64,000 nt of DNA from Chryseobacterium sp. GTDB lineage: Bacteria; Bacteroidota; Bacteroidia; Flavobacteriales; Weeksellaceae. A program made the position numbers and the translations under genes. Positions 1 to 64,000 of this stretch are shown in pieces (the first letter of the stretch is position 1; each line of letters starts with the position of its first letter). Location of the stretch: contig JAITMC010000028.1 of NCBI GenBank assembly GCA_031277615.1, positions 1 through 64,000 of the forward strand. The letters are read 5' to 3'. The notes under the pieces are model-generated. The model had not been told where the DNA came from, did no database searches, and saw only the letters and a list, made by a program, of their open reading frames with translations.

Positions 1-191
1 TTTTAATGCGAAGATCAAAAACTTTAGATTACAGCTTAGAGGAGTAAAAGACAAAACTTTCTTTCTCTTCAGATTAACCAAACTTTTTGCCTAGCCCCCA
101 ACTTTTGCGCTTGATCCACAAAATATCCTAAATTTTACTTCTGATCTATTTTTGAGCCTGCAACATATAAAATATTTTCAAATTATTGCAA
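1..191. other. Non-coding left edge of the window
   Basis: No convincing reading frame or RNA is seen in this AT-rich stretch before the tRNA terminator. It may hold the 3' flank of a gene beyond the window edge. Confidence 0.4.
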
Positions 192-224
192 CAAAAAAAA
201 GGTTTCAAGAAATTTCTCGAAACC
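192..224 (-). terminator. Rho-independent terminator of tRNA-Met
   Basis: On the minus strand GGTTTCGAGA and TCTTGAAACC form a 10-bp stem with one weak pair, followed by a run of eight T. It begins just downstream of the tRNA 3' end. Confidence 0.8.
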
Positions 225-232
225 TTTATCTG

Positions 233-306
233 TAGCGAAGACGGGAATTGAACCCGTGACCTCAGGGTTATGAATCCTGCGCTCTAACCAACTGAGCTAC
301 CTCGCC
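233..306 (-). tRNA. tRNA-Met (anticodon CAU)
   Basis: The minus strand folds as a full cloverleaf: 7-bp acceptor stem (5' GGCGAGG with CTTCGCT), D-arm GCTCAGTTGGTTAGAGC, anticodon loop TTCATAA with CAT, and T-loop TTCAATT on a perfect ACGGG/CCCGT stem. The discriminator is A and CCA is not encoded in full. The anticodon CAU fits elongator Met; tRNA-Ile2 (lysidine) has the same DNA anticodon, but the overall sequence looks like elongator tRNA-Met of Flavobacteriia. Confidence 0.93.
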
Positions 307-350
307 GTTTTGGTGGTGCAAATATAGAAAATATTTATTTACCTCCAAAA

Positions 351-1643
351 TTATTTTAGCTTAAAATATTCTAAAACATCACCAACATGTTCTGGTTTGT
401 TGATTATCTTATTGTTAGCATCTAAAATAAAATACGTTGGTGTTGCGTGAACATTGTAGGTTTCGCTGTAACTGCTGTTCCATCCTCTCAATTCGGAGTC
501 GTTGATCCATGGGAATGCAGAGATTCTATTGGTGTATGAATTTTTGTCTGTATCCAGAGATAGTCCGACAATCTGAATATTTTTCGCTTTCAGGTCGTTG
601 TATTTTTCAAGAAGCTTTGGTAATTCGGTTTCACAGTGTGAGCAGGTAGATGACCAGAATACAATAACTTTCTTATCTGCTTTTACATCGTGAAGCGATT
701 TTGCAGATGTGTTTACCGGTGACTGGAATTTATAGTTAGGAAATACCGCTCCTATTTCCACATTTGCATTGGACTTCAACGTAGAAGCCAGTCTGTCGGT
801 AATTGTGCATTTAAGATTTTTAGCCTGGGTAAGGTATTTATTTTTGAACTCATCCATATCATAAGCATCAAAAATATCGATAAGCTCTGATAAAACGGTT
901 TGTCCTCTTGGTGTTTCTACTTTTAAACGATCCAGCAGCTTATCTACGGAACCTGTCACATTGGTATTTCCGCCTGCATTAAGATAGGCTACTAAAACCG
1001 GCCGCAATAAAGAAGATGATTCAAGCATATCATTGGACTTGTCCAGGAAGTTGATGATATCATCCTGTGAAACTTTTTTAGACGGATCCTGCGAAGTAGA
1101 CAAGAACTTGCTGTAGTTGGTATTATAGAACGAAATGAACGGATGCTTAGCAGCGTCTATAGCTCCTGCGTTTCCGGAAAGCCTGTCGATTTCTGTTTTC
1201 AGGGCTTTTCCAAAATCGGTATTATCCTTATAATATTCTTTGATCTGCGTTAAAGCCGGAAGAATAAGCTCTTTTTTCTGTGAGCCTTCCTGCTGTTTAC
1301 TCATGAGATCATTGGCTTCATCCAGATAAGCAACTTCTTTGATCTTATTATTCTGGAAGTCTAATTTTATATTAACATTCTTGTTTTCAGAAATAAAGCT
1401 GACCGTATTATTAGATGTCGGAAAATATACCTTCATCATTCCCATGTAGTTATTAGGGTTTTTGAAGGTCCATGTATTATTCTTGCTTTGTTCTTTGGTG
1501 ACAATAACGTCTTTTGAACCGTTTAATGTATATAGAATAGCGTCCTGATCTTTGAAATCAGCCGGAGCCTGGATGGTTACCGTAAACTGCGCCTGCAGGG
1601 AAAATGCAGCTAATACTGCAGATACTATAAAAATCTTTTTCAT
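351..1643 (-). CDS. Secreted TlpA-like thioredoxin-fold protein
   Basis: 430 residues. An N-terminal signal peptide (about residues 1-19, ending in LQAQ) sends it to the periplasm. Residues 20-290 form a helix-rich region of the DUF4369 type often found before TlpA domains in Bacteroidota. Residues about 295-430 are a thioredoxin/AhpC-TSA fold with the redox motif CSHC at 334-337 and the cis-Pro segment ATPTYF near 400-405. It is therefore a likely periplasmic thiol-disulfide oxidoreductase; the substrate is unknown. It lies 61 bp after the stop of the upstream small-protein gene and is separated from it by a hairpin, so it probably has its own promoter. The gene ends 44 bp before the tRNA gene. 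Confidence 0.82.
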   Translation of the reverse strand: MKKIFIVSAVLAAFSLQAQFTVTIQAPADFKDQDAILYTLNGSKDVIVTKEQSKNNTWTFKNPNNYMGMMKVYFPTSNNTVSFISENKNVNIKLDFQNNKIKEVAYLDEANDLMSKQQEGSQKKELILPALTQIKEYYKDNTDFGKALKTEIDRLSGNAGAIDAAKHPFISFYNTNYSKFLSTSQDPSKKVSQDDIINFLDKSNDMLESSSLLRPVLVAYLNAGGNTNVTGSVDKLLDRLKVETPRGQTVLSELIDIFDAYDMDEFKNKYLTQAKNLKCTITDRLASTLKSNANVEIGAVFPNYKFQSPVNTSAKSLHDVKADKKVIVFWSSTCSHCETELPKLLEKYNDLKAKNIQIVGLSLDTDKNSYTNRISAFPWINDSELRGWNSSYSETYNVHATPTYFILDANNKIINKPEHVGDVLEYFKLK

Positions 1644-1658
1644 AAGGTAAAAATAAAA

Positions 1659-1684
1659 AAACTCTCTGATTAATCAGAGAGTTT
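1659..1684. terminator. Bidirectional-looking terminator hairpin
   Basis: AAACTCTCTGATT and its complement form a perfect 13-bp palindrome. On the minus strand it is followed by TTTTTATTTTT. It should end the transcript of the T9SS protein and small membrane protein genes. Confidence 0.75.
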
Positions 1685-1704
1685 AATGTTATTTTAATAA
1701 AATT

Positions 1705-1944
1705 TTAGGCTTTTACGCTTTTATATTTTTTTGTGTAGTATACAATGAAGATTACAGCCACTACAGAAAGGGCAAAGATGTACATATCGATAGGAGAAGA
1801 AAGTCCTCCAGGTCCTGTTGTACCCGTACCGGAATCATCTGTACCTCCCGGTATTGGCGGAATTTCATCTTCAGGAGCAGCTTTGACCAGCAGAACTGCA
1901 GCAAATAAGAAAAGAGCTGATACTAGTTTATTGATAGCTTTCAT
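1705..1944 (-). CDS. Small secreted/membrane protein with Gly-Pro-Thr linker
   Basis: 79 residues. A signal peptide (1-22, ending VKAAP) is followed by a low-complexity linker rich in G, T, P and D (about 25-50), one transmembrane helix (about 53-69) and a basic tail KKYKSVKA. Proteins of this build commonly follow T9SS cargo genes in Chryseobacterium and are sometimes mislabelled signal peptidase; no catalytic residues are present. It begins 5 bp after the stop of the upstream T9SS protein gene, so the two are co-transcribed. Function unknown; it might anchor or assist the upstream surface protein, which is only inference from the pairing. Confidence 0.75.
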   Translation of the reverse strand: MKAINKLVSALFLFAAVLLVKAAPEDEIPPIPGGTDDSGTGTTGPGGLSSPIDMYIFALSVVAVIFIVYYTKKYKSVKA

Positions 1945-1949
1945 AATGT

Positions 1950-3935
1950 TTATTTTAAGATTTTAGTGTTAACGGTTTCTCCTTTATCTGAAACAATTTT
2001 TACAACATAAGAATTTTTAATTGCGCTGTTCAGTTCAATTACAAAATCTCTGGATGCATCAACTGCTTTTTTAGAGATAACCAATTTACCGCTCATATCA
2101 TAAACTTCAATATCTGCTTTTTTCCATTCCGGATCGAATCTCACGATGTAGTTGGTGATTTCAGGATTGTATACCACCATTGTTCTTGAAGGTATTTTCT
2201 TATCATCCTTAACCGCCAGTGTACCACTGTTAGGCTGTCCGTAATATAAATCATAAGAAGCGCTCACTGAAGGAATCACATCTCCCTGTTTAGCCTGTTG
2301 TACGGTACCGTTTGCTGCTTTATAGTAGAAACCTGTACCTGAAGACAGCTGATGTGCTCCATTGGAAATCAATTCTGCGTTTTCTCTGATCTCAAATTTA
2401 TAGAATTTAACTTTATCTGTATTATAGTTAACTAACTTAACATTTTTACCCAAGAAGTCTGCTTCGTTGGCTTCGTTGATGTATAACCAATACTGTGCTG
2501 AATAGTTGGTATCAATTCCTCCATTTGGATTTTCCTCAAATGTACCAATCAGGTTTTCACTGTTCGCTCCGCCTACTGCTTTTACCTGAACGGTTGTATC
2601 CATTGAAGACTGATGTCCTGTAGATGCATTAGGAGAAACTACATAATAGGTTCTGGTGATTTCATTCTGATTGGCATCCAAACCAATTACTCCAAGCTGT
2701 TTTACAGAACCTCTGTTGGTATTTCCGTTATATCTTGCAGCAGTTACATCATAATCAGTACCTGCAGCTCTTACGGTTTCTTTAAATCTTCTTAGGGTAT
2801 TAAAGTTTAAAGTCTGGGAATCATTGTTTCTAAGCTTTAATACAAAAGTCTGCATCGGCTTGATGATCATCCCCTGATCACCTACAGGGATTCCAGTTGC
2901 AGGGTCGAAGGTTGTATACAGGGCATTCGTACTGTAAGTATTCCCCTGAGGTGTTCTGATTACTGTCCCCGGATCATATCTTACCCCCATAATATTCGGG
3001 ATATTATTTCCGTCAGTAACGCCTCCGTTCTCAACATACCCGATTTTTGAAATATCAAGATTGGTAAAGAAAGGATTTCCGAACTGATAGATATTTTTCC
3101 CGTAGTTTCCTACCCAAGGATTGGTATCAAACTGATCCTGAAGATACGTATTGAATTTCTCTCCATAATAGTTTAAAGCGGTTCCTCCAGGGCCAAAACC
3201 ATTTAATCCTGAGTTTTGCAATTGTACCCCTCCAAATGTAGCATACGGCCTTCCGCTTAAAGTATAAACAGAACCTGCCGGAGTGGGTGCAATCGTGGCA
3301 AAAGTAGCCGGTGGTGTACTTGGATCCAGATTATTGTTCAGAGAACCCAGCATATAATATCCTGAAGGATCACTGGTAGCGGATGTATACAAACCGCCGT
3401 AATGTCTTGCGACTGATGCCTGATCATCCTGCTTCAGAATATCATTCCCACTACGTCTTACGCTGGTGAATGTTTTTCCGAATTCAGAAGATAAAGTACT
3501 GATTGTTTTGTTGTAGAATGGGAGAGCCATCTGCTGGTAAAAATTTCCGTTACCATGCTTCTTGTCTCTGTATTCCTTACTGACAAAACCCGTGATGTCT
3601 GACTGATTCAGACCATCAATGTAAAGCTGTCCGTAAGTAGAAGTAGCATAGCCTCCAGGATTATTAAGCCTTAGAACGATATTACCTCCGTCGGTTTTTT
3701 CACCGCCGGCATCAGTAAGAGTTCTAAGAGCGTCCCCTGCAGTCCCTACGATCATAACGTTGCCGTGAACATCCAAAATACCATTGCCTTTTGTCTGAAC
3801 ACCACCCCCGCTATAAACCAGAGTGCCTTCGCTTACATACATATTAGCGTTAGTGTCTACGTGACATAAAACATTCTGCGCCTGAACAGAATAGCTAACG
3901 GCTAAAAGACCTATAGCAAATAAACTTTTTCTCAT
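1950..3935 (-). CDS. T9SS type A sorting domain-containing surface protein
   Basis: 661 residues. A signal peptide (1-19, SYSVQAQ) is followed by a long Asn/Gly/Thr-rich beta-strand region without a recognisable enzyme domain. The last 75 residues have the type IX secretion C-terminal sorting domain: a segment with YNPEITNYIVRF and YDMSGKLVISK, ending in KILK. It is therefore exported across the outer membrane by T9SS and probably attached to the cell surface or released. It is the first gene of a two-gene transcript with the small membrane protein downstream. No repeats or adhesin motif could be named, so the cargo function stays open. Confidence 0.85.
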   Translation of the reverse strand: MRKSLFAIGLLAVSYSVQAQNVLCHVDTNANMYVSEGTLVYSGGGVQTKGNGILDVHGNVMIVGTAGDALRTLTDAGGEKTDGGNIVLRLNNPGGYATSTYGQLYIDGLNQSDITGFVSKEYRDKKHGNGNFYQQMALPFYNKTISTLSSEFGKTFTSVRRSGNDILKQDDQASVARHYGGLYTSATSDPSGYYMLGSLNNNLDPSTPPATFATIAPTPAGSVYTLSGRPYATFGGVQLQNSGLNGFGPGGTALNYYGEKFNTYLQDQFDTNPWVGNYGKNIYQFGNPFFTNLDISKIGYVENGGVTDGNNIPNIMGVRYDPGTVIRTPQGNTYSTNALYTTFDPATGIPVGDQGMIIKPMQTFVLKLRNNDSQTLNFNTLRRFKETVRAAGTDYDVTAARYNGNTNRGSVKQLGVIGLDANQNEITRTYYVVSPNASTGHQSSMDTTVQVKAVGGANSENLIGTFEENPNGGIDTNYSAQYWLYINEANEADFLGKNVKLVNYNTDKVKFYKFEIRENAELISNGAHQLSSGTGFYYKAANGTVQQAKQGDVIPSVSASYDLYYGQPNSGTLAVKDDKKIPSRTMVVYNPEITNYIVRFDPEWKKADIEVYDMSGKLVISKKAVDASRDFVIELNSAIKNSYVVKIVSDKGETVNTKILK

Positions 3936-4010
3936 TGTATAAAATATTTGTGTGTTAATACAATCTCACCCGCAAAGGTATGATTTTTATTTCTTAGAAA
4001 AAAATATATT

Positions 4011-5198
4011 TTATTTATTAACAAAAATATTATCTTCCGTCAATATGATTTCTTTTTCCTCACCTATTGAAAACATATAGTCTTCCAGAACTTTTTCTGT
4101 TGTACCTCTTAATCCTCTGGCTCCTAATCCTTTTTCGATGGTTTCTTCCACGATTTTTTCAATAGCACCGTCTGTAAAAACCAAATTCGTGCCATCCATT
4201 TTGAAGAGTTCCACAAACTGGTTGATGATTGAATTTTTAGGTTCTTTCATAATTCTTACCATGGTTTCTTTTGTAAGTTTATCCAGGTAAGTGATGATTG
4301 GAAATCTTCCCAAAAGTTCGGGAATTAATCCGAATGAACGAAGGTCAATAGCATTAATATTTGTTAATACATATTCATCTTCATCCACTTTATTGATCTT
4401 TTCTGAGCTGAAGCCGATGGCCTGCTTGTTCATTCTTCTTTCAATGATCTCCTTAATGCCGTCAAAAGCTCCTCCTGCGATGAACAGGATGTTCTGCGTG
4501 TTGACCTGAATATATTTCTGATCCGGATGTTTTCTTCCTCCCTGTGGCGGCACATTCACGATGCTTCCTTCCAGAAGTTTCAGTAAACCCTGCTGTACCC
4601 CTTCTCCGGAAACGTCTCTGGTAATACTTGGATTGTCTGATTTTCTTGCAATCTTATCAATCTCATCGATGAATACGATTCCTCTTTCTGCTTTTTCCAC
4701 ATCATAATCTGCTACCATTAAAAGCCTTGAAAGAATACTTTCCACATCTTCTCCTACATAGCCGGCTTCTGTAAGAATGGTTGCATCCACAATACAGAAA
4801 GGAACATTCAGTTCTCTCGCAATGGTTTTAGCCAAAAGGGTTTTTCCTGTTCCCGTTTCACCAATCATGATGATGTTTGATTTCTCCAGCTCTACTTCTC
4901 TGTTTTCATCTTTTGCATGAAGCAGTCTTTTATAGTGATTGTATACTGCGATCGAAAGCTGTTTTTTTGCCTGATCCTGGCCAATCACATACTGATCAAG
5001 AAATACCTTGATCTCTTTAGGTTTTTTTAATTCGTCTATATTTTCTGCAGGGGAATATCCTGTTTTGGAAACGCTGTCTTTTACGATGACATGAGCCTGT
5101 TCAATACAGTTTTCGCAGATAAAGCCATTCTGCCCTGAAATCAGCATCTGCACTTCATTTCTTTTTCTGCCGCAGAAAGAACATTGGTTTGAGTTCAT
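4011..5198 (-). CDS. clpX: ATP-dependent Clp protease ATP-binding subunit ClpX
   Basis: 395 residues, slightly shorter than the 410-425 usual for the family. It is the AAA+ unfoldase that feeds substrates to ClpP. The N-terminal zinc-binding domain has Cys 6, 9, 28 and 31 (CSFC ... CENC). Walker A is GETGTGKT at 113-120, the pore loop GYVG at 146-149, Walker [10 protein letters not shown] at 174-182, and the RKH loop lies near 222-224. The C-terminal small domain (about 310-390) contains the GARGLRG sensor-2 motif. clpP is not adjacent in this window. A strong hairpin separates it from the upstream HIT gene, so it probably has its own promoter. Confidence 0.97.
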
Positions 5199-5229
5199 AT
5201 GATATAATAATAGATGTATATGTTAAAGA

Positions 5230-5259
5230 AAATCGTAAAAAATTTCTTTTTTACGATTT
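5230..5259. terminator. Hairpin between HIT gene and clpX
   Basis: AAATCGTAAAAAA and its perfect complement (13 bp) flank the loop TTTC, with T-rich sequence on both sides. It lies 7 bp after the stop of the HIT gene and upstream of clpX, and probably terminates the HIT transcript. Confidence 0.65.
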
Positions 5260-5266
5260 ATTGTTT

Positions 5267-5656
5267 TTAAGAATTAATAATCGAGTTTTTAATCTCGGTG
5301 TATTCTTCGGCCGTTAATTTTAATCTTTCATTTCTGAAATTCATATCTTCCATTTTATTCAAAGGGATCAGATGAATGTGCGCATGAGGAACTTCAAGCC
5401 CTACAACCGCCACTCCTACTCTTACGCAGGGAACGGCATTTTTAATTTTTTTGGCTACATTCTGTGCAAATCCCCAAAGGTTTTTATATTCTTCGCTCTC
5501 CAGATCAAAGATCAGGTCCACTTCTTTTTTAGGTACTACCAATGTATGTCCTTTCACCAATGGCATTGCGTCGAGGAATGCAATAAAGTTTTCATCCTCT
5601 GCTATAGTATAGGAGGGAATTTCGCCGTTGATGATCTTTGTGAATATACTGCTCAT
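5267..5656 (-). CDS. HIT family nucleotide hydrolase/transferase
   Basis: 129 residues, the normal length for HINT/PKCI-like proteins. The histidine triad motif HAHIHLIP is at 91-98, and the N-terminus SIFTKIINGEIPSY is the family signature. Such proteins hydrolyse phosphoramidate bonds of nucleotides such as AMP-lysine; the exact physiological substrate is unknown. It is located 64 bp downstream of greA, a gene pair (greA-HIT) that I know as common in Bacteroidota, and the two are likely co-transcribed. Confidence 0.93.
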   Translation of the reverse strand: MSSIFTKIINGEIPSYTIAEDENFIAFLDAMPLVKGHTLVVPKKEVDLIFDLESEEYKNLWGFAQNVAKKIKNAVPCVRVGVAVVGLEVPHAHIHLIPLNKMEDMNFRNERLKLTAEEYTEIKNSIINS

Positions 5657-5720
5657 ATTGTTAGAAGTTAGAAATTAGATATAAAGGTAAGAAATTTAGA
5701 AATGAGAAAGGGATATCAGA

Positions 5721-6191
5721 CTATAGAGAAATGTCCAATACTTCGAAAGACAGTTTGTTTCCGTTAGGCAGCACGATGTCTGCAGTTTCGCCTACTGCTT
5801 TTCCAAGCAATCCTTTGGCGATAGGGGTATTTACAGAAATTTTTCCTGCTTTAAGGTCGCTTTCATTATCCGGTACCAAAGTAAATACCTGCTGTTGCTT
5901 TGTGGCATTATTCATCAGTTTTACAGTGGTAAGGATTGAAACCTTTGAAGTATCTAATTGACTTTCATCTATGATTTTAGAGGTTGCGATGGTATCTTTC
6001 AGCTTGGAAATTCTCATTTCAAGCATTCCCTGAGCCTCTTTGGCCGCATCGTATTCTGCATTTTCAGACAAATCTCCTTTATCTCTTGCTTCTGCGATCT
6101 GCTGGGTAATTTTTGGTCTTTCCACAGTTTCCAACTGTTCCAGCTCAGCTTTCATTTTCTCTAGTCCCTCCTTGGTTACATAGCTTGCCAT
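5721..6191 (-). CDS. greA: Transcription elongation factor GreA
   Basis: 156 residues from the ATG at 6191 (MASYVTKEG). A longer frame starting with TTG at 6200 exists but adds only three residues and is unlikely. The N-terminal coiled coil (about 1-75) carries the acidic tip segment GDLSENAEYDAAKEAQ, and the C-terminal FKBP-like domain (about 80-156) ends LSFEVLDISL. GreA stimulates the intrinsic RNA cleavage of backtracked RNA polymerase. Length and motif order are normal for the family. The gene is followed by the HIT gene. Confidence 0.97.
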   Translation of the reverse strand: MASYVTKEGLEKMKAELEQLETVERPKITQQIAEARDKGDLSENAEYDAAKEAQGMLEMRISKLKDTIATSKIIDESQLDTSKVSILTTVKLMNNATKQQQVFTLVPDNESDLKAGKISVNTPIAKGLLGKAVGETADIVLPNGNKLSFEVLDISL

Positions 6192-6300
6192 AATTTTCAA
6201 AATTTAGGTTTAGTATAAAAAAATAATCCGACATTTGCCGGACAATGTTTTCGTGTTATAATCGTTTAATTTTTACAAATATATAAAAATTTAAATTGAA

Positions 6301-6756
6301 ATGAAAAAAACTTTTTCAATACTATCTATTTTTATTTTTCTGATTTTCAGTAATTTAACTATAAACTCATGCGGAAGCCGGGATGATACCTTAAGCTGCT
6401 TTCCACTCAGCCCGATTAATGTCACCCTGAATCTTAACCTTCCCGCCTACTACCCGATTACGAACAGCGGCGGCTGGATTTATGTGAACGAACAGCAATC
6501 CGGAACCAACGGATTAATCATTGTGCGTATAGGTGATACCTTCAAGGTTTATGACCGTAATGCACCGCATTTATGCCCGGATACGGGAACTGTTCTTGAG
6601 GTGAAGGACAACATCAGTATTCTGTGTCCGAAAGACAATACAAAATGGATCCTTACAAACGGGCAGCCTCTGGATGGAGCGAAAACGTCTCTTCCTCCAA
6701 AGACTTATCCGTATAATTATGACCCGGTATCGAAGACTTTAAATGTTTATTTTTAG
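6301..6756 (+). CDS. Lipoprotein with degenerate Rieske-like fold
   Basis: 151 residues. A lipoprotein signal peptide ends at INSC with Cys24. The C-terminal half runs YDRNAPHLCP, ILCPKDNTKW and then GQPLDG, PYNY and NVYF, the same order of elements as in Rieske [2Fe-2S] proteins (CxH ... CxxH ... G..G ... Y). Only His90 of the first ligand pair and Cys109 of the second are kept; the other ligands are Ala and Asn, so a Rieske cluster is not expected. I infer a cell-envelope protein that kept the fold but lost the cluster. It stands alone on the plus strand, divergent from greA and convergent with the GLPGLI gene. Confidence 0.7.
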   Translation: MKKTFSILSIFIFLIFSNLTINSCGSRDDTLSCFPLSPINVTLNLNLPAYYPITNSGGWIYVNEQQSGTNGLIIVRIGDTFKVYDRNAPHLCPDTGTVLEVKDNISILCPKDNTKWILTNGQPLDGAKTSLPPKTYPYNYDPVSKTLNVYF

Positions 6757-6867
6757 CAGGTGAGCCAGAAGATGGAGGTTACTTTGAGTGATCAGTAGTT
6801 ATGGTTTCCTGGAAACGTTTCGTTTCAGTTCTGTCTAAAGGATCAATCTTATTCAACATCAATAAAA

Positions 6868-6893
6868 AACCGCAATTCTGTTGAGTTGCGGTT
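6868..6893. terminator. Bidirectional terminator between convergent genes
   Basis: AACCGCAA and TTGCGGTT form an 8-bp stem; an A run precedes it and a T-rich tract follows it, so it can act on both strands. It separates the lipoprotein gene (plus) from the GLPGLI gene (minus). Confidence 0.8.
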
Positions 6894-6900
6894 CCTTTTA

Positions 6901-7737
6901 TCAGTCGGCCGGATATTGAACGGCTTTATCGAGTTCTACAGGATTATTGAACGATTTCATTTTTTTCCTTTCATTTTTTTCTGCGGGTTTCAGTTCTTCT
7001 TTGGTAAGGATAGTCCCGTCATCCAATTGCAGCCTTTTCCCTTCCGGAATGCTTAGTTTCCCGTTAAAGACATATTTAAAGGGACTTTGATAAAGTTCCA
7101 GCTTCAGGTCATTCAGCTTTTTATCATTCACTTTTACCGCTTTGCTTTTCCGTTCTTTCAAGCTGTAGCTTTCATAATTTCCCGGGATTTTTTCGCTTTT
7201 AATCAGGGTGAATATATAATTTTTACGGCTGTCATAGATTTCAGTAATCAGCCCCGGAAGACCACCGAATTTGTATGGGCCGTAGGATAACGGAATTTCC
7301 TGAGTAAACCAGGCGGTCCATTTCCTGCCTCCAAAATGGGTTTCCGCTTTCTGTACCTTTAGCTCATTCACGGTTTTCGTACTGTCTGATATTTTCCAGA
7401 CAAGATTGGAAGGGGTCCCGGTTTTATAAAAGTTCACATCTCCGATATATTCATAATTGTCGTAGGAGGAGCTGTTTTTGTTTTTAACAATGAAAGAGGT
7501 TAAGCGATATCCCTTGAACCCTTCTTTTCCTGTTTGGGCATATACCGAATCATTGATATAGTAAATGCGGTTGTAATAAGAGAGTCCGTCACCGGTAATG
7601 TCTAAATGGTAATTCTCTTTTGTGATTTCATTGGAAGTGGAATCTTTTTTGAAACTGACCTGATATATGAACCGGTCATTTTGGGCGAACAGCAAACAGC
7701 CGAACAGCATTAAAAGTATCATGGCTATCCTTTTCAT
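6901..7737 (-). CDS. GLPGLI family protein
   Basis: 278 residues with a signal peptide (1-18, CLLFAQ). The family-defining motif GGLPGLI lies at 158-164, within KFGGLPGLITEIYD. The family is Bacteroidota-specific, secreted and of unknown function; members often lie next to TonB-dependent receptors, which is not the case here. The C-terminus is charged and Lys-rich (KNERKKMKSF). It is a single gene ended by the convergent terminator. Confidence 0.92.
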   Translation of the reverse strand: MKRIAMILLMLFGCLLFAQNDRFIYQVSFKKDSTSNEITKENYHLDITGDGLSYYNRIYYINDSVYAQTGKEGFKGYRLTSFIVKNKNSSSYDNYEYIGDVNFYKTGTPSNLVWKISDSTKTVNELKVQKAETHFGGRKWTAWFTQEIPLSYGPYKFGGLPGLITEIYDSRKNYIFTLIKSEKIPGNYESYSLKERKSKAVKVNDKKLNDLKLELYQSPFKYVFNGKLSIPEGKRLQLDDGTILTKEELKPAEKNERKKMKSFNNPVELDKAVQYPAD

Positions 7738-7889
7738 AAGGTATTTTGATTAAAAAATAAGGCCCTCAATATATAGATAAAAATGGTATAAAAAAATAGA
7801 AATTTCATAAAAACCGAGGGTAATTTTTGCTTCTTTGCGGGGAGTTTTCCTATATTGGAAACTTAAAATACGACCAGAAAAATATTAAA

Positions 7890-8339
7890 ATGAAGATTGT
7901 TATACAAAGAGTATCTGAAGCCAGTGTAAAAGTAGACGGAAAAACAGTGGGAGAAATTGGAAAAGGGCTAATGCTGCTGACGGGAATTGATGAGAGTGAT
8001 GAAAAAGCAGATGCCGACTGGCTGGTTCAGAAAGTCCTTAATCTCCGGATCTTTGGCGATGAGGAAGGCAAACTCAATCTGTCGGTGAAGGATATTTCGG
8101 GTGAAATTCTCTGCATCAGCCAGTTTACCCTGATTGCTGATTATAAAAAAGGAAACCGGCCATCATTCATCAAAGCAGCCAAACCGGATAAAGCAGTTCC
8201 TCTTTTTGATTATTTCAAAGAACAACTAGCCCGATCCGGGCTGAAGACGGAAAGCGGAATCTTCGGAGCCGATATGAAAGTTTCCCTGATCAATGACGGA
8301 CCCGTTACCATTGTAATGGATTCCATAACCAAAAGCTGA
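7890..8339 (+). CDS. dtd: D-aminoacyl-tRNA deacylase
   Basis: 149 residues from ATG at 7890 (MKIVIQRV, the family's conserved start). A longer in-frame start at 7827 would add 21 residues with no family resemblance. The active-site motif SQFTL is at 77-81 and the cross-subunit Gly-Pro motif is in NDGPVT (137-138). Dtd hydrolyses D-amino acids wrongly attached to tRNA and also glycine from tRNA-Ala. The next gene starts 10 bp downstream and is probably co-transcribed. Confidence 0.96.
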   Translation: MKIVIQRVSEASVKVDGKTVGEIGKGLMLLTGIDESDEKADADWLVQKVLNLRIFGDEEGKLNLSVKDISGEILCISQFTLIADYKKGNRPSFIKAAKPDKAVPLFDYFKEQLARSGLKTESGIFGADMKVSLINDGPVTIVMDSITKS

Positions 8340-8349
8340 TTGAGGACCG

Positions 8350-8919
8350 ATGAAGAAGATCATCCTCCTGCTCTACCTGATCCTGTCAGTTCTTTTTTTC
8401 ACCGGAGTTTTTCTGAGCTTTAGCCATACCAGCTTTTCCGGATATTATCCTGATAAGATCATCAACGGACTCTGGCTGTTTCTGACGGTTCTTGTGATCA
8501 TTCTGTACTGGAAGAAAAAAGCAGCCAAAGTATATTGTCTGCTGCTTGGCGCATTTACTGTTGTAAGTATTATACCTATGGCCATTCCTTTTTTCGGAAT
8601 GGTGTACTATTTTTCTACCGTGGATGATTTCCAGCAGATTGACCTGAATAATGAGTACAGAATTGAAAGGACCAAACCTGGTGCCTTATACAAAACCCAG
8701 GTATTTGTTTACCAAAAAAACGGATTGATGGAAAAGGAAATATTCAGGACTCCATATAGGGATATTTATGAAAAGCTTTCCCGGAAAATTGGTGAAAGGG
8801 AGCCTGAAATCCAAAAAGCCAGACTGGTTTCAGTTCATAAAGACAGTATAGGGGTTGAATACCTCATCCGGGGAGAAAAGATCCCTTTTTATCATAAAAA
8901 AGATGATTTTGACCTGTAA
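8350..8919 (+). CDS. Membrane protein of unknown function
   Basis: 189 residues. Three hydrophobic segments (about 4-24, 35-52 and 58-82) are followed by a soluble C-terminal half of about 100 residues rich in charged residues (YRIERTKPG, KIGEREPEIQ). No family is recognised. It starts 10 bp after dtd and ends before a strong terminator, so it forms a two-gene unit with dtd. Confidence 0.75.
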   Translation: MKKIILLLYLILSVLFFTGVFLSFSHTSFSGYYPDKIINGLWLFLTVLVIILYWKKKAAKVYCLLLGAFTVVSIIPMAIPFFGMVYYFSTVDDFQQIDLNNEYRIERTKPGALYKTQVFVYQKNGLMEKEIFRTPYRDIYEKLSRKIGEREPEIQKARLVSVHKDSIGVEYLIRGEKIPFYHKKDDFDL

Positions 8920-8950
8920 TATAAAGCCAAAAAGAATTACACCTATAAAA

Positions 8951-8979
8951 AACACCTTCCGGAATTTCCGGAAGGTGTT
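8951..8979. terminator. Strong bidirectional terminator
   Basis: AACACCTTCCGGAA and its perfect complement form a 13-14 bp GC-rich stem, preceded by A run and followed by TCTTCTT. It closes the dtd transcript and also lies just beyond the stop of the convergent lipoprotein gene. Confidence 0.85.
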
Positions 8980-8999
8980 CTTCTTAATAAAACTTATAA

Positions 9000-9512
9000 C
9001 TATTTCGCAGGAACGCTGCTGAAATTAAGCGCTACTTTGATGTTCATATCCGAACTGGTCTGGTTTTTCAGTTCATAAACCGTTCTTACGGTAAGTCCTG
9101 AGCTTTTCACCACTTCATCCAAAAATCCGGTATCGTTCAGGTCAAGATTTAAGCTTGAAGAATTGGTGGATATATTGGAACGGGATGCGACCAGTCTTTC
9201 GCCGGTTCCGCCGGATGAAATATATACTTTAACGGTTTTAAAAGCACTCAGATTTCCGCCTGACGGAGAAGCTACGGATATTTTGGCATCAGAAATTCTT
9301 ACATCTTTGATCTTCGCATTATTGTTTCCTCCGAACCAGGTCTGCACATTAGTCGCCGTAGAGGTGGAAGAAACTTCTTTATCAGCAGGTACACCAGTAG
9401 AAATCAGAACATTTGCCGTATAGGGAAATGTATTCTGAACCAACGACTGTACGGTACCACAGCTTACTGCTACCACAGAAACAGCTGCTGCCATTAAAAA
9501 TATTTTTTTCAT
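9000..9512 (-). CDS. Lipoprotein of unknown function
   Basis: 170 residues. The lipobox AVSC gives a lipidated Cys18. The mature protein is rich in Ser, Thr, Asn and Val with alternating beta-strand pattern, and resembles the LEA-14-like or immunoglobulin-like small lipoproteins of flavobacteria, but no motif secures this. It follows the next lipoprotein gene after 52 bp and could be co-transcribed with it. Confidence 0.72.
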   Translation of the reverse strand: MKKIFLMAAAVSVVAVSCGTVQSLVQNTFPYTANVLISTGVPADKEVSSTSTATNVQTWFGGNNNAKIKDVRISDAKISVASPSGGNLSAFKTVKVYISSGGTGERLVASRSNISTNSSSLNLDLNDTGFLDEVVKSSGLTVRTVYELKNQTSSDMNIKVALNFSSVPAK

Positions 9513-9564
9513 AATTTTAAACTTTAGAGTGTAGGTTGCAGAAATTATACCAAATCAGCTGAAG

Positions 9565-10104
9565 CTATTCTACATTGACTGTAAATTTACCTTTAGTATT
9601 TCCGGAAGCCATATTGCTTTTTCCAATGATGAGCCATACTTCACCTTTTTCCGGAATCTTATAGGTAATCTCTCTTCCGAATGGGCCGTCATAATCACCA
9701 TTAGGCAGCCTGATCTGATTGAAACGGATATTGAATTCCTTTTGGTTGGTAGTGATCGTAGCTTTTAGCTCTGATTTTTCAAAATGTCTGAGCTTCAGAA
9801 CAAGTTCCTGATTGTCTTTTGTAAATTCTTCACTTAAGGTAAAAGACTGCCCGGGAGTATCCATTGTTCTTATGATCTGGCCATCTTTTTCTACTCTTAA
9901 TGCTCCTTTTCGCCCACTTTCCGGACTTGCAGGAGTTTCATTCATCACGGAATCATTATTTTTCAGTAAAGCAGAATCTGTTTTCACGGCAGAATCCGGC
10001 ATTTCTGTTACGACTGTAGAGTCCTTATCCTGCACGGTGGTCATCTTCGCTTCTTTCTTACAGGAAAGGATGAGTATTGGGATTAATAACAGGCTCTTTT
10101 TCAT
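9565..10104 (-). CDS. Lipoprotein of unknown function
   Basis: 179 residues. The lipobox ILSC gives lipidated Cys15. A Ser/Thr/Asp/Lys-rich linker (about 18-70) precedes a beta-rich domain of about 110 residues (from RVEKDGQIIRTMD) that ends FTVNVE. No family is recognised. It probably forms a short unit with the following lipoprotein gene. Confidence 0.7.
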   Translation of the reverse strand: MKKSLLLIPILILSCKKEAKMTTVQDKDSTVVTEMPDSAVKTDSALLKNNDSVMNETPASPESGRKGALRVEKDGQIIRTMDTPGQSFTLSEEFTKDNQELVLKLRHFEKSELKATITTNQKEFNIRFNQIRLPNGDYDGPFGREITYKIPEKGEVWLIIGKSNMASGNTKGKFTVNVE

Positions 10105-10223
10105 AGTACTTTATTTTAGATCTGGTTGAAACCAGAGTCAGATTTATGATCTGGTTTTCTGTTTTGTATGGTATTTTTTAATGCTAAAACTGTTCCAAGT
10201 TCCAATACTTTCTCAGTTTAGGG

Positions 10224-11594
10224 TTATTTCACCGTCTGGTAATAAATAATTTTCGAAAGGAAAGTTTTGGATTTTTCTTCCTTGATTTTCTTCATAATCT
10301 CTTTTCTGAGCTGCCCGTTCTTTTTTTCATCAGCATACTTCAAAAGCGGTTTCTCGCTGAAGTTGACGGATGTTAAATGATAATCCGCATCAAAATTTGT
10401 CCGTTTTATATTCTCAGAAGTAATAAAACCGCCCCAGTTGACATAGCTGCATATGAGAATTACCCCATAGAAATACCAGGCCATTGTATTGAACAGGAAT
10501 AGGTTTCTTTTCTGTTTCTGAATTTTAATCAACGTCATCATCAGTCCGGCCAGGGACAAAATAAGAAATGCAATAACCCCGAGTCTTTTATAGGTAAATC
10601 CGTAATTCATAATATACTCAAAGTTTTTCAGTGCAGCAGAGCATACCAGAACGGCATTCAGGAAGATCCATATTTTAGCCAGCATCTTCATCAGGCGTGC
10701 TTTGGGATCGAAATTAAACCCTGATTTAAAGTAAAACATGATTACCAGAATAGCCATTACAATAGACAGAATTACGGCATTTACTCTTTCATGGGTTTCT
10801 TCTGAAAGTTGGGAAGGTGTTTTTGACGCTTCATAAAACTGCTCATAATTGTAGGTGATGATAAAGAAAACCAGTAAAATATTCAATGAAAAGAAAGATA
10901 CTACTCCACTGATTCTTTCGGCATCCAGGTCAAGAAAAGAATAAGTCGCTTTCTGAACTTTGCTGCTTTCTTTAAAATCATTGTCCAGAAAGTGATTTCC
11001 TTTATAGATAAATCTTTCTACCGCGTAGTTCCAGTAGTTAAACGCAATAAAAAATCCTATCACGAAAAGACAGAATACCTGCCATACATTCAGATCCAGT
11101 TCATAATCTCTGAAAATAGCAGCAAAATGGTCACTTCCCACCGAGTAAATCCCGAAGAAAACAGAGAGAAATACCAATGGAATCAGGACAAAAGCAAGGG
11201 TTTTCTGCCAGGCACCGGAAACATTCCTTTTCGGAAGCCACTCGTCAAGACTGAAGAACCGGAAAACGGCTGTAATACAGTTGATGATAAAAACCGGAAT
11301 CAGAAACAGCATGTGCAGTTTTCTGTTCCGGGAACGGTAGCCAAGCATCAGAAGTGAGCTTACAACCGCCAGAAATGAAGGGAAATCCCCGTACCACATA
11401 AAAGCAAAACCAGACAGAATGCTTGTAACAAAAAGTATCAGAAAAATCCGGGTTCTGTTTTGCTCCGGTGTTCTGAGCAGGGTTAATACCGCATAGATGA
11501 TCCCGAGGATTCCCAGATTCATCCCGAGGTCCTGATTGTAAAAAAGGACTACAAACAGAGTGGCTGTAAGAAATATATAATGATGTGTTTTCAT
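10224..11594 (-). CDS. Polytopic membrane protein, DUF4173/DUF4153-like
   Basis: 456 residues with about ten to twelve hydrophobic segments spread over residues 5-400 and a soluble basic C-terminal tail of about 60 residues. The pattern and the closing block (NFDADYHLTSVNFSEKPLLKY, given here only as NFDADYHL ... LLKY) resemble the DUF4173 family of bacterial membrane proteins, whose function is unknown. It is the last gene of a minus-strand run of membrane genes that begins with the metallophosphoesterase at 13881; spacing to the upstream gene is 18 bp. Confidence 0.75.
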   Translation of the reverse strand: MKTHHYIFLTATLFVVLFYNQDLGMNLGILGIIYAVLTLLRTPEQNRTRIFLILFVTSILSGFAFMWYGDFPSFLAVVSSLLMLGYRSRNRKLHMLFLIPVFIINCITAVFRFFSLDEWLPKRNVSGAWQKTLAFVLIPLVFLSVFFGIYSVGSDHFAAIFRDYELDLNVWQVFCLFVIGFFIAFNYWNYAVERFIYKGNHFLDNDFKESSKVQKATYSFLDLDAERISGVVSFFSLNILLVFFIITYNYEQFYEASKTPSQLSEETHERVNAVILSIVMAILVIMFYFKSGFNFDPKARLMKMLAKIWIFLNAVLVCSAALKNFEYIMNYGFTYKRLGVIAFLILSLAGLMMTLIKIQKQKRNLFLFNTMAWYFYGVILICSYVNWGGFITSENIKRTNFDADYHLTSVNFSEKPLLKYADEKKNGQLRKEIMKKIKEEKSKTFLSKIIYYQTVK

Positions 11595-11612
11595 AATTAA
11601 AAAATTAAAAGG

Positions 11613-11915
11613 TTAAGAAAGATAGATATTGAGCAGGATCAGCAGATAGATGATCACTACAGGGATATTGAGCAGAAGAAGAAATACGGAATTTCCGGAA
11701 GCTTTATGCTCAGCAATATCTGTCAGGAACTCCAGAAGCTCATAGAGCAGAACAATCATGTTGATCATTGCTGCGGCGACAACGTAGTAAAACCCCAGTA
11801 TGAACAGAAAATCTGATTGGGTCAGGAGAAAACCTATAAAAATAAGCGTTCCTGCCAGAAATGAAACGAGGAAAACATTTTTCCCGACCGGGCTGTATTT
11901 TTTATTTTTCATCAT
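11613..11915 (-). CDS. Small membrane protein (paralogue 1 of 3)
   Basis: 100 residues with three hydrophobic segments (about 13-35, 40-65 and 75-98). The start (VGKNVFLVSFLAGTLIF) and the end (LLNIPVVIIYLLILLNI) align by eye with the proteins at 12421-12714 and 12731-13036: all have a GK near the start, a second helix after a short loop, and LLNIP followed by a Tyr and a terminal helix. It starts 7 bp after the stop of the Coq4-like gene. Function unknown. Confidence 0.75.
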   Translation of the reverse strand: MMKNKKYSPVGKNVFLVSFLAGTLIFIGFLLTQSDFLFILGFYYVVAAAMINMIVLLYELLEFLTDIAEHKASGNSVFLLLLNIPVVIIYLLILLNIYLS

Positions 11916-11922
11916 CGGAGAA

Positions 11923-12408
11923 TTAATGGAGAACGGCTGTTTCTTTTTGCTGTATGAAATCTTTCAGGTGGTCGAAGTTCTGCCATAAGAGACATTCAAA
12001 GTCCCAGTTATAGAACGGTCTCATGCGTTGGCCCTTCCTGTAGGCCCGGAGATACATATTCAGGTATTCGGGAAGAATGAGTGTTCCCAGTACTACCGCA
12101 GCCAGAAGATGGGCATTGAGTTTTCCGTTTCCAAGGAGCAGATACTGCATGGCGATTTCTTCTTCAAAATGAGTTCCGCAGCCTGTTATCAGATGATGTA
12201 CATCGTGGTTTTCCATTTTGGGGATCATCGTGAATCCGTGTTTTTTGTAGAACTCACCCAGTTTCCGGCCCAAAGAATCTGCTTGGAATTCCAGCAGCTG
12301 CTTTTCATTGAACTGCCACTGTCTTTTTTTCTTTTTAAAATATGTTCTGTAAAGTTTCTGGGTTTTATCATACACCCAAAGCAGAAAGGCAACACGTATT
12401 TTTTTCAT
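11923..12408 (-). CDS. Coq4-like protein
   Basis: 161 residues. HDVHH at 68-72 followed by eleven residues and Glu84 reproduces the HDxxH-x11-E zinc-ligand motif of the Coq4 family, which in eukaryotes and proteobacteria serves ubiquinone biosynthesis. The rest is helical with a hydrophobic stretch AHLLAAVVLGTLI, also Coq4-like. Bacteroidota make menaquinone, not ubiquinone, so the role must differ; decarboxylation or hydroxylation of another ring or lipid compound is possible but unproven. It lies in the middle of three small membrane-protein paralogues, 12 bp after one and 7 bp before another. Confidence 0.72.
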   Translation of the reverse strand: MKKIRVAFLLWVYDKTQKLYRTYFKKKKRQWQFNEKQLLEFQADSLGRKLGEFYKKHGFTMIPKMENHDVHHLITGCGTHFEEEIAMQYLLLGNGKLNAHLLAAVVLGTLILPEYLNMYLRAYRKGQRMRPFYNWDFECLLWQNFDHLKDFIQQKETAVLH

Positions 12409-12420
12409 CGTTTAATTATT

Positions 12421-12714
12421 TTAGTTCAGATTAATTCCTATTAAAGCATATACAATAGCAATGGGAATATTGAGCAGAAGGGTTCCGATGGCTTTGAAAC
12501 AGACTTTCGATCGTTCATGATAGATGAAGCCGTACATAATCAGTCCCAGGATCACCACCAGATTGAATAGGGATCCAAATATCAGCAGGAGGTATCCTCC
12601 GATGGCAAAACTCTCGTCCCTGGTCAGCAGATAACCGAAAAGGCATATATTTCCCAGCAGAAAGCAAAATCCGAAGAGACCTTTTCCTATGTTTATAATT
12701 TCATGATCTTTCAT
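12421..12714 (-). CDS. Small membrane protein (paralogue 2 of 3)
   Basis: 97 residues with three hydrophobic segments. Shares with the next protein upstream the pattern NIGK..FG..FLLGN, GLxxYG and KAIG..LLNIP.A..Y...GI.L, so the two are clear tandem duplicates. No family name is recognised. It starts 16 bp after the stop of its paralogue and is part of the same operon. Confidence 0.75.
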   Translation of the reverse strand: MKDHEIINIGKGLFGFCFLLGNICLFGYLLTRDESFAIGGYLLLIFGSLFNLVVILGLIMYGFIYHERSKVCFKAIGTLLLNIPIAIVYALIGINLN

Positions 12715-12730
12715 TTGTTGTTATTAAGTT

Positions 12731-13036
12731 TTACTGAAAGGTTAAATGAATTCCGAGGATGATGTACAGGAAAGCAAGCGGAATGTTGAGCAGCATGAAA
12801 CCAATGGCTTTTAAGCAGGAATTCATTTTCAGCCTACTGCCCAATCCATAAAACAAAAGCCCGAGAACCATAAGCAGATTGGCCCATGTTCCATATAGAA
12901 ATATGACGATCCACCATTCCACAAACAAGGTATTCCCAGTGATAAAAAATCCGGAAAAGAACAGGTTCCCCAGCAGGAAAAAAAGTCCGAAAACATATTT
13001 CCCGATATTTACAATATGCTGATCTTTCATTCTCAT
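12731..13036 (-). CDS. Small membrane protein (paralogue 3 of 3)
   Basis: 101 residues with three hydrophobic segments. It is the closest relative of the following protein (97 residues); both begin MKDxxIxNIGK if the start is taken at Met3 (13030). It starts 5 bp after the stop of the metallophosphoesterase gene, which implies translational coupling or at least one transcript. Function unknown. Confidence 0.75.
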   Translation of the reverse strand: MRMKDQHIVNIGKYVFGLFFLLGNLFFSGFFITGNTLFVEWWIVIFLYGTWANLLMVLGLLFYGLGSRLKMNSCLKAIGFMLLNIPLAFLYIILGIHLTFQ

Positions 13037-13041
13037 CAGGG

Positions 13042-13881
13042 TTAAGCTCGGGTCAAAGTAAAAACCGTTATTTCCGGACGCACCATAAAACGGATCTGGA
13101 AGGAGTGGCCAATAGCCCGGTTGATGTAGAGCATTCTCCCGTCCCGAAGATCGATTTCACCGGAAACATATTGTTTATTTTTCACCGGTAGAACCGGAGT
13201 GATCACTCCCGGGATACGGCATTGTCCGCCATGCGTATGGCCGCTTAAAATCCATCCCTGATATCCGTTCCAGATATCCAGATCGCAGGCATCAGGGTTA
13301 TGACAAAGTACAATGGCTGGCTGTGAGGGACTATAATTCCTCATTACTTCTGATGGATTGAAATTCGGCGACCAAAGATCTTCAAAGCCTATAAAGTTCA
13401 GGCCATGACTTTCCTGACTTCTGTTGTTCAGCATAGTAACTCCTGCATTTCCGAGCGTTCCACAGATCTTTTCCGAACATTCCACATCTTTCCAGCCTGT
13501 TCCGTAATCGTGGTTTCCCAGAATTCCGAATGTCGCCAGCTTTCCGTGGACTGCATGTTCCATTACTTTTTTAAGGTCTTCCTGCTCTTCTGCTGTTCCA
13601 TGGTTGACGAAGTCTCCGGTGTAGACGACAAAATCAGGATTGAACGATCTGGCTGTATGGAAAGAATCGATCAGGAAATTCCAGTCGAAACGGTTCCCCA
13701 CATGGAGGTCTGAGATCTGCATCAGGCTTTTTCCCTCCAATCCTTCAGGCAGATTTTTTACGGGAAGTTTCCGTTGAACAAATTCTACCCAGAAAGGTTC
13801 TACCTGCCATGAGTATAATGCCGGAAATGCTCCGATTACCGAAAGCTGCAACAGTCTTTTCATAAATTCTTTTCTGGTCAT
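13042..13881 (-). CDS. Metallophosphoesterase (YaeI/YkuE-like)
   Basis: 279 residues. A hydrophobic N-terminal segment (about 9-24) suggests a membrane anchor or signal. Calcineurin-like metal motifs occur in order: DLHVG at 58-62, GDFVNHG at 89-95, GNHD at 122-125, LCHNPD near 192-197 and GHTHGGQ at 214-220. All metal ligands are present, so it is probably an active binuclear metal phosphoesterase; relatives act on UDP-diacylglucosamine or phospholipid-like substrates, but the substrate here is not known. It is the first gene of the membrane-protein operon that includes the Coq4-like protein. Confidence 0.9.
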   Translation of the reverse strand: MTRKEFMKRLLQLSVIGAFPALYSWQVEPFWVEFVQRKLPVKNLPEGLEGKSLMQISDLHVGNRFDWNFLIDSFHTARSFNPDFVVYTGDFVNHGTAEEQEDLKKVMEHAVHGKLATFGILGNHDYGTGWKDVECSEKICGTLGNAGVTMLNNRSQESHGLNFIGFEDLWSPNFNPSEVMRNYSPSQPAIVLCHNPDACDLDIWNGYQGWILSGHTHGGQCRIPGVITPVLPVKNKQYVSGEIDLRDGRMLYINRAIGHSFQIRFMVRPEITVFTLTRA

Positions 13882-13940
13882 GAATGGAATTTTTAGAATT
13901 TGAAATTATTTTCCGTTTCCTGAATGCTCAATCCAACAGA

Positions 13941-14231
13941 TTAGCTTCCTGCTAACGGACTTCCGAAAATGCCTACTGCCAGTTCGGCCCAAACCAATGC
14001 GAGAATAAGCAGAATGGTAACGCAGATCAGAACTTTCCGGCCTAAATTCTTCACTCTGCTTCTTACAAGATTGATCAGAAAGGCAGTTGTAAAAAGTAAG
14101 CCTCCCGCTACTATAAAGTCTGAAGCAGTCCAGTGAACCTCATCAGAAATTATATTTCCGAATAAAGGAATACACAATAAACCCAATGGAAGGGCGTAAA
14201 TCGCGAATGTTTTTTGTTTTTGTGTGATCAT
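13941..14231 (-). CDS. Small membrane protein
   Basis: 96 residues from the ATG at 14231 (MITQKQKTF). An in-frame start at 14282 would add 17 residues of non-membrane sequence and overlaps the likely ribosome binding area. Three hydrophobic segments are seen (about 8-25, 35-52 and 65-88). No family is recognised. It follows the winged-helix regulator gene after 64 bp and may be its target or part of its operon. Confidence 0.7.
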   Translation of the reverse strand: MITQKQKTFAIYALPLGLLCIPLFGNIISDEVHWTASDFIVAGGLLFTTAFLINLVRSRVKNLGRKVLICVTILLILALVWAELAVGIFGSPLAGS

Positions 14232-14295
14232 AATTTTTAATTTATTATATAAAGTACTTTGAAATACAAAGTGAATTTTCAAAAAAATATAGGAA

Positions 14296-14586
14296 CTACC
14301 TTCCTAATAATTTTTCCAGTGCATTAAGATGTTCTGTAAAAGCCTGTCTGCCGTTTTGGGTTACCCGGTAAGAGGTCTTAGGCTTTTTCCCAACGAATTC
14401 TTTTTTTACTTCAATGTAAGCTGCTTTTTCCAGTGCATTACTGTGGCTGGCCAGATTTCCGTCTGTGATCTCAAGCAGGGCTTTCATTTCTGAAAAATCA
14501 ACCCAGTCGTTGACCATCAGAACGGACATGATGCCCAATCTTACACGGCTTTCGAATTCTTTATTGAGTTGATTTATTTTTATCAT
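14296..14586 (-). CDS. Winged-helix transcriptional regulator
   Basis: 96 residues, a single winged-helix DNA-binding domain of the short MarR/ArsR-like type (PF13601 family by pattern): ESRVRLGIMSVLMVN, the recognition region DGNLASHSNALEKA and the wing KTSYRVTQNGR. No metal-sensing Cys pair is seen. Its ATG overlaps the TGA stop of the preceding frameshifted gene (ATGA), so the two are translationally coupled. Such regulators commonly sit with small membrane proteins, as here, and probably control their own operon. Confidence 0.88.
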   Translation of the reverse strand: MIKINQLNKEFESRVRLGIMSVLMVNDWVDFSEMKALLEITDGNLASHSNALEKAAYIEVKKEFVGKKPKTSYRVTQNGRQAFTEHLNALEKLLGR

Positions 14587-14857
14587 TTTAATTTTATCTT
14601 ATGTATTCTGAGATCATCATGCAAAGCAGCATCAACTGCAATGACTTCTTTCGTTCGTGTATTTTCAATCAGCACAAAATCATGATCTTTGAAAAATTCT
14701 GAGGTGAAATGTCTGTTTATGTTTTCGTTAAACAAATAGATCAATCCTACTCTATGGCTTTACCTGTCGGCTCATAGCTGAAAAAAATCCGGAATAAAAA
14801 GCCTCGGGCGAAAACCGCTGCAAAAATAAGGATAAGAAAAACAATCCACTTCTTCAT
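14583..14857 (-). pseudogene. Small one-helix protein gene broken by a frameshift
   Basis: Two frames join into one protein. The first half (14857-14747) reads MKKWIVFLILIFAAVFARG, a transmembrane start, up to EPTGKAIE and then TAG. The second half is open in another frame (about 14750 to 14583), reads VGLIYLFNENINRHF ... HDDLRIHKIKLK and has no ATG of its own. Its TGA overlaps the ATG of the regulator gene (ATGA), which argues that the second half is really translated in working copies. Adding one A to the A3 run at 14759-14761 (minus strand) restores a 91-residue protein reading TGKSHRVGLIYL across the joint. A sequencing error, a real mutation and phase variation are all possible. Function unknown. 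Confidence 0.7.
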
Positions 14858-14873
14858 TCCAGATTAATCTGCC

Positions 14874-15491
14874 TTATTGATACTTTTTATGCATGATCAG
14901 TCCGTACACAATATGCAATATCCCAAAACCGACCGTCCAGAATACCAGTCCCCAACCTAAAAAAAACAGGGAAAGCAGTCCCAGAACAATCTGGCAGTAT
15001 CCTAAATATTTGATGTCCGTGAGCGTATACCGCTCTGCACTGATGAGAGCAAGCCCATAAAAGATCAAGGTAGCCGGCGCGATCCATACATACAGATGAT
15101 GGTAAATCAGGGCCAGGCAAAAAATACCTCCGGTTACCAGTGGAACAGCGAAGGTGATCAGCAGCCGTTTGGTAGTGGCATCCCAGATCTTCAGTCCTTT
15201 CTTTTTACTTTTATGGGCGGTAAAAACATAGCCGCTGATTAGTGCAGTCACCAGGATTGCACAACCGATGATAAAGAGTTCTTTCACCAGTGCCGGGGCA
15301 AAGAAGTTCCTGTCGCCCTCAAAATAATCAATCCCCTCTCTTTGTAATACAAAAAAAACGTATCCTGATCCGATCAGGGCTGCCAGTCCTGCAAAAACAC
15401 CGGACAATCCACTTAATGAAATAAACCGGGAAGAGCGCTCCATCATGGAACGGATATGAGACAAGTCTTCGTGATAATTTTTAGCATCCAT
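14874..15491 (-). CDS. Six-helix membrane protein of regulator operon
   Basis: 205 residues. After a hydrophilic start (HEDLSHIRSMMERSSRF) six hydrophobic segments follow (about 25-50, 70-95, 110-130, 135-150, 160-175 and 180-200). Proteins with this arrangement are typically encoded beside a winged-helix regulator in Bacteroidota; no function is known. It is the first gene of the unit membrane protein - frameshifted small gene - regulator, with 16 bp to the next start. Confidence 0.75.
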   Translation of the reverse strand: MDAKNYHEDLSHIRSMMERSSRFISLSGLSGVFAGLAALIGSGYVFFVLQREGIDYFEGDRNFFAPALVKELFIIGCAILVTALISGYVFTAHKSKKKGLKIWDATTKRLLITFAVPLVTGGIFCLALIYHHLYVWIAPATLIFYGLALISAERYTLTDIKYLGYCQIVLGLLSLFFLGWGLVFWTVGFGILHIVYGLIMHKKYQ

Positions 15492-15561
15492 AAAAAGAAC
15501 TTTGAATTACAAAGTTATAATTTATTTTGATCCGACAAAATATTTTTTTTGAAAAATGAAA

Positions 15562-15588
15562 AAAGCCGCTGAACAGGTCAACGGCTTT
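15562..15588. terminator. Terminator of the enoyl-CoA hydratase gene
   Basis: AAAGCCG and CGGCTTT form a stem around a 13-nt loop; on the minus strand it is followed by TTTTCATTTTTC. It lies 20 bp after the stop of the enoyl-CoA hydratase-like gene. Confidence 0.75.
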
Positions 15589-15608
15589 GTATTTTGAAAA
15601 GCTGAATT

Positions 15609-16373
15609 TTATTTTGCTCTCAGTCTTTCTTTGATGGCTTCAATATTTTTCTTGGCAGAATCTTCCAGAATAAGGCTTGCACTCATATGGATCCTTGCCG
15701 GCATCAGCTCATTGAAATGATCTGTCCCTTCCCAGGATACTTTTTTGATTAAAGCTAAAGCATCACTGCTTCTGGATGCCAGGGTCTGCATGAACTTTTC
15801 AAGTTTTTCATCCATCTCCGCAACAGAATCGGAAACGGAATGGTAAACATTATGCTGTTCCGCCCATGCGGCAGATCTGAAGTCTGCATCAATAGCCATT
15901 GCTGAGAACTGTGATTTCCCGATCTTTCTTTCCACATAAGGACCAATAACGAAAGGACCGATTCCCAGGTTAATTTCCGTTAATGCCAACGCTGAATCTT
16001 TAGTAGCAAAACAATAATCTGCCCCGCATGCCAAACCAACCCCTCCTCCGGTAGTTTTTCCCTGTACTCTTACCACAACGATTTTTCCACAGTTTCTCAT
16101 CGCATTAAGCACTTTGGCAAATCCTCCGAAAAATTGTGTAGAAGCTTCGAGTTCTTCAATGGCCAGAAGCTCATCAAAACTTGCTCCTGCACAGAATGCT
16201 TTTTCGCCTTCGCTTTTTACAAGGATCGCTTTTACCTCATCTTTTGCTCCTTCATCCAGAATGGTCTGAGCCAGCTTTTCCAGGATCGCTCCCGGAAGTG
16301 AGTTGCTTTTCGGGGTTCCGAATGTAATTTCGGCAATATTATTTTTAATTTCTGATGCTACGAATTCGTTCAT
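15609..16373 (-). CDS. Enoyl-CoA hydratase/isomerase family protein
   Basis: 254 residues, a normal crotonase length. The oxyanion-hole motifs are CAGASFDELL (about 61-70) and GGGVGLACGAD (about 109-119). The second catalytic Glu is kept in LTEINLGIGP, but the first Glu of crotonase is replaced by Gly in the GGGVGL segment. The pattern GGGVGL plus GPFVIGPYV is like methylglutaconyl-CoA hydratases of leucine catabolism, yet this cannot be decided here. It could serve as the missing hydratase of the phenylacetate pathway encoded 14 kb away, which is inference only. Single gene with its own terminator. Confidence 0.88.
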   Translation of the reverse strand: MNEFVASEIKNNIAEITFGTPKSNSLPGAILEKLAQTILDEGAKDEVKAILVKSEGEKAFCAGASFDELLAIEELEASTQFFGGFAKVLNAMRNCGKIVVVRVQGKTTGGGVGLACGADYCFATKDSALALTEINLGIGPFVIGPYVERKIGKSQFSAMAIDADFRSAAWAEQHNVYHSVSDSVAEMDEKLEKFMQTLASRSSDALALIKKVSWEGTDHFNELMPARIHMSASLILEDSAKKNIEAIKERLRAK

Positions 16374-16446
16374 TTTTATTTTAATTGGATTCTTACAAAA
16401 ATACTAAATACCGGGCTTCCGGAGAAAATTATACCGGATAAATTAC

Positions 16447-16481
16447 GTAGAAATACGGAGTGCGCAAATTGGTATTTCTAC
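16447..16481. promoter_or_regulatory. Inverted repeat in divergent promoter region
   Basis: GTAGAAATAC and its perfect complement GTATTTCTAC (10 bp) are separated by 15 nt. A second pair, TAGGGCT (16484-16490) and AGCCCTA (16553-16559), frames the sequence that follows. Both lie between the divergent enoyl-CoA hydratase and tail-collar genes. It could be an operator or a structured leader of the tail-collar gene. Confidence 0.4.
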
Positions 16482-16598
16482 TCTAGGGCTGCCTTATGAT
16501 AAATCGTTCCTTTGACCTGACCAAACAACCCACATTGCGGCGGAATCCGAAAAGCCCTATACAGAGTAGGAAATTTAATTACTAAAAACTATTTAATT

Positions 16599-17147
16599 AT
16601 GGAAGAGTACATTGGAATCGTAAAATTATTTGCCGGAAATTTCGCACCGAAAGGCTGGATGTTTTGTGACGGAAGCTTACTGAGAATATCGCAAAACAGT
16701 GCTTTATTTTCTATTTTGGGAACAACTTACGGAGGAAACGGCATTGATACTTTTGCCTTACCCAACCTGAAAGGACGTATGGCAATAGGAGCAGGAAATG
16801 TAAGTGCTAACGAATATTATCCTTTGGGAGTTCAGGCCGGAACCACTCAGAATACGCTTTTAACATCGAATCTTCCAAGTATCGGAGGAGGCTTTCAGCT
16901 AAAAGTAAAAAACCAGAATGCCAACAGTGTGACGCCTACACCGGCTTCAGCTCTTGCCATCTCGGGAATTCCGAACGGAAGAAACTTCGATCCGGTACCG
17001 AGCTTTATAGATGCTACTCCGGATACGCCTATTAACACGGCATCCATCACCTACACAGGAATGAACCTTCCTGTGAATAACATGCCCCCTTACCTTGGGC
17101 TGAACTACATTATCTGTGTAGAAGGAATTTATCCTCCCCGCAGCTGA
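16599..17147 (+). CDS. Phage tail collar domain protein
   Basis: 182 residues. It starts with the signature EEYIGIVKLFAGNFAPKGW, shortened here to EEYIG ... APKGW, then CDGSLL and LPNLKGRMAIGAG, which define the tail-collar / microcystin-dependent-protein (MdpB-like) family. The C-terminus is beta-rich and ends with LGLNYIICVEG, also typical. No signal peptide is present. In bacteria these proteins occur outside prophages with unclear roles; no phage genes flank it, so it is not treated as a prophage remnant. The T9SS protein gene follows after 36 bp. Confidence 0.9.
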   Translation: MEEYIGIVKLFAGNFAPKGWMFCDGSLLRISQNSALFSILGTTYGGNGIDTFALPNLKGRMAIGAGNVSANEYYPLGVQAGTTQNTLLTSNLPSIGGGFQLKVKNQNANSVTPTPASALAISGIPNGRNFDPVPSFIDATPDTPINTASITYTGMNLPVNNMPPYLGLNYIICVEGIYPPRS

Positions 17148-17183
17148 TATTAATACTATAACCTAATATTTAAAACAGAAATC

Positions 17184-18005
17184 ATGAAAAGCACTACCTT
17201 TTTAACGATCTGTAGCCTGCTCATTTCAATTTTTTCATTCGGGCAGACCAGTACAGAGCAATTTGAAACTGAATCCGTAGGCAGCACCAGCTTTACGGAT
17301 AATGGGGTCATTTTTAATATTATTTCGCATACTTCGACGTTCAATATTGTTAATTTCCCTAATACGGGATGGAATGGTAACGCTAATGACAACCGGTATA
17401 TCGACAATACTTCCAATGTAAGTCCGCAACAGGCGTCATTCAGTGTAAAAACGACTTCCAATTTATTTAAAGTGAACAGGTTCTGGGTATATGTTTCTGA
17501 CAGGTTTTCCAATCAGAATGCACAGGGAACGCTTACTATTACAGGAAAATTGAGTGGAGTAACCAAGTTTAGTACTACAAAAACCAACAATTTTGCTACT
17601 TCTCTTGGCAATACCAATGGCTATACTCTGATTGATCTGACCAACCTAAACGGACAGAATTATTCTAACATCGTGATTGACCAGCTTCAGCTGACTCTTG
17701 GAGGTAATTATTACTATCTTGGATTTGATGCTTTCATGTGGGTAAAAGACAGCAATATTGTTTTGGCAGCTCATGAAGCAAAAGCAGCACAGAAAGGAAT
17801 GCAGATTTATCCCAACCCAACTGAGGGACCTTTTACCATTACAACGGAAAAAGATCTGAAAGCTGAGGTCTACAGTATGGATGGGAAACTGATGAAGCGT
17901 ATGGACCTTCAGAAAGGAACTCAAAAAGCAGATCTTTCCGAGTTTCCGGCAGGAACCTATCTCATTAAAACTCTATCAGGATCTTCCAAGATCATTAAAA
18001 AATAA
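17184..18005 (+). CDS. T9SS type A sorting domain-containing protein
   Basis: 273 residues with a signal peptide (1-21, SIFSFGQ). Residues 22-190 form a beta-rich domain that looks like a carbohydrate-binding-module or DUF4465-like jelly roll (FWVYVSDRF, YYLGFDAFMWV). Residues about 205-273 are the type IX secretion sorting domain: IYPNPTEGPFTI, AEVYSMDGKLM, GTYLIKT and the ending KIIKK. It is therefore a secreted or surface protein. It lies 36 bp after the tail-collar gene, probably in one transcript, and ends at a strong terminator. Confidence 0.88.
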   Translation: MKSTTFLTICSLLISIFSFGQTSTEQFETESVGSTSFTDNGVIFNIISHTSTFNIVNFPNTGWNGNANDNRYIDNTSNVSPQQASFSVKTTSNLFKVNRFWVYVSDRFSNQNAQGTLTITGKLSGVTKFSTTKTNNFATSLGNTNGYTLIDLTNLNGQNYSNIVIDQLQLTLGGNYYYLGFDAFMWVKDSNIVLAAHEAKAAQKGMQIYPNPTEGPFTITTEKDLKAEVYSMDGKLMKRMDLQKGTQKADLSEFPAGTYLIKTLSGSSKIIKK

Positions 18006-18061
18006 TCCCAATTTTTCATAAGCGCTTGTGCAGTGATAAAGATTCTAATGCATAAATGATA

Positions 18062-18091
18062 AGAGGCTGTCTCACCTTTGAGACAGCCTCT
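18062..18091 (+). terminator. Strong terminator after T9SS protein gene
   Basis: A perfect 13-bp stem (AGAGGCTGTCTCA with its complement) around a 4-nt loop is followed by ATTTTG. It closes the tail-collar / T9SS transcript. Confidence 0.85.
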
Positions 18092-18158
18092 ATTTTGATT
18101 GTTCGTGTAAACTTATTGAATTTTTAATCGTTAAGTTTATGGTATTTTGCTATATCTA

Positions 18159-18734
18159 TCAATCGATGAATATTGTTGATTGATCCTGAATATCTGTCAA
18201 CTGATTAAATGTAAACGAGAAATAATTGGCCTGACCTATCTTTCCCTCAATGAATTTCGTGGATCTTCCTATTTCCTCATTATTAATATCTTTAACTCTA
18301 ATCATCATATCTCCTTTGAAATCATCTGTAAATATCACGTAAACCTGTAAAACATTATTACCCTCCAGTACAATTTTACCTGCTTCAATCCCTTTTTTCT
18401 GTAACTGTGGAGACAAAACAGTTTTATTCCTCAGCACCTTTCCTGCTCCATCATAAGCTGATTTTCCAAATGCTGTTACCGTTTTCCCAGTAATTTCTCC
18501 TGTCTTGGCGGCTCCTTTTACAAACAGTTCGTCACCTTCATTTACTATTTTGCTGTATGTTTTGGTAATTGCTCTAAAGACACCGAAGCATGCTAAAACA
18601 ATACACAGGATCATGCTGATAAGAAAAGGGTACTTGAAGGATATTCTTTTCCTGATGATCAACATAAAAATAGCATATAACATAAATAAAAATGCAATGC
18701 CTGCAAGAGTGAATACAATAATAATTTCTAACAT
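18159..18734 (-). CDS. Membrane protein of the vgrG island
   Basis: 191 residues. Two transmembrane segments (about 4-26 and 36-55) precede a soluble domain of about 130 residues with a Gly/Lys/Thr-rich amphipathic stretch (GAAKTGEITGKTVTAFGK) and a beta-rich end (LQVYVIFTDDFKGDMMIRV). No family is recognised. It starts 7 bp after the stop of the lipoprotein gene and is the last gene of the vgrG - lipase - lipoprotein transcript. Position suggests a membrane-bound immunity or accessory protein for the effector; this is inferred from gene order alone. Confidence 0.6.
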   Translation of the reverse strand: MLEIIIVFTLAGIAFLFMLYAIFMLIIRKRISFKYPFLISMILCIVLACFGVFRAITKTYSKIVNEGDELFVKGAAKTGEITGKTVTAFGKSAYDGAGKVLRNKTVLSPQLQKKGIEAGKIVLEGNNVLQVYVIFTDDFKGDMMIRVKDINNEEIGRSTKFIEGKIGQANYFSFTFNQLTDIQDQSTIFID

Positions 18735-18741
18735 TGTGTAT

Positions 18742-19335
18742 TTATTTTTTTGATTTTATTTCTTCCAATTGTTGTTTTACATCTTCCGGGAACCAAGGGA
18801 GAATAGGATTATCTTTAAATTGTTCAAATAGATAATCTGGTGTTGAATAACTATTCGGAAGCCTTAATTTCTTTAATTGATCTTTGTATTGCTCCCGATC
18901 TTCATAAACTTCTAATTTATTACTTTCAGAATTAATTATAAAATATAGTCTGGGCTTAATAGGAAATGGTATATCAGTATCCGGATCATTTGAAATTATC
19001 TCTTCATCAATTCCAAAAATATATGGTGGGAAAATATTGCATTCTGTTACTGTAGTAAGACTGTATAAATCTACTGTTGAGCCGTTCTTAAAATTGAAAG
19101 AGTCTTTACTCTGTGTAGGTAAATACCACTCTTTTGAACCTGTTACCTGCATTAGCTGGTAAGGCTTAATTAAAGGAACTACATTATGATCCTCAGACAA
19201 TGTTTCCCAATAAAATTTATCAATTTTTGCAGCTAAATAAGGATTATCCGGGACTATTTTATGTTTGATATTTTCAACTTTATTACAGCTCAATAACAAC
19301 AGTAAGACTATTAATAATAAACTTTTTTTTATCAT
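18742..19335 (-). CDS. Lipoprotein, candidate immunity protein to the lipase effector
   Basis: 197 residues. The lipobox LLSC gives lipidated Cys17. The mature part is mostly hydrophilic with several Trp and Tyr (KFYWETLSEDHN, KEWYLPTQSK) and ends EEIKSKK. No family is recognised. It starts 11 bp after the stop of the lipase-like effector gene. Known lipase effectors of T6SS are usually paired with periplasmic lipoprotein immunity proteins directly downstream, so this gene fits that role; the proof would be genetic. Confidence 0.6.
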   Translation of the reverse strand: MIKKSLLLIVLLLLLSCNKVENIKHKIVPDNPYLAAKIDKFYWETLSEDHNVVPLIKPYQLMQVTGSKEWYLPTQSKDSFNFKNGSTVDLYSLTTVTECNIFPPYIFGIDEEIISNDPDTDIPFPIKPRLYFIINSESNKLEVYEDREQYKDQLKKLRLPNSYSTPDYLFEQFKDNPILPWFPEDVKQQLEEIKSKK

Positions 19336-19346
19336 TTTAATTAATT

Positions 19347-21980
19347 TTATCTAGTATCACGAATCCATTTTAAACGTTCTTCGTACATTTTATCTTTCAT
19401 ATTTTTCATAGCTTTTTCAAGCCTTTTAATGGAATTAACCTTCCAATCAATTTGTTCCTTAGAATATTTATTACTCCAACTTCCCTTTATTTTCATGTGG
19501 TCATTTCCTCCTGCAATATCATGATAGAGAAAACCAGTAATGATACAAATTACATCATATTCAATGACTCTTTCACCATTAGAAGATGGCCGTAAATCAA
19601 ATTGGTCCTCAAAGTTATGTTTAATTTCGACTGAGCCATTTTTTTTAACAAACACAGTTGATTTTAATGATATACTCCTTAAGAGCCAAGCCAACTCATT
19701 GATTGCAACTTTCCATGTATTAAGATACTTCGTACTGAACGGATTTTTAAATTGTTCCCACATACCTTTTTCATCAGATCTTTTTCCTCCAAGCTGGAGT
19801 CCATTACCTTTTTTAGGATCTGGATGCACAAAAATAAAATTAAAGTCTTCTTTTAAATATTTAGAATTATTAATTACTCGCTCTCCAATCAATCTTTCTC
19901 TTTCAATAACAGCAGGATCTTCATTTATTTTTTTTGTCAGTCGTTCACTATTGCTAATATCTACCTCTCCGGTCTGAAGCATTGAATAAAGACCGGCTTC
20001 AAAAAGATTATCAATATTACCATCTTCAAGACCAATTGTTTTTGCGAAACTTTGCCTTGCACCATGCCCCCAGCCGGAACCATCATATTCTCTATCTCCT
20101 TTCCACCATTCTAAAATATTAGAATACCAATGTTTTTCTGCTTTTAATTCTTCTTTTGCTTTATCTATCCACACTTTTATACCGGGAGTGTTTGCAATAC
20201 TGGTTTTTATCATTCTGTTTTTTCCCTCACCTTCTACAAAGGTTTTTTCTTCTTTTTTCTTTTGTTCATTTGTAGAGGCGGCAGAATAATGAACTTTATA
20301 AAAAATATCTTTTCCAGCATCCTGTATTCTATCCCAAATAGTCTGGTCCTGATATTTTTCCCAATCCGCCAGAACTCCTTTATTGAACATTAAGCCTACC
20401 GGAGCAAAATGAGCCTGAAGCTCCATCTCATGTACTTTGGCAAAAGCAAGCAGCGCACCTAATTTACGTCGATAGAGTTCACTTTTCATGTAAATATGCT
20501 GTTTTATTCCTTCTTTTTTAGCAATAGATTGCATCATGATGTCCTGAAACCACAAAGGCAATATCTTTCCTATTCTAGGGATAGGATAAGAAGCCGGAGC
20601 ATATTTCTTCTTAGGGTCGGCCGTTGTTTCATTACGGTAATCCTTATAATGATGATATGCTTTCCAGTAATCTTTAACACATTGTCTGAAAGTATGACCT
20701 TTTTCATTAGGACTTCCATCCGGGTTAAATGATTTATCCAAGAGTCTTTTAGGGAAATGGTATCCATCTTCAGAAAAAAATCCGTCATGGCTTTCCCCTT
20801 TATAAAATCCCCAGCTTTCTATATAGAGATTGTCTTTTTCATTACAAGCGTTTTTCACATAAGGAATATCACCCATACGCGTAACAAACAATGCCCGGTC
20901 ATTAGGGAAGGTAAACTGTACAGATCTTTTTATGAGTCCTCCCCATGAAGAATCTCCAAGAAGTTCATTCATTTTCTCGTAGATTCCCTGATTTTGGTAA
21001 AGCTTTTCTCTGGAAAAAATATCACCTACCCATTCCAAGACCCATTCATTGACAAAGTCTTCAAAATAATACTTTTTAAAACTTTCATAATCCTGCCCGT
21101 ATAACCCTTGTGGCTGATGAGTTCCTAAAAAAAGAATATTCATTGGAATTTCATCCCATCCCATTTCGTAAGCATAATAAATTATCCCCAAAGCAACCCC
21201 TGCTGCAATGGCAGCGCCCTGGCTATGTCCGACTACGGTAATTGGTTTATATTGTGGAGAATAACTTAATGCACCCAGGTTATTTTCTTTTACCCTGTAT
21301 ATTTCATCTTTTTGCTTAATATTCCATTTTTGCTTTGCCCATGCATATCCCTGAGCAATTCCGTGCTCTACCCGATGTGCTCCTGATGACTGTAAGCCAT
21401 GAGAACCATTAATAAAATGAGCATTATTCTGAGCATGAAAATATTCTTTGAAAATTTGGGAGTATCTTTTTTTGGAAACATTATCATAACCCTCCCAATA
21501 GCCTTCAAATTGTTCTTTTGCTGCAAAAATCCAACGAAAACGCTCTGTCTCTTTATAATTTTTATCACTGTATAAAGTGCCTCCTCCTTTCTCATTGATC
21601 CTGGCCAGTTCATCATTGGTGAGTATATCCGCTTCATCAGTAATTTTTTTTTCGCTCATATTCGCACCCCGAAGCGGATTCTGCTTAGGATCATCGGGAA
21701 TTTTATCTGTAATTACATTAAGATATGAATCAAAATTCTTCTTTGGACTACTCAGATAACCATTACAGAAAATAACATCACCATTTAAAAATGGTTCAGG
21801 GTAGTTAAGCATAGGAGGTTTAGGAGGCTCTTCAGGGTTTCCATAAAGAACACCTTTTTCTTTTCCTACCTGAACAACCTTTTGAGCTGAATAATTTTCA
21901 ATATTTTCTTTAGAGTAAATTTTGTAATTGCCACCAACTATTTTGGTAATATTCCCTTTTACAATTCTTGTTCTGCTCAT
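19347..21980 (-). CDS. Putative T6SS lipase-like effector
   Basis: 877 residues, no signal peptide. The N-terminus (1-55) has a run with IVKGNITKIVGGNYKIYS and VLYGNPEEPPKPP that I recall from other Bacteroidota T6SS effectors. An alpha/beta-hydrolase core has PITVVGHSQGAAIAAG, with nucleophile Ser253 in GHSQG, followed by a Gly-rich helix as in Tle-type lipases. His/Asp candidates lie in SHDGFFSEDGYHF (about 390-410). The C-terminal half (about 550-877) is helical and unassigned. It starts 11 bp after vgrG and is followed by a lipoprotein gene. Inferred role: phospholipase or lipase toxin delivered with VgrG. Confidence 0.75.
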   Translation of the reverse strand: MSRTRIVKGNITKIVGGNYKIYSKENIENYSAQKVVQVGKEKGVLYGNPEEPPKPPMLNYPEPFLNGDVIFCNGYLSSPKKNFDSYLNVITDKIPDDPKQNPLRGANMSEKKITDEADILTNDELARINEKGGGTLYSDKNYKETERFRWIFAAKEQFEGYWEGYDNVSKKRYSQIFKEYFHAQNNAHFINGSHGLQSSGAHRVEHGIAQGYAWAKQKWNIKQKDEIYRVKENNLGALSYSPQYKPITVVGHSQGAAIAAGVALGIIYYAYEMGWDEIPMNILFLGTHQPQGLYGQDYESFKKYYFEDFVNEWVLEWVGDIFSREKLYQNQGIYEKMNELLGDSSWGGLIKRSVQFTFPNDRALFVTRMGDIPYVKNACNEKDNLYIESWGFYKGESHDGFFSEDGYHFPKRLLDKSFNPDGSPNEKGHTFRQCVKDYWKAYHHYKDYRNETTADPKKKYAPASYPIPRIGKILPLWFQDIMMQSIAKKEGIKQHIYMKSELYRRKLGALLAFAKVHEMELQAHFAPVGLMFNKGVLADWEKYQDQTIWDRIQDAGKDIFYKVHYSAASTNEQKKKEEKTFVEGEGKNRMIKTSIANTPGIKVWIDKAKEELKAEKHWYSNILEWWKGDREYDGSGWGHGARQSFAKTIGLEDGNIDNLFEAGLYSMLQTGEVDISNSERLTKKINEDPAVIERERLIGERVINNSKYLKEDFNFIFVHPDPKKGNGLQLGGKRSDEKGMWEQFKNPFSTKYLNTWKVAINELAWLLRSISLKSTVFVKKNGSVEIKHNFEDQFDLRPSSNGERVIEYDVICIITGFLYHDIAGGNDHMKIKGSWSNKYSKEQIDWKVNSIKRLEKAMKNMKDKMYEERLKWIRDTR

Positions 21981-21991
21981 GACCTGCTTTT

Positions 21992-23923
21992 TTAGAAATT
22001 ATTGCTTTTCTCACCGCTGCTGTTTAGGACCTGTTTTTCAGAATGGTGTTCATAATTTTCCTGTGTCTGTACGACAACTTTACCATCACTTATTTCATTT
22101 CGTCCTTTTTTCGTCTGACTATGAACATCTCCTTCAATGATTTCAGTTAGTTTTCCGGTAATCATCATACTGGCATCACCGATTACAGAGGTCATTTTCA
22201 TCGCGCCGATACTTTGTATCTCGTTCAGGGTAACTGTTTCTGTTTTGTTCATACCCACTGTATTATTCTGATTTGCTATTACATTAGTTGTCATATTCTG
22301 CCCTACATTAATATCCAGATTGGCTCCTACATTAAATGTCATATTTCGAGGGGATGTTACGGTAATGTTTCCCTTTCCGTCCATAAAATAGGTATTTCCA
22401 CTTGGATCTTCAATATGAATACTGCCTTCAGTATCATTAAAGATGACCTTGTTTCCGCTTCGGGTCTGTATGGATTTGATATGATTGTTGAGTCCACCTC
22501 CCAAACCGGTCTGCCCATGAAACATTCCTCCCATTGCAAAAGGAAAATCGGGATGATGGTATTCAAAACCAACCATTACCTGGTCTCCAACCTCCGGAAT
22601 TGCAACAAATCCCCGGTTTTGAGTAATAACATCGGTACCTCCGGCATCAGGACTCATCATCCGTATAAAGTGAGTACCATCATTTTGTTGCCAGTCAAAC
22701 CTTACTTGTATCCTTCCTTGGTTAAGTGGGTCAGTATTGGATATAACAGAGGCAAGTTGAGGCTCAGCATATGGAAGTTTAAATTCCGGAGCGGGAACAT
22801 ATCCGGTACCTTCAGCAATAGCTTCAAACGATCCCGCATAATACCCTCTGGCATTGACCTCATGAGTTACTTCCGTCATCATAAGCCGGGTGAAATAAGA
22901 AGTTTCGTTGCTATTTAATTTTCTCATTTTGATATCAGCCGTGCAGCCCGGAAACAAAAAAGGGACAGAAGTATTCCCAGAAACAGTAAAAACTTCGACT
23001 GCTGCACTTCCTGCTGCACTTTTCTGAGCATCTTCAATATCAAGATACATATTTGCATTGACAGGAGAAGAGACTAAGGAACGGGCTTTAAAAATGTTCT
23101 CATTGATTTCATATGATTTTGCAGCGAGTTGACTAAGGTGTTTAATACTTGCCGTGGAGCTAAGTGATTTTTCATGATTGCTGCTATTGTATCCAAAAAA
23201 TTCAGGTTTTATATGTACAGCTTTCAATTGAACACAAACATCACTTACATTGCTCCCGTAAATAAGCTGTATAGGAGACTCCTTAGGAGGAAGCCATCCG
23301 AAATAGAGCGTCTCTCCATCATAATAAAACTGTTCGCCATAAGTTTCTGCCAACCTTGCAAGATAGTTATAATGAGTCTCTTTATATTGTACGCTATAAT
23401 TAATATAAGCTGTATTTCTTGTATTTATCTTATAATCATATTTACCAGATCCTAAGGTCTCTTTAATAATTCTATCCGCAATAATTGATGTATTTACAGG
23501 TTGGCTTCCCCCAAAACTTTGAATGTGAAGAGCAGAATCCATCAAAATTGTCGGGCTTTTCCCTTTTAATATAATATTTCCAAGACTCATTTTTTCATGA
23601 CTGAATGCAACCTCTGTAATAAGTCCTACAAATGTTCTTTCCGGACTATTATTTTCATAATCCTTGTATTTAAAAACAATTGTTATTCTTTTCCCTAAAA
23701 ACAATTGAGCATCTTCCAGATTATGGTCCTGTATCTCACTCAGGGAATCATGAGCCAGAATAAGTTCAAAATTATGATGTTTTCTTATACTCTGTTTCAG
23801 ACGAAAATGATTAAAATGTTTGATTATTTTGCCTTCAATAATAATGTCAAGCTTAACTACCCGATTGATTCCTGGAACCTCGTTCTGTGAAATCATTTCT
23901 GAATTTGAAATGTTTTTTCTCAT
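21992..23923 (-). CDS. vgrG: Type VI secretion system tip protein VgrG (TssI)
   Basis: 643 residues. The N-terminal gp27-like region (about 1-390) is followed by a gp5 OB-fold (about 395-475: DPLNQGRIQVRFDWQ, MMSPDAGG, GFVAIPEVGDQVMVGFEY), then a Thr/Asn/Ile-rich beta-helix (about 500-600, repeats such as NVGANLDINVGQN). This is the spike of the contractile injection machine. No core tss genes (tube, sheath, baseplate, membrane complex) are in the window, so this is an orphan vgrG island that must use a system encoded elsewhere. It heads an apparent four-gene transcript that carries the effector and two candidate immunity genes. Confidence 0.92.
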   Translation of the reverse strand: MRKNISNSEMISQNEVPGINRVVKLDIIIEGKIIKHFNHFRLKQSIRKHHNFELILAHDSLSEIQDHNLEDAQLFLGKRITIVFKYKDYENNSPERTFVGLITEVAFSHEKMSLGNIILKGKSPTILMDSALHIQSFGGSQPVNTSIIADRIIKETLGSGKYDYKINTRNTAYINYSVQYKETHYNYLARLAETYGEQFYYDGETLYFGWLPPKESPIQLIYGSNVSDVCVQLKAVHIKPEFFGYNSSNHEKSLSSTASIKHLSQLAAKSYEINENIFKARSLVSSPVNANMYLDIEDAQKSAAGSAAVEVFTVSGNTSVPFLFPGCTADIKMRKLNSNETSYFTRLMMTEVTHEVNARGYYAGSFEAIAEGTGYVPAPEFKLPYAEPQLASVISNTDPLNQGRIQVRFDWQQNDGTHFIRMMSPDAGGTDVITQNRGFVAIPEVGDQVMVGFEYHHPDFPFAMGGMFHGQTGLGGGLNNHIKSIQTRSGNKVIFNDTEGSIHIEDPSGNTYFMDGKGNITVTSPRNMTFNVGANLDINVGQNMTTNVIANQNNTVGMNKTETVTLNEIQSIGAMKMTSVIGDASMMITGKLTEIIEGDVHSQTKKGRNEISDGKVVVQTQENYEHHSEKQVLNSSGEKSNNF

Positions 23924-24273
23924 ACAATTAATGTGTTTTTATTGAAAATATATCACTAAAATAAGAAATAAAACATTAAATATCTTAATAATAAATTGCA
24001 TTTTTTTTGCATATTTCTATAAAATTAAAATGCAAAAAATGTAGTTATAAGAATACAAAAATGAGATAAGAATGGCCGATAATACAGTAACAGAGGCTTC
24101 AGGCTATAGCAAAAAGAAATATGAGAAGGTGTGAGAATTACAAATTTGAGTCAGGAGAATTCCAAATTTCCTGAATTTTATAGAAAAGTAAAAGAAATCC
24201 GAATATCTCAAAAGTTAAAATTTGACAGGTTTAAGCTCGATAAAATATAAATCTATATGATATTCTCATTTAC
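23924..24273. other. AT-rich intergenic region upstream of vgrG
   Basis: 350 bp between the helicase stop and the vgrG start, both on the minus strand. It should contain the vgrG promoter and the end of the helicase transcript. A weak inverted repeat, TTTTTTGCAT (24003-24012) with ATGCAAAAAA (24030-24039), is present. A 20-codon plus-strand frame (from 24072, MADNTVTEASG) and a longer open frame behind it (to about 24249) look like random or decayed coding sequence; I do not call a gene. Confidence 0.5.
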
Positions 24274-26964
24274 TTACCGTGTCCATTTATGAAGATGTTC
24301 TATCCTCACGTTGGTTTTCAGCATCGACTGGAATCTCAGCTGTAATAAGATGCGGCGGCCTTCAATGGTTCTGGTAAAGAGCAGTTCTGATTTTTCAATT
24401 TTATTGCTCCAGACTGAGATAAAATAATCTGCGCTTTTTTTGTTTCTGGCAAAAATTTCCGGGACAGGAAAATATATTTTCTTTTTCTTGAAGAAGGATT
24501 TGGTATTCTGTTTCAGCAGATATCTGGGATTATCAACATGAGAGATAACTTCCTGAAGGATCTGGATAAACTGTGATTTTTCGTAATGGCTGCCTCCTTC
24601 AAGATAGCAGAAAACATCCCGGGTATTGTCTGAACTCACTACCCGCAGCTTTTCAGGGGCTGTCGTAATGATTCTTTCGCGGATCAGGCATATCAGCACG
24701 ACCTCTCCGATAAGGCCGAGCTGTTTACCCACATCTTTATATTTCAGATATTGTCGCGATGCCTTATAGAACTGTCCTCCGTATCTCATGGTCCCTCCAA
24801 CGCCCAGTACAAAGGTTATTAAAGTAAAGCTTTTCCGGGAATCTATTGAATCTAAATTTTCCAGTAATCCCAAGAAGATGTCTTTTCCAAAAAGAAGGAC
24901 CGAAGAAACAAGAATTCCGGAAAGATCACCCATAACTTTTTTAACGTAGTTCATCTTCATCTCCTTCGCTTCGATCATATCCGCCGAAGGAACTTTGATT
25001 TCCTCTACCAGAATATTTCCTTTATCCAGGGCTTCTTTCCATCGCAGACTGAGCTTTTCCCTCTCCTGTGCGCGGGAAAATGTTTCCTGATTGATTGCCG
25101 GAAGATTTTCTGTTTTTTCGATGGTTCCGAGGGCAAGTCTTTCAAAATTGTTTTCAATAGAGGCCTCTTCTCTGTTGGAGATTCCTACAAAGGTTCTGAA
25201 TCTTTTCTTTACGATATCCAGATCCTGCCCTCCGTTTTCAGCCTGTGGGTCAAAACATATAAGGTGCCATATATTCCCGCTTTTACCGGGAGTGTCTTTA
25301 TCGGTTCTTATCACCCGCCCTCTCATCTGATTGGAAAGGACAAAAGAACTTACGAAACTGGCCAGAATCAGGGTGTTCATTTTCGGAGCATCCCAGCCCT
25401 CGCCCAGCAGGGATTTTGTTCCGATCAGAATCTGCACATCTCCGGATTGAAAAATTTCGGTTACGATATGTACGATATCATCTTTGATCTGTTCGGTAAG
25501 ACTGATCTGAACATAGTCGCTGTCATAGGTAAGCGGTGAACAGGATATTGTAGATATTCCCTTTTTAAGGCAAAGCTCAACTACCTGATCTTTAGCCGAG
25601 GCGGGAATAATGACAAGGCTTCCCGTAAGAACGCCTATTTTTTTATTTTGCGTGTTTTCCCTTCTTAATTTTTCAAAAATGGGGACCGCTCCTATTTTGT
25701 CCAGCAGAAGTGTATTTTCAGGGCTGGTGCTGAGGTATTCTTTTTTAATAAAATCGGTGAGGATGACCATTTTCAGGTCTTTCTTCAATACTGAAAATTC
25801 AAAATCTGCTATATCTTTAATGCCCTGAAGCTTTCCGATACTGGCATTAAGGATCTGGCTGATATTTTTGTTTCCGAAAAAACTGATCGTTTTTTTCTCA
25901 AAAAAGCCCTGTCTTTTCAACCTGTTCTCTAATGCGGTACGATGTTCTTCCTGCTCCTTAAAATTGATTTCATCTACGATCAGATAAAAGTCGAGCAGTT
26001 CTTCAAACCAGAAAAAATCAAATTCAGGAATATATTTCTGATCATCTCCGATGATTTCAAAATGAATTTCGGCAATTTCTTTCTGTCTGAAGTTCAGATA
26101 TACCAGTCCTGATGTATAGGAGGAAATATTTTCATAGATCCATTCCAGATGCTCCGTAGGATTGTTATACAGAGGATGCTGCTCTAAAGCATTGAGGAGA
26201 ATATCATCCTGTTGGATTTCTTTGAAAAAAGCTTCTGCCTGGCTGTGATAGTGCCCTATCTTTTTCTGTTCTTCATAGGATGGCAAAGTAAAGTGTACCA
26301 GATCCTGATGTGGGCACAGATCTCCTTCAATCATCAGTTCAGGAACGGAGATCTCCGCATCAATAGGGCCATTCAGCTGTATATATTTTTGCCATTCATT
26401 TCCTGTAACATCAAAAGGAGGGGTTGCTGTAAGAGATACAACCACAGGTTCTATTTTGTTTTTAAGTTCCATCAGGCTCCGCCACCATGCATTCTTCAGA
26501 TGGTGTGCCTCATCAAAAATAAAGGTCTTTACTTTCTGTTTTTTCAGCTTCCTGATTATTTCTACCAAGGAAATCCGGGCAGTCTTTTTATCAGATACGG
26601 ATTCTTCCTCTTCCTCCTCGACATAGCCGGATGCCGCATGGATTCCCTGATAAGTAGTCACGGTAATAATACCCGGATTTTTAATGTCTCCCGAGATCCA
26701 TTCCGGAGTGGTTTCCCTATCCAGAAAAAGTTCACAGAATCTTTGGATCCATTGATTTTTTACGGCTAAAGTTGGGGCCACGATCAGAGCAGGATGATTA
26801 AGCCTCAGCATAATTTCCAGTCCAAGCACTGTTTTCCCGGAGCCTGGAGGGGCGGTTACATGCAGATGACCATCGTGAAGATACTCATCCATACTGTCAA
26901 GGAATTTCTGTTGATAGGTACGCCAGTTATATTTAAATTTTGCTTCTGAAGGGAAAATGGTCAT
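24274..26964 (-). CDS. DEAD/DEAH-box helicase with hydrophobic C-terminal region
   Basis: 896 residues. SF2 helicase motifs occur in order: APPGSGKT (38-45, motif I), FDEAHHL (motif II, DEAH 151-154), LTATPP (178-183, motif III), GTKSLLGEGWDAP (about 515-527) and QMRGRVIR (546-553, motif VI). An acidic run of Glu (116-121) lies in the first domain. After the core, residues about 690-770 hold hydrophobic stretches (GILVSSVLLFG, FTLITFVLGVGG, LGLIGEVVLICL), unusual for a helicase, and a basic end. No methyltransferase or nuclease partner is adjacent. It lies 33 bp after the SMUG2-like gene in one operon, so a DNA repair or defence role is inferred, not shown. Confidence 0.85.
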   Translation of the reverse strand: MTIFPSEAKFKYNWRTYQQKFLDSMDEYLHDGHLHVTAPPGSGKTVLGLEIMLRLNHPALIVAPTLAVKNQWIQRFCELFLDRETTPEWISGDIKNPGIITVTTYQGIHAASGYVEEEEEESVSDKKTARISLVEIIRKLKKQKVKTFIFDEAHHLKNAWWRSLMELKNKIEPVVVSLTATPPFDVTGNEWQKYIQLNGPIDAEISVPELMIEGDLCPHQDLVHFTLPSYEEQKKIGHYHSQAEAFFKEIQQDDILLNALEQHPLYNNPTEHLEWIYENISSYTSGLVYLNFRQKEIAEIHFEIIGDDQKYIPEFDFFWFEELLDFYLIVDEINFKEQEEHRTALENRLKRQGFFEKKTISFFGNKNISQILNASIGKLQGIKDIADFEFSVLKKDLKMVILTDFIKKEYLSTSPENTLLLDKIGAVPIFEKLRRENTQNKKIGVLTGSLVIIPASAKDQVVELCLKKGISTISCSPLTYDSDYVQISLTEQIKDDIVHIVTEIFQSGDVQILIGTKSLLGEGWDAPKMNTLILASFVSSFVLSNQMRGRVIRTDKDTPGKSGNIWHLICFDPQAENGGQDLDIVKKRFRTFVGISNREEASIENNFERLALGTIEKTENLPAINQETFSRAQEREKLSLRWKEALDKGNILVEEIKVPSADMIEAKEMKMNYVKKVMGDLSGILVSSVLLFGKDIFLGLLENLDSIDSRKSFTLITFVLGVGGTMRYGGQFYKASRQYLKYKDVGKQLGLIGEVVLICLIRERIITTAPEKLRVVSSDNTRDVFCYLEGGSHYEKSQFIQILQEVISHVDNPRYLLKQNTKSFFKKKKIYFPVPEIFARNKKSADYFISVWSNKIEKSELLFTRTIEGRRILLQLRFQSMLKTNVRIEHLHKWTR

Positions 26965-26997
26965 AGGTTATTCGTTTAGCTGAAAAATAGCCGGTAG

Positions 26998-27687
26998 TTA
27001 TTTATTTTTCAGGGCCATGATATATTTATCGATGTAGAGTTGTTTTTCTTTGGATTTATACTGCTGGATATAGCGGGGATGTTCCAATACGGTCATTTTT
27101 GTGAACAGATTGGCTTCTTTATTCAGTTTTGAGATGAAATCTGCATTCTTTTTTCCGAGGATAAAAACTTCTGAGGTATCGAGATTCAGGCCGATGTGCT
27201 TTTTTAATGAATCGATCATAAAATCTTTCACTGCTTCAAACAGGTCTTTATCATCATAATAATTGGCATTCAGCCATCCGTTTTTTGTTTTTCGTACAAT
27301 AGCCAGCGGAAATGGCGAATTGATGTAGATGTCTTTGTAAAATTCTTCCGGACCTCCATAATCAGCGATCATATCATACATAAATACGGAAGAAACCTCA
27401 TGGGTACGTGCGGAGGTCATCTTTATTCCGCAAACGGATTCCAGTCTTTTGGTATCGGTAAACGGTACGCCTGTAACGCCTGCTCCATGACGGCTCGGAT
27501 TGATCCCGATGATGAATTTTCTTTGGACCGAATCGTTATAATATTTGTTATAAAATGCTTTCATTACAGTCATTGTTTCCGGATTGTCGAGATACGGATT
27601 CAGCGCCTGAAAACCTTCCGGAAGTTTTCCCGGAAAGAGGAGGCTTTCATTAAATTCAATGACTTTATCAGCAAAAGTTTTGTTCAT
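26998..27687 (-). CDS. SMUG2-like uracil-DNA glycosylase family protein (DUF4918)
   Basis: 229 residues. The motif GINPSRHGAGVTGVPFTDT (61-79) and the end block LEHPRYIQQY match SMUG2-type DNA glycosylases, which lie in the uracil-DNA glycosylase superfamily and excise uracil or other damaged bases. Motif GINPS corresponds to the catalytic/base-binding loop and HPR to the DNA-intercalating loop. It starts 7 bp after the DUF4241 gene and is followed after 33 bp by the helicase, so all three probably share a transcript. Confidence 0.87.
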   Translation of the reverse strand: MNKTFADKVIEFNESLLFPGKLPEGFQALNPYLDNPETMTVMKAFYNKYYNDSVQRKFIIGINPSRHGAGVTGVPFTDTKRLESVCGIKMTSARTHEVSSVFMYDMIADYGGPEEFYKDIYINSPFPLAIVRKTKNGWLNANYYDDKDLFEAVKDFMIDSLKKHIGLNLDTSEVFILGKKNADFISKLNKEANLFTKMTVLEHPRYIQQYKSKEKQLYIDKYIMALKNK

Positions 27688-27694
27688 TAAAATA

Positions 27695-28471
27695 TTATTT
27701 CAGAAAAATAAAATTATCAGGAGGTCCCGGATTTTCATCTTCATCTTCGTCCTCATCATCATCTTCGGAAAACTCCAGTTCAAGATCTATAAAGTGAATA
27801 TACAATCCGCAGATATTTCCCTGTACATCATACCCGAAATAAACGGGATACATTCCATCTCCCAGACCGCTGGCAAACATCGGCACCTGATAATCAGTTC
27901 CGGGAACTGTCCAGTTGATCCAGTCTCCAAGCTCTCTCTGATTGGCTGGATTGTCGCGATAACTTTTTGCAAAGAGTTCTGCAAAATAATCATCGTAAAT
28001 ATTCTCTACATTCAGCGCTGATATGAATTGGTCAATAAAAGGAACGGCTTCTGCATCGGCAATGCATCCCAATCCGGCATCTACAATGAACCCAAAAAAG
28101 TCATCAGGTCCTAAATCTTCAAGATCTTCATCTCCGGTCAGTGCTTCTCGGTACAGAACCGGTTTTTCCTGAGTGAATTCTACTTTCACGGCGGCATATC
28201 TGCTCCCCCAATCTTCCAGATGAACAATGGCAATTTTTACAGGAAAATCTCCTTTAGGGGTTTCCATAAAGTAAGGTTTTTCTCCCATTCTCAAATACAC
28301 CAGGGGGTCTCTTACAATTACTTTTCCGGAAGGCAGAGACACATTTCCTATATCCATCACTTCCATTTTCTGCTCCATAATTTCATCTGAAGTGAAGTAG
28401 CTTTCAATATCTACAGGAGATACCAGCTGATCTTTTACCTCTTCCCATTTTTGCATCCAGTTTTCATTCAT
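27695..28471 (-). CDS. DUF4241 domain-containing protein
   Basis: 258 residues from the ATG at 28471 (MNENWMQKWEE). A longer frame from 28546 adds 25 residues unlike the family and is rejected. The body shows the DUF4241 features: LPSGKVIVRDPL, an acidic middle (EDLEDLGPDDFFGFIVDAG), and GLGDGMYPVYFGYD near the end, then a very acidic tail (DDDEDEDEDEN). Function of the family is not known. It is the first gene of the transcript with the DNA glycosylase and helicase. Confidence 0.85.
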   Translation of the reverse strand: MNENWMQKWEEVKDQLVSPVDIESYFTSDEIMEQKMEVMDIGNVSLPSGKVIVRDPLVYLRMGEKPYFMETPKGDFPVKIAIVHLEDWGSRYAAVKVEFTQEKPVLYREALTGDEDLEDLGPDDFFGFIVDAGLGCIADAEAVPFIDQFISALNVENIYDDYFAELFAKSYRDNPANQRELGDWINWTVPGTDYQVPMFASGLGDGMYPVYFGYDVQGNICGLYIHFIDLELEFSEDDDEDEDEDENPGPPDNFIFLK

Positions 28472-28657
28472 AGTTTTATTTTTAATTTGAATTCTAAAAT
28501 ACAATTTATTTGGATGAATGCCAATTCCTGCCGGATTTTTAACCATTGATGAATATTCGTTTACAAAAAATATTGGTCTCCTGATTTTGGAATCCTGATT
28601 TTCGCTAACTTCGTTTTCATTAAAGTTGTAATATTTTGATACTAAAACGAATAACTC

Positions 28658-29365
28658 ATGATCGGACTTATTATTGAACTTCTTGTCTCATGGCTTCTGC
28701 TTCGGTTAACAGTGAAAAAGAATCTTTCTGTGTTGGGCTTTACTCCTTCCCGGGATAGAATATCACAGTGGCTTATCAGCTTATTACTGGCTGCCGGCTG
28801 CTGCATTCTATATCAGGTCATGGCAACTTCTTCAGCTGGCAATGGCTGGATGATGAATACACGATGGACCTGGGCTTCTTTATTGCCGGGATTATGGTGG
28901 GTCGTGAGTTCAGTATTGTTTGAGGAACTCATTTTCAGGGGTGCTTTACTGTATATTGCGATAGAAAAAACCGGGATTAAGAAAGCCTGCTTTCTTTCTG
29001 CAGCAGCTTTCGGAATCTATCACTGGTTTTCTTACAATATTTTTAATAACCCGGTGCAGATGGCCATTGTCTTTGTAATCACAGCTATTTTCGGGTATAT
29101 GCTCGCTTATGCCTTTGCGGTAACAAAATCTCTTTATCTTCCTGTAGGGTTACATCTGGGCTGGAATTTCTTTAACATTATTGTTTTTTCCAATGGTCCG
29201 TTAGGAAATCAGATTCTGATCAAAGCGAATGAGAATAAACCGGAGGGAATTTTGTCTCTGGTTATTTTCCTGTTTCAGATTCTTGGTTTGCCGCTTTTGG
29301 TTTTCTGGTATCTGAGGTATTTGAAATTGAAAGACGACGCCCATCATAAAAAGTCAGCTGAATAA
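28658..29365 (+). CDS. CPBP family intramembrane metalloprotease
   Basis: 235 residues with six to seven hydrophobic segments. The CPBP (Abi) motifs are FEELIFRG at 88-95 (catalytic EE), YHW with His122, and GLHLGWNFFN with His166. Members process prenylated or membrane proteins, or confer bacteriocin self-immunity; the substrate here is not known. Divergent from the DUF4241 operon and single. Confidence 0.88.
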   Translation: MIGLIIELLVSWLLLRLTVKKNLSVLGFTPSRDRISQWLISLLLAAGCCILYQVMATSSAGNGWMMNTRWTWASLLPGLWWVVSSVLFEELIFRGALLYIAIEKTGIKKACFLSAAAFGIYHWFSYNIFNNPVQMAIVFVITAIFGYMLAYAFAVTKSLYLPVGLHLGWNFFNIIVFSNGPLGNQILIKANENKPEGILSLVIFLFQILGLPLLVFWYLRYLKLKDDAHHKKSAE

Positions 29366-29707
29366 GTTTAGGTTTTATATAAAATTGGATGATCTGTTTC
29401 TTTCGAAGATTGAGTGGGTTTTCCTTGACGCAAAGGAGTTATTTACAGGCAATGCTTATTTCCAGAGAAATAAGAAAGCAATCAATTGCATTGATTTGAC
29501 GAAGCGGAGTATAATATCTCATTGTTTAAGAAACAAACGTTATTTTGGAAAACTTTAATTTTTATTTGTCATAGGTTGATCAGAATCAATGGAGAAAAAA
29601 ATCTGCATAATCAGCCTGATCAGCGAGATAAATAAAATTAGTGGGTGTGTCATAATCTGAATTAAAAAAGCAGTCCGTAAGAACTGCTTTTTTATTATTT
29701 TTCCAGA
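29366..29707. other. Intergenic region between CPBP gene and paaZ
   Basis: 342 bp between convergent genes. It holds a bidirectional terminator near its right end and otherwise no open reading frame worth calling. A segment near 29481-29510 (ATTGATTTG.CGAAGCGG) resembles a segment in the gap near 45813-45830 (GTTGATTTGTTGAAGCGG), which may be a decayed repeat. Confidence 0.5.
29664..29693. terminator. Bidirectional terminator after paaZ
   Basis: AAAAAAGCAGT and ACTGCTTTTTT form an 11-bp stem with an 8-nt loop. It ends the phenylacetate transcript on the minus strand and can also stop the CPBP transcript. Confidence 0.8.
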
Positions 29708-32203
29708 TTAAATCAATCCGAATTGTTCAAAATGGTGGGTGAAATGTTTTTTGTGCATCAGTTCCCACATTTCTTTATTCAGTTTTCCGAAAACAAAGTT
29801 CATATGTTCTGCCTGAGGATTTTCCCTGTAGTAGATGGCATATCTCTTCATGGTTTCGATGAAAGATTCTTTTGCTTTTTCCAGGTTCTTATGAACGGCT
29901 TCCGGAAGGGTCCCATCCTGAGGAAGGAACGGAGCGGTAAAATCTTTCGGCATTTTTCTGTGGCTGTATAAGGAATCCTGCCATTTTTCAAGGTGTTCCT
30001 CAGGAGTGAAGCATTTTTCGGCTTCCGGTTCGCCAAGACTTACCAAAACGCCTTGCTCCAGATGTTCGATCATTTGCTGAGGAGACATTTTTCCCCATTG
30101 CGCCGGTGTATTTTCCGTTAAACCGTTCAGGATCTTCTGAAGATTTTTCACATTCAGGTCGATAAATGGAGACTGTTTTGCCACCAATGTCAGGATAGTC
30201 GCTACACAAACGATTTCATCTCTTTGATTAACGACCTCAACCAGCCATTTTACCACTCCTGAAGGAATATTTCTTCCTTTTACGCCTCTGTTGATCTTTT
30301 CTTTTGCTGTAAGATATACCGTAATAGTATCTCCTGCATATACCGGTTTGAAGAAACTGCAGTCTTCCAGTCCGTAATTGGCAATCACAGGACCTTTTTT
30401 ACCGGAAACGAATAATCCTGCTGCTGCGGAAAGAATAAAGTATCCGTGGGCTACTGTTTTATCGAAAATAGTTCCCGTTAAGCTCGTGGCATCGGTATGG
30501 GCATAGAAATGATCCCACGACACATTGGAGAAGTTGACGATATCAGCGTCTGTAACGGTTCTTCCTGCTGTTTCCAGAGAGTCTCCCACTTCCACTTCTT
30601 CAAAATATTTCTGGAACGGATGCTTATCTGAGAATTTTTTCTCTGCTCCCTGCTGATAGATTTTAGTTATTGCTTTCAATACATCCGGAGAACCCTGAAT
30701 TGCTGTTTTCTGAAGGAAGAAATGAAGTCCGTTCAATCCGCCCATTTCCTCACCGCCTCCCGCTCTGCCGGGACCTCCGTGCATCAATGTAGGAAGTGGA
30801 GAACCATGACCGGTACTTTCTTTGGCGCTGTCTCTGTTCAGGACAAAGATTCTTCCGTGCTGGGAAGCCATTTTCCATGAAGTTTCAGCGATAAAGTTTT
30901 CATCGTGGGAAATGATAGATCCTACGAGACTTCCTTTACCTCTTTTGGCAAGGGCGGCAGCTTCTTCGGCATCTTTGTAAGGCATCAGGGTAGAAACCGG
31001 TCCGAAGGCTTCCACATCATGAGAAATATTCTTTTCAAACGGTTTATCATTCAGGAACAGTTTCGGGCTCATGAATGCTCCTTTTTCGTAATCGGCATCT
31101 ACCAGCTCGTGCTTTCCGTCATAGATAAGTTCTGTTTCTGCTTTCAACATGTTTACTTTTCTCAGAACCTCATCATATTGCTGTTTTCCGACCAATGATC
31201 CCATTCTGGTTTCTCTGCTCAGCGGACTTCCGATTTTAGTCTGATCCAACGCTTTTGATAAGGCATTCTGAACGTCTCCAATCAGGTGCTCAGGAACAAT
31301 AATCCTTCTGATTGCCGTACATTTCTGGCCTGCTTTCGTCGTCATTTCATTTCGCACTTCCTTGATGAACAGGTCAAATTCAGGAGTTCCCGGCTTCGCA
31401 TCCAGTCCAAGGATAGAACAGTTCAGAGAATCTGCCTCCATATTAAAACGAACTGCATTTCCTGCTACAGAGGGTAAAGCCTTCAGCTTTCTACCTGTTG
31501 ATGCAGATCCTGTAAACAATACAGAATCCCCGTCCTGAACGTAATCCAGAATATTTCCCGGTTCTCCGCATACCAGCTGAATTGCTCCTTCAGGAAGGAT
31601 TCCACTTTCGATCATATCCTGAAATACTGCATTGGTAAGGTAAGAACCGAATGGTGATGGCTTAACGATGGAAGGAACTCCTGCCAGCAATGAAGTGGAC
31701 AGTTTTTCCAGCATTCCCCAAACCGGAAAGTTATAGGCATTAATCTGTACGGATACGCCTTCACTTGGGGTCAGAATATGAGTTCCCAGGAAAGTTCCGT
31801 TGGCAGAAATTTTCTGCGTATCTCCATCTACCCAGAACGGGGTATTCGGAAGCATTCTTTTGGCCAGTCCTGAATAGGTGAAAAACGTTCCGAAACCTCC
31901 TTCGATATCCACCCATGAATCTACGTGGGTAGCTCCGGTTTTATAAGACAGCTCATAATATTTTTTCTTTCTCTCCAAAAGGTAAAGGGCCACTTTTTTC
32001 AGCATTTCTCCCCTGTCGTAGAAAGTCATGGAAGAAAGGTTTTTGTATCCTACTGTTCTTCCGTAGTCAAGGGCCTGCTCAAAATGAAGTCCTTCCGTAT
32101 CTGAAACAGCTACCTGTTCACCGGTAACCGCATTGTATAGAGGAATTCCGTTTCCGGTACCTTCTACCCATTCTCCGTAGATATAGTTTTTCAGTTTTTC
32201 CAT
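29708..32203 (-). CDS. paaZ: PaaZ: oxepin-CoA hydrolase / aldehyde dehydrogenase, with C-terminal DUF1569 domain
   Basis: 831 residues, about 150 longer than E. coli PaaZ (681). Residues about 1-515 are an aldehyde dehydrogenase with the catalytic Cys in GQKCTAIRR (about 295) and Glu in FNMEADSLN (about 256). Residues about 530-680 are a MaoC-like hotdog hydratase (EVGDSLETAGRTVTDADIVNFS). The remaining part (about 690-831) has QWGKMSPQQMIEHLEQ and FGKLNKEMWELMHKKHF, features of the DinB-related DUF1569 family. PaaZ opens the oxepin-CoA ring and oxidises the aldehyde to 3-oxo-5,6-dehydrosuberyl-CoA. Last gene of the phenylacetate run; the role of the third domain is not known. Confidence 0.93.
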   Translation of the reverse strand: MEKLKNYIYGEWVEGTGNGIPLYNAVTGEQVAVSDTEGLHFEQALDYGRTVGYKNLSSMTFYDRGEMLKKVALYLLERKKKYYELSYKTGATHVDSWVDIEGGFGTFFTYSGLAKRMLPNTPFWVDGDTQKISANGTFLGTHILTPSEGVSVQINAYNFPVWGMLEKLSTSLLAGVPSIVKPSPFGSYLTNAVFQDMIESGILPEGAIQLVCGEPGNILDYVQDGDSVLFTGSASTGRKLKALPSVAGNAVRFNMEADSLNCSILGLDAKPGTPEFDLFIKEVRNEMTTKAGQKCTAIRRIIVPEHLIGDVQNALSKALDQTKIGSPLSRETRMGSLVGKQQYDEVLRKVNMLKAETELIYDGKHELVDADYEKGAFMSPKLFLNDKPFEKNISHDVEAFGPVSTLMPYKDAEEAAALAKRGKGSLVGSIISHDENFIAETSWKMASQHGRIFVLNRDSAKESTGHGSPLPTLMHGGPGRAGGGEEMGGLNGLHFFLQKTAIQGSPDVLKAITKIYQQGAEKKFSDKHPFQKYFEEVEVGDSLETAGRTVTDADIVNFSNVSWDHFYAHTDATSLTGTIFDKTVAHGYFILSAAAGLFVSGKKGPVIANYGLEDCSFFKPVYAGDTITVYLTAKEKINRGVKGRNIPSGVVKWLVEVVNQRDEIVCVATILTLVAKQSPFIDLNVKNLQKILNGLTENTPAQWGKMSPQQMIEHLEQGVLVSLGEPEAEKCFTPEEHLEKWQDSLYSHRKMPKDFTAPFLPQDGTLPEAVHKNLEKAKESFIETMKRYAIYYRENPQAEHMNFVFGKLNKEMWELMHKKHFTHHFEQFGLI

Positions 32204-32219
32204 ATGGTTTTGTACTATT

Positions 32220-32489
32220 TTATTTTCTGTTTTTATTTTTAATTAAGCTCCGGATGACCAGGTAAGGTGAAAAAAGGATCAGTGAAAAATCCAGGATCAG
32301 AACGGCATCAATAAACAGCGTATAGAAAAAGTCTTTCTGTTTCAGCTTCTGTATCACTCTCTCCGAATCCACATGTTCCAAAGCATCCGAAATTCCTACT
32401 GATTCTTTAAGCAGGTAAAAGCCCAGAAAATTGACAGCTATTACTGCTATCAATATCAGAATCCAGTATTTTTTCAGGAAATTTCTCAT
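32220..32489 (-). CDS. Small two-helix membrane protein
   Basis: 89 residues. Two hydrophobic segments (about 8-28 and 55-75) are joined by a charged loop (DALEHVDSERVIQKLKQKD); the end is basic. No family is recognised. It is placed between the esterase gene (5 bp upstream) and paaZ (16 bp downstream), so it belongs to the same transcript, but nothing links it to phenylacetate. Confidence 0.6.
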   Translation of the reverse strand: MRNFLKKYWILILIAVIAVNFLGFYLLKESVGISDALEHVDSERVIQKLKQKDFFYTLFIDAVLILDFSLILFSPYLVIRSLIKNKNRK

Positions 32490-32494
32490 TATCC

Positions 32495-33322
32495 TTATTG
32501 AGGTTCTTTGTACGGGAAAAGCTTTACCAATCCTTCGTATAAACTTCTGTGAAGAATGGTTGCATGGTTATCCGTTTCCATCATTTTATATTCTACCGTC
32601 CAGTTTTTCTTACCTGCTTTTTTCAAAACATCATAAAGGTCACCTGCATCTTTTACCATCACGGGGTGTTCATCTTTTCCTACCGAAACATAAACAAACT
32701 TTTTATGGTCACCGGATTTTGAAAGCATTTCCGGAGCCTTTTTCAGAAGGCTCTGGTCATCCCACCACAAACTCGGACTGATGATAAAATAGTTGTTGAA
32801 CATTTCCGGTTTCTTCAGCAGAATTTCTGTTGCCAGAAGACCTCCCAATGATTGTCCGAACAGGTATTTATCGGTTGTCTTATACTGGCTTTCGATATAA
32901 GGTTTTAATTCTTTTTCAAGAAAACCGATGAATTTATCCGAATGCCCTGTTGTAGGATAGTCTTTCTGCAGATCTTTTAAATCTGTATGAAAAGTGAAAT
33001 CTCTTTTTCTGTCGATATTGGCAATTCCCACCACAATGGTTTCCGGCATGGAATACATTTGATTGAAGAACTGCACCAATCCTGTAACATGAATAAAATC
33101 CTCATTCATGGATCCGTCCAGAAGGTAGATCACAGGATAAGCTTTTGTTTTATCATATCCCTGAGGCAAATAGATATTTAGCGTTCTGTCTTCATTTAAA
33201 GTTTTAGATTTAAATGTTCTTATCTCTCCTATTGTAAGCGGTTTTACTGTTGCAGTCTGCCCCGACACCATAAAATTCGCAGCCCATAAAATACTGCAGA
33301 AAATAAAAGCTTTTTTTATCAT
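32495..33322 (-). CDS. Secreted alpha/beta-hydrolase (esterase family, PF00756-like)
   Basis: 275 residues with a signal peptide (1-22, MVSGQ). The nucleophile elbow is GQSLGG at 156-161 (Ser158), preceded by DKYLF and followed by the characteristic SPSLWWDD. The His of the triad is in DNHATILH near the C-terminus. This is the Fes/esterase-D group that cleaves ester or siderophore substrates; the substrate is unknown here. Its position inside the paa transcript, behind a RAYT gene, may be due to insertion, not function. Confidence 0.85.
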   Translation of the reverse strand: MIKKAFIFCSILWAANFMVSGQTATVKPLTIGEIRTFKSKTLNEDRTLNIYLPQGYDKTKAYPVIYLLDGSMNEDFIHVTGLVQFFNQMYSMPETIVVGIANIDRKRDFTFHTDLKDLQKDYPTTGHSDKFIGFLEKELKPYIESQYKTTDKYLFGQSLGGLLATEILLKKPEMFNNYFIISPSLWWDDQSLLKKAPEMLSKSGDHKKFVYVSVGKDEHPVMVKDAGDLYDVLKKAGKKNWTVEYKMMETDNHATILHRSLYEGLVKLFPYKEPQ

Positions 33323-33373
33323 GGATATACGTTGTTTTCTAATTGATAAGTCTGATATATTGTTTAATATTAT

Positions 33374-33952
33374 TTACTCTAAGTCCATAAAATCATATTC
33401 TACATCAGACCGATGATAGAGAATGAAGTTTTCTAATGTCTCAAAATATTTCATGATCTCTGATCTTTCCATTTTACTAGATTTCTGCATATTCACATAA
33501 GAGCTATAGGAAGTATGCTTCCAGTCCTCAATTTGATTAACAAAACCATGATTGACAGGATTATTGTGAATATAATGCAATACCTTTAATAAATATTTTT
33601 CATCCCGAATTCTTTTTCTTTTTACCGTATTAAGAAAAAGAGCTCCTTTTCTATTGTACACCTTATTATAAGCTTTAGCATAAGCATTTAGCAAATCGCT
33701 GAAAGATTTCATTAAAAAATGATGCTCATTTTCATGATTTATCTCATCAAAATTTTTAAACCTCAATAATAGATGAAAGTGATTAGGTAACAGACAATAC
33801 GCATAAATATCAGCTACAGGAAGAATATATTTTTCTATTTTTTCCAGAAAATATTGATAATTTGAGGACTCACGAAATATAATTTCTGTCCCATTGACAT
33901 GAGAAAAAATATGATAGACGCCTTCAGATTCAAAACTTTCTGTGTTTAACAT
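33374..33952 (-). CDS. REP-associated tyrosine transposase (RAYT, Y1_Tnp)
   Basis: 192 residues, full-length for the group. The HUH motif is LLPNHFHLLL (53-62) and the catalytic Tyr is in NAYAKAYNKVYNRKG (Tyr95 or Tyr99). The end has LHYIHNNPV, as in IS200-like REP transposases. A 15-bp palindrome of REP type lies 23 bp upstream of its start codon (33975-34007) with a half-copy near 34145, so the gene probably acts on REP elements and stays in the chromosome as a domesticated transposase. It interrupts the paa gene order between paaY and the esterase. Confidence 0.9.
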   Translation of the reverse strand: MLNTESFESEGVYHIFSHVNGTEIIFRESSNYQYFLEKIEKYILPVADIYAYCLLPNHFHLLLRFKNFDEINHENEHHFLMKSFSDLLNAYAKAYNKVYNRKGALFLNTVKRKRIRDEKYLLKVLHYIHNNPVNHGFVNQIEDWKHTSYSSYVNMQKSSKMERSEIMKYFETLENFILYHRSDVEYDFMDLE

Positions 33953-33974
33953 TTTTAAATATGATGCTTAATTG

Positions 33975-34007
33975 AAACCTAACAGGTTTTGGAAACCTGT
34001 TAGGTTT
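33975..34007. repeat. REP-like palindrome next to RAYT
   Basis: AAACCTAACAGGTTT and its perfect complement are separated by TGG (15-bp arms). The sequence is of the type found as REP/BIME in flavobacteria and lies in the 205 bp between the RAYT and paaY genes. Confidence 0.8.
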
Positions 34008-34144
34008 AGATTTTCACTATAAATTTTTCACTAAGTAACTTCATTATCTCCATTTGAAGGTTCATGAAAAGTAATTCAGAGTATAAAATATGAAAGATAC
34101 TTTTGAATTCTATACTAATCATCTTTTAATCTTATGCCTGATTA

Positions 34145-34159
34145 AAACCTAACAGGTTT
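34145..34159. repeat. Half REP element
   Basis: A single AAACCTAACAGGTTT, preceded by TGCCTGATTA like the TGCTTAATTG before the full palindrome, overlaps the paaY stop codon. It forms a direct repeat with the left arm at 33975. Confidence 0.7.
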
Positions 34160-34751
34160 ATTTCACATCATCCCAGATACTGTAATCTACAATTTTTGTA
34201 GGGGTCTGCTGAACATATTCAGTAAACGGTTCGCAAGGAAGGATGGCTTCTTTCCCTTCTCTTGCCAGTTGCTGATAGAGTTTTGTTCCTTCTGTTTTCC
34301 AACGGATCATTTCATCGGAAACGTCACGGATGATCTTTGCCGGACTGCCGACAATCAATTTTCTCGGTTCGCATCTGAAATTGGCAGGCACAAAAGCCAA
34401 AGCTCCGACAATGCTTTCATCACCGATATACGCTTTATCCATCACCACAGAATTCATACCGATTAAACAGTTTTTCCCGATATGTCCGGAATGGATAATG
34501 GCACCATGCCCGATATGGGCGGATTCTTCCAAAATTGTTTCGATATTGGGAAACACATGAAGGGTGCAGTTTTCCTGAACATTGGTACCGTCTTTAATGA
34601 TAATTTTTCCCCAGTCACCGCGTATTACCGCATTAGGGCCGATATATACTTCTTCACCAATTTCCACATTCCCGATAATGACGGCCTGCGGATGAATGTA
34701 GGCCGAAGGTTTTATAATGGGCCTTATGCCGTGGTATGAGTAGATGTTCAT
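34158..34751 (-). CDS. paaY: PaaY: hexapeptide-repeat thioesterase of phenylacetate degradation
   Basis: 197 residues from the ATG at 34751 (MNIYSYHGIRP), close to the 196 of E. coli PaaY. An in-frame start at 34784 adds 11 residues in a repeat region and is rejected. Left-handed beta-helix repeats run through PSAYIHPQAVIIGNVEIG and AHIGHGAIIHSG, with the His residues of gamma-carbonic-anhydrase folds (HVF, HIGHG, HSGH). PaaY hydrolyses CoA esters that accumulate when the pathway stalls. It follows paaJ after 94 bp. Confidence 0.88.
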   Translation of the reverse strand: MNIYSYHGIRPIIKPSAYIHPQAVIIGNVEIGEEVYIGPNAVIRGDWGKIIIKDGTNVQENCTLHVFPNIETILEESAHIGHGAIIHSGHIGKNCLIGMNSVVMDKAYIGDESIVGALAFVPANFRCEPRKLIVGSPAKIIRDVSDEMIRWKTEGTKLYQQLAREGKEAILPCEPFTEYVQQTPTKIVDYSIWDDVK

Positions 34752-34845
34752 ATTTTTTAATTGAAAATTTAAGAATGAGATCATCTGAAAATGAATAGAT
34801 CACTAAAGATTTTCAAATTTTCAAATGAACTCATTTTCAAATTGA
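34752..34845. repeat. AT-rich inverted-repeat element, paaJ-paaY gap
   Basis: Left block AATTGAAAATTTAAGAATGA and right block with TTTTCAAATTTTCAAATGA and TCATTTTCAAATT are mutual inverses in style. It belongs to the same family as those in the other gaps of the cluster (AATTTGAAAATTTGAAAATG and its complement). Confidence 0.6.
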
Positions 34846-36051
34846 TTATACTTTTTCAATGATCATTGCATATCCCTGTCCGACACCGATGCAAAGGGTA
34901 CACAATGCATATTTTTTATTCTGTTTCTGAAGTTCCATTGCGGCAGAGCCTACAATTCTTGCTCCTGAAACTCCCAGCGGATGGCCGATAGCGATTGCTC
35001 CTCCGTTCGGATTTATTCTTGTATCGTCGTCTTTTAAGCCTAAGCTTCTCGTTACGGCTAGTGCCTGTGCTGCAAATGCTTCGTTCAGTTCGATGATATC
35101 CATATCTTCTAAAGACAGATTGAGTCTTTTCAGTAATTTCTGTGTTGCCTCAACAGGTCCGATTCCCATGATTCTCGGTTCTACTCCGGCTACGGATGAT
35201 CCTAAGATCTTGGCTTTTGGCTGAAGTCCGTACTTTTTCACAGCTTCTTCACTTGCCAGGATCAGGGCGGCGGCTCCGTCATTCATTCCTGATGCATTTC
35301 CGGCGGTAACCGTTCCTTCTTTTCTGAATGCCGGACGAAGTTTGGCCAGTCCTTCCATAGATGATGAAGGCTTGATGAATTCGTCTTTCTCAAAAATAAC
35401 AGGATCTCCTTTTCTTTGAGGAATTTCAACTTTTACAATTTCTTCTGCCAGTCTTCCGCTTTCCTGTGCTTTTGTAGCTTTCTGCTGGGACCAAAGGGCA
35501 AATTTATCCTGATCTTCCCTGCTGATCTGATGGATATCTGCAAGGTTTTCGGCTGTTTCGCCCATTCCGTCAACTCCATACATTTCTTTCATTTTCGGAT
35601 TGATAAAACGCCATCCGAATGTGGTATCGAACATCTGGCTGTCTCTTCCAAAAGCGGCACTCGGTTTTGACATTACGTACGGAGAACGTGTCATATGCTC
35701 TACTCCACCTGCAATATAAATTTCTCCTTCTCCGGCAGCAATGGAACGGAAAGCGTTGGCTACCGCAGACATTCCTGAAGCACAGAGCCTGTTTACCGTC
35801 TCACCTCCTATTTTATAGGGAAGTCCTGCAAGCAGAAGTCCCATTCTGGCCACATTTCGGTTATCCTCACCCGCCTGGTTGGCACATCCGAAGATCACAT
35901 CCTCGATCTCTTCAACAGGAACATTGGGATTTCTGGCGACCACCTCTTTAATCACAATGGCTGCCAGATCATCGGCTCTTACTTCTGATAATCCTCCCTG
36001 CAATTTGGAAACAGGGGTTCTCACATAATCTATAATGTATACGTTGTTCAT
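34846..36051 (-). CDS. paaJ: PaaJ: 3-oxoadipyl-CoA / 3-oxo-5,6-dehydrosuberyl-CoA thiolase
   Basis: 401 residues, the standard length. The nucleophilic Cys90 is in RLCASGMSAV, the catalytic His in AIGHPLGVSG and the second Cys in CTLCIGVGQG. Motif NEAFAAQAL is also present. The enzyme carries out both thiolytic steps of the phenylacetate pathway, yielding acetyl-CoA and succinyl-CoA. The family also includes PcaF of the beta-ketoadipate pathway; the paa context decides in favour of PaaJ. DUF6624 gene lies 142 bp upstream. Confidence 0.93.
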   Translation of the reverse strand: MNNVYIIDYVRTPVSKLQGGLSEVRADDLAAIVIKEVVARNPNVPVEEIEDVIFGCANQAGEDNRNVARMGLLLAGLPYKIGGETVNRLCASGMSAVANAFRSIAAGEGEIYIAGGVEHMTRSPYVMSKPSAAFGRDSQMFDTTFGWRFINPKMKEMYGVDGMGETAENLADIHQISREDQDKFALWSQQKATKAQESGRLAEEIVKVEIPQRKGDPVIFEKDEFIKPSSSMEGLAKLRPAFRKEGTVTAGNASGMNDGAAALILASEEAVKKYGLQPKAKILGSSVAGVEPRIMGIGPVEATQKLLKRLNLSLEDMDIIELNEAFAAQALAVTRSLGLKDDDTRINPNGGAIAIGHPLGVSGARIVGSAAMELQKQNKKYALCTLCIGVGQGYAMIIEKV

Positions 36052-36193
36052 TGTTTTATCATTTAACTATGTAACTGTTTACCAACATACTCTAAATTCA
36101 TCTCTGTTACCGGTAACCTGTACATTTTTATTTAGGTATATTAACTTTATTGTTTCGTTATTTTTAATCTTGTTCTCCTGATCTTATTTGATC

Positions 36194-36901
36194 TCAATGC
36201 CCGGCTTCTTTCACTTCTATTCTTCTGTTTTTGACGTCATCCAGTGTATACACTTTATAAACGAAACTTTCTCCATAGATTCTTCTGGCATTTTCTTCCA
36301 CCGTAGTGGAAAATCCGGCTTTTTTTCTTCTCTTATTGACATGTTCCGGGTCTTTTATCGGCCAGATATATTCTGTTTCATATTCTTTACCGTTTTCTTC
36401 CCAGAATTCGCCACTTCCCTGGCTTCCATAAATCTGCTCACGACCCGTCTGCATCAGGTACCGGTCTTCCATCGTCGCTGCCAATTGAAAGGGAATTTCT
36501 TTATTTTTTGCTGCTCTCTGAATAACCGGTAAGTATTTTTCTATTTTTTCTGAATGCTGAATCACATACCACGCCGATTGGTTTGCAGGCTCTCCTACCA
36601 TACTTTTCCCCGGATAGCCATATTGTGAGATGATCTTTTCTATCTTCTGAAGATTTATACTGTCCTGAGCAGCCACCAAACCCCAGCCTTCCTTTGCTAA
36701 TCTCTCTTTATCAATATTCAGTTCTTTTACCAACTCTTCTTTTTTTTCAGGAGTGGTTCCCGATTCAAAAAAAATCCTGTATCCCTGATCTGATTTCATG
36801 ATTTCATCAAGTTCTTTTTTCAATGCTGTATTCAGTTTCTGCTGTTGAGCATTGACAATCCCTGTCAGGAGGATTAAAAAGATGAATAGGATTTTTCTCA
36901 T
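36194..36901 (-). CDS. Secreted DUF6624-like protein
   Basis: 235 residues with a signal peptide (1-18, GIVNAQ). The middle shows ISQYGYPGKSMVGEPA and YVIQHSE, features I associate with the DUF6624 family of unknown function, and the C-terminus is basic. A periplasmic protein inside a cytoplasmic catabolic operon is odd. It follows paaI after 23 bp, so it is on the same transcript. Confidence 0.7.
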   Translation of the reverse strand: MRKILFIFLILLTGIVNAQQQKLNTALKKELDEIMKSDQGYRIFFESGTTPEKKEELVKELNIDKERLAKEGWGLVAAQDSINLQKIEKIISQYGYPGKSMVGEPANQSAWYVIQHSEKIEKYLPVIQRAAKNKEIPFQLAATMEDRYLMQTGREQIYGSQGSGEFWEENGKEYETEYIWPIKDPEHVNKRRKKAGFSTTVEENARRIYGESFVYKVYTLDDVKNRRIEVKEAGH

Positions 36902-36924
36902 TCTGCCGGATTTATGTGGATAAA

Positions 36925-37347
36925 TTACAGCTCGGTTACTTTTTTCCCGATTTTATAAATCGTTCCAACGAATTTTGCGATCAGATCGTTATTCTGGTTG
37001 GTGATTTTAATATCATAAACTGCTGTTTTTCTGGTATCATTAACGAGACTACTTTCTGCTCTGAAAATATCCCCTTCTTTTCCGGCTTTGGTAAAATTGA
37101 TGATACAGTTCAGGGCTACGGCCGCATCTCCGGTATTATTGGAGGAAAATGCCAGTGCAGAATCTGCAAAAGCGAATGTTACACCCCCATGCACTGTTTT
37201 CAGCCCATTGATCATTTCTTTTTTGATCGGCATTTCTATCAGGCAGTAATTTTCTTTTACTTCAATCATCCTGATATTCATCCACTGGGAAAAATAATCC
37301 TGATTGAACATATATTCTGCTACCTGTCTTGGATTCATTTCTGTCAT
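36925..37347 (-). CDS. paaI: PaaI: hydroxyphenylacetyl-CoA thioesterase
   Basis: 140 residues, normal for the hotdog thioesterase family. The catalytic motif is TVHGGVTFAFAD with His53-Gly-Gly and Asp62. PaaI removes CoA from dead-end hydroxylated or ring-CoA intermediates. Its ATG overlaps the TGA of the preceding small gene (ATGA), so it is translationally coupled to it. The alternative Met4 start is less likely because of that overlap. Confidence 0.92.
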   Translation of the reverse strand: MTEMNPRQVAEYMFNQDYFSQWMNIRMIEVKENYCLIEMPIKKEMINGLKTVHGGVTFAFADSALAFSSNNTGDAAVALNCIINFTKAGKEGDIFRAESSLVNDTRKTAVYDIKITNQNNDLIAKFVGTIYKIGKKVTEL

Positions 37348-37676
37348 ACGTTTGTTATTTCTTCATACAGTTCATCGGATAACCTGTCATAAAGATTCAT
37401 TGTTTTACCAAGAATCACCTGTTCATATGAAAGGTTGGTATCGGAATTCACGGCACTATTTTCAACATCATACGGAGCATTGAGGTCAATCCCGTTTTCA
37501 CCTGCCAGCCTTTTAATCAACAGTCTGTATTTTTCATTGAACTTTCCCAATATTTCGAGTTTTTCCTGATCGTTATTCATAGAAAAAAGTTCCCGAATCA
37601 GGTATTCTTTTTCAATTAAAAGCCTGGTTTCCAGTTCTGCCCTGAATTCTTCTATATTCATTTCTGAATGTAACAA
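37344..37676 (-). CDS. Small protein coupled to paaI
   Basis: 110 residues from 37676, or 105 from the Met at 37661 (MNIEEFRAEL). It is helical and highly charged (FRAELETRLLIEKEYLIRELF) and has no recognised family. Its TGA overlaps the paaI ATG. The next gene upstream, paaH, stops 78 bp away beyond an inverted repeat. It is a plausible but uncharacterised member of flavobacterial paa clusters. Confidence 0.65.
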   Translation of the reverse strand: MLHSEMNIEEFRAELETRLLIEKEYLIRELFSMNNDQEKLEILGKFNEKYRLLIKRLAGENGIDLNAPYDVENSAVNSDTNLSYEQVILGKTMNLYDRLSDELYEEITNV

Positions 37677-37681
37677 TTTAA

Positions 37682-37735
37682 CAGTTTACCAATAAAAAGC
37701 TTTGATACGTTCAGCATTGTTATATTGGTAAACTG
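37682..37735. repeat. Perfect 13-bp inverted repeat between paaH and the small gene
   Basis: CAGTTTACCAATA and TATTGGTAAACTG (13 bp, perfect) are separated by 28 nt. It lies in the 77-bp gap and could be an RNA processing or regulatory hairpin. A partial copy (AACTGTTTACCAAC) lies at about 36068-36083. Confidence 0.7.
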
Positions 37736-37753
37736 ATAGATTAGTATATTTTA

Positions 37754-38884
37754 TTATATTTTACGAAGCAAAGGGCTTTGTCTGTACCTTTCTTCCTGAT
37801 ATTCATTATAAAGATTCTGCAGCGTTTCTGAAATTTTTGAGTATCCGATTTCTTTTCCCCAGCCTAATAATCCTTTCGGATAATTTACGCCTTTCTGCAT
37901 GGCCAGCTCAATGTCTTCATCGTTTGCAATCCCTAATCTTTTGGCTTCCACTGCTTCATTGATGAGCATGGAGATGATTCTTAAAAAGATTTGCTCATAA
38001 AGGGCATTATTTTTCTCTGCAACCGGTTTTTCTGCTCCTTCACGATAATCGTAGAAGCCTTTTCCGGTTTTTCTGCCATGAAGTCTGGCCTCAGACATTC
38101 TCTGCTGAAGCAATGAAGGCTTATATTTCGGGTCGTAGAAATAATCTTTGTAAACAGTTGTGGTTACGGCAAAGTTAACATCCACTCCGATAAGGTCCAT
38201 TAATTCAAAAGGTCCCATTTTAAAGCTTCCGAGGGTTTTCATGGCTTCATCCACCTGTTCAGGAGTGGCGATATTTTCTTCAACAATTCTTAATGCTTCT
38301 CCATAATAAGGTCTTGCAATTCTGTTGACAATAAACCCGGGAATATCTTTGGCAATCACAGGTGTTTTCCCCCAATCTTTCATGAGGGTATACATTTTTT
38401 CTGCTAAAGTTTTTTCGGTTAATAGAGATGGAATAATTTCCACCAAAGGCAACAGGGGTGCCGGATTGAAAAAGTGGATCCCGATAAAACGCTCAGGCTT
38501 TTTAAGTTCAGCTCCAAGAGACGTAATGGAAATGGACGATGTATTGGAACCAATAATACAGTCTTCAGAAACATAGGTTTCAAGCTCTGTAAAAACTTTG
38601 GTTTTGATGTCTTTGTTTTCGATGATGGCTTCAATGATCAGTTCACAGTCTTTGAAGTCTTTCAGTTCAGTAGCAATGGAAATATTGGATAAAATTTCGA
38701 CCATTTTTTCTGATGAAATTTTCTGTTTGTCAACCAGCTTGGTTAATGTTTTTTCCAAACCTACAGTTGCTGTTTCTACCTGTTTTGGATTGGCATCATA
38801 AACCCAAACCTTACATCCGTTTGTTGCTGCTACTTGTGCGATGCCGATTCCCATGGTTCCGGCACCTATAATTCCTACATTCAT
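37754..38884 (-). CDS. paaH: PaaH: 3-hydroxyacyl-CoA dehydrogenase
   Basis: 376 residues. The NAD-binding motif is MNVGIIGAGTMGIGIAQ (GAGTMG at 7-12). The 3HCDH N-terminal domain spans about 1-180, with FNPAPLLPLVEI and then PGFIVNRIARPY, and two C-terminal helical domains follow (about 185-285 and 300-376). E. coli PaaH has 475 residues, so this is a shorter form, as is usual in flavobacteria. It oxidises 3-hydroxyadipyl-CoA to 3-oxoadipyl-CoA. The S23 gene precedes it after 40 bp of repeat DNA. Confidence 0.9.
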   Translation of the reverse strand: MNVGIIGAGTMGIGIAQVAATNGCKVWVYDANPKQVETATVGLEKTLTKLVDKQKISSEKMVEILSNISIATELKDFKDCELIIEAIIENKDIKTKVFTELETYVSEDCIIGSNTSSISITSLGAELKKPERFIGIHFFNPAPLLPLVEIIPSLLTEKTLAEKMYTLMKDWGKTPVIAKDIPGFIVNRIARPYYGEALRIVEENIATPEQVDEAMKTLGSFKMGPFELMDLIGVDVNFAVTTTVYKDYFYDPKYKPSLLQQRMSEARLHGRKTGKGFYDYREGAEKPVAEKNNALYEQIFLRIISMLINEAVEAKRLGIANDEDIELAMQKGVNYPKGLLGWGKEIGYSKISETLQNLYNEYQEERYRQSPLLRKI

Positions 38885-38898
38885 AGTTTTAATTTGAA

Positions 38899-38925
38899 AA
38901 TTTGAAAATGAGTTAATTTGAAAAT
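38899..38925. repeat. Left arm of inverted repeat bracketing the S23 gene
   Basis: 27-bp sequence starting AATTTGAAAATGAGTTAA and ending ATTTGAAAAT. It is the inverted near-copy (26 of 27 bases) of the arm at 39285-39311. Its last base is the first base of the S23 stop codon. A shorter direct duplication, AATTTGAAAA, lies just outside at 38891. Confidence 0.85.
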
Positions 38926-39278
38926 TATTTAAATTTTGACGTAGAAATGATTTTAGAAAGAATTAATATAATTTCTTTTAAATTTTTAAACAATTTCTCA
39001 TCCGGAGAACTCAAAAACGGTGATTGTAAACACAATGAAAGCCAATATTCAGTTTCGTCTGCTTCTTTAGCAGCTATCTTTATTTTATGGATAAAATCGG
39101 CCTTACTTTCTGCATTTTGTGCTTCTCTTACATTGGCACCAATTGAAGTTCCTGATTTAAAAATCTGATTGGCAAGCGGAAATCTGTTTGCGTTATATAG
39201 CTCTTCAGAAAATTCAATAATATCCAATGTAAAACCGAAAGTTTTATCTATAATTATATTTTCTCTGTCGTTTCTCAT
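38925..39278 (-). CDS. Four-helix bundle protein (23S rRNA IVS / S23 family)
   Basis: 117 residues, typical for the family. The signature is seen in FPLANQIFKSGTSIGANVREA followed by EYWLSLC, given here as FPLANQIFKSG ... ANVREA ... EYWLSLC. Family members were first found in intervening sequences of 23S rRNA, but no rRNA is near; many Bacteroidota carry dispersed copies of unknown function. It separates paaG from paaH and is bracketed by 27-bp inverted repeats at 38899-38925 and 39285-39311, which suggests it arrived as a mobile cassette. Confidence 0.9.
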   Translation of the reverse strand: MRNDRENIIIDKTFGFTLDIIEFSEELYNANRFPLANQIFKSGTSIGANVREAQNAESKADFIHKIKIAAKEADETEYWLSLCLQSPFLSSPDEKLFKNLKEIILILSKIISTSKFK

Positions 39279-39284
39279 TTCCTC

Positions 39285-39311
39285 ATTTTCAAATTAACTC
39301 ACTTTCAAATT
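39285..39311. repeat. Right arm of inverted repeat bracketing the S23 gene
   Basis: 27-bp sequence starting ATTTTCAAATTAACTCA; inverted copy of the arm at 38899-38925 with one mismatch. It ends 4 bp before the paaG stop codon at 39315 and begins 6 bp from the S23 start codon. Confidence 0.85.
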
Positions 39312-39314
39312 GAT

Positions 39315-40115
39315 TTATTTTCCTTTATAATCAGGTTTTCTTTTCTGTAAAAAGGCATTTACACCTTCTATGAAGTCTTCTGTTTCTGCCGCTTCCTGCT
39401 GAAGATCTCCTTCCAGTTCAAGCTGTTCTTTCAGCGTGTTGGTATAAGAACTGGCAAAAGCTTTCTTGGTTAGCTTAATAGCTGCCGTTGGCATATTAGC
39501 CATTTTCCCAAGGATTTCCATTGATTTCGGAGCAAATTCCTCTTCTGTGAATACTTCTGCAACAAGACCATACGATTTGGATTCTTCGGCAGATAATTTT
39601 TTACCGGTAAATGCTAAATAATTGGCTAATTGTCTACCTAAAAGTTTCGGTAAGAAATACGTTCCTCCTGTATCAGGAATCAGTCCGATATTGGAGAATG
39701 CCTGTGAGAAATAAGCTTTGTTATTGGCCAATACAAAGTCACAGATCAGGGCCAGCATCGCTCCTGCTCCTACTGCCGGACCGTTTACCAAAGCGATCAC
39801 CGGTTTTTTGCAACGTGTAACTTCCATTACCAGGGGATTGTAGTAGTCTACTACAATTTTTCTGATGATATCGTTATCATGGTGCTCTTTTCCTACCACA
39901 AACGCTTCATCCAGATTCTGGCCGGAGCAAAATGCTCTTCCTCTTCCGGAAATGGCTACACATCTTACGGTTTCGTCTTCGCTGCACTCTTTAATAAAAT
40001 CTTTAAGATCAGACAAAGCTGGTTTTGTAAGGGCGTTCATCGTTTCCGGCTGGTTGAGGTAAGCAATTTTCAGCTTCCCGTCAAAATGCGTTTCAATATC
40101 AAGTTGTGTATACAT
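39315..40115 (-). CDS. paaG: PaaG: ring-1,2-epoxyphenylacetyl-CoA isomerase
   Basis: 266 residues. Crotonase features are GRAFCSGQNLDEA (oxyanion), VNGPAVGAGAMLAL and FSNIGLIPDTGGTYFLP; Asp in the last block takes the place of the Glu of hydratases, as in PaaG. PaaG converts the ring epoxide to oxepin-CoA and also shifts double bonds in later steps. It begins after a 137-bp gap below paaD and is followed by the repeat and the S23 gene. Confidence 0.9.
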   Translation of the reverse strand: MYTQLDIETHFDGKLKIAYLNQPETMNALTKPALSDLKDFIKECSEDETVRCVAISGRGRAFCSGQNLDEAFVVGKEHHDNDIIRKIVVDYYNPLVMEVTRCKKPVIALVNGPAVGAGAMLALICDFVLANNKAYFSQAFSNIGLIPDTGGTYFLPKLLGRQLANYLAFTGKKLSAEESKSYGLVAEVFTEEEFAPKSMEILGKMANMPTAAIKLTKKAFASSYTNTLKEQLELEGDLQQEAAETEDFIEGVNAFLQKRKPDYKGK

Positions 40116-40252
40116 AGTTTTTTATTTTTTTTATTTAACAATGCACTAATTTAACAATATAAATCAACGTAGCGGCTTACAATTTTGTAACAATCAGACA
40201 GATTAACAATGCTGTAAATATAAACCGGTATATTGATCAGTTGTTACATATA

Positions 40253-40717
40253 TTAATGACATTTAAAATAATCAAACGGCTCCAGACAGTCTAAGCACTG
40301 ATAAGAAGCCTTACATAAAGTAGACCCGAACCGGCTGATCTGTTTGGTATGTTCCGAACCGCATCTCGGGCACTTTTTCGGTTTCCCGATGTGGTTTTCG
40401 TCTGCTCCTTTTTCAGGAGGGGTGATTCCGAAGGCACGAAGTTTTTCTCTTGCTTCATCGGTCAGCCAGTCTGTCGTCCAGATCGGAAACATCTTGGTCA
40501 CCACTTTCGCATCCCAACCATTTTCCTTCATCATTTTAATGATATCATCTTCAATGGTAAACATTGCAGGACAGGCAGAATAAGTAGGCGTAATGGTTAC
40601 TTCGCAGGTATTGTCACCTGTAACCTGCGCATCTCTCACGATTCCCAATTCCACGATATTGATTACCGGAATTTCCGGATCGGGGATTGTTTCTAATAAC
40701 TGTAATAGGTTGTTCAT
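40253..40717 (-). CDS. paaD: PaaD: Fe-S / metal maturation protein of the epoxidase
   Basis: 154 residues. The N-terminal MIP18/DUF59-like domain has IPDPEIPVINIVELG; the C-terminal zinc-ribbon-like part has CPRCGS, CKASYQC and CLEPFDYFKC. This arrangement is that of PaaD, needed for activity of the PaaABCE monooxygenase, probably through Fe-S cluster delivery. The Cys positions are complete. It follows paaC after 91 bp of repeat-containing DNA. Confidence 0.92.
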   Translation of the reverse strand: MNNLLQLLETIPDPEIPVINIVELGIVRDAQVTGDNTCEVTITPTYSACPAMFTIEDDIIKMMKENGWDAKVVTKMFPIWTTDWLTDEAREKLRAFGITPPEKGADENHIGKPKKCPRCGSEHTKQISRFGSTLCKASYQCLDCLEPFDYFKCH

Positions 40718-40808
40718 TATTAATTTGAGAATTAAATCATTTGAAACTTAAAATGAAATGTGTACATCATTTTCAAATTAACTTATTTTCAAATTGTATC
40801 ATTATTTT
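40718..40808. repeat. AT-rich inverted-repeat element, paaC-paaD gap
   Basis: Left block contains AATTTGAGAATTAAATCATT, right block TCATTTTCAAATTAACTTA and TTTTCAAATT. Same family as the arms around the S23 gene, here without a gene between the blocks. Confidence 0.6.
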
Positions 40809-41558
40809 CTACCATGTACATCCCGGATACGCTCTCTGCATATACTGAAGCTCACAAAGAATAAATCCGAAGTATTCTGTATGATATCCTGTTCTGGATT
40901 TAGGCTGCATGAACGGATTGGCTGGATATTCTAATTTGAAATCTGCAAAATCTTTTTCTGTAATGGCAACAAATTCTTTGTATAATTCGTCTGCATCCGG
41001 AGCAATATTTAAAGCGACCAAATCATCTTCTCCCTCAGTTTTAGCGAATAGTCCTTTGGTATATTCCCAGATATTTTCAATGGCTTTCTCCAAACGTTCA
41101 TGACTTTCTTCTGTTCCCTGAGCGAAAATCTTCATCCAGGATGCAGCATGGGTATAGTGGTATCTTACTTCTTTTAAGGATTTCTGAGCAATCGCAGAAA
41201 GTTCCTCATCCGCGGAGTTTGACAATGCTTCGTACATCAGTTTCTGATATACTGCGAAAACATATACTTTAAGAATCGTCTGAGCATAGTCTTCATTCGG
41301 AAGTTCTGTCCAGTGGGCATTTACATATTCATGCTCGTATCTTAAGAATGCGATATCATCTTCACTTTTTCCGTTGTCAATGACTCTTGAAGCATACACA
41401 TAAAAGTTGTTTGCCTGCCCCAGTTCGTCCAAAGCGATATTCGTTAATGCAATGTCTTCCTCCAAATAAGGACCTTCACCACACCATGCAGACAAACGTT
41501 GTCCCATAATGAAACTGTCGTCTGCTAGTTTTAATAGATAATTATATAATGGGTTCAT
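40809..41558 (-). CDS. paaC: PaaC: phenylacetyl-CoA 1,2-epoxidase structural subunit
   Basis: 249 residues from the ATG at 41558 (MNPLYNYLLKLADD), close to E. coli PaaC (248). A frame starting at 41597 adds 13 residues not seen in the family. It is a ferritin-like helical protein (WCGEGPYLEEDIALTNIALDELGQA in pieces: LEEDIALTNIALDELGQ), the inactive partner that pairs with catalytic PaaA. Part of the paaABCDE run; a 69-bp gap with a small hairpin precedes it. Confidence 0.93.
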   Translation of the reverse strand: MNPLYNYLLKLADDSFIMGQRLSAWCGEGPYLEEDIALTNIALDELGQANNFYVYASRVIDNGKSEDDIAFLRYEHEYVNAHWTELPNEDYAQTILKVYVFAVYQKLMYEALSNSADEELSAIAQKSLKEVRYHYTHAASWMKIFAQGTEESHERLEKAIENIWEYTKGLFAKTEGEDDLVALNIAPDADELYKEFVAITEKDFADFKLEYPANPFMQPKSRTGYHTEYFGFILCELQYMQRAYPGCTW

Positions 41559-41605
41559 TATTTTAGCTTTTGGCTTTTGGCGTATAGCTTTTGACAAGGT
41601 GCAAG

Positions 41606-41625
41606 CAGCTATCGGCCAATAGCTG
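41606..41625. repeat. Small hairpin in paaB-paaC gap
   Basis: CAGCTAT and ATAGCTG (7 bp) around CGGCCA. The neighbouring TAGCTTTTGGCTTTTGGC block is a simple direct repeat of the GCTTTTGG type. Possibly an RNA processing site. Confidence 0.45.
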
Positions 41626-41627
41626 TT

Positions 41628-41909
41628 TTACATATTTTTCACATCGTTTGGAATCTCGTAGAAAGTCGGGTGACGGTAAAGTTTGTCATCAGCCGGATCA
41701 AAGAAAGCTTCTTTGTCTACGCCTTCCGAGGTCACAATATATTTGCTTGGAACCACCCAGACAGAAGTTCCTTCTTTTCTTCTGGTATAAACGTCTCTTG
41801 CGTTCTGCAAGGCCATTTCTGCTGTTGGCGCCTGTACTATTCCAACGTGTTTGTGAGATAATCCCGGTTTAGTCTGTATAAACACTTCCCACATATCTAA
41901 ATTTGCCAT
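41628..41909 (-). CDS. paaB: PaaB: epoxidase subunit
   Basis: 93 residues, the usual length. Motifs WEVFIQTKPGLSHKHVG, EMALQNARDVYTRR and SVWVVPSKYI are characteristic. PaaB links the PaaAC core complexes of phenylacetyl-CoA monooxygenase. A 123-bp repeat-rich gap separates it from paaA. Confidence 0.95.
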   Translation of the reverse strand: MANLDMWEVFIQTKPGLSHKHVGIVQAPTAEMALQNARDVYTRRKEGTSVWVVPSKYIVTSEGVDKEAFFDPADDKLYRHPTFYEIPNDVKNM

Positions 41910-42032
41910 ATTTTAATTTGAAAATTTGAAAATTGGTTAATTTGAAAATTAATGGATTACCTTAATTGAAAATTTGAGAATTATTAACGCTGTTAATTCA
42001 TTTCCAAATTTTCAAACTGGCCTATCTTCAAA
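41910..42032. repeat. AT-rich inverted-repeat element, paaA-paaB gap
   Basis: Left block AATTTGAAAATTTGAAAATT followed by a second GTTAATTTGAAAATTAATG; right block TTCATTTCCAAATTTTCAAA. The arms are the same family as those around the S23 gene. The gap has no ORF. Confidence 0.65.
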
Positions 42033-42971
42033 TTATATTACTTCTTTTTGTTGTTTCTCTGCGAAAGCAATTGCTGCCTCTTTTACCCAGGAGTTTTCTC
42101 TCTGAGCCTTTCTCTTGGTTTCGATACGTTTTTTATTGCAGGGACCGTTTCCTTTCAGGATTTCCATGAATTCATCCCACGGAAGTTCTCCGAAATCATA
42201 GTGCTGTCTTTCCTCGTTCCATTTCAGATCTTTATCCGGAATAGTCAGACCTAAAAATTCAGCCTGAGAAACCGTTACGTCTACGAATCTTTGGCGAAGA
42301 CTGTCATTACTTTCCCTTTTCACTCTGTAATTCATAGAGATTTTAGAGTTGGGTGAGCTGTCATCGTTGGGTCCGAACATCATCAGAGCCGGCCACCAGA
42401 AACGGTTTAATGAAGCCTGAGCCATTTCCTTCTGCTGTTTGGTCCCACGGCAAAGGGCCATCAGAATTTCATATCCCTGTCTTTGGTGAAACGATTCTTC
42501 TTTACAGATTTTAACCATTGCTCTTGAATAAGGTCCGTAAGAATTTCCCATCAGCATCACCTGGTTCATAATAGCTGCACCATCCACCAACCAGCCGATA
42601 GCTCCGATATCTGCCCAGCTCAATGTAGGATAATTAAAGATGCTTGAATATTTTGCTTTCCCTTCCAGCATATCATCGTAGGTAGCATCTCTGTCTGCCC
42701 GGATGCTTCCGTCGCCTAAGGTTTCGGTAGCAGAATAAAGGTATAAACCATGTCCTGCCTCATCCTGAACCTTAGCCAGAAGGGCCATTTTTCTTCTCAA
42801 TGAAGGTGCTCTGGAAATCCAGTTGGCCTCCGGCAGCATTCCTACGATTTCAGAATGCGCATGCTGTGAAATCTGACGAACCAACAATTTCCTGTAATCA
42901 TCAGGCATTACATCTTTGGGTTCTACTTTATTTTCTTCGTGTACGTATTGAACAAATTTTTCTAAGTCCAT
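42033..42971 (-). CDS. paaA: PaaA: phenylacetyl-CoA 1,2-epoxidase catalytic subunit
   Basis: 312 residues from the ATG at 42971 ([15 protein letters not shown]), matching family length; a start at 43010 would add 13 repeat-derived residues. Ferritin-like di-iron protein: [27 protein letters not shown] (EXXH with Glu and His ligands) and [10 protein letters not shown]. It performs the epoxidation of the ring with O2 and electrons from PaaE. PaaE precedes it after an 83-bp gap with repeats. Confidence 0.96.
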
Positions 42972-43054
42972 AATTTTTGAATTTGAAAATTTGAAAATTT
43001 GGGAATGCATTAATTCATTTTCAAATTAACACATCAGCACATTTTCAAATTCTA
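42972..43054. repeat. AT-rich inverted-repeat element, paaE-paaA gap
   Basis: Left block AATTTGAAAATTTGAAAATT and right block TTCATTTTCAAATTAACACA with a further CATTTTCAAATT. Same family as the other gaps of the cluster. Confidence 0.65.
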
Positions 43055-44140
43055 TTAAACATCATAATTAAGCATCACCACATTCGTTGTCGGGTGACAT
43101 TGGCAGGTAAGAACATAGCCTCTGGCTACTTCATCTTCGGTAAGTGCGTAGTTTTTCTCCATGAAAACCTCTCCCTCCAAAACTTCCGCTTTACACGTAC
43201 AACAAACTCCTCCTTTACATGCAAAAGGTACAGGAAGATTGTCTTTCAATGCTTTATCTAAGATACTCTCTTTTTTGGAATTAAGATGGAATGAATATTC
43301 ATCATCATCAATAATGACCGTTACCATACTTTCGATATTGGCAATCGCTTTGAATTCATCACTCATTTCCTCCGTATTTTCTTCGTCAGGAGCGGTGAAA
43401 TATTCAAATAAAACCTGAATAGCAGGTACTTTTTTATCTTTCTTTAAATAATCGGCAATTCCTTTGATCATTTCTGCCGGTCCACAGATGAAATAGGTTG
43501 CTTCTTTTACATCGATATCGGCATATCTTTCAAACAGTTGTTCCAGTTTTTCAGCAGAAATACGGCCTTCAAATACAGGATCTTCATGTTTTTCACGGCT
43601 TACCAGATATACCACTTTCAGTCTTCCGTTGAACTGTTCTACCAGCTTATCGATCTCCGCTTTTTTCATCACATGATTCATGCTTCTGTTGCTGTAGAAA
43701 AGATAAGCGTTACTGTTCGGTTCCTGATAAAGGCTTTCTTTAATGTTGGATAAAACCGGGCTGATTCCGCTTCCTGCCGCCAAACCTATGTAGGTTTTTA
43801 TGTTGGTAGGGTGATAAGCGGTATTGAAACCACCCATCGGAGGCATTACTTCCAGCAGTTCATCCATATGAAGGTGCTCATTGAAATATCCGGAAACTTT
43901 TCCTCCTTCCAGGAGCTTTACCAATACTTCCAGGGTATTGCTTTTTTCGCTGGGAGCATTGCAGATAGAATAAGAACGTCTTTCTTCATTCCCGTTGATC
44001 ATCATCCGGAAATTAAGATACTGTCCCTGCTTGAACCTGAATTTATCCTTCAGTTCTTCAGGAATTTCTACCGCCACATTTACTGCTTCGGAAGTATCTT
44101 TCTGAACTTTTACAGTCTTAAGTTTATAAAATGAATTCAT
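43055..44140 (-). CDS. paaE: PaaE: phenylacetyl-CoA epoxidase reductase
   Basis: 361 residues. FAD-binding RRSYSICN near residue 60, NAD-binding GLAAGSGISPVLSN, and a C-terminal plant-type [2Fe-2S] domain with CKGGVCCTCKAEVLEG and a fourth Cys in LTCQCHP. It passes electrons from NAD(P)H to PaaA. Its ATG overlaps the TAA of paaK (TAATG), so the two are coupled. Confidence 0.95.
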   Translation of the reverse strand: MNSFYKLKTVKVQKDTSEAVNVAVEIPEELKDKFRFKQGQYLNFRMMINGNEERRSYSICNAPSEKSNTLEVLVKLLEGGKVSGYFNEHLHMDELLEVMPPMGGFNTAYHPTNIKTYIGLAAGSGISPVLSNIKESLYQEPNSNAYLFYSNRSMNHVMKKAEIDKLVEQFNGRLKVVYLVSREKHEDPVFEGRISAEKLEQLFERYADIDVKEATYFICGPAEMIKGIADYLKKDKKVPAIQVLFEYFTAPDEENTEEMSDEFKAIANIESMVTVIIDDDEYSFHLNSKKESILDKALKDNLPVPFACKGGVCCTCKAEVLEGEVFMEKNYALTEDEVARGYVLTCQCHPTTNVVMLNYDV

Positions 44141-45456
44141 TATTTTTTAAGTATTCTATTAATTTTTCCGCCTTCGCATTTCGGCAAAGTGTCCTGGGCA
44201 TGGATCTTTACTTTTGTAGTGATTCCTACCCGTTTTTTGATTTCGTTTTCTATATTTTTTCCAAAATTTCCGACAAAATTAAAATAATCATCGGTTCCGG
44301 CCAGTATTTTCTGATCTTTCACCCATTCATCCCCGATTTCCACATCAATATCCAGAGCTACACACATCTGTTCCTTTTCAACCGGAGTCAGGTAATAATT
44401 CGGCACCACTCCTTTTACGTGCAAAAAGGCTTCTTCGATCTGGCTTGGATAAACATTCACTCCCCTTACGATCAGCATATCATCTGCCCTGCCTTTGATA
44501 GGTCTCATTTTCACCATGGTTCTTTTGGCATTTTCATCATAATAAAGACTGGTAATATCATTCGTCCAGTATCTTAAAAGCGGCATTGCCTTTTTCGTCA
44601 GCGTTGTAATAACCAGAACACCTTCTTCTCCGAACGGAACGGGCTGTTTGGTAACCGGATCCAGAATTTCAGGGTAAAAATGATCTTCCCAGATATAAGA
44701 CCCTCCTTTTTCTTCAAAATCCTCCATGGAGACTCCCGGCCCGATGATCTCGCTTAATCCGTAAATGTTTGTGGCATGAAGACCTAATTTTTCTTCAATA
44801 TGACCTCTGATGATCTCCGTCCAAGGTTCTGAGCCTAAAACAGCATATTTCAGACTGATCTCGTCTGCCGAAATTCCTCTGTTTGCGAATTCATCAGCGA
44901 TTGTAAGTGCATAGGATGGTGAACAGCAGATCACTTCAGGTTTAAAATCCATGATCAGGTCAACCTGTCTGGCGGTCATTCCTCCTGAAATAGGAAGAAC
45001 ACTCATTCCTAGTTTTTCAGCTCCGTAATGAAGTCCGAGTCCACCGGTAAAAATCCCGTATCCGTAGGCATTATGCAGCTGCATTCCAGGTCTGGCTCCT
45101 GCTGCATATAATGATCTTGCCACTACTTCACTAAACAGGTCCACATCTTCTTTCGTGTAGCCTACCACGGTCGGTTTTCCGGTGGTTCCGCTTGAACAGT
45201 GAATTCTCTGCAGCTCATTTTTCGGAACCGTAAACAATCCGAACGGATAATTATCTCTCAAATCCTGTTTGTAAGTGATCGGAAGTTTCGTGATATCTTC
45301 AACCGACCTTATCTCTTCCGGAGTAATCCCCAATGCATTAAACCTTCCTTTATAAAATTCTGATCGCTCCCCAAGATAGGTGACCAAAGCCGCCAACCGG
45401 TCAGACTGAAGCTGTCTCAACTGATCGAGCTTCACATATTCAACTGAAAAATCCAT
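44140..45456 (-). CDS. paaK: PaaK: phenylacetate-CoA ligase
   Basis: 438 residues. The ATP/AMP motif is IHCSSGTTGKPTVVGYT, and YGLSEIIGPGVS and NVYPSQIEEAFL are further ANL-family motifs. It activates phenylacetate to phenylacetyl-CoA, the first step of the pathway. It is the first gene of the catabolic run, with a probable repressor site and promoter just upstream (45468-45515). Confidence 0.96.
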   Translation of the reverse strand: MDFSVEYVKLDQLRQLQSDRLAALVTYLGERSEFYKGRFNALGITPEEIRSVEDITKLPITYKQDLRDNYPFGLFTVPKNELQRIHCSSGTTGKPTVVGYTKEDVDLFSEVVARSLYAAGARPGMQLHNAYGYGIFTGGLGLHYGAEKLGMSVLPISGGMTARQVDLIMDFKPEVICCSPSYALTIADEFANRGISADEISLKYAVLGSEPWTEIIRGHIEEKLGLHATNIYGLSEIIGPGVSMEDFEEKGGSYIWEDHFYPEILDPVTKQPVPFGEEGVLVITTLTKKAMPLLRYWTNDITSLYYDENAKRTMVKMRPIKGRADDMLIVRGVNVYPSQIEEAFLHVKGVVPNYYLTPVEKEQMCVALDIDVEIGDEWVKDQKILAGTDDYFNFVGNFGKNIENEIKKRVGITTKVKIHAQDTLPKCEGGKINRILKK

Positions 45457-45467
45457 ACCTTAACTAA

Positions 45468-45481
45468 CTAACATTTGTTAG
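45468..45481. promoter_or_regulatory. Probable PaaR operator
   Basis: CTAACATTTGTTAG is a perfect 14-bp palindrome 12 bp upstream of the paaK start, overlapping the predicted transcription start. A TetR-type PaaR described in Thermus uses a palindrome of the form CNAACGNNCGTTNG, from memory, which matches in shape (only the innermost base pair differs). The TetR gene nearby is the likely ligand. Confidence 0.65.
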
Positions 45482-45484
45482 GTG

Positions 45485-45515
45485 TAAATTTAAAAAGATT
45501 TTGGTAGCTGACAAA
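45485..45515 (-). promoter_or_regulatory. Predicted paaK promoter (Bacteroidota -33/-7 type)
   Basis: On the minus strand TTTG (45515-45512) and TAAATTTA (45492-45485, -7 element TAnnTTTG-like) are separated by 19 nt, the usual spacing for Bacteroidota sigma factor A promoters. The predicted start of transcription falls within the operator. Confidence 0.55.
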
Positions 45516-46034
45516 ATTTTTATGACTTTCGTCATATTTTGAATAATTCTAAATAACTAAAACAAAGACCGAAGTTGCTGACTGTGCGTAATATAGTAAT
45601 TATCTTTAGGCATTCTGACTTCTATTTTAAGGAAAAAGATGTGAGTTTCTGCGAAAGATTTAAGCATAAATTACCAATCTTTAGTACCATATCCTTCACA
45701 AGCGTTTTAGTTTCTCAAAGCAATGGCTACATTAGACTTAGATTGTTTTTCTCAAACGCAAAGCCTGATTTATAAAACCGTTGATTTCAGGGAGCAAAGG
45801 AGGAATCAACTCCGTTGATTTGTTGAAGCGGGTGATAACAATGCGTTTATTATTGATAAACTATCATCTGATTCATTTAATAATTTGAACTATTAAGGGG
45901 AATGAGGAAATTAAGGTCATTTAAGAAAATCGGATAGGTTTAAGATCTGTAGAGGTAAATCCATGTTTGATCACTAAGATAAGATCTTATTATTGATAAA
46001 GCAAATTTTAATTTCGGATAAGAAGCGGGAACGA

Positions 46035-46613
46035 TCAGTATTTTTGGTTTCCTAAGAGTCCGAACAGGATTTTATCCCTGATCTCACTGATGATCTCATC
46101 GGTGGAATCGCTGTTTCTTTTGAACCAGAAATAAGAGTTGTTTAAAGTATGCAGAATAAATCTTGTGGTGAAGGAAGGTGATTTCAGTTCCCATTTTTCA
46201 GCTTTATAGATTTCAGCGATGAGTTGTTCCACTTCTTCCTGATAATTTTTTCTGAGCTTTACAAATTCAGGAAGCCTTTCTTCAAGATGCCTCCACTCAT
46301 TGGAATAGATGTGGGTTACATCCCGGTTTTTAAGAACAACCGATAAATGTTTGTCAAGAAACAGATTCAGTTTTTCTTTAGGAGTGATATGGGTATTTTT
46401 CACTTCCTGAAGTTCATCAAAAAATTCCTGGGCAATGCCAAAGCAGATCCATTCCAGAATTTCTTCTTTTGAACGGATATGCGCGTACAGGGACGCTGCC
46501 TTGATATTGAGTTTCGTAGCCAGATCTCTCACCGAGCTTCCCATGTAGCCTTTTTCTTTGAAAAGCTCTACCGCTACGTCCAGTATTTTTTTCTGTTTTT
46601 CTTTAAGTTCCAT
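46035..46613 (-). CDS. paaR: TetR/AcrR family regulator, probable PaaR
   Basis: 192 residues. The N-terminal helix-turn-helix (about 10-50) has GSSVRDLATKLNIKAASLYAHI, given here as SVRDLATKLNIKAASLYAHI. The C-terminal ligand domain is divergent (WICFGIAQEFFDELQEV). PaaX-type repressors are absent from the window; in Bacteroidota and Thermus paa clusters a TetR protein takes that role. It lies 578 bp upstream of paaK on the same strand, with a matching palindrome at the paaK promoter. The target assignment is by position. Confidence 0.82.
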   Translation of the reverse strand: MELKEKQKKILDVAVELFKEKGYMGSSVRDLATKLNIKAASLYAHIRSKEEILEWICFGIAQEFFDELQEVKNTHITPKEKLNLFLDKHLSVVLKNRDVTHIYSNEWRHLEERLPEFVKLRKNYQEEVEQLIAEIYKAEKWELKSPSFTTRFILHTLNNSYFWFKRNSDSTDEIISEIRDKILFGLLGNQKY

Positions 46614-46764
46614 CTGTTAAAATGCAAAAGTAATTATTCTGAAATAAAAAGCCGGAATTTAATACAGAGATTCGCCAAATTCTATCCTTATTCGGTTGTA
46701 ATGAACTGTTATGAAACGGGATGCTGACTATTTTTCATGAATTTAAAAGAAAAAAATACAGAAT

Positions 46765-46820
46765 CGGAAATTTTGTCAAGTTAATTTTACGTTAAAAATA
46801 GCAAATCCGGAAATTTTGTC
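46765..46820 (+). promoter_or_regulatory. Direct repeat CGGAAATTTTGTC upstream of clpB
   Basis: Two exact 13-bp copies (46765-46777, 46808-46820). They could bind a regulator of clpB. No heat-shock element of another known type (CIRCE, HAIR) is seen. Confidence 0.45.
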
Positions 46821-46899
46821 CATATTTTTTGTAAATTTAATAATTGAACAGTTTTTGCGATAAGGTAATCGATTAAATGATTAAATAACTGATGGCATT

Positions 46900-46929
46900 A
46901 AGAAACTAAGCCTTAAAATTTAGTTTCTT
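46900..46929 (+). promoter_or_regulatory. Hairpin in the clpB leader
   Basis: AAGAAACTAA and TTAGTTTCTT form a 10-bp AU-rich stem with a 10-nt loop, ending 52 nt before the clpB start codon. The instability of the stem would allow melting at raised temperature, but this is inference. Confidence 0.4.
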
Positions 46930-46981
46930 GATGTTTTTAAAAAAATTAAACCGGAACTATCATTACAAAAAATATAAAAAT

Positions 46982-49576
46982 ATGAACTTAAACCAATATA
47001 CTGTAAAATCACAGGAAGCTATCCAGGCAGCACAACAGACTGCCATGGAATTCGGCAACCAGAGTATCGAACCTCAACACATTCTGGAAGGCATCTTCCA
47101 GGTGGATGAAAATATTTCGCCTTTCTTATTAAAAAAATCAGAAGCAGATGCCAACCTGGTAAGAGAGCGCAACCGTGAAAATGTAGAAAAACTGCCTAAA
47201 GTACAGGGAGGGAATATCTATCTTTCGCAATCGGCCAACAAAGTATTATTAGATGCACCCAACATCGCAAAAAAAATGGGTGACGAATATGTAACGATTG
47301 AGCATCTGTGGCTTTCTCTTTTAGAAACGACTTCGGAAGTTTCCAAGATGCTGAAAGATATGGGTGTGACTAAAAACCTCCTGGAAGGTGCTATTAAAGA
47401 GCTTAGAAAAGGCAGTAAAGCTACTTCTGCCAGTTCGGAAGAAACGTACCAGTCTTTGAATAAATATGCCAAGAACTTTAATGAACTGGCTGCTGAGGGG
47501 AAACTGGATCCGGTCATCGGACGTGATGAAGAGATCAGAAGGGTACTTCAGATCTTATCCAGAAGAACCAAGAATAACCCAATCCTTATCGGGGAACCAG
47601 GAGTAGGTAAAACAGCCATTGCAGAAGGTATTGCTCACCGAATCATTAACGGGGACGTTCCTGAAAATCTGATGGACAAAACCTTATATTCACTGGATAT
47701 GGGAGCCCTGATCGCAGGAGCCAAATACAAAGGTGAATTTGAAGAGCGTTTAAAATCTGTTGTGAACGAAGTCATCAAATCAGACGGACAGATTATTCTT
47801 TTCATCGACGAAATCCACACCTTAGTAGGAGCAGGAGGCGGAGAAGGTGCAATGGACGCGGCCAACATTCTGAAGCCGGCTTTGGCAAGAGGTGAGCTGA
47901 GAGCTATTGGTGCGACCACCTTAAATGAATACCAAAAGTATTTTGAAAAGGACAAAGCATTGGAAAGACGTTTCCAGAAAGTGATGGTGGAAGAACCGGA
48001 TACTGAATCTGCGATTTCCATTTTACGTGGAATCAAAGATAAATATGAGGCCCACCACAAGGTAAGAATTAAAGATGAGGCCATTATTGCTGCCGTGGAA
48101 ATGTCTCAGCGATATATTTCTGACCGTTTTTTACCGGATAAAGCGATTGATCTTATCGATGAGGCTTCTGCCAAGCTCAGAATGGAGATCAACTCAAAAC
48201 CTGAAGAACTGGATGTACTGGACAGAAAGCTGATGCAGCTTGAAATTGAACTGGCTGCGATTTCCAGAGAAGGTAATCAGACCAAAATTGATCATCTGAA
48301 AGAAGATATTGCCAAGATTTCTGAACAGCGAAACGAGATCAATGCCAAATGGTTGAAAGAAAAACAGAAAAGTGAAGATCTTACCCAGATCAAAAAAGAT
48401 ATAGAATCTCTGAAACTGGAAGCTGAAAGAGCATCAAGAGCAGGAGATTATGCAAAAGTAGCAGAGATCCAGTACGGAAAACTCCGCGAGAAAGAAGAAG
48501 AACTCACAAAGGTGGAGCTTGAAATGCAGAATCATCAGAATGAGCTCATCAAGGAAGAGGTTACCTCTGAAAATATTTCCGAAGTGATTGCCAAATGGAC
48601 AGGGATTCCTGTTACCAAATTATTACAGTCGGAAAGGGAAAAGCTGCTCAACCTTGAGTCTGAGCTTCACCACAGGGTTGTAGGACAGGATGAAGCCATT
48701 CAGGCTGTTGCGGATGCGATCCGAAGAAACAGAGCCGGACTGAGCGATGAGAGAAAACCTATCGGATCTTTCCTGTTCCTGGGTACCACCGGTGTCGGAA
48801 AAACAGAGCTTGCCAAAGCATTGGCGGAATTCCTGTTTGACGATGAAAACAATATGACAAGGATTGATATGAGTGAATATCAGGAACGCCACAGTGTTTC
48901 AAGACTGGTTGGAGCGCCTCCGGGATATGTAGGCTACGATGAAGGCGGACAGCTGACTGAAGCGGTAAGAAGAAGACCTTATTCCGTCGTGCTTCTGGAT
49001 GAAATTGAAAAAGCGCATCCGGATGTATTCAATACGCTGCTTCAGGTTTTAGATGACGGACGTTTAACGGATAACAAAGGGCGTGTGGTGAATTTTAAAA
49101 ATTCAATCATCATCATGACCTCTAATTTAGGGTCACATCTGATCCAGGAGAATTTTGAAAATATTACGGATGAAAACCAGGATGAAATTGTGGATAAAAC
49201 CAAAGTGGAAGTGTTTGATCTTCTGAAGCAGACGCTTCGTCCGGAATTCCTGAACCGAATTGATGAGGTGGTCTTATTCCAGCCTTTAAGAAAAAAAGAG
49301 ATCGGAAAAATTGTTCAGTATCAGCTGAGAGGGTTCAATGATATGCTTTCCAAAAGAAATATTATCATGACTTTCACTCAGGATGCTGTGGATTATCTGA
49401 TGAACAAAGGTTATGATCCTGCTTTCGGAGCGAGACCTTTAAAAAGAGTTATCCAGCAGGAAGTCCTTAACAAACTGTCCAGAGAAATTCTTGCAGGAAA
49501 TGTGAACGACGGAGACCGGATCACTTTGGATTATTTTGAAGAAACAGGTCTTGTTTTCCGACCTTCAGAACAATAA
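46982..49576 (+). CDS. clpB: ATP-dependent chaperone ClpB
   Basis: 864 residues from the ATG at 46982 (MNLNQYTVKSQEAIQ), matching ClpB of about 860; the frame is open from 46928, but that adds 18 basic residues not found in the family. N-domain about 1-150; first AAA+ with GEPGVGKT and FIDEIHTLVGAG; coiled-coil middle domain (about 395-530, rich in E, K, L); second AAA+ with GTTGVGKT and LLDEIEKAHPD; C-terminal sensor FGARPLKRVIQ. It disaggregates proteins with DnaK. Single gene with its own terminator. Confidence 0.97.
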   Translation: MNLNQYTVKSQEAIQAAQQTAMEFGNQSIEPQHILEGIFQVDENISPFLLKKSEADANLVRERNRENVEKLPKVQGGNIYLSQSANKVLLDAPNIAKKMGDEYVTIEHLWLSLLETTSEVSKMLKDMGVTKNLLEGAIKELRKGSKATSASSEETYQSLNKYAKNFNELAAEGKLDPVIGRDEEIRRVLQILSRRTKNNPILIGEPGVGKTAIAEGIAHRIINGDVPENLMDKTLYSLDMGALIAGAKYKGEFEERLKSVVNEVIKSDGQIILFIDEIHTLVGAGGGEGAMDAANILKPALARGELRAIGATTLNEYQKYFEKDKALERRFQKVMVEEPDTESAISILRGIKDKYEAHHKVRIKDEAIIAAVEMSQRYISDRFLPDKAIDLIDEASAKLRMEINSKPEELDVLDRKLMQLEIELAAISREGNQTKIDHLKEDIAKISEQRNEINAKWLKEKQKSEDLTQIKKDIESLKLEAERASRAGDYAKVAEIQYGKLREKEEELTKVELEMQNHQNELIKEEVTSENISEVIAKWTGIPVTKLLQSEREKLLNLESELHHRVVGQDEAIQAVADAIRRNRAGLSDERKPIGSFLFLGTTGVGKTELAKALAEFLFDDENNMTRIDMSEYQERHSVSRLVGAPPGYVGYDEGGQLTEAVRRRPYSVVLLDEIEKAHPDVFNTLLQVLDDGRLTDNKGRVVNFKNSIIIMTSNLGSHLIQENFENITDENQDEIVDKTKVEVFDLLKQTLRPEFLNRIDEVVLFQPLRKKEIGKIVQYQLRGFNDMLSKRNIIMTFTQDAVDYLMNKGYDPAFGARPLKRVIQQEVLNKLSREILAGNVNDGDRITLDYFEETGLVFRPSEQ

Positions 49577-49610
49577 AGTAGTTTTTTTCATATATATTAT
49601 TTTTGTAAGT

Positions 49611-49638
49611 AAGTGCTGCAGCCCAATCTGCAGCACTT
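49611..49638 (+). terminator. Terminator of clpB
   Basis: AAGTGCTGCAG and CTGCAGCACTT form a perfect 11-bp stem with loop CCCAAT, followed by ATTTTTTTT. Confidence 0.9.
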
Positions 49639-49728
49639 ATTTTTTTTATACTTACTAATTTATCTAATCTATGTGAAATATTACTATCTTTATCTTTCAA
49701 ACAAATTACGAACTCAAACAAAATCAGT

Positions 49729-49881
49729 ATGAAAAAGTTAAAGAGAAACGAATTAAAGAAGATCAGTGGCGGAGCTGCTGCTGTTATTACAGAATGTGAT
49801 ATCGATATGAACTGCCCTCCCGGACTTTGCTGCTCAACCGGAAATATCTGCAGGGATCCCAGAAGATATCCATGTATTTAA
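49729..49881 (+). CDS. GG-leader peptide with six-cysteine knottin-like core
   Basis: 50 codons. Leader MKKLKRNELKKISGG (1-15) has the double-glycine cleavage site typical of Chryseobacterium bacteriocin-like precursors. The core (16-50) has Cys at 23, 29, 34, 35, 41 and 49, giving C-x5-C-x4-CC-x5-C-x7-C, a spacing of the inhibitor-cystine-knot type, with CPPGLCC and ICRDPRR. No ATG competes, AAATCAGT precedes the start, and an independent terminator follows 9 bp after the stop. Likely a secreted small disulfide-rich peptide exported by a peptidase-containing ABC transporter, which is not encoded in this window. Activity (toxin, bacteriocin or signal) is unknown. Not reported by longer ORF calls. 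Confidence 0.8.
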   Translation: MKKLKRNELKKISGGAAAVITECDIDMNCPPGLCCSTGNICRDPRRYPCI

Positions 49882-49889
49882 TTAACGAC

Positions 49890-49920
49890 AAAACCAGAGA
49901 TTTTTTCTCTGGTTTTTTTT
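49890..49920 (+). terminator. Terminator of the GG-leader peptide gene
   Basis: AAAACCAGAGA and TCTCTGGTTTT form an 11-bp stem with a T loop, followed by further T. It makes the peptide gene a monocistronic unit. Confidence 0.88.
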
Positions 49921-50145
49921 ATTTCCGGAAAATCTTTTTTCATAACAAATTTCAATATAAGGTGATAAACTTTTGGTTTTTAACAAAAATTCAAAAATTT
50001 CTTAATTAAAAAAATATAATTATAGAAAATATTAAAATCAAAAAATTAAAAATAAAATAATAAATAATGTTAAAATATTAAATAATACTCAATTAATATA
50101 TATTTTAATTACATTTACATTACATAAACAACAAAATATCAATTC

Positions 50146-51147
50146 ATGAAAAAAGTCGCATTAGGAGTACTGATTACTCTTTTCGTATCATGTAATAATG
50201 ATACAGAAAATTCCATCACCGAAAACCCAACCCAGGATCAACCCACAATACTTGCTAAAAACAGCGCCATCTGCGGATCGGATGTAGTGAGGCAAAAAAT
50301 GCTTTCTGAAAACCCCGAAGCAGCGCAACGCTTAATGCAGATAGAAAACAATACCGCACAATTTATCGAACAAAAAAAGATGGGCAGAGTTCTCGCTGAC
50401 GGTAGCGTGGAAATCCCAGTGATCTTCAATGTTTTGTACACCAATTCAACAAATAATGTATCCGATGCAAGAATCATCTCACAGATCGATGTCCTGAATA
50501 AAGCCTTTGCTTCAACTCATGCCAATGTTTCTAATATTCCTGCAGAGTTCCAGTCCGTAAATGCCGGTGACACCAAAATCAAATTCAGACTGGTAAAGAC
50601 CAACAGAAAATCTACAACTATCTCTAACTGGGCCCCTGATGATAAAATGAAAAAATCTACAACCGGAGGAATTGATGCAACAGACCCTACCAAATACCTA
50701 AACATCTGGGTTGTAAATTATATGCCATACTCAACCGGATATGTTCTGGGCTATGCAACCTTCCCTGAATCTGCCGGCCTTTGGAATGATGGCGTGGTAA
50801 TGATGGATGAATATGTAGGAGAAGGAGGCCCTGTAGCCACCCATAACAAAGGAAGAGTAACGGTACATGAAGTAGGGCATTATCTGAACCTCAGACACAT
50901 CTGGGGAGATGCCAACTGCGGAAACGACTTTGTAGACGACACACCACAACAGATCACTCTTCACAGAGGCGTTCCTTCCTATCCTAAAATGGAAACATGC
51001 GGCGGTAAATCCCGTTCTGTAATGTTTATGAATTACATGGATTATTCTGATGAAACTACTTTATTCATGTTTACCAAACAGCAAAACGACAGAATGCAGG
51101 CTTCCGTATCCGCCAGCGGACCAAGAGCCGGATTGCGAATTTTATAA
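50146..51147 (+). CDS. M43 family zinc metalloprotease, lipoprotein
   Basis: 333 residues. Lipobox FVSC gives lipidated Cys16. The zinc site is HEVGHYLNLRHIWG (HExxHxxNxxH), and FMNYMDYSDE supplies the Met-turn, as in pappalysin/cytophagalysin (M43) enzymes. Residues about 60-200 are the family's N-terminal region (ADGSVEIPVIFNVLYT). An extracytoplasmic protease, first of three paralogues within 6.5 kb. It is followed by its own terminator. Confidence 0.92.
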   Translation: MKKVALGVLITLFVSCNNDTENSITENPTQDQPTILAKNSAICGSDVVRQKMLSENPEAAQRLMQIENNTAQFIEQKKMGRVLADGSVEIPVIFNVLYTNSTNNVSDARIISQIDVLNKAFASTHANVSNIPAEFQSVNAGDTKIKFRLVKTNRKSTTISNWAPDDKMKKSTTGGIDATDPTKYLNIWVVNYMPYSTGYVLGYATFPESAGLWNDGVVMMDEYVGEGGPVATHNKGRVTVHEVGHYLNLRHIWGDANCGNDFVDDTPQQITLHRGVPSYPKMETCGGKSRSVMFMNYMDYSDETTLFMFTKQQNDRMQASVSASGPRAGLRIL

Positions 51148-51173
51148 ATACATTATCCTCTTTTAATATACAG

Positions 51174-51196
51174 AGTCCCCAAGTCATTTGGGGACT
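51174..51196 (+). terminator. Terminator of the first M43 gene
   Basis: AGTCCCCAA and TTGGGGACT form a 9-bp stem with loop GTCAT, followed by TATTTATTTTT. Confidence 0.85.
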
Positions 51197-51320
51197 TATT
51201 TATTTTTAATTGGGACAATCCGTAAAAACCCGGTAAATAAACCGGGAAAAACACAGGTAATTCCGTTGTATTTTTACGAAATTTGCACTAACAACTAACA
51301 TTTTACTATAAAACTACCTT

Positions 51321-51854
51321 ATGAAAACAAAAACTACTTTAGGAAGCTTAGCGATGGAGGCTAATGAAAGCAATACCATCCCATCAGAGCTTATTCAAAA
51401 GCTTGTTGACAACTACCGTAAAAATCAGATGACTGCCGCCAATAAAGAACTGGGTATCACCGATTCACATTCCATCTGGTTTGATCTGCCGAGGCTGAAA
51501 AGCTTTATTGCCGCTGTAGAAAATGAGGCCAGAAATATCAATCCCGACGTTACGGATGAAGATCTTGGTATCCGGTTTTATTACGCTGCTTATCCTAAAA
51601 CACAAGACTGGGGCATTATGGAAAACCATCCGGTAGATAAGGAATATGCACAAAAACATACACTGGTTATGATTCCCACACTGAAAAGAGCTGACGAGAA
51701 CGGAGAAATGCTGGATTTTGATTTTGAAGAAACTTCGGGTGAAGCAGACGGAGAAGCCTCAAGATCACAAAGCCCGACAACCCTGAAAGTAACTTTTGCC
51801 GGGAATCATGGAACATTGGCCCCGCCATCCAATACCAAAGCACAGAGTTTTTAA
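51321..51854 (+). CDS. Conserved protein of the HisKA_3/LuxR signalling operon
   Basis: 177 residues, soluble. The N-terminal part is helical (SELIQKLVDNYRKNQ), the middle has FYYAAYPKTQDWG and HTLVMIPTLKR, and the last 50 residues are acidic and Ser/Thr-rich. No catalytic motif is recognised. It is the first gene of a four-gene unit (30 bp to the next gene) that ends in a kinase and a response regulator, so a role in the same signalling path is inferred. Confidence 0.7.
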   Translation: MKTKTTLGSLAMEANESNTIPSELIQKLVDNYRKNQMTAANKELGITDSHSIWFDLPRLKSFIAAVENEARNINPDVTDEDLGIRFYYAAYPKTQDWGIMENHPVDKEYAQKHTLVMIPTLKRADENGEMLDFDFEETSGEADGEASRSQSPTTLKVTFAGNHGTLAPPSNTKAQSF

Positions 51855-51883
51855 TTCAATCAAATTATTCCACCAGCCACCAC

Positions 51884-52534
51884 ATGACTGATTTTCAGAA
51901 AGTACTTCAGGAGTCTTTAATCTGGACAGAAGGATTTGCCGCCGTTATTTCTCTTCTTTACTTCACCCGTGAAAAAGAGAGTACATGGAAATACTTCTCT
52001 CTATATCTTGTTTTGATGTTTCTCTGTGAAGCGATGGGGAAATGGGGACATCTCCTGCTCTCCTACGACAAGCCCAAGTTCTTCAATTATTTTGTGATTC
52101 CTGTAGAGTTTCTGTTTTTCTACTGGCTCTATGCAGCAAAATCTTTTGGGAAACCAAGGCTGTTTTATATGCTGTCGTTCCTGTACTTACTTTCTTTTTT
52201 ACCCAGTGAGTTTTTCTTCACCAGTAAAAAAATAATTTTTTCCTTCAATTACACCTTCGGGTGTCTTATCCTGATGATCCTGGTGGTGATGGAATATTAT
52301 AAACAGATCAACTCTTCCGAGATCCTGAACTTCAGCAGAAATAAAATGTTCTACATCAACCTGGGAGTTACCTTATTTTATATCGGAACTCTTCCGTTCT
52401 GGACCTTTTTCAGTCTTCTGAGCGAGTACACCGAACTGTGGAATCTTTATTTTAACTACTTCCTGATTACAGGAATCATCATGTATCTTTTATTCTCAAT
52501 TTCATTCATATGGGGAAAACAGAGCTCATCATAA
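51884..52534 (+). CDS. Seven-helix membrane protein of the signalling operon
   Basis: 216 residues with about seven transmembrane segments, Phe/Leu/Tyr-rich, without a soluble domain. It overlaps the kinase gene by 25 bp, which implies close coupling. It might be a sensor subunit for the kinase; this is inferred from arrangement only. Confidence 0.72.
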   Translation: MTDFQKVLQESLIWTEGFAAVISLLYFTREKESTWKYFSLYLVLMFLCEAMGKWGHLLLSYDKPKFFNYFVIPVEFLFFYWLYAAKSFGKPRLFYMLSFLYLLSFLPSEFFFTSKKIIFSFNYTFGCLILMILVVMEYYKQINSSEILNFSRNKMFYINLGVTLFYIGTLPFWTFFSLLSEYTELWNLYFNYFLITGIIMYLLFSISFIWGKQSSS

Positions 52535-53289
52535 CAATCATTATTTTCAATATTTTCTTCGTGCTGTTTGTAGCTGCCGTGATGGTATACATCAGAAAAT
52601 ACAAACAGCGCAAAAGGGAATATATGAATGAAATTGAGGTGAAAAATGAGATTCACAAGCGTGAACTTCTCGCCACCCAGCTTGAAATCCAGCAGGCTAC
52701 CATGCAGCAGATCGGCCGTGAACTTCATGATAATATAGGACAGAAACTCACGCTTGTCAGTCTGTATACGCAACAGCTTCTGTACGAAAATAAGGTACCG
52801 GAAGTAAGCGAAAGGATCGACCAGGTTTCTCAGATCATCAATCAGTCACTGCAGGATCTCAGAAGTCTTTCAAAAACACTGACTGATGATAACATCAACC
52901 AAAAGGAAATTGTAACTTTGATTCAGGAAGAAGTAGACAATACCAATGCTTTTAAAAGATGCCATATTACTTTTGAGCACAATTTTAATCAGCTTGATCT
53001 CGGTTTTGTCCACAAAAATGTACTTCTTAGAATTACGCAGGAATTTATTCAGAACAGTATAAAACATGCCAACTGTCAGAACATTTTCATCCGTCTGAAT
53101 ACCTCTGAAGATAACCTGTGGGAATTAAGCCTTAAAGATGACGGTATAGGGTTTGACAGTACCCGGACCTCATCCAACGGTATCGGTCTGACCAATATGA
53201 AAAACAGAGCTGCTATTATAGGTGCCGATTTCAGATTTGAAAGTAAAGAGAATTCCGGAACCTCGCTCAACCTTATTTTAAAGAAATAA
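52510..53289 (+). CDS. Histidine kinase, HisKA_3 type
   Basis: 259 residues. One transmembrane helix (about 6-28) is followed by a coiled coil, the HisKA_3 phosphoacceptor GRELHDNIGQKL (His73) and a HATPase domain with NSIKHANCQN and DDGIGFD, ending GIGLTNMKNRA and GTSLNLIL. It has almost no extracytoplasmic part and so probably senses through the upstream 7-helix protein. Response regulator follows after 2 bp. Confidence 0.92.
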   Translation: MGKTELIITIIIFNIFFVLFVAAVMVYIRKYKQRKREYMNEIEVKNEIHKRELLATQLEIQQATMQQIGRELHDNIGQKLTLVSLYTQQLLYENKVPEVSERIDQVSQIINQSLQDLRSLSKTLTDDNINQKEIVTLIQEEVDNTNAFKRCHITFEHNFNQLDLGFVHKNVLLRITQEFIQNSIKHANCQNIFIRLNTSEDNLWELSLKDDGIGFDSTRTSSNGIGLTNMKNRAAIIGADFRFESKENSGTSLNLILKK

Positions 53290-53291
53290 TC

Positions 53292-53933
53292 ATGAAAAAA
53301 ACAATAGTAATCGTTGACGACCACGTTCTTATTGCGAAAGCGCTGGAAGGAATCATTGGCAACTTCAGGGAGTTTGAAGTCATATATGGATGTGAAAACG
53401 GGAAAGACCTTATTCAGAAACTGGAAAGCAACAGCAAGGTTCCGGATATCATTCTTTTAGACATCAGCATGCCGATCATGGACGGCTTTGAAACCGCTGC
53501 TTGGCTTACCGAAAACCATCCCGACATCAAGGTAATGGCATTAAGCATGCAGGGTGACGACAACAGTGTGATTAAAATGATCCGAAACGGAGCCAAAGGA
53601 TATTTACTGAAAAATACCCATCCTAAAGATCTGGAAACAGCACTCACCAAGCTGAACAGCGATGGTTTTTTCTATCCGGAATGGGCTTCAAAGATTATTT
53701 TTTCCAATATGGGCAAAGAAAAAGAAGCGGAAAACTCGGTAAGGATTTCAGACCGTGAAAAGGAATTTCTGAAATATACCGTCACTGAGCTCAGTTATAA
53801 AGAAATTGCAGATAAAATGTGCTGCAGTCCGAGAACGGTAGAAAGCTACCGCGATCAGCTGTGTGACAAACTGGAATTGAAAACCAGAGTAGGCCTTGCT
53901 GTTTTTGCTATTAAAAACGGCTTTGCCAATTAA
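53292..53933 (+). CDS. Response regulator, NarL/LuxR type
   Basis: 213 residues. The receiver (1-120) has the phosphoacceptor Asp57 in IILLDISMP; the C-terminal LuxR helix-turn-helix has ELSYKEIADKMCCSPRTVESYRDQL. Pairs with the HisKA_3 kinase immediately upstream. The regulated genes are not known; the adjacent M43 protease genes are candidates because of proximity only. Confidence 0.94.
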   Translation: MKKTIVIVDDHVLIAKALEGIIGNFREFEVIYGCENGKDLIQKLESNSKVPDIILLDISMPIMDGFETAAWLTENHPDIKVMALSMQGDDNSVIKMIRNGAKGYLLKNTHPKDLETALTKLNSDGFFYPEWASKIIFSNMGKEKEAENSVRISDREKEFLKYTVTELSYKEIADKMCCSPRTVESYRDQLCDKLELKTRVGLAVFAIKNGFAN

Positions 53934-54136
53934 CTATAAAAAATAAAATTCGGAAAAATTTACTCATTTTTTTATCACATCAACTATATTTCACTATATA
54001 AAGATAAATTTTAAATGAAAATATTTTGTTATGACTATTGAAAATATATTATAATCAATAAAATATACAAATACTTAAATAAACATCAATAAACAAAGCA
54101 ATATTATGCAACATATATAAATAAATGTAAATTTAT

Positions 54137-54168
54137 TTTGCATATTAATTTTTAATAATATAATTTAG
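54137..54168 (+). promoter_or_regulatory. Predicted promoter of the second M43 gene
   Basis: TTTG (54137-54140) and TAATTTAG (54161-54168) are separated by 20 nt, close to the -33/-7 layout. It lies in an AT-rich 261-bp gap after the response regulator gene; the start codon is at 54195. Confidence 0.4.
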
Positions 54169-54194
54169 CTGAACCAACCATCTAAAAATATATT

Positions 54195-55193
54195 ATGAAA
54201 AAAGTTCTTATAGGAGCCGGAATATTCTTTCTGGCCTCCTGCAGCAGCGACATGAATTCAACGAGTGAATCTCCGGAGGCGGAGGCTCCGGCCACGCAGA
54301 CTGCCAGTAAAAGAGTATGCCCTTCCGATCTGATGAGAGAGGAAATTTTAAGCAGAGATCCCGAAGCACGTGCAAGAGTTAACGCTATTGAAAAGTACAC
54401 AGAAAACCGTATTAATGAAATTAAGGTAGGCAAAGTACTAGCCGACGGCACCGTGGAAATCCCTGTTGTTTTCAATGTAGTGTATAAAACAACTGCTGAA
54501 AATGTTTCCGATGCAAGACTGCAGTCTCAGATTGATGTCCTGAACAGAGATTACGGAGGCACCAACTCCGATGTTAACAATACTCCAGCAGAATTTGCTT
54601 CAGTAAAAGCCGGAGACACTAAGATCCGTTTCAGACTTGCTAAAACAGTAAGAAAACAAAGTAATACAACTCTTTGGGATCCGGATCAGAATAAAATGAA
54701 AGCAGCGAGCACAGGGATCGCAGCCACCTCCCCCGACAACTATCTTAATATATGGATCGTTAATAAAATGACTGACGGCACACTTGGCTACGCTTACTAT
54801 CCGGGAACCATCACTTCATCTCTGGATGGTGTGGTAATTGCAGCTCCTTATATCGGAACCGGCTCAGGAACTTCTGCTCCTTTTAATCTGGGCAGAACCG
54901 CTACTCACGAAGTGGGACATTACCTGAATCTTCCACATCTTTGGGGATCTACCAATGCAGGCTGTCAGACCGATTATTCCAACGATACTCCTCTTTCCCC
55001 AGGCCCGAACTTCGGTGTTCCGTCCTATCCACTTAACCGCTCATGCGGCGGGGTAAGCCGCTCTCAAATGTTCATGAATTATATGGATTATTCTGATGAT
55101 GTATCTCTGTATATGTTCACCACCAACCAAAAACAGAGAATGCAGGCTGTTGTGGCTGCTTCGGGGCCAAGATCGGGATTAAGACTGTATTAA
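54195..55193 (+). CDS. M43 family zinc metalloprotease, lipoprotein
   Basis: 332 residues, very similar to the following paralogue. Lipobox FLASC, zinc site HEVGHYLNLPHLWG and Met-turn FMNYMDYSDD. The first 68 bases of the coding region are identical to those of the next gene (55599), while later parts have diverged, which points to recent duplication or gene conversion. Three paralogues in a row suggest a dosage or specificity role. Confidence 0.93.
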   Translation: MKKVLIGAGIFFLASCSSDMNSTSESPEAEAPATQTASKRVCPSDLMREEILSRDPEARARVNAIEKYTENRINEIKVGKVLADGTVEIPVVFNVVYKTTAENVSDARLQSQIDVLNRDYGGTNSDVNNTPAEFASVKAGDTKIRFRLAKTVRKQSNTTLWDPDQNKMKAASTGIAATSPDNYLNIWIVNKMTDGTLGYAYYPGTITSSLDGVVIAAPYIGTGSGTSAPFNLGRTATHEVGHYLNLPHLWGSTNAGCQTDYSNDTPLSPGPNFGVPSYPLNRSCGGVSRSQMFMNYMDYSDDVSLYMFTTNQKQRMQAVVAASGPRSGLRLY

Positions 55194-55598
55194 ACATTAC
55201 AGTAGATCAAAAGAATTCACTTCTTGCTCTCCACACAAAAGTTTAAACAATTTTTTTATAAGAAAGGGTTCTGTACTGCACAGAACCCTTTCTCTTTTAC
55301 CTTAATTTTATCTTTCACCTGGAGTGGCAAAGCCATTCAAATCGCATGCAATTATACAGACTAATATCCAGATCAAAAACTAAATTGCCAAGAACCATTT
55401 AATAATATAATATTAATCAGAGTAACTTCTTTAATTACAATTAAAAAATTAATCAAAAACAAGAAAATAAAATATTTATTAAATAAAACTCATATAAAAA
55501 ATCAAAATATAGAGAAAAATATAACAAATATCAATTTTCACTTGTATTTTGATTTTCCACCCTATAATTTCGTCTTCCTAATCACATACCAATATATT
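55194..55598. other. AT-rich region between second and third M43 genes
   Basis: 405 bp. It contains the terminator of the second M43 gene (55261-55293) and a very AT-rich stretch with the promoter of the third gene, probably near TATAATTTCG at 55563. No ORF is supported. Confidence 0.55.
55261..55293 (+). terminator. Terminator of the second M43 gene
   Basis: AGAAAGGGTTCTGT and ACAGAACCCTTTCT form a perfect 14-bp stem around a 5-nt loop, followed by CTTTTAC. Confidence 0.85.
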
Positions 55599-56594
55599 AT
55601 GAAAAAAGTTCTTATAGGAGCCGGAATATTCTTTCTGGCCTCCTGCAGCAGCGACATGAATTCAACAAACGAATCTCCGGAAGCAGAAGCCCCAGTCACT
55701 CAGACCGCCAATAAAAGAGTATGTCCTTCGGATCTGATGAGGGAGAAAATTTTAAGCAAAAATCCTGAAGCACGGGCAAGGGTAAATGCTATTGAAAAAA
55801 ATACAGCAGACTATATCAATAATATAAAGCTGGGCAAAGTATTAGCCGATGGCACCGTGGAAATCCCTGTTGTGTTTAATGTAATATACAAAACAACCAC
55901 TGAAAATGTTTCTGATGCAAGACTTCAATCTCAAATTGATGTCCTGAACAAAGATTTTGGAGGAACCAATTCAGATGTCAATAATACTCCTGCGGAATTT
56001 GCATCTGTAAAAGCAGGTGATACAAAGATCCGCTTCAGACTGGCAAAAGTGAACAGAAAGCAGAGCAACACTACCCAATGGAATCCTGATTATGAATACA
56101 TGAAATCTGCAACAAAGGGCATTGTTGCCACTTCCCCTGAAAATTATCTGAATATATGGGTTGTCAATAAAATGAGCGGAGGTACTCTTGGATATGCCTA
56201 TTACCCGGGGACTGCCCCCAATCCATCATGGGACGGAGTTGTCATTGCAGCACCTTATATAGGAACAGGCTCAGGAACAGAATATCCTTTCAATCTAGGC
56301 AGAACAGCCACTCATGAAGTGGGACATTACCTGAATCTCCCACATCTTTGGGGAAATTATGGATGCGAAACAGATTTTTCTGATGACACTCCACTTTCGC
56401 CGGGACCTAATTCAGGTGTTCCGTCTTACCCTCTTTACCGTGCATGTGGCGGCGTAAGTCGTTCTCAGATTTTTATGAATTATATGGATTATTCTGATGA
56501 CAGATCTCTGTATATGTTTACGCAGAACCAAAAGCAGAGAATGCAGGCGGTGGTAGCAGCATCCGGGCCGAGAGCGGGCTTAAGAATTAATTAA
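55599..56594 (+). CDS. M43 family zinc metalloprotease, lipoprotein
   Basis: 331 residues from the ATG at 55599 (MKKVLIGAGIFFLASC). An in-frame start at 55542 would add 19 residues before the signal sequence and is rejected. Lipobox FLASC, zinc site HEVGHYLNLPHLWG, Met-turn FMNYMDYSDD. Paralogue of the upstream gene. Confidence 0.93.
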   Translation: MKKVLIGAGIFFLASCSSDMNSTNESPEAEAPVTQTANKRVCPSDLMREKILSKNPEARARVNAIEKNTADYINNIKLGKVLADGTVEIPVVFNVIYKTTTENVSDARLQSQIDVLNKDFGGTNSDVNNTPAEFASVKAGDTKIRFRLAKVNRKQSNTTQWNPDYEYMKSATKGIVATSPENYLNIWVVNKMSGGTLGYAYYPGTAPNPSWDGVVIAAPYIGTGSGTEYPFNLGRTATHEVGHYLNLPHLWGNYGCETDFSDDTPLSPGPNSGVPSYPLYRACGGVSRSQIFMNYMDYSDDRSLYMFTQNQKQRMQAVVAASGPRAGLRIN

Positions 56595-56614
56595 TATCAC
56601 TAATTTTCCAATAA

Positions 56615-56643
56615 AAAAGCCTGAATTTATCGTTCAGGCTTTT
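56615..56643. terminator. Bidirectional terminator between M43 and M1 genes
   Basis: AAAAGCCTGAA and TTCAGGCTTTT form an 11-bp stem with a 7-nt loop between convergent genes. Confidence 0.85.
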
Positions 56644-56646
56644 AAT

Positions 56647-58509
56647 TTATAAAGATTTTGTATTGTTTTCAGGGGTGTAATCCATAAAGAGATCACCGTC
56701 TAAAGTAACCGATTTCACTTTCTTTTTAATAGGAACCGTAAGCTCTGCCTGTTTTTGATTTTTCTCCCATAAAGCCGGTGAGAAATGAAGTTTCTCAACA
56801 CTTCCGTCTTCATAATTAAGAACAGCATCAAAAGGAATGGCAAAACCGCCTACGTTATCTACATTAATGGTAAGGAGGTCGTTAAGTTGCGTGGTACCTG
56901 CAATTTTCAGATCAATATAATGATTGGTATAAAACCAGTTATTAAAGAACCAGTTTAAATTTTTACCGGAACCTGTACTCATGGAATTGAAATAATCCCA
57001 CGGAACCGGATGCTTCCCACTCCAGTTATTCATATAATGATGTAAAGCCTTTTTGAAAAGCTCATCACCGAGATAGTCTTTCAGGGCAAGATAAGAAAGG
57101 GATGCCTTTACGTATGAATTATTACCATAACCGGCACCGCTTACCTGCGTACTCATACTGATGATAGGCTGATCCTGTTCTGCGGATGGATCATTGATCC
57201 ATTTTTTTACTCTGAAGTTTTTATAAAACTCCTTTGCCGCTGCTTCACCATTTTCATCAATACCGATCAGGTATTCCAGGGTGGTAGCCCAACCTTCATC
57301 CATAAAAGCGTAACGCGTTTCGTTGATGCCCATATAGAAAGGGAAATACGTATGCGCAATTTCGTGATCTGCCGTCAGTCTTGCATCCTGAAAATTATCA
57401 GGAATACTGCTGTCATTGATCATCATTGGATATTCCATATCGGCATACCCCTGAATGGCAGTCATTACGTTATAGGGATATTCCACTCCCGGCCAGTTTT
57501 TGGAGAACCAATCAAGACTATAGCGCATCCAGCCGACATACTGTTCAAAGTCTTTGGCTCCGGATTTGTATCCCGCCTGAACACTGGCCCTCTTGGTTTT
57601 CAGCTGTACACTTGCCGCATCCCAAACGTAATGGTTGCTTAAGGCAAAACAGAAATCGGTGATATGACTGGCTTTAAATTTCCAGACATTCCATTTATTG
57701 GCTTTGGTTACTTTTCCGGATCTCATTTCCTGCTCGGAAGCAATCCGGATTACTTTATCGCTTTTGAGGGAAGCTTTATATCTTTTTAAATATTCAGGCT
57801 GAAGGACCGCATCCGGATTCAGGAAATCTCCGGTCGCCCAAACCACGTAATTTTTAGGCGCTGTAATCGTGAAACTGTAATCGTTGAAATCATTATAAAA
57901 CTCCTGTCTGTCGGAATGAGGCAGCATATCCCAGCCGTTGTAATCATCATACACAGAAATCCTCGGGAAAGAATACGCCACATAAAAGGTTTCAGGGTCA
58001 ATCTGCCCTTCCCTTCCGCTCTGTGCGGAAAGCGGATATTCCCACTCAATCTTCACTTCTGCTTTGGCTCCTGCTTTAAGCGCAGTATTCAGTTTTACTT
58101 TTTCAACTGTTCCCCAATCGTCACTGTCGATATTATATTTTTCACCATTCACGATGAAAGATTTGATATGAAGTCCTGAGGATAAAAAATCTTTTGATAC
58201 AAAACCGGACCTTGGAGACTGGGGCTTATGAAGATTGTTCACAAATCTTATCGCCAGTTCGTTCAGCTGATCAGGGCTGTTGTTACTGTATACAATCGTT
58301 TCTTTTCCTGAAACTGTTTTTGTAGCGGCATCCACCTTCACGTCCACATTATACACTCCTTTATTCTGCCAGTAATTTTTACCGGGAGCTCCGGAAATAT
58401 CCCGGGTTCCTTTTTCATAAGCCTTCTTAATGTTTCTCGGCATATACAATTCCTGAGCAGAGTACTGCATTGAAGCTATAACAGTGAGGGCAAAAAGAAA
58501 TCGTTTCAT
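56647..58509 (-). CDS. M1 family metallopeptidase, secreted
   Basis: 620 residues with a signal peptide (1-19, SMQYSAQ). The zinc site is HEIAHTYFPFYMG followed, 18 residues on, by the third ligand Glu in DEGWATTLEYL; the M1 N-terminal beta domain lies before residue about 250. It is an aminopeptidase or leukotriene-hydrolase-like enzyme of the envelope. The C-terminal region (about 545-620) is beta-rich and has no T9SS sorting signature. Single gene with convergent terminator. Confidence 0.93.
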   Translation of the reverse strand: MKRFLFALTVIASMQYSAQELYMPRNIKKAYEKGTRDISGAPGKNYWQNKGVYNVDVKVDAATKTVSGKETIVYSNNSPDQLNELAIRFVNNLHKPQSPRSGFVSKDFLSSGLHIKSFIVNGEKYNIDSDDWGTVEKVKLNTALKAGAKAEVKIEWEYPLSAQSGREGQIDPETFYVAYSFPRISVYDDYNGWDMLPHSDRQEFYNDFNDYSFTITAPKNYVVWATGDFLNPDAVLQPEYLKRYKASLKSDKVIRIASEQEMRSGKVTKANKWNVWKFKASHITDFCFALSNHYVWDAASVQLKTKRASVQAGYKSGAKDFEQYVGWMRYSLDWFSKNWPGVEYPYNVMTAIQGYADMEYPMMINDSSIPDNFQDARLTADHEIAHTYFPFYMGINETRYAFMDEGWATTLEYLIGIDENGEAAAKEFYKNFRVKKWINDPSAEQDQPIISMSTQVSGAGYGNNSYVKASLSYLALKDYLGDELFKKALHHYMNNWSGKHPVPWDYFNSMSTGSGKNLNWFFNNWFYTNHYIDLKIAGTTQLNDLLTINVDNVGGFAIPFDAVLNYEDGSVEKLHFSPALWEKNQKQAELTVPIKKKVKSVTLDGDLFMDYTPENNTKSL

Positions 58510-58625
58510 ATCTCCAATTTTTAAAAATTGGTATCAAAATTAGCGAAAATGTAAACACCGATCACTAATTTTAATTTTTCTTTGTCATAATGTTTTATGG
58601 TTATTAGTTTTTACCCCAAAACAAT

Positions 58626-60995
58626 TTACAATCTGCCCTGTTCATCTGTTTTCTTTATACTTCTGGCATTTTTCACCGATTGATTTCCGAAATTATATTT
58701 TAAAGAAAGCGTAAATCCCTGTGTATCTGGATAATCAAGAAAGTAATTATCCTGATTGGCATATTTCGTACTGACTTTCTGCCCCATTGTCCGGAAGATA
58801 TCATTGTATACGAATGAAGCCTCCAGCTTTTTATTAAAAAATTTACGGTTCATCACAAAATAGGCAGACCACGCCCCAGAAATCCTGAAAGTCCCCTGTA
58901 CCCCCGGAGAATAATACCGGTGGCCGGCCTCTACTTTCCAATCGCTGTTTTTATCTAATGTAAAGCTTGTTGAAATATTGGAGACCCAGTTCCATACTGC
59001 ATTCCTGTACAGCTGCCCGTCGATTCCTTTGAAATAATTCTCATTATGTTCCAGATCCTGGGACAAAACCAAATTCCACCATGGCTTAATCTGGAAATTT
59101 TTGTAAACACTGATCCCGTAAGCCTGATCCTTCTCAATATTGGTGAAATAATAGATCACCTGATTGGTACTGGGTTCCTGAAATGAGATTTCCATAGACG
59201 GATAAAGCTCTTTCCGGTAATAAAGTTCTGCATTCCAGCCTTTCCAGGAGTAGGTAAGATTCAGGTTATGTATAATCGTAGCTTTCATTTTCGGATCTCC
59301 CTGGTAATAGGAAAACAGATTGTAATAGGATTTGGCAGGATTCAGCCATGAATAATACGGCCTGCTGATCCTTTTCCCGTAAGAAAATCCGAATTCATGT
59401 TTGCTGTCTGTGGTATACTGAGCGAAAAAAGTAGGAAACAGGCTCCAGTAATTATTTTTATTCTCTTCATAAGGTTCAGAAACAACACCTTCAAGATCTG
59501 TCATTTCCGCACGGAGCCCGCCTTTAAAATTCCATTTTCCGAGGTTGTAGGCTAATGAAGAATACAGGGCAAAATTATGTTCCTTATAATCAAAAAGGCT
59601 GCTTTTTTCAGGCCGGTGTTCCAGGTTTCCGTTTCCATTGTCCGAAAAATCCAATCCGCTTAGTGTTTTTACAAAACTGTATTTCACCCCCGATTCCAGC
59701 TCCAGCTTATCTCCTTTCCACTGATAATCTGCCTGGGTGGAATATAGCTTTACATCTGTTTTGTTCTGCGTTAAAAAATTATCGTTTCGCGGTGGCTGGC
59801 CTGCAAAATTCAGTTCGGTCATTACATTCTGGTATTTATCTCCGTTGTTTCCGGTAAAATAACTGATCCAGGAAATGCTGCTTTTCTTATTAAACTTCCT
59901 GTCTGCCTGGAAACTCAGGGAATTGTTACTGGAACGTGAATGATGATCATTAATCGTTGTATAATTAGATTCAATAGTATTCTCACTGTTATAGATGAGG
60001 GTAGGTACATGATAGGTACCGAAAGATTTCGGGGAAAAATATCCGGAATAGTTCAGGCTGAGCGTGGTAAGGCTGTCGATTTCATATTCAGCATTGAAGT
60101 TCACGGTATTCTGGGCATAATTTTTATCCTTACGGTTCATAGTGCTTATCCACCGCGTCTGGCTTTCCTGGTAGTTCACATAATCTGTTCCTTCCCGGTA
60201 AAAGGTTCCCATTCCTCTGTAATAGCTTCCCATGAGAGAAAGCTTGTCTTTCTTATAATATTGTGAAAGCCCGACATTTCCTTTTGCATACTGCGTTTGC
60301 ACATATTTGGAAGAAAGAATCCCCCGATAGCCCTCGATCTTATTTTTCTTCATAACAATATTCAGCACGGCACTCCCGGAAGCTTCGTATTTTGCCGGCG
60401 GATTGGTAATGACCTCCACAGATTTCATCTCACTTCCCTGTGTATTTTCAAGAAGGTTTTTAAGCTCATCCCCGGACAGCATTACTTTTTTATCATTGAT
60501 GGTCACCAGGATGGCGGTGCTTCCTTTTACCGTAAGAACATCATTATTAACAACTACATTCGGAGTCTTTTTAAGAATTTCCCATGCATTCAGTGAAGAA
60601 ATATTGCTGTTTTCCACATTAAACTCCAGACGGTCTACTTTTCTGATCACCTGTGGCTTTTGTTTCGTCATCACCACTCCTTCTATCTCCTGTGTGTTTT
60701 TCTTTAATATAATTTTCAGAGGATTATCATTTTTTAAAGCAACGGTTTGTTCAAATGGAGCATATTCAGCTTTTTTAACTGCCAGCTTCACCGAATCCCC
60801 GGGAATTCCTTCCAGAATAAAATGACCTCCGGCATCAGATTTCACGGTTTTAAGCAGTTCATTTTTGGTATTAAATACCTGTATTTCCGCTGCGGGAATT
60901 TTACCGTTTTCCGTATCTGTCAGCACTCCCTCTGTTTTCTGCAGCTGGGCAGAGAACATCAACGGGAAAAACAGAATAAGAAAAATTTTATACAT
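58626..60995 (-). CDS. Outer-membrane beta-barrel family protein (TonB-receptor-like)
   Basis: 789 residues from the ATG at 60995 (MYKIFLILFFPLMFSAQ, signal peptide); the frame is open to 61052 but without a signal peptide there. Residues about 20-100 are a carboxypeptidase regulatory-like domain, followed by a plug-like region (VEGVVMTKQKP, SVEVITNPPAKYEASG) and a 14-22-strand barrel ending in FTLSLKYNFG. This is the outer-membrane beta-barrel protein group (PF14905 type) that often lies divergent to a two-component system, as here. No TonB-box sequence is clear. Confidence 0.88.
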   Translation of the reverse strand: MYKIFLILFFPLMFSAQLQKTEGVLTDTENGKIPAAEIQVFNTKNELLKTVKSDAGGHFILEGIPGDSVKLAVKKAEYAPFEQTVALKNDNPLKIILKKNTQEIEGVVMTKQKPQVIRKVDRLEFNVENSNISSLNAWEILKKTPNVVVNNDVLTVKGSTAILVTINDKKVMLSGDELKNLLENTQGSEMKSVEVITNPPAKYEASGSAVLNIVMKKNKIEGYRGILSSKYVQTQYAKGNVGLSQYYKKDKLSLMGSYYRGMGTFYREGTDYVNYQESQTRWISTMNRKDKNYAQNTVNFNAEYEIDSLTTLSLNYSGYFSPKSFGTYHVPTLIYNSENTIESNYTTINDHHSRSSNNSLSFQADRKFNKKSSISWISYFTGNNGDKYQNVMTELNFAGQPPRNDNFLTQNKTDVKLYSTQADYQWKGDKLELESGVKYSFVKTLSGLDFSDNGNGNLEHRPEKSSLFDYKEHNFALYSSLAYNLGKWNFKGGLRAEMTDLEGVVSEPYEENKNNYWSLFPTFFAQYTTDSKHEFGFSYGKRISRPYYSWLNPAKSYYNLFSYYQGDPKMKATIIHNLNLTYSWKGWNAELYYRKELYPSMEISFQEPSTNQVIYYFTNIEKDQAYGISVYKNFQIKPWWNLVLSQDLEHNENYFKGIDGQLYRNAVWNWVSNISTSFTLDKNSDWKVEAGHRYYSPGVQGTFRISGAWSAYFVMNRKFFNKKLEASFVYNDIFRTMGQKVSTKYANQDNYFLDYPDTQGFTLSLKYNFGNQSVKNARSIKKTDEQGRL

Positions 60996-61043
60996 ATCAT
61001 TAGTTTTTATGATACAAAAGTCAGTATTCACGCAGAGAAATTC

Positions 61044-61072
61044 GGTTAACAAAAGGTTAACGCCAGGTTAAT
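61044..61072 (+). promoter_or_regulatory. Three direct repeats GGTTAA[C/T], 11-bp period
   Basis: GGTTAAC at 61044-61050, GGTTAAC at 61055-61061 and GGTTAAT at 61066-61072; starts are exactly 11 bp apart. A partial fourth copy, TGTTAGG (61076-61082), follows. Eleven-base spacing places OmpR-type regulators on one face of DNA, and the operon downstream encodes such a regulator. Confidence 0.72.
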
Positions 61073-61098
61073 GGCTGTTAGGGAAAAGTCTAAAGTTT

Positions 61099-61106
61099 TA
61101 TCTTTG
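61099..61106 (+). promoter_or_regulatory. -7 element of the kinase gene promoter
   Basis: TATCTTTG fits the -7 element TAnnTTTG exactly. It lies only 5 bp before the start codon at 61112, so transcription from it would be nearly leaderless. No TTTG at -33 is seen at the expected place, as is usual in activator-dependent promoters; the repeats above lie there instead. Confidence 0.45.
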
Positions 61107-61111
61107 CTGTG

Positions 61112-62425
61112 ATGATATCCAAAAGTAAATATCTGATCGCCCTGTTTGCCACCCTGTTCCTGCTCCTGTTGGGAATACAGGTTTATTTTATCTATAAAAC
61201 CTATCAGGTAAAGGAACGTGAGGTTTACAGAATTATTCATGACGGGCTTTCCGGATATACCGACACTCTTGAAGATATCAGCAGCATTAAGGAGATGAAG
61301 GATGACTCGCTTCAGAAAACATTTGTCCGGTATCATGATCAGAAGATCAGCCGAAAGGAATTTCTGGATTATTTTATTGAAAACAGAAGAGCTATTAAAG
61401 AAAAACTTAACCGTTACCTTGACTATCGCTTAAAAAAAGACGGGCTGGATATTGCTGCCAGAATAGAATATACTTCTATCATTTATATTCCGGACAGTAC
61501 CCGCTTAATTGACAAGCCGATTCTGCTTTTTGAAACAAAAAACAAGGTTACCGATCCCAAGATTACCAATGACGGAAGCTGGGAAACATCATCTAAAAAC
61601 GAAGCCGAAGACGGGACCTTAAAAAACAATTCCTTTCTGGTCAAAAGCAAAACAGAATTTGAAATTATCAATATAAAAAGCATTGTTTTTAAAGAGCTCA
61701 CTTTGCTGATTGTATGCTGTATTGCATTATTAACAGGCGTAATGCTGCTGTATATTTTTACCGTTAAAAATCTGCTGAGACAGCAGAAGCAGGTGGAAGT
61801 TCTCCACACTGTTGTGGATAACATTTCCCATGAGTTTAAAACTCCGATTGCCACGCTGAAAATTGCATCAAAAGCTTTAAAGAAAGATTTGAATCCGGAA
61901 ACGCTTCCCCTGATCGACCGGCAGATCAGCCGCCTCGAAGGCCTCATGCTCCAGCTCCATTCCGATGAATCAGAGGGTAAGACTGCCACAATACAACCTG
62001 AAGACTGGAACTTTTTCATCCAGGATCTGGCCTTCGCTTATCCCGCAATCCATTTTGAACTGAATAACGAAACCTCCTCTGAACAGCCTTTTGACAAAAA
62101 CCTGATGGAAACCCTCATCAAAAACCTCTGCGAAAACAGTGTAAAATATGGCTCGACAACAGTAAGAACAAGCATCATCAGTTTCCCACAGTATCTGGAA
62201 ATAGAGGTAGCCGACAACGGCCAGGGAATGGAGAAAAAAGAGTTTAAAAATATTTTTGAAAAGTTTTACAGGATTCAGTCCAATAATATTCATAACAGCA
62301 AAGGATTGGGACTGGGACTTTATTTTGTAAAAAATATTGTCACTAAATACCACGGAAAAATCAATATTTCAAGCCACCCTGAAGCTGGAACTACTTTTAA
62401 AATAACACTTTCCTATGAAAATTAA
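61112..62425 (+). CDS. Sensor histidine kinase (OmpR-partner type)
   Basis: 437 residues from ATG at 61112 (the frame also has GTG at 61109). Helix 1 (about 8-28), a periplasmic domain (about 30-195), helix 2 (about 198-218), HisKA with the H-box NISHEFKTPIATL (His240), and HATPase motifs NLCENSVKYG, VADNGQGM and GLGLGLYFVKNI. It overlaps the response regulator gene by 11 bp, so the two are coupled. Divergent from the outer-membrane beta-barrel gene, whose product it may monitor. Confidence 0.94.
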   Translation: MISKSKYLIALFATLFLLLLGIQVYFIYKTYQVKEREVYRIIHDGLSGYTDTLEDISSIKEMKDDSLQKTFVRYHDQKISRKEFLDYFIENRRAIKEKLNRYLDYRLKKDGLDIAARIEYTSIIYIPDSTRLIDKPILLFETKNKVTDPKITNDGSWETSSKNEAEDGTLKNNSFLVKSKTEFEIINIKSIVFKELTLLIVCCIALLTGVMLLYIFTVKNLLRQQKQVEVLHTVVDNISHEFKTPIATLKIASKALKKDLNPETLPLIDRQISRLEGLMLQLHSDESEGKTATIQPEDWNFFIQDLAFAYPAIHFELNNETSSEQPFDKNLMETLIKNLCENSVKYGSTTVRTSIISFPQYLEIEVADNGQGMEKKEFKNIFEKFYRIQSNNIHNSKGLGLGLYFVKNIVTKYHGKINISSHPEAGTTFKITLSYEN

Positions 62426-63107
62426 AATTCTTTTGGCAGAAGACGATCCGGATTTCGGAATGATTCTGAAACAGTATCTTGAGCTGGAAGATTTTGATGT
62501 CACCTGGTTTCAGAATCCTGAGGACATTATCCCTCATCTTACATCAGGTTTTCCCTTTCATATCGGCATTCTGGATATTATGATGCCGAATATGGACGGA
62601 TTTTCTCTGGCCAAAATGATCTTAAAGGAAAAAAGTGATTTTCCGCTTCTTTTCCTAAGCGCTAAAAATCAGAAAATTGACCGTCTCACCGGACTTAAGA
62701 TCGGTGCAGATGACTATATTGCCAAACCCTGCGATCCCGAGGAGCTTGTTTTGCGGATCAGGAATATTCTGAAAAGAATTCAGCCGGCTGCAGCGGCAAC
62801 TTCTCCGGTGATAAAAATAGGAACTTATTTTCTGGATACTGAAAAGCTTCTGCTCTCCCATCATGAAGGAGACACCCGCCTTACCATCCGGGAACAGGAA
62901 TTGCTTCTGTACCTTCTGAAACATAACCAAAGTACCCTTAAAAGAGATGATATTCTGGATACGCTCTGGGAAACCAATGATTATTTTACAGGAAGAAGTC
63001 TTGATGTATTCATCAGCAGGCTAAGGAAATACTTTGTACATGATCCGCAAATAAAAATCCAATCCCTGCGAGGAATCGGATTTGAAATAGATTTTCCGGC
63101 AGAATGA
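62415..63107 (+). CDS. Response regulator, OmpR/PhoB type
   Basis: 230 residues. Receiver domain with acidic pocket (LAEDDPD) and phosphoacceptor Asp54 in GILDIMMPNMDG; C-terminal winged helix with LTIREQELLLYLLKH and GRSLDVFISRLRKYF. Expected to bind the three 11-bp repeats upstream of its kinase. It ends 7 bp before the convergent endonuclease-family gene; no terminator is seen between them. Confidence 0.95.
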   Translation: MKIKILLAEDDPDFGMILKQYLELEDFDVTWFQNPEDIIPHLTSGFPFHIGILDIMMPNMDGFSLAKMILKEKSDFPLLFLSAKNQKIDRLTGLKIGADDYIAKPCDPEELVLRIRNILKRIQPAAAATSPVIKIGTYFLDTEKLLLSHHEGDTRLTIREQELLLYLLKHNQSTLKRDDILDTLWETNDYFTGRSLDVFISRLRKYFVHDPQIKIQSLRGIGFEIDFPAE

Positions 63108-63114
63108 TCCCTGC

Positions 63115-63948
63115 TTAAAAGGAAATCTCCGATAAAACCGGGAAATGATCTGACGGATACAACAGGTTTTCTCTTCTGTCATTGATATGCCTGTGGGATT
63201 TTATGCTAAAGCCTTTTACAAAAATATAATCGATTCTGTCTTTAGGTATTTCATTGACATTGAAAGCGGTAAATGTTCCCACTGGGCCATAATGCTTGGT
63301 TTGGGAGTGATAGAAACTGTCTTTAAGATTTTGTGAAAGGATTTTTATGGGCTCCGTATCATCGGTCAGATTAAAATCTCCACTCAGGGTTACCGGAAGA
63401 TTCTTAGGATTGATCTCTTTGATTTTCTTTATAATCAGATCCGCAGACTTTACTCTTGCCACATTTCCGATATGATCGAAATGAAGGTTCATGGCTAAAA
63501 ATTCCTTTTTAGATTTCCGGTCTTTAAAAACGGCATAGGTACACACCCTGTTGTAAGCAGCATCCCAACCTTTTGAAGGTTTTTCAGGAGTTTCCGACAG
63601 CCAGAATGTTCCGGAACTTAAGACCTGAAGCCTGCCGGTATCATAAAATATCGCCGAAAACTCACCTTTTTCTTTCCCGTCATCTCTGCCAACACCTACA
63701 TAATCATAATTTTTAAGACCATTTTTAATATCTTTCATCTGCTCCGGCAGCGCCTCCTGCACGCCAAAATAATCCGGATGGTAATAATTTAAAAGTTCTA
63801 CAGCGTCCTGCTTTCTTTCTGTCCAGGCATTTTCCTTATCTGAAGCTACCTGAAGCCTGATATTGAAACTCATCACCTTAAGATCCTGAGAAAATCCCAA
63901 CGCAAAAAACAGCAGGGATACTAATGACCATCTGAAATTCATATTCAT
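63115..63948 (-). CDS. Secreted endonuclease/exonuclease/phosphatase family protein
   Basis: 277 residues from the ATG at 63948 (MNMNFRWSLVSLLFF), with a signal peptide ending GFSQ. The frame is open to 63969. Family motifs occur in order: VMSFNIRLQ, FGVQEALPEQ (catalytic Glu), NLHFDHIG (about 175), LSGDFNL (Asp, Asn) and the ending YPSDHFPVL (Asp-His). It is likely a metal-dependent phosphodiesterase acting outside the cytoplasm; nucleic acids, sugar or lipid phosphates are possible substrates. Confidence 0.9.
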   Translation of the reverse strand: MNMNFRWSLVSLLFFALGFSQDLKVMSFNIRLQVASDKENAWTERKQDAVELLNYYHPDYFGVQEALPEQMKDIKNGLKNYDYVGVGRDDGKEKGEFSAIFYDTGRLQVLSSGTFWLSETPEKPSKGWDAAYNRVCTYAVFKDRKSKKEFLAMNLHFDHIGNVARVKSADLIIKKIKEINPKNLPVTLSGDFNLTDDTEPIKILSQNLKDSFYHSQTKHYGPVGTFTAFNVNEIPKDRIDYIFVKGFSIKSHRHINDRRENLLYPSDHFPVLSEISF

Positions 63949-64000
63949 CTTATTAAAAATTAACAACACAAAAATAAGGCTTCTTAAGCAGGTGTCCAGG

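Follow-up and report, generated by a model that had tools for sequence, protein, structure and literature searches.

The window analysed here, a 64,000-nucleotide stretch of a Chryseobacterium contig, carries downstream of clpB a gene for a 50-residue double-glycine (GG)-leader precursor with a six-cysteine core. We consider it probable that this core is cut and exported by a C39-peptidase ABC exporter (PCAT), oxidised by a VKOR-type enzyme and folded as a knottin-like peptide. Its most likely function, ahead of signalling and enzyme inhibition, would be a bacteriocin-like antagonistic one, an assignment that we make tentatively.

Results

A conserved precursor gene downstream of clpB

The precursor gene and the signals around it are as follows.

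46982..49576, + strand: clpB, the constant upstream neighbour (ATG start set by comparison with locus L168)
49607..49642, + strand: terminator-like hairpin ending clpB and separating it from the peptide gene; also in most companion-less relatives aligned
49659..49692, + strand: conserved promoter-like block TTTATC...GTGAAAT...TATCTTTA, 36 nt 5' of the peptide ATG
49729..49881, + strand: gene for the 50-aa precursor of the knottin-like peptide (ATG start; 84 orthologues)
49729..49773, + strand: double-glycine leader MKKLKRNELKKISGG, with Leu at -12 and -7, Ile at -4 and Gly-Gly at -2/-1 (columns over 84 orthologues)
49774..49878, + strand: core of 35 aa with six Cys, C-x5-C-x4-CC-x5-C-x7-C (from sequence, AlphaFold, Foldseek and VIA)
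49890..49916, + strand: terminator-like hairpin of the peptide gene, then a T tail (hairpin scan; similar downstream hairpins in many of 25 aligned relatives)

The product of the open reading frame (ORF) is MKKLKRNELKKISGG (leader) followed by AAAVITECDIDMNCPPGLCCSTGNICRDPRRYPCI (core), and the cysteine spacing that an earlier, sequence-only reading had given for the 35 residues after the double glycine is exact. The terminator which that reading had assigned to the gene is the hairpin at 49890-49916 with its T tail. Three terminator-like sites fall within 49500-50200, compared with 0.1 +/- 0.4 in shuffles; the third, a weaker one, falls within the peptide ORF. Because terminator-like hairpins end both clpB and the peptide gene, the latter looks like a transcription unit of its own. 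An Rfam scan of 44000-64000 gave nothing above gathering score.

In a protein search of 296 relatives, 117 had a match at E <= 0.01, and full-length matches (E <= 4e-13) were found in 80 of 173 genomes of the genus, the peptide's own genome among them. A profile search of 320 family genomes recovered the same 80 together with four genomes of a second genus, and below these 84 orthologues the scores dropped from 82 to 36 bits. The 51 named loci among the genome contig records are Chryseobacterium in every case. Companion peptides aside (see below), clpB lies directly upstream on the same strand at all 84 loci, at a distance of 136-1506 nt. The six cysteine columns are invariant (84/84), as are Pro30 and Asp43 among other residues, and the spacing 5-4-0-5-7 is identical in 83 of the 84, the exception (L065) diverging after the fifth cysteine. 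The sequence-only reading had looked to relatives for a conserved leader and spacing, which they have, and had held that homologues with variable cysteine number would count against it; on this point the orthologues are uniform, whereas the more distant GG-leader paralogues of the same genome differ in both cysteine number and spacing. Median pairwise dN/dS values of 0.17 for the leader, 0.29 for the core and 0.24 for the whole, from pairs that are not independent, indicate that the gene is under purifying selection. That the ORF is spurious, as its small size alone might suggest, is scarcely credible in the face of 84 orthologues, invariant cysteines, a dN/dS of about 0.24 and a conserved promoter-like block; judged by this comparison, it is a real gene.

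Proposed leader processing, export and oxidation

Leaders of C39 peptidase substrates end in GG, GA or GS, and their residues -4, -7 and -12 occupy a groove of the peptidase, as outlined in PMC6363468. All 84 orthologues conform to this rule. Leu -12, Leu -7 and Ile -4, all hydrophobic, never vary, nor does Gly -2, and position -1 is Gly in 69, Ser in eight and Ala in seven, which gives G-[GAS] throughout. With its recognition residues kept throughout, the GG leader named in the sequence-only reading stands.

A PCAT, which that reading had proposed should be sought in the genome, is also present. Of the five C39 matches in the genome, one is part of a full PCAT on contig C16, where HlyD, a VKOR-Thioredoxin_4 fusion and another five Cys-rich GG peptides are clustered with it. 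Beside the exporter cluster at L182 (955-2466) lies a putative tyrosinase-like protein, so named from its sequence. No carrier among the 80 of the genus lacks a C39 match; the genus genomes that do lack one, four in number (G056, G078, G098 and G166), are all non-carriers, though G166 has the companion peptide. VKOR is present in 110 of 118 genus genomes searched. Of 76 places checked, a biased choice of one per genome that favoured the C39 contig, 68 have a listed C39 no more than 5 kb from the VKOR gene. Linkage gives no evidence of a dedicated peptide/exporter pair, since C39 is also found in nearly all genus non-carriers and, in the 30 carriers checked, lies on the same contig 41-69 kb from the peptide.

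Predicted fold of the core

The AlphaFold model of the core is a hairpin mini-fold (pLDDT 82.6), in keeping with the knottin likeness first read from the cysteine spacing. Its matches (Foldseek, VIA) are weak, with TM-scores of 0.5-0.6, and are mostly knottins and hevein-like peptides, the trypsin inhibitor EETI-II being the best Foldseek match by E-value; the solved knottins matched come from plants or venoms or were designed from such. All 84 orthologues have six cysteines in the order of the knottin and six-Cys hevein-like motif CXnCXnCCXnCXnC. As described in PMC5743680, this is the motif of plant six-Cys hevein-like peptides, and CC at Cys III-IV in plant six-Cys peptides generally denotes cystine-knot connectivity. 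Besides a short CPxGL stretch, the most conserved loop of the 84 orthologues is C5-C6, [RK]-D-x-[RK]-x-Y, which we take as a putative contact site. The core carries a net charge of only -2 to +1 (84 sequences), which makes a simple cationic membrane killer unlikely. For the window's core, cut and with three disulfides, the calculated monoisotopic mass is 3763.617 Da (3769.664 Da reduced).

The model had no significant match in a viral fold library (best E 1.4), and the sequence had none to plant six-Cys hevein-like peptides or squash knottins (best E 0.27). Since the sequence matches are not significant, the resemblance to plant and venom knottins would most simply be convergence. Prokineticin (PF06607), matched by 8 of 65 members at E <= 1 through an AVIT stretch, was likewise set aside as weak and convergent, the window peptide scoring 17.5 bits against a gathering score of 21.6.

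Companion peptides and a shifting promoter-like block

At 24 of the 84 loci (20 in the genus and all four of the second genus) another six-Cys GG-leader peptide, in one to three copies, lies between clpB and the knottin-like gene; at the seven loci read, 11-17 nt separate the end of the companion ORF from the knottin ATG. Neither gene depends on the presence of the other, four genus genomes having the companion without the knottin-like gene. The block GTGAAAT...TAnnTTTA stands upstream of the knottin ATG at 42 of 60 companion-less loci as against none of the 24 companion-bearing ones, and before the first GG peptide at 12 of those 24; shuffles gave 0 in each class. For the looser block TAnnTTTN the corresponding counts are 59/60, 1/24 and 24/24, with shuffle means of 13.3, 1.4 and 4.2. 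From the block through ATGAAAAA.[TC]TAAA.AG, the stretch is nearly identical before either gene (13 loci). We infer that companion and knottin-like gene form an operon under a single promoter, and the first ORF seems, from these alignments, to come and go through recombination at the leader codons common to both genes.

Loci of the second genus go on to a third GG peptide with the frame C-x15-CPx3CC-x5-C-x7-C; at L166-L169 this third peptide keeps the CPx3CC-x5-C-x7-C half and has a first loop of 15 residues. L277 has two more short GG peptides with the frame C-x5-C-x4-CC-x3-C-x4-C, possibly another knot family. On the 3' side of clpB and the peptide cassette, several relatives (L041, L061, L199, L185) have before the next gene a conserved element with the palindrome CCGTAAAAACACGG.

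Patchy distribution and a regional downstream block

Among the 93 genus genomes without a full-length match, clpB was sought in 80 and located in 79, and its 3' stretch was read in 50. Leader and core patterns, each of which matches all 84 carriers, are absent within about 1.3-2 kb 3' of clpB at all 50 of these non-carrier loci. Peptide presence requires at least 12 changes on a clpB tree that joins 82 carriers with the 30 non-carriers whose clpB end is closest to the window's, and several non-carriers are nested within carrier clades, which suggests repeated loss of the gene. When eight carrier/non-carrier pairs were compared, both flanks aligned closely around the absent cassette in two and partly in a third; in the remaining pairs the downstream sequence differs. 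A phylum sample of 296 genomes including the genus yielded, outside the family, just one partial 26-bit match (G461). None of 168 pattern stretches in viral contigs was confirmed, and a mobile-element origin was rejected, there being no match in plasmids or phages.

Downstream of the peptide gene the window contains:

50146-51147: M43 (pappalysin-type) metallopeptidase gene, next to the peptide gene
51321-51854: 177-aa protein, no Pfam match
51884-52534: 216-aa protein, no Pfam match
54195-55193: second M43 (pappalysin-type) metallopeptidase gene

Between 50146 and 55193 the two M43 genes flank the two proteins without Pfam match and a kinase/regulator pair, namely a histidine kinase (HisKA_3, HATPase_c) and a LuxR-type response regulator about 2.6 kb 3' of the peptide gene. 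Within 1.5 kb downstream in the 84 carriers we counted the 177-aa protein in 64, the 216-aa protein in 60, the kinase in 50 and M43 in 16; near clpB in the 50 non-carriers the counts were 39, 28, 14 and 12, stretch lengths differing so that the two sets are only roughly comparable. One or other of the 177-aa and 216-aa neighbours is present in 40 of the 50. Because non-carriers have this block after clpB too, it is, on present comparisons, part of the region and not a partner gained with the peptide. No dedicated linked immunity gene was recognised; the 177-aa and 216-aa proteins have no Pfam match and occur in non-carriers as well, and either may play an immunity role.

Discussion

We picture the following route. 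The gene would give a double-glycine-leader precursor, whose leader helix would be recognised by the C39-peptidase exporter; cleavage after GG and export would release the 35-residue core, which the VKOR-thioredoxin fusion encoded with the exporter would oxidise outside the cytoplasm. The core would fold as a three-disulfide cystine knot, presumably with I-IV, II-V and III-VI pairing, in the manner of the non-chitin-binding six-Cys hevein-like peptides and squash inhibitors, and the stable mini-protein might bind an extracellular target via its conserved C5-C6 loop. The sequence-only reading of a knottin-like GG-leader peptide is partly supported.

The exported core could be a secreted signal whose oxidised form the producing cells or their kin perceive, perhaps via the downstream two-component system, and which regulates behaviour with no killing involved. 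A near-neutral, slowly evolving core, the failure to recognise an immunity gene and the kinase/regulator pair (the kinase within 1.5 kb in 50 of 84 carriers) would all suit such a role, and the conserved neighbour slightly raises our estimate of signalling and lowers that of a bacteriocin-like function. We nevertheless find signalling doubtful: the block is also present in non-carriers (the 177-aa or 216-aa protein in 40 of 50, the kinase in 14 of 50 from shorter stretches) and does not travel with the peptide, which moreover seems to have been lost repeatedly on the clpB tree, and to our knowledge three-disulfide knots are not typical of bacterial pheromones. An inhibitory role like that of squash or amylase-inhibitor knottins is rather unlikely; the target would be a protease or glycosidase belonging to a host or rival, or else the M43 proteases that the producer itself secretes. 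In favour of it, EETI-II is the top Foldseek match by E-value and an M43 gene lies next door in the window, as it does within 1.5 kb downstream for 16 of 84 carriers. Against it, TM-scores are only 0.5-0.6, 12 of 50 non-carriers also have M43 next to clpB, and loop 1, with which squash inhibitors block their targets, is less conserved in this family than the C5-C6 loop.

Sequence and fold matches to Ac-AMP2, hevein and wheat germ agglutinin domains would point to a hevein-like antifungal peptide that binds chitin. We looked at CC+5, which we take to be the hevein aromatic position, and at the motif position CC+3: the former is Ile, Val, Thr or Leu in 84 of 84 and aromatic in none, and the latter is Trp in two of 84. 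Chitin_bind_1 itself matches weakly, in 2 of 65 members (best E 0.03). With the required residues absent we rejected chitin binding, and such a peptide is very unlikely here. Bacteriocin-like antagonism is the function that we tentatively prefer, and we file the peptide as one that would work like a PCAT-exported, disulfide-rich class II bacteriocin-like peptide with a knottin-like core.

Several known systems resemble parts of this picture. The bacteroidetocins of Bacteroidales (class IIf) share a 15-aa GG leader and a Cys-rich core, and their loci, as described in PMC6671954, add a C39 ABC transporter and a thiol oxidoreductase to a four-Cys GG peptide; they differ in having four Cys in a 42-aa core, the exporter in the same small locus, demonstrated killing and BamA as target. 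NF047798 (leader_Chryseo, bacteriocin-like protein) has the same leader type and genus, but the window peptide, at 19.4 bits, falls short of the cut-off of 23.5 and is not a member by score. The peptide's own genome (G000; loci L079-L108) has 26 leader_Chryseo matches above cut-off and 43 at E <= 10, and on its contig C15 (29750-31101) Cys-rich GG peptides form a tandem array. The window leader starts MKKLKR, whereas most of these own-genome matches have MKNLKKL. The putative bacteriocin NF047792 (CCPGW) likewise has a GG-type leader and a predicted cystine-knot-like fold, and the third and fourth of its six Cys form a CC pair. Its spacing in 11 aligned sequences, however, is 5-5-0-4-6, presumably close to the classical inhibitor cystine knot, with other loops; the own-genome copy (L274; contig C46, 112727-112876), which has this spacing and whose model fits, lies on another contig than clpB, and the window peptide scores 16.2 bits against a cut-off of 80. 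Non-chitin-binding plant six-Cys hevein-like peptides share the CXnCXnCCXnCXnC motif and, like squash knottins, a similar predicted mini-fold, but both are made from eukaryotic signal-peptide precursors and the sequence match is not significant. A literature search found nothing pairing knottin with double-glycine, and among the matches listed no study could be recognised, from its title or the opening of its abstract, as dealing with this peptide family.

More speculatively, and short of a view that we would yet hold with confidence, Chryseobacterium and its sister genus may run a knottin production line. This would comprise at least two separate cystine-knot families (the knottin-like peptide and CCPGW), the third frame seen in the sister genus, and numerous further Cys-rich cores, all on one leader type and served by a genus-wide PCAT/HlyD/VKOR-thioredoxin cluster. 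At clpB, recombination inside the leader codons that the genes share would add or remove cores, and any core that arrives would join the one promoter in frame. Knottins are valued as ultra-stable scaffolds. If the proposal is correct, knottin-type peptides made with a plain GG leader, an exporter of known type and a linked disulfide-forming enzyme could be studied, and perhaps produced, by a genetically simple route, and the function of dozens of orphan Cys-rich GG peptides of the genus would become directly testable.
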